Source: a virus. From it: a stretch of 24,719 bases of DNA. The translations under genes and the position numbers were made by a program. Positions 1 to 24,719 of the stretch are shown here, in pieces. The notes under the pieces are model-generated. The model searched no databases and had not been told where the DNA came from. It was given only the letters and a program-made list of their open reading frames with translations. Location of the stretch: positions 1-24,719 of the IMG/VR virus record IMGVR_UViG_3300046006_003846. One strand, written 5' to 3'. Position 1 is the first letter of the stretch, and every line of letters begins with the position of its first letter.

Positions 1-1
1 A

Positions 2-328
2 AAACAAGCAGTAGAAGAAAATGATATAGTAGGAGTATTAGATGCTATATTAGATATTACTTATGTAGGATTAGGAAATGGCGCTTTGGTGTTTGGTTTA
101 AAAGACAAAATTGAACCAGGTTATGCTGAAGTACAAGCCTCTAATTTATCTAAAGTTTGTAAAACAGAAGAAGAAGCACTTGAAACTGTACGAGTTCGTA
201 CTATTCAACAAGGTGAACGTTGTCACTTTGAAAAAGTAGGAGACAATTATATTGTGTATAGAACTAGAGATATGAAGGTGATGAAATCAGTAAACTACTT
301 TAAACCAGACTTAAAAAAATTCTTCTAA
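2..328 (+). CDS. MazG-like nucleoside triphosphate pyrophosphohydrolase, 3' part (5' end outside window)
   Basis: The reading frame is open to the left edge of the window, so this is the C-terminal ~108 residues of a longer protein; a TTG at 86 is an internal codon, not the start. The visible part has an acidic helix (NDIVGVLDAILDITYVGLG) like the last metal-binding helix of MazG/phosphoribosyl-ATP pyrophosphohydrolase-type all-alpha NTP pyrophosphatases. It then has the conserved tail of the Bacteroidota/phage subfamily: an 'ASNLSKVCKTEEEA' segment, 'KVMKSVNYF' and 'PDLKKFF'. Family members hydrolyse (d)NTPs to monophosphates plus pyrophosphate; in phages they are thought to tune nucleotide pools or alarmone signalling. 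The stop codon directly abuts the polymerase ATG, suggesting co-transcription and coupled translation. The family call comes from recalled sequence pattern; the N-terminal catalytic residues are not visible. Confidence 0.75.
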   Translation, partial: KQAVEENDIVGVLDAILDITYVGLGNGALVFGLKDKIEPGYAEVQASNLSKVCKTEEEALETVRVRTIQQGERCHFEKVGDNYIVYRTRDMKVMKSVNYFKPDLKKFF

Positions 329-2914
329 ATGTATCAAGCAATCCATTATGATTTCTCTACTTATACTTACCATCTTCGTGATGATAAGAGTGGTTGGCAC
401 GAATTTAAATTTCAACCCACTTATTATAAACGAGTAGATGAGCATGAGGAAGGAGCACAACCTGTATTAACAGGAGGGTGGGCTATACCTACTACAAAAT
501 ATAATAAAGATGACACTAACTTATTAGAAAAAGATATTAATAAAGAATTAGTTGTGTTACGAGAACTTTACTATAAGTATGATGACGTAATTCCTTCATT
601 TCATAATATTGTACATTTAGATATTGAAATAGAGATGGGAGGCGCTTTAACACCTGAATACATTAAAGCTGCTCCCATGCCTATTACTTCAATTGCTTTA
701 ATTGATATGACTACAAAAACAAAAATATGTTTTATTGTAGATAAAAGTAAAGAAATAGAAGAAACAAACCAAGATGGTAAACAAATTATTCCTTGTGGTT
801 CTGAAAAGGAACTAATTAAACGTTTTTTAGACAAATGGGAAGAATTAGATCCAACAATTGTAGTAGGATGGAATAGTGCTTATTTTGATATTCCTTACAT
901 ATATTTTAGAATTCAACAAATACTAGGTGATGAAGTATTACGTATGTCTCCTATACGAAAAGTAAATTACAGAGAATTTAATGGTGAAATACAAGTTAAT
1001 ATAGCTGGTGTTAACCATTTAGATTATATGTTACTTCATAAAAAGTATATTATGAAGGAAGAGCCATCATATAAATTAGGAGAAATAGGAACTAAATATG
1101 TTGGGTTGGGAAAGTTAGAATATGAAGGTAATCTAAATACATTATTTAAAAATGACAAAAATGCTTTTATAGATTATAACTTACGAGATGTTGAAATCAT
1201 TGAAAAACTAGAGGAAAAATTAAAATTTATCGAGCTAACAATTATGATCTCTCATATTTGTAATATACCTTATGAAAGTATTTATTATAATACAGTAATG
1301 AATGAAGGTGCTATTCTAAAGTATTTAAAACGAGAAGGTATTGTATCACCAAACAAACCGACTACCCATAATCCGTCTTTAAAAGCAAATACTGCATCGT
1401 ATGCTGGTGGTTATTTATTAGAACCAATTCCAGGTCTATATTTTGATGTAATTGATTTAGACTTTACCTCATTATACCCCTCAATTATGAAATCATTGAA
1501 TTTGGGTATTGAAACATTAGTAGGTAGAATTAAAGTAGATAGTAATCCAACATATGAACAACAACATTCATTAGAAAAACTTAAATTAAGAAATCCTGAT
1601 GAACAAGTAATTATTGAAAGATTAAACAAAAGTAATTATACTCTTAAATCAGCTCAAATAAAAATAGGAGATTTAATTAAATTAATAGAAAAAAACGAAT
1701 ACACTATATCAGCGTCAGGAGCTATATTTAGAACTGATGAAAAAAGTGTTGTAGCAACTATATTAGAAGGATGGTTTAATAAACGAGAGCACTATCGAGG
1801 ATTAAAGAAAAAAGCAGGTAAAGACGAAGATTGGGCTAATTATAAATTATATGACTTATTTCAACATGCATTTAAGATTTTACAGAATGCGATGTATGGT
1901 ACATTTGCAATTAGTGGATGGAGATATACTGATGGTCAATTAATTTGTAGTGCTGCTATTACTAATTCAGGACAAAGATTAACTTGTGAATCAATTGACT
2001 TTGTAAATAATAAAATAAATACTGAATTAGGAGTTGAAAAACAATATGTCTGCATTTCAGATACAGATTCAATGTATATTGTATTAGGAGATCTACTTAA
2101 ACATAGATACCCAGATCTTAAACCTGAAGAAAAAAATGATAAAACACTTAAATTAGCAATCGAAATACAAGACGAAGCAAATGCTGATTTAAATCGTATA
2201 AGTAAAAACTTATTTAATATAGCATTTAACACTCATTACTTTCAATTAAAACAAGAGGTAATTTGTTCTAGTGTATTAACTACAGGTAAACGAAGATATG
2301 CAATGTATGTTACTAATAAAGAAGGTGTTGCAGTAGAAGAACTAGACATGAAAGGACTTGAATTAATGAAGTCTAACATGAATAAGTTATTTAAGAAATT
2401 TGGAGAGGATTTTATCAAAAATATATTATTTGGTAAAGAAAAATCAGAAATAGATGATGATATAGTTACATTCTATAAAGCACTAAAAACATTAGACCCA
2501 AGACAATTAGGTAAACCAACAGGAGTAAAACAAATACATAACTACCATCTACCAGCTAAAGCAGGAGATATGTTTAGTGGTTTTAAAATAAAAGCACCAT
2601 ACAATACTAAAGCAGCTATTCGTTACAATGATTTACTTAAATTTAAAAAATTAGATAAAAAATTTGAATCTATAATTGAAGGAGATAAAATATTTGTAAT
2701 TAACTTAAAACAAAATCCCTACAATTTAGAAACAATTGGTTTACCAAACGCCCAAGTACCTCCAGCAATAGAAGAATTCGTTAAAACATATATTGATGTT
2801 GAGGAGATATTTGACTCGTTATTGGCCAATAAGTTAAAATCATTATATCTTGATCTAAAATGGGATTTTCCAGCACTTAACAAAAATGTTGGTAAATTTT
2901 TTAACTTTTCGTAA
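329..2914 (+). CDS. 43: DNA polymerase, family B, T4 gp43-like
   Basis: Replicative DNA polymerase with 3'-5' proofreading, 861 residues (T4 gp43 is 898). Exonuclease motifs are intact: Exo I HLDIE (D98, E100), Exo II GWNSAYFD (N182, D187), Exo III YNLRD (Y283, D287). Polymerase motifs follow in order: motif A DLDFTSLYPSI (D376/D378), motif B KILQNAMYG (K516 to G524), motif C SDTDS (D578, D580), and a KxY-type TGKRRYAMY near residue 655. The protein ends in an aromatic tail (VGKFFNF), reminiscent of the T4 polymerase C-terminal clamp-binding tail. It acts with the sliding clamp (4153) and clamp loader (7405, 8598). The ATG directly follows the upstream stop codon. All catalytic carboxylates are present, so it should be active. 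Confidence 0.97.
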   Translation: MYQAIHYDFSTYTYHLRDDKSGWHEFKFQPTYYKRVDEHEEGAQPVLTGGWAIPTTKYNKDDTNLLEKDINKELVVLRELYYKYDDVIPSFHNIVHLDIEIEMGGALTPEYIKAAPMPITSIALIDMTTKTKICFIVDKSKEIEETNQDGKQIIPCGSEKELIKRFLDKWEELDPTIVVGWNSAYFDIPYIYFRIQQILGDEVLRMSPIRKVNYREFNGEIQVNIAGVNHLDYMLLHKKYIMKEEPSYKLGEIGTKYVGLGKLEYEGNLNTLFKNDKNAFIDYNLRDVEIIEKLEEKLKFIELTIMISHICNIPYESIYYNTVMNEGAILKYLKREGIVSPNKPTTHNPSLKANTASYAGGYLLEPIPGLYFDVIDLDFTSLYPSIMKSLNLGIETLVGRIKVDSNPTYEQQHSLEKLKLRNPDEQVIIERLNKSNYTLKSAQIKIGDLIKLIEKNEYTISASGAIFRTDEKSVVATILEGWFNKREHYRGLKKKAGKDEDWANYKLYDLFQHAFKILQNAMYGTFAISGWRYTDGQLICSAAITNSGQRLTCESIDFVNNKINTELGVEKQYVCISDTDSMYIVLGDLLKHRYPDLKPEEKNDKTLKLAIEIQDEANADLNRISKNLFNIAFNTHYFQLKQEVICSSVLTTGKRRYAMYVTNKEGVAVEELDMKGLELMKSNMNKLFKKFGEDFIKNILFGKEKSEIDDDIVTFYKALKTLDPRQLGKPTGVKQIHNYHLPAKAGDMFSGFKIKAPYNTKAAIRYNDLLKFKKLDKKFESIIEGDKIFVINLKQNPYNLETIGLPNAQVPPAIEEFVKTYIDVEEIFDSLLANKLKSLYLDLKWDFPALNKNVGKFFNFS

Positions 2915-2939
2915 TATGTATAATAAATAATAAAATACC

Positions 2940-3254
2940 ATGAAAAAATCAGAATTACAGCAAATAATTAGAGAAGAAATACTAGAAGCAATGGCTGCTC
3001 CACCAACTCCCGCAGCAAAAACCGGATCAGTAGCAGGAGGTTCAATATCAACATTAACAGCTGCATTAAAAGGTATAGGCATCACAGACCCAAATATTAC
3101 TAATATTCTTGGAAAATTAAAAAATCTTAAATATACTCCATCAATGACTGAAAAACAAATTATAACGGATGTATTTAGAAAGATGATGACTACTAATGAT
3201 GATATAGCTTTATCTAAAGTTTTTAGCGCTTTAAAACAGATGGAAGCAAAATAA
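2940..3254 (+). CDS. Small protein with putative capsid-targeting N-terminus
   Basis: A 104-residue protein that I do not recognise as a family. The N-terminus is a charged amphipathic segment, MKKSELQQIIREEILEAMA. T4 internal head proteins carry similar short N-terminal capsid-targeting sequences, cut by the prohead protease after (I/L)-x-E. Here I14-L15-E16 followed by A17 fits that rule. Residues 18-30 are rich in Ala and Pro (a flexible linker), and the rest looks helical with no Cys and no membrane segment. The ATG follows an A-rich leader and sits 25 bases after the polymerase stop. The next gene starts directly at this gene's stop and has the same style of N-terminus, so the two may be co-packaged. 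That role is inference. Confidence 0.6.
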   Translation: MKKSELQQIIREEILEAMAAPPTPAAKTGSVAGGSISTLTAALKGIGITDPNITNILGKLKNLKYTPSMTEKQIITDVFRKMMTTNDDIALSKVFSALKQMEAK

Positions 3255-4103
3255 GTGATTAAATTAATTAATATATTAAAAGAAATATATCTTGATGAAG
3301 CCATTGTGCGTGTTCCTCAAGAAATACTTAATAAAAGTAAAGAAATTTTTAATTATATTAAATCTCATTTAGAAGATTTAAAAACTAAATCACCTAAAGA
3401 TTATAACCAACCGTATATTGATTCTAAATTTAAGGATTATTTTAAATTTAAAGATCTTAAAAATCAAGATTTAGTTATTAGCATAGGATTTTATAATGAT
3501 CCTAAAGATGCAGGTGCAGGAAGAATGGATACTACAGATGGTATTCTTTTAATTAATTTATCTTTATTTGATCCTAATAATTTAGAAGATTTTGAAGAGT
3601 TAATTGAACATGAATTAGTTCATGCTATGGACCCTAAAATTAAAGACATGAGTATATACAAAGGTATAGCTCATAAAGGAACAGAACCTGCTGGAAGTAA
3701 TTTTGCGCGTTCTCTAGATAAATCTGCCCTAGGAAATACTAAATCAGAATTTGAAAAAAATTATGAAAAATATTTAAAATCACCTTGGGAGTTTGATGCA
3801 TTTTCAGCACCACTAATTAATACTCTTAAATTTAATATAAATAAATTTCCAAATGATCCTGCCTATAGAAATTTACTAATTCAATTATTATCAGATATAA
3901 AAACTAAAAGCATTGAACAAATAGTTAATGATGATAAATATGAAAAATTACCTTGGTTCTTTAGTAAAAAAGAATGGGATACTAAAAATTGGAATGATGT
4001 TTTCAAAGCATACCAATCTGAATTATATAAAATGAAAACTTGGTCAACTAAACCAACTTTATATCAACGTTTTACAAAAAAATTAGGAACAGAATTAATT
4101 TAA
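3255..4103 (+). CDS. Putative HExxH zinc metalloprotease with capsid-targeting-like N-terminus
   Basis: A 282-residue protein starting at GTG directly after the previous stop. A zincin motif HELVHAMD gives H119, E120, H123 and D126. A later 'SPWEFDAFSA' segment puts E179 where a third zinc ligand could lie. This arrangement occurs in small phage metallopeptidase-like proteins. The first 16 residues (MIKLINILKEIYLDEA) resemble a T4-type capsid-targeting sequence, with L13-D14-E15 followed by A16 as the predicted prohead-protease cut site. Together these suggest an internal head protein that could be injected and cleave a host protein; a structural or maturation role is the alternative. No signal peptide or membrane helix is seen. 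A strong terminator overlaps the stop codon. The metal motif is seen directly; substrate and delivery are inference. Confidence 0.65.
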   Translation: MIKLINILKEIYLDEAIVRVPQEILNKSKEIFNYIKSHLEDLKTKSPKDYNQPYIDSKFKDYFKFKDLKNQDLVISIGFYNDPKDAGAGRMDTTDGILLINLSLFDPNNLEDFEELIEHELVHAMDPKIKDMSIYKGIAHKGTEPAGSNFARSLDKSALGNTKSEFEKNYEKYLKSPWEFDAFSAPLINTLKFNINKFPNDPAYRNLLIQLLSDIKTKSIEQIVNDDKYEKLPWFFSKKEWDTKNWNDVFKAYQSELYKMKTWSTKPTLYQRFTKKLGTELI

Positions 4104-4128
4104 GACTTGGAATACCAAGTCTTTTTTT
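4102..4128 (+). terminator. Rho-independent terminator
   Basis: A perfect 9-bp stem (AAGACTTGG, loop AATA, CCAAGTCTT) is followed by a run of seven T's. It overlaps the TAA stop of the metalloprotease gene (4101-4103). It should end transcripts coming from the polymerase block before the clamp gene. Confidence 0.9.
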
Positions 4129-4137
4129 ATATATTTA
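4107..4137 (+). promoter_or_regulatory. Bacteroidota-type promoter for the sliding clamp gene
   Basis: TTG at 4107-4109, a 20-base spacer, then TATATTTA at 4130-4137. This resembles the Bacteroidota housekeeping promoter (TTTG, about 20 bases, TAnnTTTG). The box ends 15 bases before the clamp ATG, so a leader of about 10 bases is expected. The -33 TTG lies inside the 5' arm of the terminator stem, so terminator and promoter share sequence. Confidence 0.6.
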
Positions 4138-4152
4138 AAAAATAAAAGTTAT

Positions 4153-4893
4153 ATGATACCTAAATTTGAATTACAAGCAGTTATAAATAAATATTACCTA
4201 AACGGAATGAATGAAGCCGTTAAATGGGATATTAAAGATAAAAACTTAAACATTAAGTTTACTTCACCAACAAAAGAAATGATTGGAGAAGTAACACATA
4301 CTGATTTTACCTTACCTGATGCAAACATTGGTATAAGTAATACTTCTCAATTATTAAAATTAATTAGTATAGCAAATGGAGATGTATTGTTGAGTTTTGT
4401 TAGGAATGGTAAATCATTTTCTAAACTAATTATCTCAGACAATCAATTTACCGCTAATTATACTTTAGCTGATATGTTAACAATTAATAAATCAGGTGCT
4501 TATAAAGGATCTGAAGATTATAATTTAACTACATCACTAGATAAGGATATTATATTAGCAATGATAAAAGCAAAATCAGCATTAGATGAAAGTCCTACTG
4601 TGATGTTAAAACCATCTACAAATATGGATGGTGAATTTGAGTTAGAGTTAGTGTTTGGAGGCGATATAGAATACTCAAACAAAGTATCTTATTACTTAGC
4701 TAACTTTGTTAAAAACAATGTATCACATGATTTTACATTAGGATTCAACTCAGATTTACTTAAAGAGATATTAGTAGTTAATAAAGATTCTGATGAAGCA
4801 AAATTGTCTATTAATTTAGAAGGATTGATGAAATTAGAATTTAAATCAGGTAACATAAAAAGTATTTATTACATAGTTCAAAAAGATATATAA
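4153..4893 (+). CDS. 45: DNA polymerase sliding clamp, T4 gp45-like
   Basis: A 246-residue processivity clamp (T4 gp45 is 228) that trimerises around DNA and tethers the polymerase. Supporting features are the overall pattern of a viral PCNA-like protein: an N-terminal helix (KFELQAVINKYYLNGMNEAV), alternating strands, an 'SNTSQLLKLISIANGDV' segment typical of the clamp helix, and a C-terminal strand 'FKSGNIKSIYYIVQKD'. The position between polymerase and clamp-loader genes supports the call, since clamps diverge strongly in sequence. It has its own predicted promoter just after a terminator. The following 76-residue gene overlaps its stop by one base. In T4 the clamp also activates late transcription; nothing here shows whether that applies. 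Confidence 0.88.
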   Translation: MIPKFELQAVINKYYLNGMNEAVKWDIKDKNLNIKFTSPTKEMIGEVTHTDFTLPDANIGISNTSQLLKLISIANGDVLLSFVRNGKSFSKLIISDNQFTANYTLADMLTINKSGAYKGSEDYNLTTSLDKDIILAMIKAKSALDESPTVMLKPSTNMDGEFELELVFGGDIEYSNKVSYYLANFVKNNVSHDFTLGFNSDLLKEILVVNKDSDEAKLSINLEGLMKLEFKSGNIKSIYYIVQKDI

Positions 4894-5123
4894 TGTTTTC
4901 AATAGTTAAACAATTTATAGATTGGAACGGGAGTCTATACATTATCAAACGTTCTCTTAAAGAGGATCGTTTACCTCAAGATTTAATACAAGAATTTAAA
5001 GAATTCGTATTAGCTGATACCGTAGTAAAAAAAGACGGAATATTACATTTTATCCAAAAAATCGATGAAGCTCAAATAATTGAAGAAGAAGAAAGTGAGC
5101 TTGGTGAAGTAATTGAAAATTAA
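4893..5123 (+). CDS. Small protein of unknown function, coupled to the clamp gene
   Basis: A 76-residue protein that I do not recognise. Its ATG shares one base with the clamp stop (TAATG), so translation is probably coupled. The N-terminal half mixes hydrophobic and basic residues (FSIVKQFIDWNGSLYIIKRS). The C-terminus is strongly acidic (IIEEEESELGEVIE), which could serve as a protein-interaction or DNA-mimicking tail. There is no Cys, no membrane segment and no catalytic motif. Given the coupling, a clamp-associated role is possible but unsupported. Confidence 0.7.
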   Translation: MFSIVKQFIDWNGSLYIIKRSLKEDRLPQDLIQEFKEFVLADTVVKKDGILHFIQKIDEAQIIEEEESELGEVIEN

Positions 5124-5131
5124 TATATTTA
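5101..5131 (+). promoter_or_regulatory. Bacteroidota-type promoter for groES-groEL
   Basis: TTG at 5101-5103, a 20-base spacer, then TATATTTA at 5124-5131, which starts just after the stop of the previous gene. The box ends 34 bases before the groES ATG, the longest predicted leader among the five elements of this type in the window. The leader is A-rich. Confidence 0.55.
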
Positions 5132-5165
5132 TACAAGTAAAACAAGTTATAAAAAAATAAAATCT

Positions 5166-5459
5166 ATGTCAAAATTACAAGCTGTATTCAACAGCATCAT
5201 CGTTAGACCTCAAGAAGAGGAAGAGCAAACTTATGGTTCAATCGTTGTCCCGGATTTGGGGCGTGAAAAAGGCCTTAGAGGTACTGTTGTATCTGTAGGA
5301 CCTGGCTATCACTCCGCAACAGGAATATTCATCGAATCATCACTTAAAGTAGGTCAAAAAGTTATTTTACCTCCAATGGGTCCTACCAAAATAGAAAGCG
5401 ATGGCGAAGAATTTTGGTCGTGCAGTGAAAATATAGTATTAGCAATTATTAACGATTAA
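5166..5459 (+). CDS. groES: GroES co-chaperonin (phage-encoded)
   Basis: A 97-residue lid protein of the GroEL folding machine, close to the usual bacterial length. The mobile loop is recognisable (EEEEQTYGSIVVPDLGREKG) with IVV as the hydrophobic GroEL-binding tripeptide. Next come the barrel strands 'RGTVVSVGPGY' and 'KVGQKVILPPMG', and the C-terminal 'SENIVLAI' that matches the conserved GroES ending. T4 encodes only a distant GroES analogue (gp31) and uses host GroEL; here a normal GroES is paired with its own GroEL nine bases downstream. It likely helps fold abundant phage proteins such as the capsid protein. It starts at ATG after an AAAATAAAATCT leader and has its own predicted promoter. 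Confidence 0.95.
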   Translation: MSKLQAVFNSIIVRPQEEEEQTYGSIVVPDLGREKGLRGTVVSVGPGYHSATGIFIESSLKVGQKVILPPMGPTKIESDGEEFWSCSENIVLAIIND

Positions 5460-5468
5460 AATTAAGTT

Positions 5469-7103
5469 ATGAACAAAAAAGTAGAATTTGGGCCTGAAGC
5501 CCGTAAAAAGATTGTAAAGGGTATTAATAAACTAGCAGATGCAGTTACATCTACTCTAGGACCCAATGGTAGAAACGTTATATACACTGAGTATGGCGAA
5601 GTAAGATCAACAAAAGATGGTGTATCAGTTGCAAAACAGATTTCAAATTTAGAAGATCCTATTGAAAATTTAGGTGTTGAGATGATTAAACAAGCATCTA
5701 TCAAAACAGCAAATAATGCAGGTGATGGTACAACAACATCAACACTCTTAGCTCAAAAAATGATTAACGAAGGTTTATCATCATTAGATAAAGGAGCAAA
5801 TGCAGTAGAAATTAAACGTGGTATTGATTTAGCTATTAAAGAAGTAGTAAATTGTATGCGTAAAGAAATTGCACAAGACATCACTTCAGAAAACCAATTA
5901 GAACAAGTAGCTACCATTTCCGCAAACAACGATCCTGAAGTAGGAAAATTGATTGCAACAGCAATGGAAAAAGTAGGTCGTGAAGGAGTAGTTCATATTG
6001 AAGAATCTAAAACTGGAGAAACATATCTTGAAACAGTAGAAGGTATGCAATTCGATAGAGGATATAAGTCACATTACTTTGTTACAAATAACAATGACAT
6101 GTCTTGTACTTTAGATGAACCATTTGTTTTAATCGCAGATAAAAAGTTTGGTCAAGTAAAAGATTTATTACCAATTTTAGAATATGCTTCAACAAGTGGA
6201 AAATCATTATTAATCATTGCTGAAGATATTGATGGAGAAGCTTTATCTACTCTTATTGTAAATAAAATGAGAGGAACATTAAAAGTATGTGCTGTTAAAG
6301 CTCCTGACTTTGGTGATCGTAGAAAATTATTACTAGAAGATATGGCTATCATGACTGGTGGTGTAGTATTTTCTCCAGACAAAGGAATGAAATTAGATAA
6401 ATTTGATAAGTCTTGGTTTGGTAAAGCTCGTTTAGTTACTGTAACTAAAGAAGAAACAACAATTGTTGATGGTAAAGGCGAAACAAATAAAATCGAAGCT
6501 CGAATTGATGAATTACAACAACAAATTGAAAAATCAATTGTGCCATTCGAAAAAGAAAAGTTACAAGAACGTTTAGCAAAATACATTGGTGGAGTAGCTA
6601 TTATTCATGTAGGTGGAAATAGTGAATTAGAAATGAAAGAAACTAAAGACCGTGTTGACGATGCTTTACATGCTACAAAAGCAGCAATTGAAGAAGGTAT
6701 TGTACCAGGTGGTGGTTCTGTTTTATTATATGCTCGTGAAGCAATTACACGAACAAGAATGGAATTAGATTCTGATCTTTATATTGGTAAAGAAATTGTT
6801 TACAAAGCATGTGCTGCTCCATTTATGAAAATTTTAGCAAACGCTGGTTATTCAGAAGGTGAATGTTATGGTTTAATTAATCAAATGGGTAAAGACAATT
6901 GGACAGGATATAATTTAAAATCTGAAACATTTGTAAACATGAAAGAAGCAGGAATTATTGATCCAGCTAAAGTAACTAGAAACGCACTAGAAAATGCAGC
7001 GTCGATTGCAGGTACAGTATTATTAACTGAAGCAGCAATTATCGAAATAAAAGACGATAAAAACGAAGCACCTGAAATGGGTGGAATGCCTGGGATGTAC
7101 TAA
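5469..7103 (+). CDS. groEL: GroEL chaperonin, 60 kDa (phage-encoded)
   Basis: A full-length chaperonin of 544 residues. The ATP-site residues are intact: 'STKDGVSVAK' (D50, matching E. coli D52), 'AGDGTTTSTLL' (D86) and the catalytic D398 in 'RVDDALHATKAA', followed by 'EEGIVPGGGS'. The protein ends 'MGGMPGMY', a short version of the Gly-Met tail with a terminal Tyr. It should form the double-ring folding chamber together with the upstream GroES. It lies in one operon with groES and a small gene that overlaps its stop. No frameshift or missing catalytic residue is seen. It was probably acquired from a bacterial host, and its base composition now matches its neighbours. Confidence 0.97.
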   Translation: MNKKVEFGPEARKKIVKGINKLADAVTSTLGPNGRNVIYTEYGEVRSTKDGVSVAKQISNLEDPIENLGVEMIKQASIKTANNAGDGTTTSTLLAQKMINEGLSSLDKGANAVEIKRGIDLAIKEVVNCMRKEIAQDITSENQLEQVATISANNDPEVGKLIATAMEKVGREGVVHIEESKTGETYLETVEGMQFDRGYKSHYFVTNNNDMSCTLDEPFVLIADKKFGQVKDLLPILEYASTSGKSLLIIAEDIDGEALSTLIVNKMRGTLKVCAVKAPDFGDRRKLLLEDMAIMTGGVVFSPDKGMKLDKFDKSWFGKARLVTVTKEETTIVDGKGETNKIEARIDELQQQIEKSIVPFEKEKLQERLAKYIGGVAIIHVGGNSELEMKETKDRVDDALHATKAAIEEGIVPGGGSVLLYAREAITRTRMELDSDLYIGKEIVYKACAAPFMKILANAGYSEGECYGLINQMGKDNWTGYNLKSETFVNMKEAGIIDPAKVTRNALENAASIAGTVLLTEAAIIEIKDDKNEAPEMGGMPGMY

Positions 7104-7357
7104 TGAAAAAAGAAGTATACATATTAATCGCCCGGAGAAACCCTCCAGGCGATAAATGGTGTTTAGTAGATGATACTACAAACACTGTTCATCTATCACT
7201 AACTGAAACGTTAGAAGCGTATTATCAAACAGTAAATACACCTTACGATTTTAAGTTATCGCCTTTAAAAGGAGAACTATACATCATTACAACAGAAGAT
7301 GTTGCACCACCTCCTCCCCCTCCAGTAAAAAAATTCAATATATATGGAGATCTTTAG
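7103..7357 (+). CDS. Small protein with hexaproline tract, coupled to groEL
   Basis: An 84-residue protein that I do not recognise. Its ATG overlaps the groEL stop (TAATG). The N-terminal part alternates hydrophobic and charged residues (KKEVYILIARRN, then GELYIITTEDV), suggesting a small beta-rich fold. A PPPPPP run (residues 68-73) precedes a short tail, VKKFNIYGDL. Proline runs stall ribosomes unless EF-P helps, so expression may be tuned at this point. The position in the chaperonin operon suggests a partner or client, but nothing in the sequence proves that. Confidence 0.75.
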   Translation: MKKEVYILIARRNPPGDKWCLVDDTTNTVHLSLTETLEAYYQTVNTPYDFKLSPLKGELYIITTEDVAPPPPPPVKKFNIYGDL

Positions 7358-7358
7358 A

Positions 7359-7390
7359 TTTGGATTCCTAAATTATTGATTGTATATTTA
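7359..7390 (+). promoter_or_regulatory. Bacteroidota-type promoter for the clamp-loader block
   Basis: TTTG at 7359-7362, a 20-base spacer, then TATATTTA at 7383-7390. The box ends 14 bases before the ATG of the gp44-like gene, and the leader (AAAAAATAAAAGTT) is almost the same as that of the clamp gene. Complete TTTG plus a seven-of-eight type match to TAnnTTTG makes this one of the clearest of the set. Confidence 0.65.
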
Positions 7391-7404
7391 AAAAAATAAA
7401 AGTT

Positions 7405-8325
7405 ATGACAAAAAGATTACATACAATTTTAAATGAAAAATGGAGACCCGATACATTAGAAGGTTATATCTGTCGAGATGAAACTAAATTAAAATTCGAA
7501 GAATTTATTAAACAACAAGATATCCCTCACCTCCTATTCGCAGGTAAACCAGGCGCAGGTAAAACAACAATCGCTAAAATATTAGTCAAAAATATTGATT
7601 GTGATTATTTGTATATCAATGCAACTGATGAACGTTCAATTGATGTAATGAGAGATAAAGTAGGAGCATTTGCGGCTGCTGGATCATTTAAACCACTTAA
7701 AATAGTGATTTTAGATGAAGCAACTCACATCTTACAAGCAGGACAAGTTATTTTGTTAAACATGATGGAAACATATAGTTTAACTACTCGTTTTATCTTA
7801 ACAGGTAACTACCCAGAACGTTTAATCGATCCACTTAGAAGTAGATGTCAGGAATTTGATTTAGCTCCTCCATCTAAGAAAGTAATTGCTCAACACATTT
7901 CAGTTATTTTAGACAAAGAAAATATCGAATATGAAATACCTGATTTAGTAACTATTGTAAATAAATATTTTCCTGATTTTAGAAAGATTATCAATAACTG
8001 TCAAAAGTATACTATAGATGGTGTTTTAAAATTAGATACAATGTCTAATACAGACGACAACTATAAAGATGCTTTATTGGCTGAATTAAATAAACCATCC
8101 GTTAAATCGTTTAATAACATTAGACAAATTATTGCTAATACTGATTTAGAAGATTTTGATGATGTGTATAAATTTTTATACGAGAAATTAAATGAGTACT
8201 CTAATGGAAATGAAGGTATAATTATATGTTACTTAGAAGAATATATGTATCATGCTACTTTTAGATTAGATAAAGAAATAAACATAATGGCTTGTATAGC
8301 TAAAATCTTAGAAACAATAAAATAA
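7405..8325 (+). CDS. 44: Clamp loader large subunit, AAA+ ATPase, T4 gp44-like
   Basis: A 306-residue AAA+ ATPase that opens the sliding clamp and loads it on primed DNA (T4 gp44 is 319). The N-terminal 'NEKWRPDTLEGY' matches the conserved start of RFC/gp44 proteins. Walker A is GKPGAGKT (residues 47-54) and Walker B is VILDEA (D104, E105). Sensor 1 is in 'RFILTGNYPERLIDPL', and the SRC motif (146-148) carries the arginine finger used in trans. In T4 the loader is four gp44 plus one gp62; the gp62-like partner is at 8598. It starts the operon after a predicted promoter. Confidence 0.95.
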   Translation: MTKRLHTILNEKWRPDTLEGYICRDETKLKFEEFIKQQDIPHLLFAGKPGAGKTTIAKILVKNIDCDYLYINATDERSIDVMRDKVGAFAAAGSFKPLKIVILDEATHILQAGQVILLNMMETYSLTTRFILTGNYPERLIDPLRSRCQEFDLAPPSKKVIAQHISVILDKENIEYEIPDLVTIVNKYFPDFRKIINNCQKYTIDGVLKLDTMSNTDDNYKDALLAELNKPSVKSFNNIRQIIANTDLEDFDDVYKFLYEKLNEYSNGNEGIIICYLEEYMYHATFRLDKEINIMACIAKILETIK

Positions 8326-8340
8326 ATAAATAAAAACAAA

Positions 8341-8598
8341 ATGAAAGACTTAACTCAACCCCAAATCGACATTACATTAACTAAAGCAGTTGTTGATGAA
8401 AATGGAAAACCAATTTTATTAGCTGAAGGAACTATCTTACGTAAAGGAAGTAAATTTATCTTAGGAACAGACAAAGATCCATTAATTCCAATTCCAATAA
8501 TGTATGATGTAGAAACAAAGAAAATTTTATTAGATATGATTCCTAAAGAAATAAGAGAGGAATATTCAGAAATTGGATTTACATTAGAGCAAAAGTAA
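8341..8598 (+). CDS. Small protein of unknown function between the clamp-loader genes
   Basis: An 85-residue protein that I do not recognise. It is predicted to be mostly beta-strand with short turns (AVVDENGKPILLAEGTILRKG, shortened here to its core around residues 16-36) and ends with an acidic helix (IREEYSEIGFTLEQK). It has no Cys, no membrane segment and no catalytic motif. Its stop overlaps the ATG of the gp62-like gene by one base, so the two proteins are probably made together. It starts at ATG after an A-rich 15-base gap. Confidence 0.75.
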   Translation: MKDLTQPQIDITLTKAVVDENGKPILLAEGTILRKGSKFILGTDKDPLIPIPIMYDVETKKILLDMIPKEIREEYSEIGFTLEQK

Positions 8599-9032
8599 TG
8601 ACTAAAGACAAAATATATACTGTATTTGATTTAATTAAAGGAATCATTGACACTAAACCATCATGGGACTCATTGTCTCCTGATAAACAAAAGGTGTTTA
8701 ATGGATATATGGTTAATAGAATTTTATCAATGAATCCTAAATATGTTGAAGTTGTTAATTACGTTCAAGGATTAAATATTAAAGATAATAAAAAGTTGTA
8801 TGAGGTGTATTGTTTTTTGATCCCAAGATCAAAGAACACTTACTCCCCATTCATCAGATCAACTACTAAAAAACTATATCCAACTGAATTACTAAAACAT
8901 ATATCTGAACAATTTGAATGTGCTACTTCAGAAGCTGAAGAGTATATTCAAATGGTAGATAAAGAATGGTTAGAGGAAATTTTAACTAGTAGAGGAATAG
9001 ATGAAAAAGAAATTAAAAAACTAGTAAAATGA
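8598..9032 (+). CDS. 62: Clamp loader small subunit, T4 gp62-like
   Basis: A 144-residue all-helical protein. The segments 'FNGYMVNRILSMNPKYVEVVN' (residues near 34-54) and 'YEVYCFLIPRSKNTYSPFIR' resemble the 'fivNr.Ls..p' and 'ipkrk.....i' patterns of gp62-like loader subunits in T4-like phages outside the coliphages. The C-terminal part 'FECATSEAEEYIQMV' fits their 'y..s..eA.eyl..l' ending. The subunit has no ATPase site and holds the gp44 ring together. Position (just downstream of gp44) strongly supports the call because the family diverges quickly; T4 gp62 itself is longer (187). TAATG overlap upstream and ATGA overlap downstream indicate coupled translation. Confidence 0.8.
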   Translation: MTKDKIYTVFDLIKGIIDTKPSWDSLSPDKQKVFNGYMVNRILSMNPKYVEVVNYVQGLNIKDNKKLYEVYCFLIPRSKNTYSPFIRSTTKKLYPTELLKHISEQFECATSEAEEYIQMVDKEWLEEILTSRGIDEKEIKKLVK

Positions 9033-9235
9033 TAAAAGAAGAAAAAAAATTAATTTTAGGAAATGAACTTCCATTTCCTACAGGAACCATTGCTATAACA
9101 CAACCTAATCATGTAGGATGTTATAAAATAGGTGGTGAGCAAGGATTACATTTCTATTTAACAATTAAACCAAAATGGTTTCATAGAAAAATGATGAAAT
9201 TATGTTTAGGATGGGAATGGGTAAATAATAAGTAA
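9029..9235 (+). CDS. Small protein of unknown function
   Basis: A 68-residue protein that I do not recognise, overlapping the upstream stop by four bases (ATGA). It has a Gly-rich middle ('GCYKIGGEQGLHFY') and a basic, aromatic C-terminus, 'KPKWFHRKMMKLCLGWEWV'. That cationic amphipathic tail could contact membrane or nucleic acid. No zinc-binding arrangement of its two Cys residues is evident. Confidence 0.7.
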   Translation: MIKEEKKLILGNELPFPTGTIAITQPNHVGCYKIGGEQGLHFYLTIKPKWFHRKMMKLCLGWEWVNNK

Positions 9236-9244
9236 AATATAAAA

Positions 9245-9592
9245 ATGGCAAAAGAAGAAATGTCTGTTATTGAACAGCTAGAAAAAGAATATCCTACTAT
9301 CGCTCAAGGATACAAACAAATAATGAAAGAACAATATACATTGTTTGCACGTAAGCACATAGACTATGGAATGTCAAATATCGCTGCTGGTACTCAATTA
9401 GTAAACGATGAAGAAAAAGACTTTGCATTAACTGGACTTTGGTATCGCTTATCAGATAAAGTAAATAGATGGAAAAATCTTATCATTACTAAACAAACTG
9501 CTAAAAATGAAGCATTAACTGATACTTATCAAGATATTACTAACTATGGCATTATTGCTCAGTTAGTAGAAAGAGGTCTTTGGAAAAAATAG
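9245..9592 (+). CDS. Nmad1 (DUF1599) family protein
   Basis: A 115-residue protein matching the nucleotide-modification-associated domain 1 pattern: 'ARKHIDYGMSN' (K-x-x-DYG), 'LWYRLSDKVNRWKNLI' and 'NEALTDTYQDITNYGII' ending 'RGLWKK'. The D/E/N/R positions resemble those of all-alpha NTP pyrophosphohydrolases. The family occurs in phages and Bacteroidota and has been proposed, from gene neighbourhoods, to work on modified nucleotides. Activity has not been shown from this sequence. Here it follows the clamp-loader genes and precedes a nuclease, which fits nucleotide-pool or base-modification work. It starts at ATG, 9 bases after the previous stop. Confidence 0.85.
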   Translation: MAKEEMSVIEQLEKEYPTIAQGYKQIMKEQYTLFARKHIDYGMSNIAAGTQLVNDEEKDFALTGLWYRLSDKVNRWKNLIITKQTAKNEALTDTYQDITNYGIIAQLVERGLWKK

Positions 9593-9593
9593 T

Positions 9594-10547
9594 ATGGCTA
9601 AAAGTAAAATTCCATCTACAATAAAACAAATCCAAAACTACAAACCGCAGGAAATAAACTACGCATTTCAAAAAACTATTTCCTATTCTCAAATGTCAAT
9701 GTATTTGCAATGCCCTAAAAAATGGGCATTACAATACAGAGATGGACATAAAGTACCTAGTTTTTCTATCAACATGACTTTTGGAACCGCAATACACGAA
9801 ACATTACAAAATTATTTATCTGTAATGTATAGTGAATCAGGAGCAGCTGCTGATAAAATTAATCTATGGGAATATTTTGAAGACTGTTTTAGTGCTACAT
9901 ATTTAAATGGATACAAATCAAACAATAATATCCATTTTACCAACCCAAATGAAATGAGAGAATTTTTTGATGATGGAGTAGCTATATTGGATTTCATTAA
10001 AAAAAGACGAGGCGAATATTTTAGTATTAAAGGATGGCATTTAGTAGGAATCGAGATCCCCATCGTTATAGCGCCAAATAAAACACATAACAACGTTTTA
10101 TTCAACGGCTTCATTGACTTAGTAATGTATCATGAAGGAACAAATAAATTCGTTATCTACGATATAAAAACAAGTACTCGTGGGTGGGGAGATAAAGAAA
10201 AGAAAGACGAAATTAAACAATTCCAAATACTACTTTATAAATCATTTTTTAGTGAACAATTTGGAGTTCCTGAAGAAAACATCGATGTTGAATTCTTTAT
10301 TGTAAAGCGTAAAATATGGGAAGAAAGTGAATTTCCTCAAAAACGTGTACAGATATTTGCTCCTGCAAATGGTAAAACAAAAGTAAAAAAATCAAAAGCA
10401 GCATTAGATACATTTATTGATGAAGCATTTAATTTAGATGGTTCATACAAATTCACAGACCACCAACCACAACCTAGTAAATCTAATTGCATGTATTGTC
10501 CATATAAAGATAAAAAAGAGTTATGCAACAAATCAACTCTTATATAA
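9594..10547 (+). CDS. PD-(D/E)XK nuclease, RecB/Cas4-like, with probable Fe-S cluster
   Basis: A 317-residue nuclease of the RecB/AddB/Cas4 type. Motifs in order: 'SYSQMSMYLQCPKKW' (C40), 'FGTAIHE' (H68), 'GFIDLVM' (D175), 'YDIKTS' (D190, K192) and 'QFQILLY' (Q209, Y215). The C-terminus holds CxxCx8C (C299, C302, C311), which with C40 gives the four cysteines expected of a 4Fe-4S cluster, as in AddB and Cas4. It probably resects or processes DNA ends during replication or recombination. No helicase domain is fused and no cas1/cas2 is nearby, so a CRISPR role is unlikely. It starts one base after the previous stop. Confidence 0.9.
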   Translation: MAKSKIPSTIKQIQNYKPQEINYAFQKTISYSQMSMYLQCPKKWALQYRDGHKVPSFSINMTFGTAIHETLQNYLSVMYSESGAAADKINLWEYFEDCFSATYLNGYKSNNNIHFTNPNEMREFFDDGVAILDFIKKRRGEYFSIKGWHLVGIEIPIVIAPNKTHNNVLFNGFIDLVMYHEGTNKFVIYDIKTSTRGWGDKEKKDEIKQFQILLYKSFFSEQFGVPEENIDVEFFIVKRKIWEESEFPQKRVQIFAPANGKTKVKKSKAALDTFIDEAFNLDGSYKFTDHQPQPSKSNCMYCPYKDKKELCNKSTLI

Positions 10548-10578
10548 TACGCATATATGTATATATAAACAATATGTT

Positions 10579-10761
10579 ATGGAAGAAAACAAAGAACAAT
10601 TAACCTCAGTAAAAGTCGACAAAACACTATTCGATACTTTTAAAATAGAGTGTGTAAAAAGAAAATTCTCGTTAAATAAACTTGTAAATCGAGCAATGGA
10701 TTTATATCTTAACGATGAAAATTTTAGAAAACAAGTAACCAATTTAAAAACCAAAGACTAA
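10579..10761 (+). CDS. Ribbon-helix-helix (Arc/CopG-like) protein
   Basis: A 60-residue protein. The N-terminal strand 'LTSVKVDKTLFDTFKIEC' followed by 'SLNKLVNRAMDLYLND' has the strand-helix-helix outline of Arc/CopG/MetJ-type DNA binders. The frame is open further upstream to 10438 inside the nuclease gene. I chose the ATG at 10579 because it gives a clean RHH domain, follows an A/T-rich gap and avoids a 110-base overlap. Such proteins bind DNA as dimers and often repress their own operon. It sits exactly at the boundary between the replication block and the glycan island, making it a candidate local regulator; it could also be a toxin-antitoxin orphan or an accessory binder. The TA-repeat gap just upstream (10548-10578) could be its operator. 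Confidence 0.75.
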   Translation: MEENKEQLTSVKVDKTLFDTFKIECVKRKFSLNKLVNRAMDLYLNDENFRKQVTNLKTKD

Positions 10762-10769
10762 AACCCGTT

Positions 10770-12221
10770 ATGAAAGACAGTTTTGATTATTTACCTCAGA
10801 GCAAGAGGAAAAAAATACTTCTTATATGCGACGATATTCGAGCATTTAGTGGAGTAGCAACAGTAGCTAAAGAAATAGTATTAGGCACAGCACATCATTT
10901 CAATTGGATTAATATAGCAGGAGCTATACAACACCCAGATAAAGGAAAAAGATTTGATGTATCTGCTGAAACAAATAAAGTAGCAGGAATAGATGATTCA
11001 TCAGTAATGATTTATCCAACTGATGGATATGGTGATACAACTTTTATTCGTCAATTAATTGCTATGGAAAAACCAGATGCTATATTTTTAATTACAGATC
11101 CTAGGTATTTTACTTGGTTATTTAATATTGAAAATGAAATTAGGAAAAAAATGCCTATTATTTATTTAAATATTTGGGATAGTCCATTTCCTTATCCATT
11201 ATGGAATAAAGTATTTTATGAATCGTGTGATGTTTTATTGTCAATCTCTAAACAAACCAAAAACATAAATGAAGTTGTTTTAGGTGATAAAGCAAAAAAC
11301 AAAATCATTAAATATATTCCTCATGGTTTAAATGAAGAAACATATTTCCCTATTACTCCTGAATACGCTAAGTATAAAGAATATAAAGAGTTTAAAAAAC
11401 AAGTATTAGGTGATAAAGAATATAGTTTTGTTTTATTTTTTAATTCAAGAAATATTCGCCGTAAACAAATACCAGACACACTATTAGCATTTAGAATGTT
11501 TTTAGATGGTTTACCTAAAGAAGAAGCAGATAAATGTGCTATATTACTTCACACTGAAATAGTAAGTGAACATGGAACTGATTTAAATGCTGTAAAAGAA
11601 TATTTGTTTGAAAATTATCCAAACAACGTTATATTCCACCAACAAGGAGTAGGAGCAGAACAAATGAATTGGTTATACAATATGTCTGATGCTCAAATAT
11701 TGATTACAGATAATGAGGGTTGGGGATTAAGTTTAACTGAAGCAATGTTAGCTGGTAAACCAATTATAGCTAATTGTCAAGGTGGAATGCAAGACCAAAT
11801 GCGTTTTGAAGATGAAAAAGGTAATTGGATTGATTTTAATGTAGATTTTCCTTCAAACCATAGAGGTACATTTAAAAAACATGGTGATTGGGCATTCCCA
11901 GTTTACCCAGCAAGTATATCGATTCAAGGATCTCCTCAAACACCTTATATATCAGCAGATAGAGTTGCTCCGGAAGATGTAGTTGCTCAAATAGAAAAAG
12001 TGTATTATTTATCTCCAGACATGAGAAAACAACTTGGTTTAGAAGGTAGAGAATGGGCTATAAGTGATGAAGCAGGATTTACAAGCAAACATCAAGCTAG
12101 AAGAGTAATAAATGCTTTAGATGATTTATTTTCAACTTGGAAACCAAGAGAAAAATATGAACTTATAAATGCTACAACTCATAAATTAGATGTATCTCGT
12201 AACCATAAATTAACTTATTAA
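10770..12221 (+). CDS. Glycosyltransferase, GT4-like (GT-B fold)
   Basis: A 483-residue retaining-type glycosyltransferase. The N-terminal Rossmann part is 'KKILLICDDIRAFSGVATVA' with the Gly-rich loop that faces the acceptor. A mid-protein 'NSRNIRRKQ' (about 227-235) corresponds to the linker strand with basic residues that contact the nucleotide-sugar phosphate. The C-terminal donor motif is 'EGWGLSLTEAMLAGKPII', an E-x7-E pair (E316, E324). The protein is longer than most GT4 enzymes (around 370-400) because of an insertion before the last helices. No signal peptide or membrane helix is seen, so it should be cytoplasmic. It begins the glycan island. Donor and acceptor cannot be told from sequence. 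Confidence 0.88.
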   Translation: MKDSFDYLPQSKRKKILLICDDIRAFSGVATVAKEIVLGTAHHFNWINIAGAIQHPDKGKRFDVSAETNKVAGIDDSSVMIYPTDGYGDTTFIRQLIAMEKPDAIFLITDPRYFTWLFNIENEIRKKMPIIYLNIWDSPFPYPLWNKVFYESCDVLLSISKQTKNINEVVLGDKAKNKIIKYIPHGLNEETYFPITPEYAKYKEYKEFKKQVLGDKEYSFVLFFNSRNIRRKQIPDTLLAFRMFLDGLPKEEADKCAILLHTEIVSEHGTDLNAVKEYLFENYPNNVIFHQQGVGAEQMNWLYNMSDAQILITDNEGWGLSLTEAMLAGKPIIANCQGGMQDQMRFEDEKGNWIDFNVDFPSNHRGTFKKHGDWAFPVYPASISIQGSPQTPYISADRVAPEDVVAQIEKVYYLSPDMRKQLGLEGREWAISDEAGFTSKHQARRVINALDDLFSTWKPREKYELINATTHKLDVSRNHKLTY

Positions 12222-12231
12222 AATAAAATCT

Positions 12232-13536
12232 ATGAATAAACCACTTTTTATAATTAGCTGCCCCATAGATACCTACTCAGGGTATGGAGCTCGCTCTCGT
12301 GACTTAGTTAAATCCATCATTGAATTAAAAAAAGATGAATGGAATATACAAATAATGCCTCAACGTTGGGGTGATTGTAGTTGGGGATTTATTAATGATA
12401 ACCCTGAATGGGGATTTTTATCACAATATTTTTTACCTCAACCACAATTAACTCAACAACCAGATATTTGGGCTCAAATAACTGTACCTAATGAATTTCA
12501 ACCAATAGGAAAATACAATATTGGTATTACAGCAGGTATTGAAACAACAATTTGTCCTCCTGAATGGCTTGAAGGAGTAAATAGAATGAATATTACTTGG
12601 GTATCATCAAAACACTCTAAAAAAGTATTTGAAGATACTAAGTTTGAAAAGAAAGATCAACAAGGTAGAGTAATAGGATTAGTTCAATTGGAAAAACCAA
12701 TGGAGGTTATTTTTGAAGGAGCTGATTTAGATAAATATAAAATACTTGATCCTAAAGAATTAACTAGTATTGATTTAAGTCCAATTAAAGAATCATTTGC
12801 TTATTTATTTGTAGGACATTGGATTAACTTAAATTCACCACTTGGTGAAGATAGAAAAAATGTTGGACTATTAATTAAAGCATTCTTTGAAACATTCAAA
12901 AACAAATTAAATAAACCAGCATTAATATTAAAAACATCTGGAGCTGTTAGTTCATACATGGATAGAGATGCTATATTAAGAAATATAGACGTTATTAAAA
13001 AAACAATAAATAGTAAAGATTTACCAAATGTTTATTTATTACATGGTGAATTTACAGATACTGAAATAAATGAGCTATATAATAACCCAAAAGTAAAAGC
13101 AATGGTTTCATTAACTAAAGGTGAAGGTTTTGGTCGTCCATTACTTGAGTTTAGTTTAGTTAAAAAACCAATTATTACTACAAATTGGAGTGGTCACACA
13201 GATTTCTTACATTACAAAAATAATGTTTTATTAAATGGTGAATTAAAACCAGTACACCCAGCAGTAGCAAATCAATTCCTACTTAAAGAAAGTTCTTGGT
13301 TTAATGTTAATCCACCTGAGGTAGGTGAAGCATTAATGAATGTATTTAAAAACTATGATGATTATTTACCAGGTGCTCGTAAGCAAGGTGAATACAATAA
13401 GGAAAAACATTGTTTTAATGCTATGAAAGAAGTTGTAAATGAACAATTAAGTAAAGTACCTGATTTTCCTAAACAAGTACAATTAAAATTACCTCAACTT
13501 AAAAAAATTGAATTACCAAAATTAACTAAAATATAA
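12232..13536 (+). CDS. Glycosyltransferase, GT4-like (GT-B fold)
   Basis: A 434-residue glycosyltransferase. The N-terminus 'ISCPIDTYSGYGARSRDLV' carries the Gly-rich acceptor-side loop, and 'GIETTICPPEWLEGVNRM' plus 'WVSSKHSKKVFE' are typical of this phage/bacterial GT4 branch. The donor-site motif is 'EGFGRPLLEFSLVKKPII' with E298 and E306. A Lys/Pro/Leu-rich tail (last ~25 residues, 'QVQLKLPQLKKIELPKL') is probably an unstructured or repeat-like extension. It follows the first GT4 gene by 10 bases, so the two may act in sequence on one glycan. Donor sugar unknown. Confidence 0.87.
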   Translation: MNKPLFIISCPIDTYSGYGARSRDLVKSIIELKKDEWNIQIMPQRWGDCSWGFINDNPEWGFLSQYFLPQPQLTQQPDIWAQITVPNEFQPIGKYNIGITAGIETTICPPEWLEGVNRMNITWVSSKHSKKVFEDTKFEKKDQQGRVIGLVQLEKPMEVIFEGADLDKYKILDPKELTSIDLSPIKESFAYLFVGHWINLNSPLGEDRKNVGLLIKAFFETFKNKLNKPALILKTSGAVSSYMDRDAILRNIDVIKKTINSKDLPNVYLLHGEFTDTEINELYNNPKVKAMVSLTKGEGFGRPLLEFSLVKKPIITTNWSGHTDFLHYKNNVLLNGELKPVHPAVANQFLLKESSWFNVNPPEVGEALMNVFKNYDDYLPGARKQGEYNKEKHCFNAMKEVVNEQLSKVPDFPKQVQLKLPQLKKIELPKLTKI

Positions 13537-13537
13537 A

Positions 13538-13996
13538 ATGAACGATAACTTAATAACATGCAAGCACTGTGGATCAGATGCTTGCTATGTAACCGAAAAC
13601 TCAGACATCATCAAAACTTATAGCTGCTTCGGATGTGGATATACCAGCAATTCTTTAATGAAAGAAGGTGAAGAATTCTATGCTCAACAATTAGAAGTCC
13701 TACCTGAAATCTATAAAGACGTAATGTTTAAAGACGAGGATGGTTTAATGTGGATGCCTACTACAATCAATTTACCTCAACAAGGTATGGTGTTTTACAA
13801 TGGCACAAATAAAGAAAATGCTAAATGGGCCGCTGTAAAAGCAGTTGAAGTACTAGAAGCAGAAAAAGAAAAATACCCAATTAAAGGCAAACCAGGAGAA
13901 TTCTATGAATGGAGAATGGATATGTCTACTATAAAGCCTTTTGAAATGAAAGAATTTATGGAAGCTTTATCTTACATTGGGGTTTTACCAGAATAA
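13538..13996 (+). CDS. Zinc-ribbon protein of unknown function
   Basis: A 152-residue protein whose first 35 residues form a zinc ribbon: CKHC (C8, C11) and CFGC (C30, C33), with an extra C16. The remainder has a 'GLMWMPTTINLPQQGMVFYNG' segment and a C-terminal helix; I do not recognise it. Similar small zinc-ribbon proteins sit beside glycosyltransferase genes in phages, so a scaffold or regulatory role in the island is possible. It starts one base after the previous stop and ends 16 bases before the next gene, with a predicted promoter across its end. Confidence 0.75.
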   Translation: MNDNLITCKHCGSDACYVTENSDIIKTYSCFGCGYTSNSLMKEGEEFYAQQLEVLPEIYKDVMFKDEDGLMWMPTTINLPQQGMVFYNGTNKENAKWAAVKAVEVLEAEKEKYPIKGKPGEFYEWRMDMSTIKPFEMKEFMEALSYIGVLPE

Positions 13997-14008
13997 TTCT
14001 TATATTTA
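13977..14008 (+). promoter_or_regulatory. Bacteroidota-type promoter, predicted leaderless start
   Basis: TTG at 13977-13979, a 21-base spacer, then TATATTTA at 14001-14008. Only four bases (GGTT) separate the box from the ATG at 14013, so transcription should begin at or next to the start codon. The 15-base stretch TATATTTAGGTTATG is identical at 16385-16399. Confidence 0.5.
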
Positions 14009-14012
14009 GGTT

Positions 14013-14642
14013 ATGAAAATTAGTTATGCAATTACAGTATGTAATGAACTTAAGGAAATACAACGTTTACTTGATTTTTTATTATCTGAAAAAAAAGAAC
14101 ATGATGAAATCATTGTGTTAATGGATACAACTAAAGCTACTGATGAATTAGTATCAACACTACGTCATTATGAGATGCATAATATGGATCATATGACAGT
14201 ATGGGCAGATAAGTTTGAAGGACACTTTGCTGATTGGAAAAACAAATTAGCTTCTTATTGTTCAGGTAATTATATTTTCCAAATTGATGCTGATGAATTA
14301 CCTCACACTGACTTAGTAAAAATTTTACCATTAATGTTAGAACAAAATTCAGAAGTAGATTTATTTTTTGTTCCTAGAATAAACACAGTAGAAGGACTTA
14401 CTCAAGAACATATTATTAAATGGAGATGGAATGTGGATGAAAAAGGTTGGGTTAATTTTCCTGACTATCAAACACGAATCTATAAAAAATCTCCTGAAAT
14501 AAAATGGGAAGGTAAAGTACATGAAAGAATAACTGGTACTAAAACATTTTCCCCATTACCAGCTGAAGAGGTTTGGTGCTTGTATCATCCTAAAAATATA
14601 GAAAAACAAGAAAAACAAAATAATTACTATGAAACAATATAA
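14013..14642 (+). CDS. Glycosyltransferase, GT2-like (GT-A fold), short
   Basis: A 209-residue GT-A glycosyltransferase. 'ISYAITVCNELKEIQRLL' is the nucleotide-binding start of GT2, and 'FQIDADELP' gives the metal-binding DxD (D92, D94). The later 'DYQTRIYKKSPEIKWEGKVH' segment is typical of this short bacterial/phage branch. There is no membrane helix, unlike processive GT2 enzymes. Its end overlaps the next gene by 14 bases. The start at 14013 directly follows a promoter-like box. Donor and acceptor unknown. Confidence 0.87.
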   Translation: MKISYAITVCNELKEIQRLLDFLLSEKKEHDEIIVLMDTTKATDELVSTLRHYEMHNMDHMTVWADKFEGHFADWKNKLASYCSGNYIFQIDADELPHTDLVKILPLMLEQNSEVDLFFVPRINTVEGLTQEHIIKWRWNVDEKGWVNFPDYQTRIYKKSPEIKWEGKVHERITGTKTFSPLPAEEVWCLYHPKNIEKQEKQNNYYETI

Positions 14643-15519
14643 AAAAATCTTTATAGCTGGAGCTAACGGGATGCTAGGTACTACTTTACAAAGTATTGTT
14701 GATACTAAAGATTTCCTACTCACAGATAAAGAAACATCAGAAAATATTAGTTGGTGTGATATTAGAGACCTACAATACACAACTAATCTAATTAAAGAAT
14801 ACCAACCAGACATAATTCTAAATTTTGCAGCATTAGTAGATTTAGAATATTGTGAAAAAAACCAAGACGATTGTTATTCAACAAATACAGTTGCTGCTAT
14901 TCATTTATTCAATCTAGCTAAAGATTTAAACATTCCATATGTGTTTATAAGTACAGCAGGTATATTTGGTAATGATAAAGAATTTTATACAGAAGAAGAT
15001 CAACCATATCCACTAAGTGCTTATGGTAAAAGTAAATATTTTACTGAACAACTTTTACTAAACCAAAACTACTCTAAATACTGGATATTCAGAGCAGGAT
15101 GGATGATGGGTGGTGGTCCTGAAAAAGATAAAAAATTTGTTAATAAAATTATGAAACAAGTTAAATCAGGAGCTAAAGAATTATTTGTTGTAGATGATAA
15201 ATTAGGAGTACCTACTTATACTAAAGATTTTGCTAGTTCAATTTTGAAACACATAGAAGAAGAATTACCTTATGGATTGTATAATATGGTGAGTCAAGGT
15301 GAAGCTAGCAGATATGAAACAGCAATTGCTATTAATGAATATCTTAATTTAGGATTAACAATACATAAAGTAGATAGTACTCACTTCAACACAGAATATT
15401 TTGCCCCACGCCCATACTCAGAAAAATTAATAAATAAAGCATTAAATGATTTAGGAAGAAATTATATGAGAAACTGGAAAGTATGTTTACATGAATATTT
15501 AGATAAATACTTTAAATAA
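14629..15519 (+). CDS. RmlD-like NAD(P)-dependent sugar reductase/epimerase (extended SDR)
   Basis: A 296-residue extended short-chain dehydrogenase. The cofactor motif is 'FIAGANGMLG' (GxxGxxG, residues 11-17). 'NFAALVDLEYCE' matches RmlD-type active-site surroundings, 'FISTAGIFG' holds the catalytic S/T (S108, T109), and 'SAYGKSK' gives Y132-xxx-K136. RmlD reduces dTDP-4-dehydrorhamnose to dTDP-rhamnose; this protein could do that or a related nucleotide-sugar reduction. No RmlA, RmlB or RmlC gene is present in the window, so a host-derived precursor may be used. It overlaps the upstream GT2 gene (14 bases) and the next gene (one base). Confidence 0.85.
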   Translation: MKQYKKIFIAGANGMLGTTLQSIVDTKDFLLTDKETSENISWCDIRDLQYTTNLIKEYQPDIILNFAALVDLEYCEKNQDDCYSTNTVAAIHLFNLAKDLNIPYVFISTAGIFGNDKEFYTEEDQPYPLSAYGKSKYFTEQLLLNQNYSKYWIFRAGWMMGGGPEKDKKFVNKIMKQVKSGAKELFVVDDKLGVPTYTKDFASSILKHIEEELPYGLYNMVSQGEASRYETAIAINEYLNLGLTIHKVDSTHFNTEYFAPRPYSEKLINKALNDLGRNYMRNWKVCLHEYLDKYFK

Positions 15520-16379
15520 TGAATAAAATCCCTGTAGCTCGCCTTTGGCACAAAAAAGGTAAATTGGAATATTATACTATGTTTCAATTACATAAATTTT
15601 TTCCTGGAATTGAGTTTGAATTTCATATTATATTAGACCAACCAGATTATAAAGATGAATGGTCTAAAAAAATAGATGAACTACCTTATAAATGTTTTTG
15701 GTACTCTAAAGAAGATATGAGTAGCTATTTAAAAAATAGTGAATATGGAAACGAAGAATTAATTTCTAAAATTCCTAATTTTATTCATTTTTATCATATT
15801 TTAATTAACCATTATTTAAGAAGAGTATTTTCTTATGATTATGTTTTAAATATAGAATACGATGTTTTATTTAATAGTGATGATTTAACTCAATTAAAAG
15901 AATTCTTAACAACCAAAACACCTTTTAGTATAGTTGAACCTGCAAATTCAGGATGCGATAAAGCATTAGCTAAATCATTGTCTGATTTATTTCAACAAAA
16001 TATAGTCAAATACCAGAATATAGGAATAAATGCTGGGTTTCAAGGGATTGATTTAAAAATATTTGATGAATTCTTAAACCCAACAACATTCAATATGTTG
16101 ATAAATTGTTTTGATTTTTCAGGAATATACAATGAAGATGGGACTGAAAAAACAGGGTGGACAAGAACAATTCTAGACACTCAAGAACAATCATTTCATT
16201 CATTAATGAATGCTATTAGTCCTAATCATCAATTATTAAACCCAAGTGAATACTATGTTTTCCCATACTGGGTAGATATGGAACACCTTAAAAAATCTAA
16301 AGTTATTCATTTTATAGGTCATGAAAAACCAAAAGAAATGTTTGATATGATTGATAAAAATTTGGAAATCTTAAATTAA
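15519..16379 (+). CDS. Putative glycosyltransferase, GT8-like (GT-A fold)
   Basis: A 286-residue protein. 'YVLNIEYDVLFNSDD' places E113 and D115 where GT-A enzymes have their DxD metal site. 'NIGINAGFQGIDLKIFDEF' recalls the 'NaGvmliNl' motif of GT8, and 'VIHFIGHEKP' recalls its 'iHf.g..KPW' ending. These three landmarks appear in the right order but identity is modest, so the family call is tentative. It overlaps the preceding stop by one base (TAATG). It is probably cytoplasmic. An alternative is a GT-A protein of an unassigned phage family. Confidence 0.6.
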   Translation: MNKIPVARLWHKKGKLEYYTMFQLHKFFPGIEFEFHIILDQPDYKDEWSKKIDELPYKCFWYSKEDMSSYLKNSEYGNEELISKIPNFIHFYHILINHYLRRVFSYDYVLNIEYDVLFNSDDLTQLKEFLTTKTPFSIVEPANSGCDKALAKSLSDLFQQNIVKYQNIGINAGFQGIDLKIFDEFLNPTTFNMLINCFDFSGIYNEDGTEKTGWTRTILDTQEQSFHSLMNAISPNHQLLNPSEYYVFPYWVDMEHLKKSKVIHFIGHEKPKEMFDMIDKNLEILN

Positions 16380-16392
16380 ATTTATATATTTA
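16361..16392 (+). promoter_or_regulatory. Bacteroidota-type promoter, predicted leaderless start
   Basis: TTTG at 16361-16364, a 20-base spacer, then TATATTTA at 16385-16392. The box ends four bases before the ATG at 16397, as at 14001, so a leaderless or nearly leaderless mRNA is predicted. The -33 element lies within the end of the upstream coding sequence. Confidence 0.55.
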
Positions 16393-16396
16393 GGTT

Positions 16397-16921
16397 ATGA
16401 AAAAATTACATTTAGGTTGTGGAACAAAACATCTTGACGGTTACACTAATATTGATATTAGATACCTTCCAGGTGTAGATGAAGTAAATAACATTCGTTT
16501 TTTACGAAACTATAAAGAAAACTCAGTAGATGAAATTTATGCTTGCCATGTTTTAGAACATTTTGGTAGGTGGGAATATAAAGAAGTACTTAAACGTTGG
16601 TTTGAAATTCTAAAACCAGGAGGACAATTACGTTTAGCAATACCTAATTTTAGTTCTATTTGTTCGTATTATACCAAAACAGGTGATTTAAAATCACTAA
16701 TTGGTCTTCTTTATGGTGGTCAAGATTATGATGAAAATTATCATTACATTACTTTTGATTATCATACTTTATCTAACGATTTAAGAAACATAGGTTATAC
16801 TTCTATCTTAGAATGGAACACAGAAGACTATCCAGGAGATGATTATAGTAAATCATATTTACCTCACATGGATAAAGAAAATGGAATACTAATGAGTTTA
16901 AATATATTAGCAGTAAAGTAA
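16397..16921 (+). CDS. SAM-dependent methyltransferase, class I
   Basis: A 174-residue class I methyltransferase. Motif I is 'LHLGCGTKHLDGYTNIDI' (G7-C-G9, acidic D20 at the end of strand 2). 'DEIYACHVLEHF' (about 45-56) is the post-II region, and 'ILKPGGQLRLAIPNF' is the strand 5 motif. This 'hLGCG..h..gy.NiD' type is common in polysaccharide gene clusters, where members may methylate sugars or fatty acyl groups. It begins a run of tightly linked genes and overlaps the next start by one base. Substrate unknown. Confidence 0.87.
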   Translation: MKKLHLGCGTKHLDGYTNIDIRYLPGVDEVNNIRFLRNYKENSVDEIYACHVLEHFGRWEYKEVLKRWFEILKPGGQLRLAIPNFSSICSYYTKTGDLKSLIGLLYGGQDYDENYHYITFDYHTLSNDLRNIGYTSILEWNTEDYPGDDYSKSYLPHMDKENGILMSLNILAVK

Positions 16922-17733
16922 TGAAACTATTTATAGATTTTAACGATGAAAAACGGTTTATACCTAAATTAAAAGATATAGAACACATAGATTTTTCATT
17001 ATTTTTAGATTGTTCTCCTAAAAACAAAGAAGAATTATCTTCAATTAATATATTAGTTCTTGTAGAACCAAATGAATATTTTGGTTTACATGATTGGGCT
17101 ATCCAAAATAAAAATTTATTTTCTTTTATATTAACATATAATGATAAAGTATTAAATAATTGTGAAAATGCAGTATATTTACCTTTTGGATTTACATTTT
17201 TAAAAGAAGAACACTACCAAAAAGAACATAATAAAGAATTTAAATTATCTCATTTATGTGGAATTTTAAATAAATCCTACGGACATTCAATGCGTCATGA
17301 AATTCTAGCTAGAGAAAATGAATTTAAAATCTCTACTAACTTTTATAAAACAATAGGAGATAGACATAATCTAGAAACTGTAGGTAATGATAAAGAAACA
17401 GTATTTGGAAATTCTCAATATGGAGTAGTAATTGAAAATTTTTCTCATAGAGGATATTTTTCAGAAAAATTAATAGATTGTTTTTTACTTAAAACTATTC
17501 CTATATATTGGGGTTGTTCAAACATATACAATTATTTTTATGAACCTGGATTTTTTAAATTTGAGAATGTAGATGATCTAATTTATATTTCAAATATATT
17601 AACCCCAGAAATGTATGAATTAAGAAAAGATGCTATAGAACATAATTATCAATTAGCTCTTAATTACACAAATAATGAACAACGTGTAGTTGATAAAATA
17701 AAAGAAATATTTAATCTAAATAATTTAATATGA
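16921..17733 (+). CDS. GT10-like (alpha-1,3-fucosyltransferase-type) glycosyltransferase
   Basis: A 270-residue protein whose C-terminal half has the GT10 donor-binding signature: 'VVIENFSHRGYFSEKLIDCF' followed by 'KTIPIYWGCSNI' (E172, N173, S181-E-K183, P194, W197-G198). This corresponds to 'ENs...Y.TEKl' and 'vPiyWG' of fucosyltransferases. The N-terminal acceptor-side half is divergent and short. GT10 enzymes transfer L-fucose (or related 6-deoxysugars) from GDP-fucose. The donor here is uncertain because no GDP-fucose synthesis gene is in the window. Exostosin-type GT47 shares the 'EK..d' theme and is the main alternative. Overlaps neighbours by one and four bases. Confidence 0.72.
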   Translation: MKLFIDFNDEKRFIPKLKDIEHIDFSLFLDCSPKNKEELSSINILVLVEPNEYFGLHDWAIQNKNLFSFILTYNDKVLNNCENAVYLPFGFTFLKEEHYQKEHNKEFKLSHLCGILNKSYGHSMRHEILARENEFKISTNFYKTIGDRHNLETVGNDKETVFGNSQYGVVIENFSHRGYFSEKLIDCFLLKTIPIYWGCSNIYNYFYEPGFFKFENVDDLIYISNILTPEMYELRKDAIEHNYQLALNYTNNEQRVVDKIKEIFNLNNLI

Positions 17734-18380
17734 AAAATGTATACGATATAACTAATGAGTTTGAAAGACGTTTAGCTGAATACACAGGAGCTCCTTATGT
17801 AGTAACTGTAGATAATCAAAGTAATGCTTTGTTTTTAGCTTTATATTATGAACATTATGTAAATAAAAGTATAAAAACAGATTCAATCACTATCCCAAAC
17901 AGAACTTACCCTTCAGTACCATGTGAAATTATTCATGCTGGTTTGAAAGTTAAATTTAGACAAGTTGAAGGAAGAACAATTAAAGGCTCTTATCAATTAG
18001 AAGGATCTAATGTTTGGGACTCTGCTTTATCATTTACAACAGATATGTACAAACCAAACCAACATATGTGTATTAGTTTTACAGGCCCATACAAACATTT
18101 TAAATTAAGTAAAGGTGGAGCTATATTAACAGATAATTATGATGCTAATTTATGGTTTAAAAGAGCAAGATATTCAGGAAGAAGAGAATGTTCTTATCAT
18201 GATGATAATTTAGATATGCTAGGATGGAATTTTTATATGATGCCTGAATTAGCAGCACGTGGGTTATTATTAATAGGACAGTTTTATAATGGAGAAGGAA
18301 AACCAAAACATAATGCTGATTTAGAATTACCATACCCAGATTTGTCACAATTTCCAATTTATACAAAAAACCATGAATAA
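17730..18380 (+). CDS. Shortened DegT/DnrJ/EryC1/StrS-type PLP enzyme
   Basis: A 216-residue protein covering only the large PLP domain of the family; normal members are about 360-400 residues. 'VDNQSNALFLALYY' matches the phosphate-binding 'sGTaAL..AL' region, 'TIPNRTYPSVPCEIIHAGLK' the following conserved block, and 'VWDSAL' supplies the pyridine-nitrogen Asp (D97). 'SFTGPYKHFKLSKGGAILTD' contains the likely Schiff-base Lys K122. The C-terminal small domain is missing, and the sequence ends soon after 'MMPELAARG'. Full-length relatives transaminate 3-keto or 4-keto nucleotide sugars; this form may need a partner or have another reaction. No frameshift is seen: the next gene starts 8 bases before its stop with a different fold. 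Confidence 0.78.
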   Translation: MKNVYDITNEFERRLAEYTGAPYVVTVDNQSNALFLALYYEHYVNKSIKTDSITIPNRTYPSVPCEIIHAGLKVKFRQVEGRTIKGSYQLEGSNVWDSALSFTTDMYKPNQHMCISFTGPYKHFKLSKGGAILTDNYDANLWFKRARYSGRRECSYHDDNLDMLGWNFYMMPELAARGLLLIGQFYNGEGKPKHNADLELPYPDLSQFPIYTKNHE

Positions 18381-19293
18381 AGAATTTGATATTAATTTTG
18401 TAATATTTTCTCCATTTCCTGACTATGTTAGTTATATTGGAGGAGCCATTGTTCCTCATATTTTAGCTAATCAATTATCATTATTAGGAGAAAATGTTTA
18501 TTTATATGCTAATTCAACAAATCCAAAATATAACGTAACTTGTATACCTTGGAAAACAGATATAGAGTTTGATCCTAAAAACACAATAGTAATAATTATT
18601 GCTGGAGATGGAGAACACACATTTGAACATAATATTCCTGAGTGTTTAAAAAATGCTCCTAATATAGTTAGGTGGTTAGTAAATAATCAATCAAGAATGT
18701 ATCCTGAAGATAATAAACTTTATACTTACCACAAGTATTGGAGAGTATTAGATAATCAAAAAATAGATGGAGAGCTTTCTGTTATTGAATCAAATCATCA
18801 TTTATTTTATGATCGTGGATTAAAAAGAAAAGGAACTTGCTATTTAATGAAAGGAAATTTAAATATAAATGAAGAACCTGAAAGAGTAATTCATAAACCT
18901 GAAGATTTATGCATAGATTCAATACTATATAATATCCCGGATTCTGAAAAAATGAAATTCTATTCAGAATTATTTAATCAAATGGAATATTTTATTAGTT
19001 ATACCCCATTTACTCATACCTCAGTACTAGCAGCAATGTGTGGATGTAAATCTATAGTTATTCCTAAATCTGAATATGAAGGAATAAAATTTAGTAAGGA
19101 AAAATGGTTAAATGAAATATGGTGCTCTAAATATGGTATAGCAGTTGGATTAGATGATTTACCTAGAGCTATATCTACTATGGGTCAAGTTATACCTAAT
19201 ATAAAACACTATGAAGAAGTTACTCAACCCACTCAAGCAAAAAAGTTTATTGAAGATTGTTATGTTTGGTTAAAAGAAAAATATAATTTATAA
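18373..19293 (+). CDS. Putative GT-B-type glycosyltransferase
   Basis: A 306-residue protein. The N-terminal strand 'FDINFVIFSPFPDYVSYIGG' with 'GGAIVPHILANQLSLLGENV' is like the acceptor-side Rossmann fold of GT-B enzymes. 'MEYFISYTPFTHTSVLAAMC' with 'GCKSIVIP' is like the donor-side motif in which S/T and the backbone hold the nucleotide sugar. No exact GT4 E-x7-E pair is present, so I cannot assign a CAZy family. It overlaps the upstream gene by 8 bases and is followed one base later by the ATP-grasp gene. Probably cytoplasmic; donor and acceptor unknown. Confidence 0.65.
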   Translation: MNKEFDINFVIFSPFPDYVSYIGGAIVPHILANQLSLLGENVYLYANSTNPKYNVTCIPWKTDIEFDPKNTIVIIIAGDGEHTFEHNIPECLKNAPNIVRWLVNNQSRMYPEDNKLYTYHKYWRVLDNQKIDGELSVIESNHHLFYDRGLKRKGTCYLMKGNLNINEEPERVIHKPEDLCIDSILYNIPDSEKMKFYSELFNQMEYFISYTPFTHTSVLAAMCGCKSIVIPKSEYEGIKFSKEKWLNEIWCSKYGIAVGLDDLPRAISTMGQVIPNIKHYEEVTQPTQAKKFIEDCYVWLKEKYNL

Positions 19294-19294
19294 A

Positions 19295-20524
19295 ATGAAA
19301 AAACTATTAATCCTAGGGGCTAACCCAGAAACTATACGTCTTATTAATACAGCTAAATCTATGGGAATTTATACTATAGTTACTGACCATGACCCTAATG
19401 CTCCCGCAAAAAAAGTTGCAGATAAAGGAATCAATATAAATGGAATGGATGTAGATGGTTTAGTAAAATTTTGTTTAGAGGAAAAAGTAGATGGAGTATT
19501 AGTTGGTATAGCAGATAGATTGATTCAACCATATCAACAGGTTTGTGAAAAACTTAATCTTCCTTGTTATGGAAATCAAATGTCCTGTGATTATCTTACT
19601 AATAAAGGAAAATTTAATGAAATACTACCTAAATATAATTTATCAGGTATTCCTTCAACTAGATTATATAAAGCCCATTATCCGCTTTTTCCTTGGACAA
19701 AATTAACATTCCCTATTTTTATAAAACCTATAGACAAAAACTCAGGACAAGGAATGAGTGTGGCTTATAACCATGATGAATTAAATGTAGGAATATCTAA
19801 AGCTTTTAATTCAACAAACAGTGAATATATCTTACTAGAAGAATACATGGACTGTAATGATACAATGTTGAATTTTACCATTATTGAAGGAAAAGTATCT
19901 TTATCAGCAATGACAGACAGATATACTTGTAAATTACAAAAAGACGCAAGTAAAGTATGTTTAGGAGCTAAATATCAATCTAAATTTGCTCAATTATTTA
20001 TGGATACTGACTATAAAAATATGTGTGATTTATTAAAAGAATTAGAAGTAAAAAACGCTATATTTACTATATCTGCATTTGTAAAAGATAATAAATTTTA
20101 TTACTACGACCCAGGATTTAGATTACAAGGTGAAGCCCCCGATCTCCATATACACAATGTAACTGGTTTTGATCAAAAGAAATTTTTAATTAACTATGCA
20201 TTAGGTATTAAAGATACACAAACCAATAATCCATTTAATAAATTTAATGCTACAATTTGGATATTAGTTAAATCTGGAACTATAAATAAGATTGATATAT
20301 TCAAAGAAGATCCATCTATATTTTATGTATCTCAAAGATTCAATGTTGGTGATATAATTACAGATGAAATGTTAGGAACTGAACGTCAAGTAGCAGCTAG
20401 AATATACCTAACATGTAACACAGAAGAAGAACTTAAAAATAAAATTGAAGAAATTCAATTTAAAACAACAATATTAGATACTAATAACAATAATCAAATA
20501 TTAGATAAATTTATTTATGAATAA
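19295..20524 (+). CDS. ATP-grasp enzyme, carbamoyl-phosphate-synthase-like
   Basis: A 409-residue ATP-grasp protein. The pre-ATP-grasp Rossmann domain is 'KLLILGANPETIRLINTAKS' (with 'TIVTDHDPNAPA'). The ATP-binding part has 'FPIFIKPIDKNSGQGMSVA' (about 139-157), the adenine-site 'YILLEEYMD' (about 180-188) and a late 'YYYDPGFRLQGEAP' region, where such enzymes bind metal and phosphate. ATP-grasp enzymes ligate a carboxylate to an amine, thiol or other nucleophile through an acylphosphate. In surface-glycan clusters they can attach amino acids or acyl groups to sugars, but the substrates here are unknown. Neighbours are a GT-B gene (one-base gap) and an SDR gene (8-base overlap). Confidence 0.85.
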   Translation: MKKLLILGANPETIRLINTAKSMGIYTIVTDHDPNAPAKKVADKGININGMDVDGLVKFCLEEKVDGVLVGIADRLIQPYQQVCEKLNLPCYGNQMSCDYLTNKGKFNEILPKYNLSGIPSTRLYKAHYPLFPWTKLTFPIFIKPIDKNSGQGMSVAYNHDELNVGISKAFNSTNSEYILLEEYMDCNDTMLNFTIIEGKVSLSAMTDRYTCKLQKDASKVCLGAKYQSKFAQLFMDTDYKNMCDLLKELEVKNAIFTISAFVKDNKFYYYDPGFRLQGEAPDLHIHNVTGFDQKKFLINYALGIKDTQTNNPFNKFNATIWILVKSGTINKIDIFKEDPSIFYVSQRFNVGDIITDEMLGTERQVAARIYLTCNTEEELKNKIEEIQFKTTILDTNNNNQILDKFIYE

Positions 20525-21251
20525 AAAAACATTTGTTATAGCAGGAGGATCTACAGGAGTAGCAAAACAAGTAGTTTCTGAACTTATTAAGTTAGGACAC
20601 AATGTAGTATTTGGGGATTTAGATGTTAAAAACGAATTAAAAGAAAAACAACTAATATCTATTTATACCGATGTATCTAATGTAAATGATTGTGAAAAAT
20701 TATTTAAAATAGCATATGAAACTTTTGGTAAAATAGATGGTTTTTTTAGTTATGCAGGAATTACTCCTGCTCAATCATTATTAGAATGTACTGAAGAACT
20801 ACATGATGAAATATTTAATGTAAATTTAAAAGGAGCTTTGTTTTGTTCTAAATATGCTGTAAAGTATATGAAAGAAAATAAAACTGGAGGTTCAATTATA
20901 TTTACAGGATCTCCTCATTCTGATGCAGGTGAAATTGATAGAGTTTCATATGCGTGTTCAAAAGGAGCTGTTGTTACATTAGCAAACCACATAGCTAAAA
21001 ACTATAGTAAATACAATATACGTTCTAACTATATTACAATGGGTTGGACACCAACAGAAGGAGAATTAGCTTTAAGAGAAAGTCAAGGAATGTCTAAAGA
21101 TGATTTAGAAAAACATGCATCAACATTTATTCCTATGGGTAGAATGAACAAATACGAAGATATAGTCCCCACAATAATATATTTACTTTCTGATAATGCA
21201 CTAATGGTATCAGGATCAAACATCAGAATTACTGGTGGTTGGTTTATGTAA
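20517..21251 (+). CDS. Short-chain dehydrogenase/reductase (classical SDR)
   Basis: A 244-residue classical SDR. The cofactor loop is 'VIAGGSTGVAKQV' (GxxxGxA, slightly altered from TGxxxGIG), with 'DVSNVNDCEKL' and 'FFSYAGITPA' (NAG replaced by YAG). The catalytic residues are intact: N103, S132, Y145 and K149 (S..YACSK). The C-terminal 'IRITGGWFM' is the usual SDR ending. It probably oxidises or reduces a sugar or polyol intermediate of the glycan pathway using NAD(P)H. D35 or D37 after strand 2 suggests NAD(H) preference. It overlaps the ATP-grasp gene by 8 bases. Confidence 0.92.
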   Translation: MNKKTFVIAGGSTGVAKQVVSELIKLGHNVVFGDLDVKNELKEKQLISIYTDVSNVNDCEKLFKIAYETFGKIDGFFSYAGITPAQSLLECTEELHDEIFNVNLKGALFCSKYAVKYMKENKTGGSIIFTGSPHSDAGEIDRVSYACSKGAVVTLANHIAKNYSKYNIRSNYITMGWTPTEGELALRESQGMSKDDLEKHASTFIPMGRMNKYEDIVPTIIYLLSDNALMVSGSNIRITGGWFM

Positions 21252-21268
21252 TAAAAAATAAAATAGTT

Positions 21269-22468
21269 ATGAGAAGTAATCCTTTAGTTAGTATAATTAT
21301 CCCAATATATAACAGTGAAGCATTTTTAGATAAATGTATTCAAAGTGCTATAAATCAATCTTATAAAAATATAGAAGTTATCCTTGTTGATGATGGTTCA
21401 ATAGATTCAAGTGGAGAAATATGTGATAACTATTCTTCTATTGATAATAGAGTTAAAACAATCCATAAAACCAATGGAGGATTAGTTAGTTCTCGTAAAA
21501 CAGGACTTCTAGCTTCAACAGGTGAATATGTGTTGTATATTGATGGAGATGATTGGGTTGAACTTGATATTATAAAACATTATGTAGATCAAGTTCTAAA
21601 ATTTAATGCTGATGTTGTTATATCATCCCATATAGTAAATTTAGAAGGTAGAGAAGATATTTTAATGAACTCATTACCTTCTGGTGTTTATGATAAAGAA
21701 GTACTTAAATCAACAATTTATCCTAAAATGTTATACACTGGAAAATTTGCTCAATTTGGGATATTTTCATATTCATGGGGGAAATTATATAGAAAAGAAA
21801 CATTATTAAAAAATCAATTAAATGTTGATGAAAATATAACTATAGGGGAAGATGCTTTATGTCTATATCCAACTTTATTAGACACTAACATATTAGTTAT
21901 TTCAGAACAACCTGGTTATCATTATAGACAACGAGCAGATTCTCAAATGAAAACTTTAAGAAAAATAGAAATATCTAAAATGCAAAAGGTTTATGATGAC
22001 CTTAAAAATATATTTTCTGATAAGGGAGTTTTAAATATAATGTTACCTCAACTCCAATATTATCTTTTAAGCTTATTAATAATTAATACTGAAGGTCCAA
22101 ATGTAGATAATATAACAAAATTATATCCTTTTAATGAAATTAAGCCTAAAAAAAGATTAGTAATGTATGGGGGAGGTACTTTTGGTCAACACATGTATAA
22201 AAAAATAATTAATAGTAAATCATATGATATTCTAGCATGGTTAGATGAAAAACACAAACACTATGCAAAACTAAATCTCCCTGTAACAGGGTTTGATAAA
22301 ATTAAATCCCTTGATTATGATGCTGTTTTAATAACATTAATTGATGAAGATAATTCTAACCAAGCAGTGTTAAAATTAATAAAACATGGAGTTGATAAAG
22401 ATAAAATAATTCAAATTCCACGTTACAATATTTTAGTATCACTTTTACAATTTAAAATTAATTTATAG
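21269..22468 (+). CDS. Glycosyltransferase GT2 with C-terminal Rossmann-like domain
   Basis: A 399-residue protein. An upstream TTG (21239) in frame lies inside the previous gene; I chose ATG 21269, which follows an A-rich leader (AAAATAAAATAGTT) like those of other genes here. Residues 1-230 are a GT2 domain: 'VSIIIPIYNSEAFLDKCI', 'VDDGSIDSSGEICD' (D41, D42) and 'YIDGDDWVE' (D92, D94, D95). From about residue 290 a second domain starts with 'KRLVMYGGGTFGQHMYKKI' (GxGxxG-like), then 'LAWLDEKHKHYA' and 'YDAVLITL'. This is a nucleotide-binding-like module also found attached to sugar-modifying enzymes. The fused module may bind a nucleotide sugar or modify the product. Donor unknown. Confidence 0.88.
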   Translation: MRSNPLVSIIIPIYNSEAFLDKCIQSAINQSYKNIEVILVDDGSIDSSGEICDNYSSIDNRVKTIHKTNGGLVSSRKTGLLASTGEYVLYIDGDDWVELDIIKHYVDQVLKFNADVVISSHIVNLEGREDILMNSLPSGVYDKEVLKSTIYPKMLYTGKFAQFGIFSYSWGKLYRKETLLKNQLNVDENITIGEDALCLYPTLLDTNILVISEQPGYHYRQRADSQMKTLRKIEISKMQKVYDDLKNIFSDKGVLNIMLPQLQYYLLSLLIINTEGPNVDNITKLYPFNEIKPKKRLVMYGGGTFGQHMYKKIINSKSYDILAWLDEKHKHYAKLNLPVTGFDKIKSLDYDAVLITLIDEDNSNQAVLKLIKHGVDKDKIIQIPRYNILVSLLQFKINL

Positions 22469-22469
22469 T

Positions 22470-23288
22470 ATGGAACTAATTTTTCACGCAGGATCAAGCT
22501 TACTAGAAGGACCTATATGGGACGCAGTTAACAAATTAGTATATTGTGTATCAATAGAACAAGGTCTTATTTATCAAATTAACCCCAAATCAGGAGAAGT
22601 ACAATCCTACCCAACTCAAGGAAGTGTAGGGTGTGTTGCTTTAACTTTAGATGGAAATCTTATTTCAGCAGAAAAAGAAGGAATTTTTAACATAAATCCT
22701 AAAACAAAAGAAAAAATATACTTAACTCAATTCGAATCAGATGTAAATTTACGTTACAATGATGGTAGATTTGATCCAGTTGGGAGATTTCTTGTAGGAA
22801 CAAAGAGTGAAAAAGATTTTTTTCTTGAAAAAGAAATTGTGAAAGGTAAATTGTTTTCGTATTATAATGGAGTACATAAAGTATTATTAAATAATTTATT
22901 AATCTCAAATGGAATAGGATTTTCTCACAATGGAGAAAAAATGTATTTCATAGATACACCTACAAAGAAAGTAGCTCAATACGAATATAATTTAGCCACT
23001 GGTGATATTTTATTTGAAAAATTCATTGTAGAAATTGATGGACCCGGATTACCTGATGGAATGTGTGTTGATTTAGATGGAAATATATGGGTAGCTGAAT
23101 GGGAAGGAAGTAGAGTTAGGAAATGGGATGTTAATACTGGAAGAGTACTAGACGAAATAACTTTGCCTTGTCCAAGAGTAACTTCATGTTGTTTAGGAGG
23201 AGAAAACATGGATGAACTTTTTATTACAACTGCTAAAAGTGAAGGTAATGTTTTTGGAGGAGCTTTATTTAAAGAAAAATTAAAATAA
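22470..23288 (+). CDS. SMP-30/gluconolactonase-like protein
   Basis: A 272-residue six-bladed beta-propeller of the SMP-30/gluconolactonase/LRE family. The metal site is preserved: E13 in 'LLEGPIWD', N147 in 'ISNGIGFS' and D196 in 'LPDGMCVD'; 'LRYNDGRFDPVG' (R95, N97, D98) is the substrate-side motif. Family enzymes open sugar lactones with a divalent metal. In this island it could process an aldonolactone made by a sugar dehydrogenase such as the upstream SDR, which is inference. No signal peptide is seen, so it should be cytoplasmic. It starts one base after the GT2 stop. Confidence 0.9.
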   Translation: MELIFHAGSSLLEGPIWDAVNKLVYCVSIEQGLIYQINPKSGEVQSYPTQGSVGCVALTLDGNLISAEKEGIFNINPKTKEKIYLTQFESDVNLRYNDGRFDPVGRFLVGTKSEKDFFLEKEIVKGKLFSYYNGVHKVLLNNLLISNGIGFSHNGEKMYFIDTPTKKVAQYEYNLATGDILFEKFIVEIDGPGLPDGMCVDLDGNIWVAEWEGSRVRKWDVNTGRVLDEITLPCPRVTSCCLGGENMDELFITTAKSEGNVFGGALFKEKLK

Positions 23289-23293
23289 AATAT

Positions 23294-23875
23294 ATGATTG
23301 AACCATCAAAATTTGATAATGAAACCTTTTTAGCTACGAGAGAGCATCTTAATTCATTTATTAACAGAGTAGCTAAAACACACGGATATGAAGGTGCTAA
23401 ATTACTTGAAATTGGACCTCAAGAACGTTCTGAAGTAAAAACTGCTTTTAATATGTGTGATATTAAAACACTAGATATAGTTCCGAATTATAATCCTGAT
23501 ATTATAGGAGATATTACTAAACATAATTCTCACATAGATGAATCTACATATGATATAGTTACTTGTTTAGAAATATTAGAACATACCTTAAATCCATTTG
23601 CTGCTGTAGAAGAATTAAGACGAATAACCAAACACGAAGGATATATTTTATTCTCAGCCCCACTAAATTGGAGAATTCATGGTCCTATTCCTGATTGCTG
23701 GAGATTTACAGAATTTGGATGGAAAGTATTATTAAAAGATTTTGATATTATTGAAATAGATAAACTAGAAACCCCAGACAGAAATTTATTTCCTATTAAA
23801 TACAATATACTTGCAAAATGTAATAAATTAAAAAATGTAGATATTCATTCTATGAAATTTGAACCTATAAAATAA
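23294..23875 (+). CDS. SAM-dependent methyltransferase, class I
   Basis: A 193-residue methyltransferase. Motif I is 'AKLLEIGPQERSEVK' (E39-I-G-P), strand 2 ends at D61 in 'IKTLDIVPNYNPDI', then 'GDIT' (D73), 'YDIVTCLEILEHTLNP' (E93, H97) and 'ITKHEGYILFSAPL'. The later 'WRIHGPIPDCWRFTEFGWK' is a segment often seen in methyltransferases next to sugar genes. Distinct from the one at 16397: the motif I is GP rather than GCG. The substrate is unknown; a sugar O- or N-methylation is plausible. It starts at ATG after a short A-rich gap. Confidence 0.85.
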   Translation: MIEPSKFDNETFLATREHLNSFINRVAKTHGYEGAKLLEIGPQERSEVKTAFNMCDIKTLDIVPNYNPDIIGDITKHNSHIDESTYDIVTCLEILEHTLNPFAAVEELRRITKHEGYILFSAPLNWRIHGPIPDCWRFTEFGWKVLLKDFDIIEIDKLETPDRNLFPIKYNILAKCNKLKNVDIHSMKFEPIK

Positions 23876-23882
23876 TTAACAC

Positions 23883-24620
23883 ATGAAAATAATTTATAGA
23901 ATATCAGACACCGGCTACAATAAAGTAAAGCCAGACTATATCAACAACGAAAATTGTTTAAATAATTTTTGTAAAGTATTTATTGAAGAAATTCATAACA
24001 TTCATATTATAGCAGATAATGTTTCTAAAGAAACAACTGAAATGATTTGCAAGTATGTTAATCAATCTCAAATCACTCATGTTAAAATAGGTCATGGAGC
24101 AGGAACATTCAATCTAGCTTTAGATATGGCTTTAAAATGGGATGAAGATGAAATAGTTTACTTTGTAGAAAATGACTATATTCATTTACAAAATTCTCCT
24201 CAAATACTAGAAGAAGGATTTAAATTAGGAGCACCTTACATGACTTTATATCTTCATCCTGATAAATTTATACCTCCATTTGCTGGCGGAAATCCAGAAG
24301 TAGATCAAGATGGAGGATATTTTTCTAAAATGTATAGAGGTGAAACTCAATTGTTTGGGATGTTTAATAGTACAACTATGACTTTTGCTGCTAAAGTAAA
24401 AACATTAAAAGAAGATGAAGCAATATTAAGAAAATACACAAGTGGAACTCACCCAGACGATTTTAAAATGTTTCTTGAATTAAGAGATAAAAAAGGTAGT
24501 GCTTTATTATGCCCTTTAAACACATTCAGCACTCATGGAGAAACAGCTTGGTTAGCACCTTTATACAAAATAAAACAAGAAAACTTAATTAACGAATGGA
24601 GAAAACATACATTTCAGTAA
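23883..24620 (+). CDS. Putative GT-A-type glycosyltransferase
   Basis: A 245-residue protein. 'KIIYRISDTGYNKVKPDYIN' opens with a GT-A-like strand, 'THVKIGHGAGTFNLALDMAL' resembles the nucleotide-contacting helix, and 'VYFVENDYIHL' supplies an ExD (E96, D98) at the metal site. A conserved 'SGTHPDDFKMFLEL' follows, then 'STHGETAWLAP', where the His may complete the metal site. I infer a glycosyltransferase of a phage/bacterial branch close to GT2; the donor is unknown. The last 25 bases overlap the next glycosyltransferase gene. Confidence 0.72.
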   Translation: MKIIYRISDTGYNKVKPDYINNENCLNNFCKVFIEEIHNIHIIADNVSKETTEMICKYVNQSQITHVKIGHGAGTFNLALDMALKWDEDEIVYFVENDYIHLQNSPQILEEGFKLGAPYMTLYLHPDKFIPPFAGGNPEVDQDGGYFSKMYRGETQLFGMFNSTTMTFAAKVKTLKEDEAILRKYTSGTHPDDFKMFLELRDKKGSALLCPLNTFSTHGETAWLAPLYKIKQENLINEWRKHTFQ

Positions 24621-24719
24621 TCATCCCTACTTTTCGCAGTCCAGACGCTCTAGACTTATGTCTTACATCAGCTATTCAAGGACAACAAGATAGAAAAAAT
24701 CAAATTATCTTTCTTTTCT
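24596..24719 (+). CDS. GT2-like glycosyltransferase, 5' part (runs off window)
   Basis: An ATG at 24596 opens a frame to the right edge (41 codons). It begins MEKTYISVIIPTFRSPDALD and continues 'CLTSAIQGQQ', the classic GT2 'vSViIPtyn....L..cl.Sl..Q' start. It overlaps the upstream gene's end by 25 bases. The rest of the protein, including any DxD, is outside the window. Confidence 0.85.
   Translation, partial: MEKTYISVIIPTFRSPDALDLCLTSAIQGQQDRKNQIIFLF

Follow-up and report, generated by a model that had tools for sequence, protein, structure and literature searches.

The stretch of DNA discussed here (the window) is an entire 24.7-kb virus record belonging to a T4-related phage with a B-family DNA polymerase, clamp-loader genes and GroES/GroEL. 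Immediately after its DNA polymerase gene (329-2914) lie two adjacent plus-strand reading frames, the neighbours singled out in a preliminary description of this sequence: the first encodes a 104-aa protein with a tag-like N-terminus and a poorly conserved body (2940..3254, reading MKKSELQQIIREEILEA...), and the second, opening with GTG, a 282-aa putative zincin metallopeptidase (3255..4103, reading MIKLINILKEIYLDEA...), which is followed by an unannotated 246-aa ORF (4153-4893). Both frames can be taken as real because their homologues keep the same order in the related records G007, L153 and G006/G005, and a minus-strand ORF overlapping the pair (2855-3304) was dismissed as spurious since it is the plus-strand frames that homologues back. 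The pair, with the 104-aa partner in the same place each time, is flanked by DNA polymerase and GroES/GroEL in three records, the window, G007 and L153 (of which the window and G007 show the polymerase), and in G006/G005 it occupies another genomic location; the sibling contig G003 carries a protease copy identical to that of the window. Elsewhere in the window, positions 10770-24620 hold a long cluster of genes for glycosyltransferases, methyltransferases and sugar modification that is largely different in G003 beside an identical core, and this cluster is a variable surface or DNA modification island.

The larger protein carries the motif HELVHAMD (3609..3632, plus strand), which contains a catalytic HExxH (H119-H123), and further downstream SPWEFDAF (3780..3803, plus strand), in which E179 (3789-3791) is the candidate third zinc ligand. 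HELVHAMD and E179 had been picked out in the preliminary description, and the key residues are conserved: HExxH and SPWEFD, and with them H119, E120, H123 and E179, are invariant in five of five homologues. In a predicted model of moderate quality the HExxH helix (residues 110-125) follows a small sheet and E179 opens a further helix (177-197), and the layout described for zincins is likewise a HExxH helix and a second, Glu-bearing helix after a small beta sheet (PMC5512222). The best structural neighbours of the model core were HtpX (Z 4.5 over 71 residues, rmsd 2.7), selecase (4.2), jannalysin (3.7) and IrrE (3.3), and nearly all of the top neighbours were zincins, at weak scores throughout (Z at most 4.5, Foldseek E at least 0.6). 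These neighbours, minigluzincins, M48/HtpX and IrrE, align over only about 60 to 77 residues, and no sequence homology was found. Pfam families gave nothing above the cut-off (PF18894 PhageMetallopep reached 14.4 bits against a threshold of 23.7), a PDB sequence search with the protease profile returned chance matches only, tblastn against cultured phages gave no match, and no sequence match was detected to the described polyvalent-protein metallopeptidase families. Because no family model passed, the 282-aa protein is best described as a putative zincin of an undescribed family. It shares with the zincin domains of polyvalent proteins (PMC5512222) the two helices after a small sheet, a phage origin and probable packaging, but it is a single-domain protein, with no second domain recognised in its 282 residues, and it bears an N-terminal tag of the cleavable type.

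It is these N-termini that make the pair of interest. The 104-aa protein begins with MKKSELQQIIREE; its tag A, MKKSELQQIIREEILE, occupies 2940..2987 (plus strand) and offers candidate cuts after IRE12 (2967-2975) or ILE16, giving a propeptide of 12-16 residues; the metallopeptidase begins with tag B, MIKLINILKEIYLDE (3255..3299, plus strand), which is 10-15 residues long, has the form MIKLxxILKE...LDE|A and offers candidate cuts after LKE10 (3284) and LDE15 (3299). The preliminary description had seen in both an amphipathic segment of the kind that directs T4 internal proteins into the prohead, ending in a prohead-protease site. The amphipathic character is not supported, since the hydrophobic moments do not exceed those obtained after shuffling (P = 0.16 to 0.71), and the two proposed sites fared differently. 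In the metallopeptidase, L13-D14-E15/A16 is present as described and E15, with L/I at P3, is invariant in five of five homologues; E10 is replaced by K in one of the five, which makes E15 the better candidate cut. In the partner, the residues I14-L15-E16/A17 are indeed there in the window, but ILE16/A17 is absent from the two close homologues (G007, E 5e-6; L153, E 5e-7), in both of which it is instead the IxE at residues 10-12 that is kept, and since neither has a terminal L-x-E, cleavage there would need IxE12. The partner family also changes its tag: tag A is found in the window, G007 and L153, and a different one, tag C, in the G006/G021 branch, although the bodies are related (L153 against G021, E 3e-13). 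In the protease model, residues 1-18 have pLDDT below 50 and the chain is well ordered directly afterwards.

The tags are modular well beyond this pair. In G003, seven consecutive small ORFs start with MKKSELKQIIKEEIxKVLxE and then continue into unrelated bodies, and on related contigs in IMG/VR some 90 proteins carry a tag identical or near-identical to that of the window, again ahead of unrelated bodies. The exact DNA pattern for MKKSELKQIIKEE matched 51 stretches of IMG/VR, and in 257 Gb of prokaryote genomes it was found on a single contig, itself phage-like. Across the whole set of 41 contigs and 1713 proteins, with three tag types and 103 body families, one of these tags stands on 146 of the 1713 real N-termini (A 92, B 46, C 8; picking the contigs by their tag A biases the count for that tag but not the one for tag B), compared with 24 of 34,260 shuffled N-termini, 24 of 3,698 internal Met starts and one of 234 ORFs on control contigs. 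Taking one protein per body family (103), the consensus is MKKSELxQIIKEEIxKxLxE, with unconserved sequence afterwards. Among 76 non-redundant bodies selected on the upstream core only, the last tag positions are L in 55 and E in 51 (KL 1.97 and 1.83 bits), whereas the residue that follows has 0.47 bit and those beyond it 0.10-0.34; in other words, the conservation of tag A stops right after L-x-E, the cleavage motif of T4 gp21. Shorter tags, such as those of G021, finish in ILAE or ILTE, and some tag-A proteins have no terminal L-x-E. Given that (I/L)xE occurs within residues 8-25 in 27% of the untagged proteins on these contigs, and (I/L)xE-A in only 2%, the short motif alone is weak evidence, and it is the entire tag that, by these sequence counts, exceeds chance. 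The bare tag, searched by tblastn against cultured phages, gave no match, and profile A4 was found in none of six phage records. The N-termini of TerL (DLKQIIREEYIKC...) are also tag-A-like; they are terminase sequence and were left out of the tag set.

That T-even phages sort variable internal proteins by a common N-terminal signal is established (PMC9026906, PMC12373910), with gp21 cutting after L/I-x-E and, in IPIII, residues 4 and 7 mainly directing targeting and residues 8 and 10 processing (PMC9026906). The T4 sequences themselves read MKTYQEFIAE|A at the start of IPII and IPIII, and the 19-residue tag of IPI ends in ITE|A. Tag B, collected as M[IV][KRS]L on letters 1-4 only, has I/L at position 7 in 34, L/I at position 8 in 32 and E at position 10 in 27 of 41 non-redundant proteins, and the window protease, with L4, I7, L8 and E10, agrees with IPIII in tag length and at each of the four positions that matter for function. 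As with T4-type capsid targeting sequences, then, non-homologous proteins of one phage begin with a common propeptide some 10 to 19 residues long, and the T4-style capsid targeting put forward in the preliminary description is strongly supported at the sequence level by the same tags standing on many non-homologous proteins, by their gp21-motif ends and by the register of tag B. Like IPI, IPII and IPIII, the proteins described here have short N-terminal tags (10 or 19 residues in T4) with an L/I-x-E end, common to unrelated bodies, variable between phages and carried by accessory genes (PMC9026906, PMC12373910); unlike them, they use other tag sequences, are far more numerous and include enzymes.

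What the tags are attached to is equally telling. An ADP-ribosyltransferase (ART) of the DarT/Tpt1-like type is found behind tag A in one contig (G031) and behind tag B in four (G010, G017, G026 and G036). Its own sequence starts KQVGxLYHFT, separated from the (I/L)xE by one small residue, and in six members neither the P1 Glu nor KQVG varies. It matches PF15633 Tox-ART-HYD1 (best E 1.3e-6), and its model matches Tpt1 (2.9e-6) and DarT (6.7e-4). Tags are exchangeable between homologous cargo. The comparison with T4 Alt, an injected ADP-ribosyltransferase, comes readily to mind, but the ART cargo here is small and from another ART branch, and the window pair is a putative zincin with a partner. 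Further tagged proteins include a zeta-toxin-type kinase, a 5'-nucleotidase, a leucine-rich repeat protein and a weaker acetyltransferase match, and against PADLOC there was one SduA-like match (5.8e-6) and three weaker ones between 4e-4 and 1e-3; most tagged cargo falls into no known family. One contig, G021, has 17 tagged genes on 60 kb, and it is within a cluster of tag-B genes there that the protease and partner are located. Separately, four tagged or tag-like proteins (G013:64554-65060, G030:25178-25684, G031:8556-9089 and G012:89315-89851) are 5'-deoxyribonucleotidase-like and are possibly injected nucleotidases.

A gp21-like prohead protease, which the scheme in the preliminary description calls for, is present in relatives of the window: G006 and G005 encode a PF03420 (S77) protease (E 8e-31 and 7e-31) whose match to T4 gp21 (PDB 5jbl, 8e-17) lies around the SRG serine and the GEL region. 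There it is followed by a tag-C partner and then by the metallopeptidase homologue, and in G006 these are followed in turn by scaffold-like and gp23 genes. No S77 gene was recognised on the window fragment, and none was found on its identical siblings G001-G003, all of which are fragments. Overall, S77 was found on 12 of 34 tagged records, and wherever a tagged contig has a substantial gp23 match, G006 counted, it has S77 as well (9/9); a tenth gp23-bearing tagged contig, G034, has only a 64-residue gp23 fragment. Together with the position beside the protease homologue, this supports capsid targeting, even though the frequency of S77 on tagged contigs is not significantly above that on random-pattern contigs (12/34 versus 4/18) and tagged genes do not cluster around it (9 within four genes, p = 0.59). 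A conserved head-module gene in G009 bears tag A. Among named phages, ART homologues in the S77 phages Mel-JY01, Slickus01, Slicko01, Vibrio 6E35.1a, SCTP-2 and LR756508 have tags ending in (I/L)xE, one of the two ART tags of Mel-JY01 ending in VTE instead, whereas the ART homologues of Lu11 and Dickeya JA11 lack (I/L)xE, no S77 gene was detected in these two phages and no S78 protease was found in either.

Putting these observations together, I consider it probable that both window proteins are internal head proteins of the T4 type, that is, tagged, cut by an S77 protease and injected, with the protease cleaving a host protein. I infer packaging, cleavage, injection and a host target from what the sequences show, namely modular tags that end in the gp21 motif, an S77 gene in relatives and the active-site residues of a zincin, and the strength of these steps differs: that both proteins are packaged seems likely, and that the protease has a host target is plausible, a call that could go either way. 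As capsid targeting sequences, the tags would attach both proteins to the core of the prohead, where a gp21-like S77 protease would remove them after (I/L)-x-E. In the metallopeptidase the cut would fall after E15, in the partner probably after E12 or E16; the freed zincin and its partner would then stay with the DNA and be injected at infection, and the protease would most likely cut a host protein early, for example one belonging to a defence system. Cutting of a host protein is preferred because T4 Ip1 to Ip3 counter host restriction (PMC12373910) and because the related cargo includes ARTs.

The most serious competitor, which I regard as possible but on the whole doubtful, accepts packaging and has the metallopeptidase act inside the prohead or virion, with the head core, other cargo or its own partner as substrate. 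The gene order in G006 and G005, directly behind the gp21-like protease and partner and in G006 ahead of the gp22 scaffold and gp23, and the proposal that zincin peptidases of phage polyvalent proteins process packaged polypeptides (PMC5512222) are what keep head-internal processing in play, and the protease does retain its neighbouring partner in the window, G007, L153 and G006. However, the pair is not tied to the head module, because it is placed elsewhere in the window, G007 and L153 (the polymerase-GroES/GroEL site) and in G021 (the tag-B cluster), the protease homologue is missing from most tagged contigs that bear head genes, and its tag resembles that of effector-like cargo such as the ARTs. 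It is a good deal less probable that the tags are uncleaved docking helices for some other hub (replication machinery, membrane or scaffold) with no delivery into the next cell: tagged genes do lie genome-wide with no particular proximity to S77, and some tag-A proteins do lack the terminal L-x-E, but conservation ends exactly at the S77 motif, the ART retains (I/L)xE directly ahead of its domain whichever of several tags it bears and, within the named records, does so only in S77 phages, and tag B fits a tested T4 register. Finally, small genes whose bodies evolve fast could simply have been duplicated recently, which would account for the likeness and leave the N-terminus without a sorting role, and to this the seven tandem genes of G003 and the many cargo proteins of no known family would lend themselves; this seems very improbable, given bodies from families as unrelated as ART, zeta-type kinase, 5'-nucleotidase, leucine-rich repeat and putative zincin, and given homologous bodies found behind non-homologous tags.

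There is also a wider reading, one I would neither press nor dismiss: S77 phages in general may use lineage-specific N-terminal address codes of about 10 or about 20 residues, ending in (I/L)xE, to load an arsenal that is injected with the DNA. Some uncultured relatives would on this wider reading load more than 12 proteins per genome, among them ADP-ribosyltransferases, kinases and a zinc protease with its partner, and the injected proteins would be an anti-host arsenal legible directly from sequence. The giant phages SPN3US and phiKZ offer a parallel, since their gp21-related protease (S80) cuts head cargo after Glu, whereupon it is ejected (PMC5694885), but they use A-x-E or S/A-x-E and mostly long propeptides rather than (I/L)-x-E and 10 to 20 residues. 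In the open literature searched, no paper was found that joins capsid targeting sequences with metagenomic phages, and as far as that literature shows, the novelty lies in the tag families of these uncultured phages, in how many genes bear tags, in homologous cargo having swapped tags and in a putative zincin protease and its partner being among the cargo. Targets are known for few injected phage proteins; in T4 these are Alt and, against GmrSD, Ip1 to Ip3. With a recognisable tag, asking which proteins a phage sends into the cell along with its DNA becomes a matter of searching sequences, and a phage's injected arsenal may come to be read from its genome. An injected zinc protease with a partner would be a testable new kind of anti-host weapon, the dozens of unnamed small tagged proteins are candidate anti-defence factors, and the tags themselves are ready-made targeting peptides for loading phage heads with proteins.

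Several smaller observations were made along the way. In the Alishewanella phage Slickus01 (L154:1531-8133) and in L190, about nine consecutive genes start with MKIDxLYESLLEE or similar; the Slickus01 run includes several ART-like paralogues, S77 is present, and this phage offers a cultivable system for testing tag-directed packaging. In the Pseudomonas phage Lu11 (L156:3995-8387), where Pfam finds neither an S77 nor an S78 protease, five nearby genes, two of them ART-like, begin with MKIQLAVA ahead of differing bodies, a possible tag of another specificity. The 484-kb phage LR756508 (L191:1416-6263) holds 20-residue and 10-residue tags in one cluster. Its S77 match, and likewise that of G038, is split in two inside a single frame (576 aa and 582 aa, respectively), which suggests an insert such as an intein. 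Similarly, the gp23 match of G013, G022 and G040 falls into two parts within one open frame, with the insertion between profile positions about 80-91 and 115-120. In-frame TGA codons occur within S77 and/or gp23 matches in G015 (S77 9335-9766, gp23 18109-19461) and G034 (gp23 fragment 24649-24840), which derive from one metagenome, and the pattern suggests TGA recoding in these tag-carrying phages.

Follow-up and report, generated by a model that had tools for sequence, protein, structure and literature searches.

The window analyzed here, a viral stretch of 24,719 nt that makes up the IMG/VR record IMGVR_UViG_3300046006_003846 in full, contains nearly the whole of an island for building a sugar chain. 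The island follows gp43, gp44, gp62 and a nuclease gene and comprises 17 tightly packed genes on the + strand, from 10770 to the window edge. Intergenic spacing ranges from -25 to +17 bases, in agreement with the overlapping starts noted in a preliminary description of this DNA. The features of the locus are:

9594..10547, + strand: PD-(D/E)XK nuclease, left border (Pfam PDDEXK_1, 3e-21; in 97 of 98 GT4a-bearing loci)
10438..10761, + strand: ribbon-helix-helix (Arc-like) protein (PHROG Arc-like repressor, 3e-5; in 71 of 98 loci); probable true start near 10579 (MEENKEQ...)
10770..12221, + strand: GT4a, left-arm core glycosyltransferase of GT-B fold (Pfam, 6e-10; alignment; fold)
12232..13536, + strand: GT4b, core glycosyltransferase (Pfam, 5e-7; in 96 of 98 loci)
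13538..13996, + strand: u152, core zinc-ribbon protein of 152 aa (invariant C8, C11, C30 and C33)
14013..14642, + strand: GT2a, core glycosyltransferase, last of the left arm (Pfam, 3e-10)
14629..15519, + strand: cargo, RmlD-like nucleotide-sugar reductase (Pfam, 8e-51)
15519..16379, + strand: cargo, 286-aa protein, GT-A-like by motif only, without family support
16397..16921, + strand: cargo, methyltransferase MTa (Pfam, 1e-5)
16921..17733, + strand: cargo, GT10-like, fucosyltransferase-like (Pfam, 0.0016; H. pylori alpha-1,3-FucT, 7e-6)
17730..18380, + strand: cargo, short DegT-type aminotransferase, 216 aa (Pfam, 5e-11; alignments)
18373..19293, + strand: cargo, 306-aa protein, GT-B-like by eye only, without family support (56% identity to a gene of L024)
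19295..20524, + strand: cargo, ATP-grasp ligase (Pfam, 6e-6)
20517..21251, + strand: cargo, short-chain dehydrogenase, SDR (Pfam, 7e-39)
21239..22468, + strand: cargo, GT2b with PglD_N-like C-terminal part (Pfam, 1e-32 and 0.003)
22470..23288, + strand: cargo, SMP-30/gluconolactonase-like (Pfam, 1e-62)
23294..23875, + strand: cargo, methyltransferase MTb (Pfam, 1e-7)
23883..24620, + strand: u245, right-arm protein in many relatives (invariant ExDY, GT-A-like by motif only, without family support)
24596..24719, + strand: GT2c, cut by the edge, final island gene before the right border (66-88% identity to full-length GT2 relatives)

The glycan island of about 14 kb proposed in the preliminary description is real, and 13 of its 17 genes have family support of the sugar-related kinds named there; the gene at 13538-13996, on the other hand, encodes a zinc ribbon with no evidence of any sugar role. 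Pfam matches uphold two GT4 and two GT2 proteins, the RmlD-like, DegT-like, ATP-grasp, SDR and lactonase-like proteins and both methyltransferases. The GT10-like call also holds, as the gene matches solved alpha-1,3-fucosyltransferases at 6e-6 and 7e-6 although it falls under the Pfam cut-off, and the gene cut at 24596 begins as a GT2, given that a full-length relative in L003, 79% identical to it, scores 3.7e-14. The count of at least eight glycosyltransferases was too high: six are supported, namely these two (the cut one in part), the two GT4 and the two complete GT2 proteins. Three further candidates stand at motif level only, without support from Pfam, NCBIfam or profile-profile comparison: the product of 15519-16379, formerly called GT8-like, and two proteins formerly listed as GT-like (18373-19293 and 23883-24620), the second of which, u245, keeps its ExDY motif invariant in an alignment of 13 relatives.

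Several individual proteins carry further detail. GT4a has an intact E-x7-E motif (E316...E324) and by fold is an ordinary GT4, nearest to PimB', GlgM and MshA; its best solved sequence relative is chlorovirus B736L. The u152 model is confident (pLDDT 92.6), and fold searches with it gave no PDB match, only its own family in BFVD, and no functional lead. The GT10-like family is the commonest in the cargo, with relatives in 32 of the 98 loci. K122 of the DegT protein is a candidate PLP lysine, and the ATP-grasp gene had no relative among the isolate phages searched, nor in GTDB genomes by the search used.

The phage is T4-like and a relative of Flavobacterium phage immuto (vB_FspM_immuto_2-6A, NC_055915; Immutovirus), a cultured phage grown on Flavobacterium sp. 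LMO8; homology between relative G001 and immuto is genome-wide. The phage lacks Shine-Dalgarno sites, which together with the kinship to immuto makes a Bacteroidota host likely, and the virus family as a whole is aquatic and probably infects Bacteroidota. Scans with Bacteroidota-promoter and T4-late-promoter consensus sequences showed no clear enrichment. A host call through GTDB contigs was dropped: the five MAGs concerned carried mixed labels, one of them a Woesearchaeon, and binning is therefore no guide to the host.

Comparison with related loci reveals a fixed left arm, an exchangeable cargo and a fixed right border, a layout seen in hundreds of viral contigs in which both island ends are constant while the middle is swapped between otherwise near-identical viruses. 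The left arm runs nuclease, GT4a, GT4b, u152 and GT2a, with GT4b 5' of u152 in 81 of 81 loci and GT2a directly 3' of it in 77 of 78, and isolate immuto keeps the same core order. On the right, u245 and GT2c in many relatives precede DksA-like and HNH genes, which are present in relatives and immuto and lie beyond the edge of the window. The remainder of the island, for which further sequencing had been suggested, was checked through these relatives, which place the right border about one gene past the edge, so that little extends beyond the window.

Contigs with an identical replication-gene backbone of ~10.3 kb bear different islands, divergence starting at ~10300, and the identity profile places the junction between two island types near 10300, inside the nuclease gene. 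Some of the four backbone/island combinations could be assembly chimeras, since a near-identical box of ~450 bp is common to all four. In several independent pairs the nuclease and GT4a genes are 99-100% identical and no cargo is held in common; 19 of 23 complete islands are distinct, 40% of the distinct pairs lack any shared content, and island length and content vary freely among relatives. The single coordinated pathway suggested earlier thus misses a composite build, in which fixed arms surround a cargo replaced between close relatives. Recent transfer of the short DegT gene, 77% identical to that of immuto, was considered and dropped: synonymous divergence has reached the same saturation in this gene as in the core (pS 0.66 vs 0.65-0.72), so that constraint explains the identity, and the 127 cargo pairs with identity above core identity may likewise reflect constraint rather than transfer.

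All 13 genes compared are under purifying selection (pN/pS 0.08-0.49), and the encoded machinery appears soluble. By hydropathy scan, all window proteins lack membrane-like segments, and among relatives such segments occur in 4 of 506 cargo ORFs (one family, one segment each) vs 12 of 183 other G001 genes. The earlier statement that no flippase, polymerase or membrane-anchored initiating transferase is visible therefore stands, and nearly none appear in 91 related islands, in which no polytopic membrane protein was found. Also absent from the window's island are the GtrA-type polytopic flippase and membrane glucosyltransferase of gtrABC O-antigen conversion.

We tentatively propose, at somewhat less than even confidence for the explanation as a whole, that a virulent T4-like phage owns a cassette-type glycan-assembly locus whose soluble enzymes work in the cytoplasm and build up a glycan there on an acceptor that the phage itself encodes, a virion protein being the likeliest. 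Within the host cytoplasm, GT4a, GT4b and GT2a would assemble an inner glycan, conserved like the acceptor that bears it; the RmlD, DegT, ATP-grasp and SDR proteins of the cargo may make unusual donor sugars, and its GT10, GT2b and methyltransferases may add and methylate outer sugars. Recombination between the conserved arms, in which the junctions lie, would swap the cargo and so alter the glycan "serotype" of the particle. The composite island, with fixed arms around a replaced cargo, suggests a probable division of labor in which the shared acceptor is specified by the arms and the variable outer sugars are specified by the cargo. The GT4a profile matched in only 5 contigs of ~85,000 GTDB genomes, all 5 with phage neighbors; GT4a is essentially phage-only, and the conserved core is thus a phage family and not a set of borrowed host enzymes, as expected if the acceptor is phage-owned. 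Chloroviruses, the group of B736L, glycosylate their own capsid. Against the proposal, B736L has no known acceptor of its own and matches phage DNA glycosyltransferases as well, and the fold of GT4a is that of an ordinary GT4. The complex modified oligosaccharide and intracellular assembly suggested in the preliminary description fit this evidence. It is possible, though we hold it with considerable doubt, that virulent T4-like phages of Bacteroidota own such exchangeable serotype loci, in which conserved glycosyltransferases make the inner glycan of a virion protein and the outer sugars depend on a recombining cassette; variety among phage particles would then arise from the exchange of loci, in the manner of bacterial O-antigen and capsule loci.

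Remodeling of the host surface is a close rival to a virion glycan, if on balance unlikely. Acting in the cytoplasm, the enzymes would lengthen or replace the lipid-linked precursors of host O-chains or capsule, which host flippase, polymerase and ligase would then export; the benefit would be a block to superinfection or the release of progeny from debris. Similar clusters in pelagimyophages (PMC7029224) and cyanophages (PMC3037559), and Immutovirus itself (PMC11500664), have been read in this manner. The cargo of these islands matches the usual content of O-antigen loci (GDP-mannose dehydratase, RmlD, DegT, FkbM) and would suit O-antigen chemistry equally, and one relative has a large tail-fiber-like gene with YadA-head repeats ~10 kb downstream of the island. 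The lack of polytopic membrane proteins in the 91 islands speaks against this reading, as does a strictly conserved, phage-specific glycosyltransferase core, unexpected if the acceptor were a strain-variable host glycan; both remain compatible with the use of host export proteins.

A DNA target, with the glycosyltransferases adding an oligosaccharide to modified bases as a defense of the phage genome against restriction, is improbable. The island does adjoin replication genes, the neighborhood in which T4-like phages have their DNA-modification genes (PMC6024577), and in phage YerA41 thymidine bears a substituent of ~1 kDa that is apparently an oligosaccharide (PMC9023294), but many genomes of the present group, unlike that of YerA41, have been obtained with standard sequencing and assembly. 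No gp42-like dCMP hydroxymethylase was found in the relatives, the window itself being a fragment: their PF00303 matches were considered as such and proved to be ordinary thymidylate synthases, which disfavors T4-type glucosylation and accords with the earlier view that the gene set exceeds it. C5-DNA methylase is absent except in Microcystis phage Mel-JY01, and Tet/JBP was not found in a search that lacked a working control. DpdA, found with the immuto protein as query in 12 of 18 records including immuto, could supply another handle, but already provides a separate, sugar-free modification route; its apparent absence by the Pfam TGT model was a sensitivity failure, as the model also missed it in immuto, where it is annotated. 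That the sugar genes are merely spare DNA for headful packaging, an idea raised in PMC3037559 and in keeping with the freely varying cargo, is highly improbable given the purifying selection, intact frames, tight packing and fixed core with its intact E-x7-E motif.

Phage glycan clusters, including that of immuto, have been noted before, and the layout described here is a variant on a known theme. The immuto locus (~48008-59988) shares all five ordered core genes with the window (GT4a at 55% and u152 at 47% identity), followed after GT2a by sugar cargo and then the DksA-like and HNH genes; it differs in its largely different cargo and in a family A rather than family B polymerase in the slot before GroES-GroEL. 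In Mel-JY01 (PP395634, 83441-89690) a cluster likewise follows gp44, gp62 and a PD-(D/E)XK nuclease, with GT4a-, GT4b- and GT2a-like genes in order, but the host is cyanobacterial, Shine-Dalgarno sites are used, GT4a identity is only 38%, u152 has no match and the region compared has no GroEL. The host-recognition-cluster islands of pelagimyophages and the LPS clusters of cyanophages (PMC7029224, PMC3037559) also combine hypervariable glycosyltransferase and deoxysugar genes in T4-like phages; these are found amid tail fiber genes in the VrlC-gp14 interval, or close to hli/phoH and tRNAs, and their divergence is described as gradual, whereas the present island lies beside replication genes, has conserved glycosyltransferase arms and is replaced abruptly.

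Chloroviruses (PBCV-1, NY-2A) similarly encode soluble glycosyltransferases together with sugar-nucleotide enzymes and methyltransferases; they differ in having eukaryotic hosts and no single cassette locus, and for the present phage a virion glycan is a proposal. In bacterial O-antigen and capsule loci, serotype-specific cargo lies between conserved flanks and is exchanged by recombination; the present island shares this exchange of flanked cargo, but is viral and without flippase, polymerase or ligase. Glycosyltransferase clusters of phages tend to be classed as auxiliary genes with no clear function, and the layout of fixed arms and swappable cargo makes the question testable, the prediction being that the acceptor depends on the conserved core and the outer sugars on the cargo. 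The cultured immuto opens the target of such islands to experiment.

At exactly 24,719 bases, the IMG/VR record is a fragment that opens on the left with a T4-like replication block comprising the polymerase, GroES, GroEL, gp44 and gp62; a PD-(D/E)XK nuclease gene comes next, then one for a ribbon-helix-helix protein. Two members of this block were identified as follows:

329-2914, family B DNA polymerase, in the slot before GroES-GroEL (phrog_262, 7e-148)
Left part of the window, clamp loader gp44 (1e-74), then gp62

From 10770 to the edge, all genes of the sugar island lie on the + strand with inter-gene gaps of -25 to +17 bases. Profile or solved-structure searches upheld most of the sugar genes named in the preliminary description, namely two GT4 and two GT2 glycosyltransferases, RmlD, two methyltransferases, DegT, ATP-grasp, SDR and SMP-30. 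They also backed the GT10-like protein, and the cut GT2 at 24596 has a full-length relative that is a clear GT2. The glycosyltransferase-like calls at 15519-16379, 18373-19293 and 23883-24620 show motifs and drew no tool support; against the at least eight glycosyltransferases originally counted, six are supported (one partial) and nine are possible. The DegT aminotransferase (17730-18380) is a 216-aa “mini” form with the C-terminal domain absent, kept at 195-226 aa in many phages, including one Synechococcus phage, with an invariant candidate PLP lysine.

The left arm of the island is widely conserved. Relatives of the nuclease are encoded on 212 IMG/VR stretches, those of the first GT4 (GT4a, 10770-12221) on at least 598, and those of u152, a 152-aa protein (13538-13996), on at least 538. 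Among the 98 GT4a-bearing loci of at least 9 kb, the nuclease accompanies GT4a in 97, the second GT4 (GT4b) in 96, u152 in 92 and the first GT2 (GT2a) in 91. Loci picked by u152 alone have GT4b upstream in 81/81 cases, and 77 of the 78 loci with sequence left on the downstream side have GT2a there, although these core-order loci are the best-scoring ones and remoter relatives may differ. u152 combines a zinc ribbon with a second domain whose structure is confidently predicted (pLDDT 92.6); searches with the predicted fold matched nothing in the PDB and, in BFVD, retrieved just the u152 family itself. At the right end, u245 and a GT2 (GT2c) close many islands and are followed by small genes, among them those for a DksA-like protein and an HNH endonuclease, which Flavobacterium phage vB_FspM_immuto_2-6A (immuto) carries at the same place.

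Small proteins right of the island in one relative (L168 2765-4601) start with MKxxELKxIIxEE-type stretches, which resemble the leader peptides found on T4-like head proteins that undergo processing. A single gene slot about 10 kb past the island on the downstream side (L182:4339-7461, -; L168:8394-9515; L185:4230-5924, -) encodes products of 1041, 374 and 565 aa, respectively. The 1041-aa product contains YadA-head repeats together with a Peptidase_G2 autocleavage domain, so the slot may encode a variable adhesin or tail spike. In Microcystis phage Mel-JY01 (PP395634 80521-81189), a C5-DNA methylase and a SAM synthetase lie immediately upstream of the nuclease/glycosyltransferase cluster; other tested relatives differ.

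Between these arms the cargo differs, the 506 cargo ORFs of 91 islands falling into 268 clusters at 60% identity. The 23 complete islands measure 4.6-12.3 kb between u152 and the border; 19 of them are distinct, and 40% of distinct island pairs have no common cargo gene at 50% identity. When 144 cargo representatives were classed by Pfam, the leading families were GDP-mannose dehydratase/epimerase types, methyltransferases (FkbM among them), GT2 and DegT.

Near-identical phages bear signs of island exchange. From the polymerase to about 10300, within the nuclease gene, the window is identical to L008 and L064; past this point core nucleotide identity drops to about 50-83% and the cargo is different. 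Locus L007 is 17-25% divergent from the window upstream and 99% identical from about 9244 onward, and L009 joins an L007-like backbone to the island of L008; all four backbone/island combinations are therefore seen. Chimeric assembly is conceivable for some of them because a box of about 450 bp is near-identical across all four; the window's combination recurs in another sample (L006), as does that of L008 (L064). Independent sets with a near-identical nuclease and zero common cargo (L047/L048, L019/L024, L056/L057 and L112/L127/L139) point the same way. In a gene-by-gene control, we measured the pN distance of L095 from the window with G001, the nearest large contig (155 kb), as yardstick. 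This distance is 1.5-2.2 times that of G001 in four core genes for which both values were obtained, and over twice that of G001 in the nuclease; it is about equal for ATP-grasp, SDR and the second GT2, and smaller for the first methyltransferase; RmlD and GT10 are exceptions to the pattern.

Large glycosyltransferase clusters are already known in T4-like phages (PMC3037559, PMC7029224), and a review credits Immutovirus with sets of genes for modified nucleotides and for glycosylating components of the bacterial surface (PMC11500664). As far as the searched sources show, the fixed-arm layout over hundreds of contigs, island exchange between near-identical phages, the orphan zinc-ribbon core member and the near absence of membrane proteins from islands are new. 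A membrane-like segment was found in 4/506 cargo ORFs, all of a single gene family, versus 12/183 other G001 ORFs, in a scan to which T4 Imm and the immuto holin and PotE-like protein responded as positive controls.

GT4a is essentially phage-only, its five GTDB contigs all having the same phage neighbours. It retains the GT4 E-x7-E motif in all aligned relatives, and its predicted fold is an ordinary GT-B with GlgM, PimB', HepE and MshA as top matches. Its closest solved relative by sequence, chlorovirus glycosyltransferase B736L, also matches phage DNA glycosyltransferases, so the likeness may serve as a lead but not as proof. The inner machinery is conserved and phage-specific and the outer part variable, a pattern that a conserved acceptor belonging to the phage would best explain. 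Among such acceptors, a virion protein is the strongest remaining candidate. The island could instead remodel the host surface, as host export proteins could stand in. DNA is another phage-owned acceptor; against it, the hydroxymethyl pathway is absent, DpdA gives a separate modification route, and genomes of the group sequence and assemble normally. Each of the 13 genes for which the window was compared with G001 is under purifying selection (pN/pS 0.08-0.49), which argues against the island being filler DNA.

The GroEL of G001 is 81% identical to that of the window, and G001 shows genome-wide homology to immuto, including capsid, terminase, portal, tail sheath, ribonucleotide reductase, thymidylate synthase and DpdA. 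Immuto was isolated on Flavobacterium sp. LMO8. A Shine-Dalgarno signal is absent 5' of starts in the window, G001 and other relatives (8-12% with a match of at least 4, below the control region), as in immuto (7%) and unlike T4 (64%) and Mel-JY01 (49%). Bacteroidota have typically lost the use of Shine-Dalgarno sites, and the host is therefore likely a member of this phylum. Where the window has a family B polymerase ahead of GroES-GroEL, immuto has a family A enzyme (37898-40231), which may mean that the replicative polymerase was replaced within a single lineage. In G001 (L035 about 1-4000), the DNA polymerase gene is seemingly split by a 225-aa ORF that may be an inserted homing endonuclease gene. 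Thymidylate synthases of the group (L175-L181; immuto 26884-28155) carry insertions of highly variable length, the whole proteins measuring 326-481 aa versus about 264 in E. coli.
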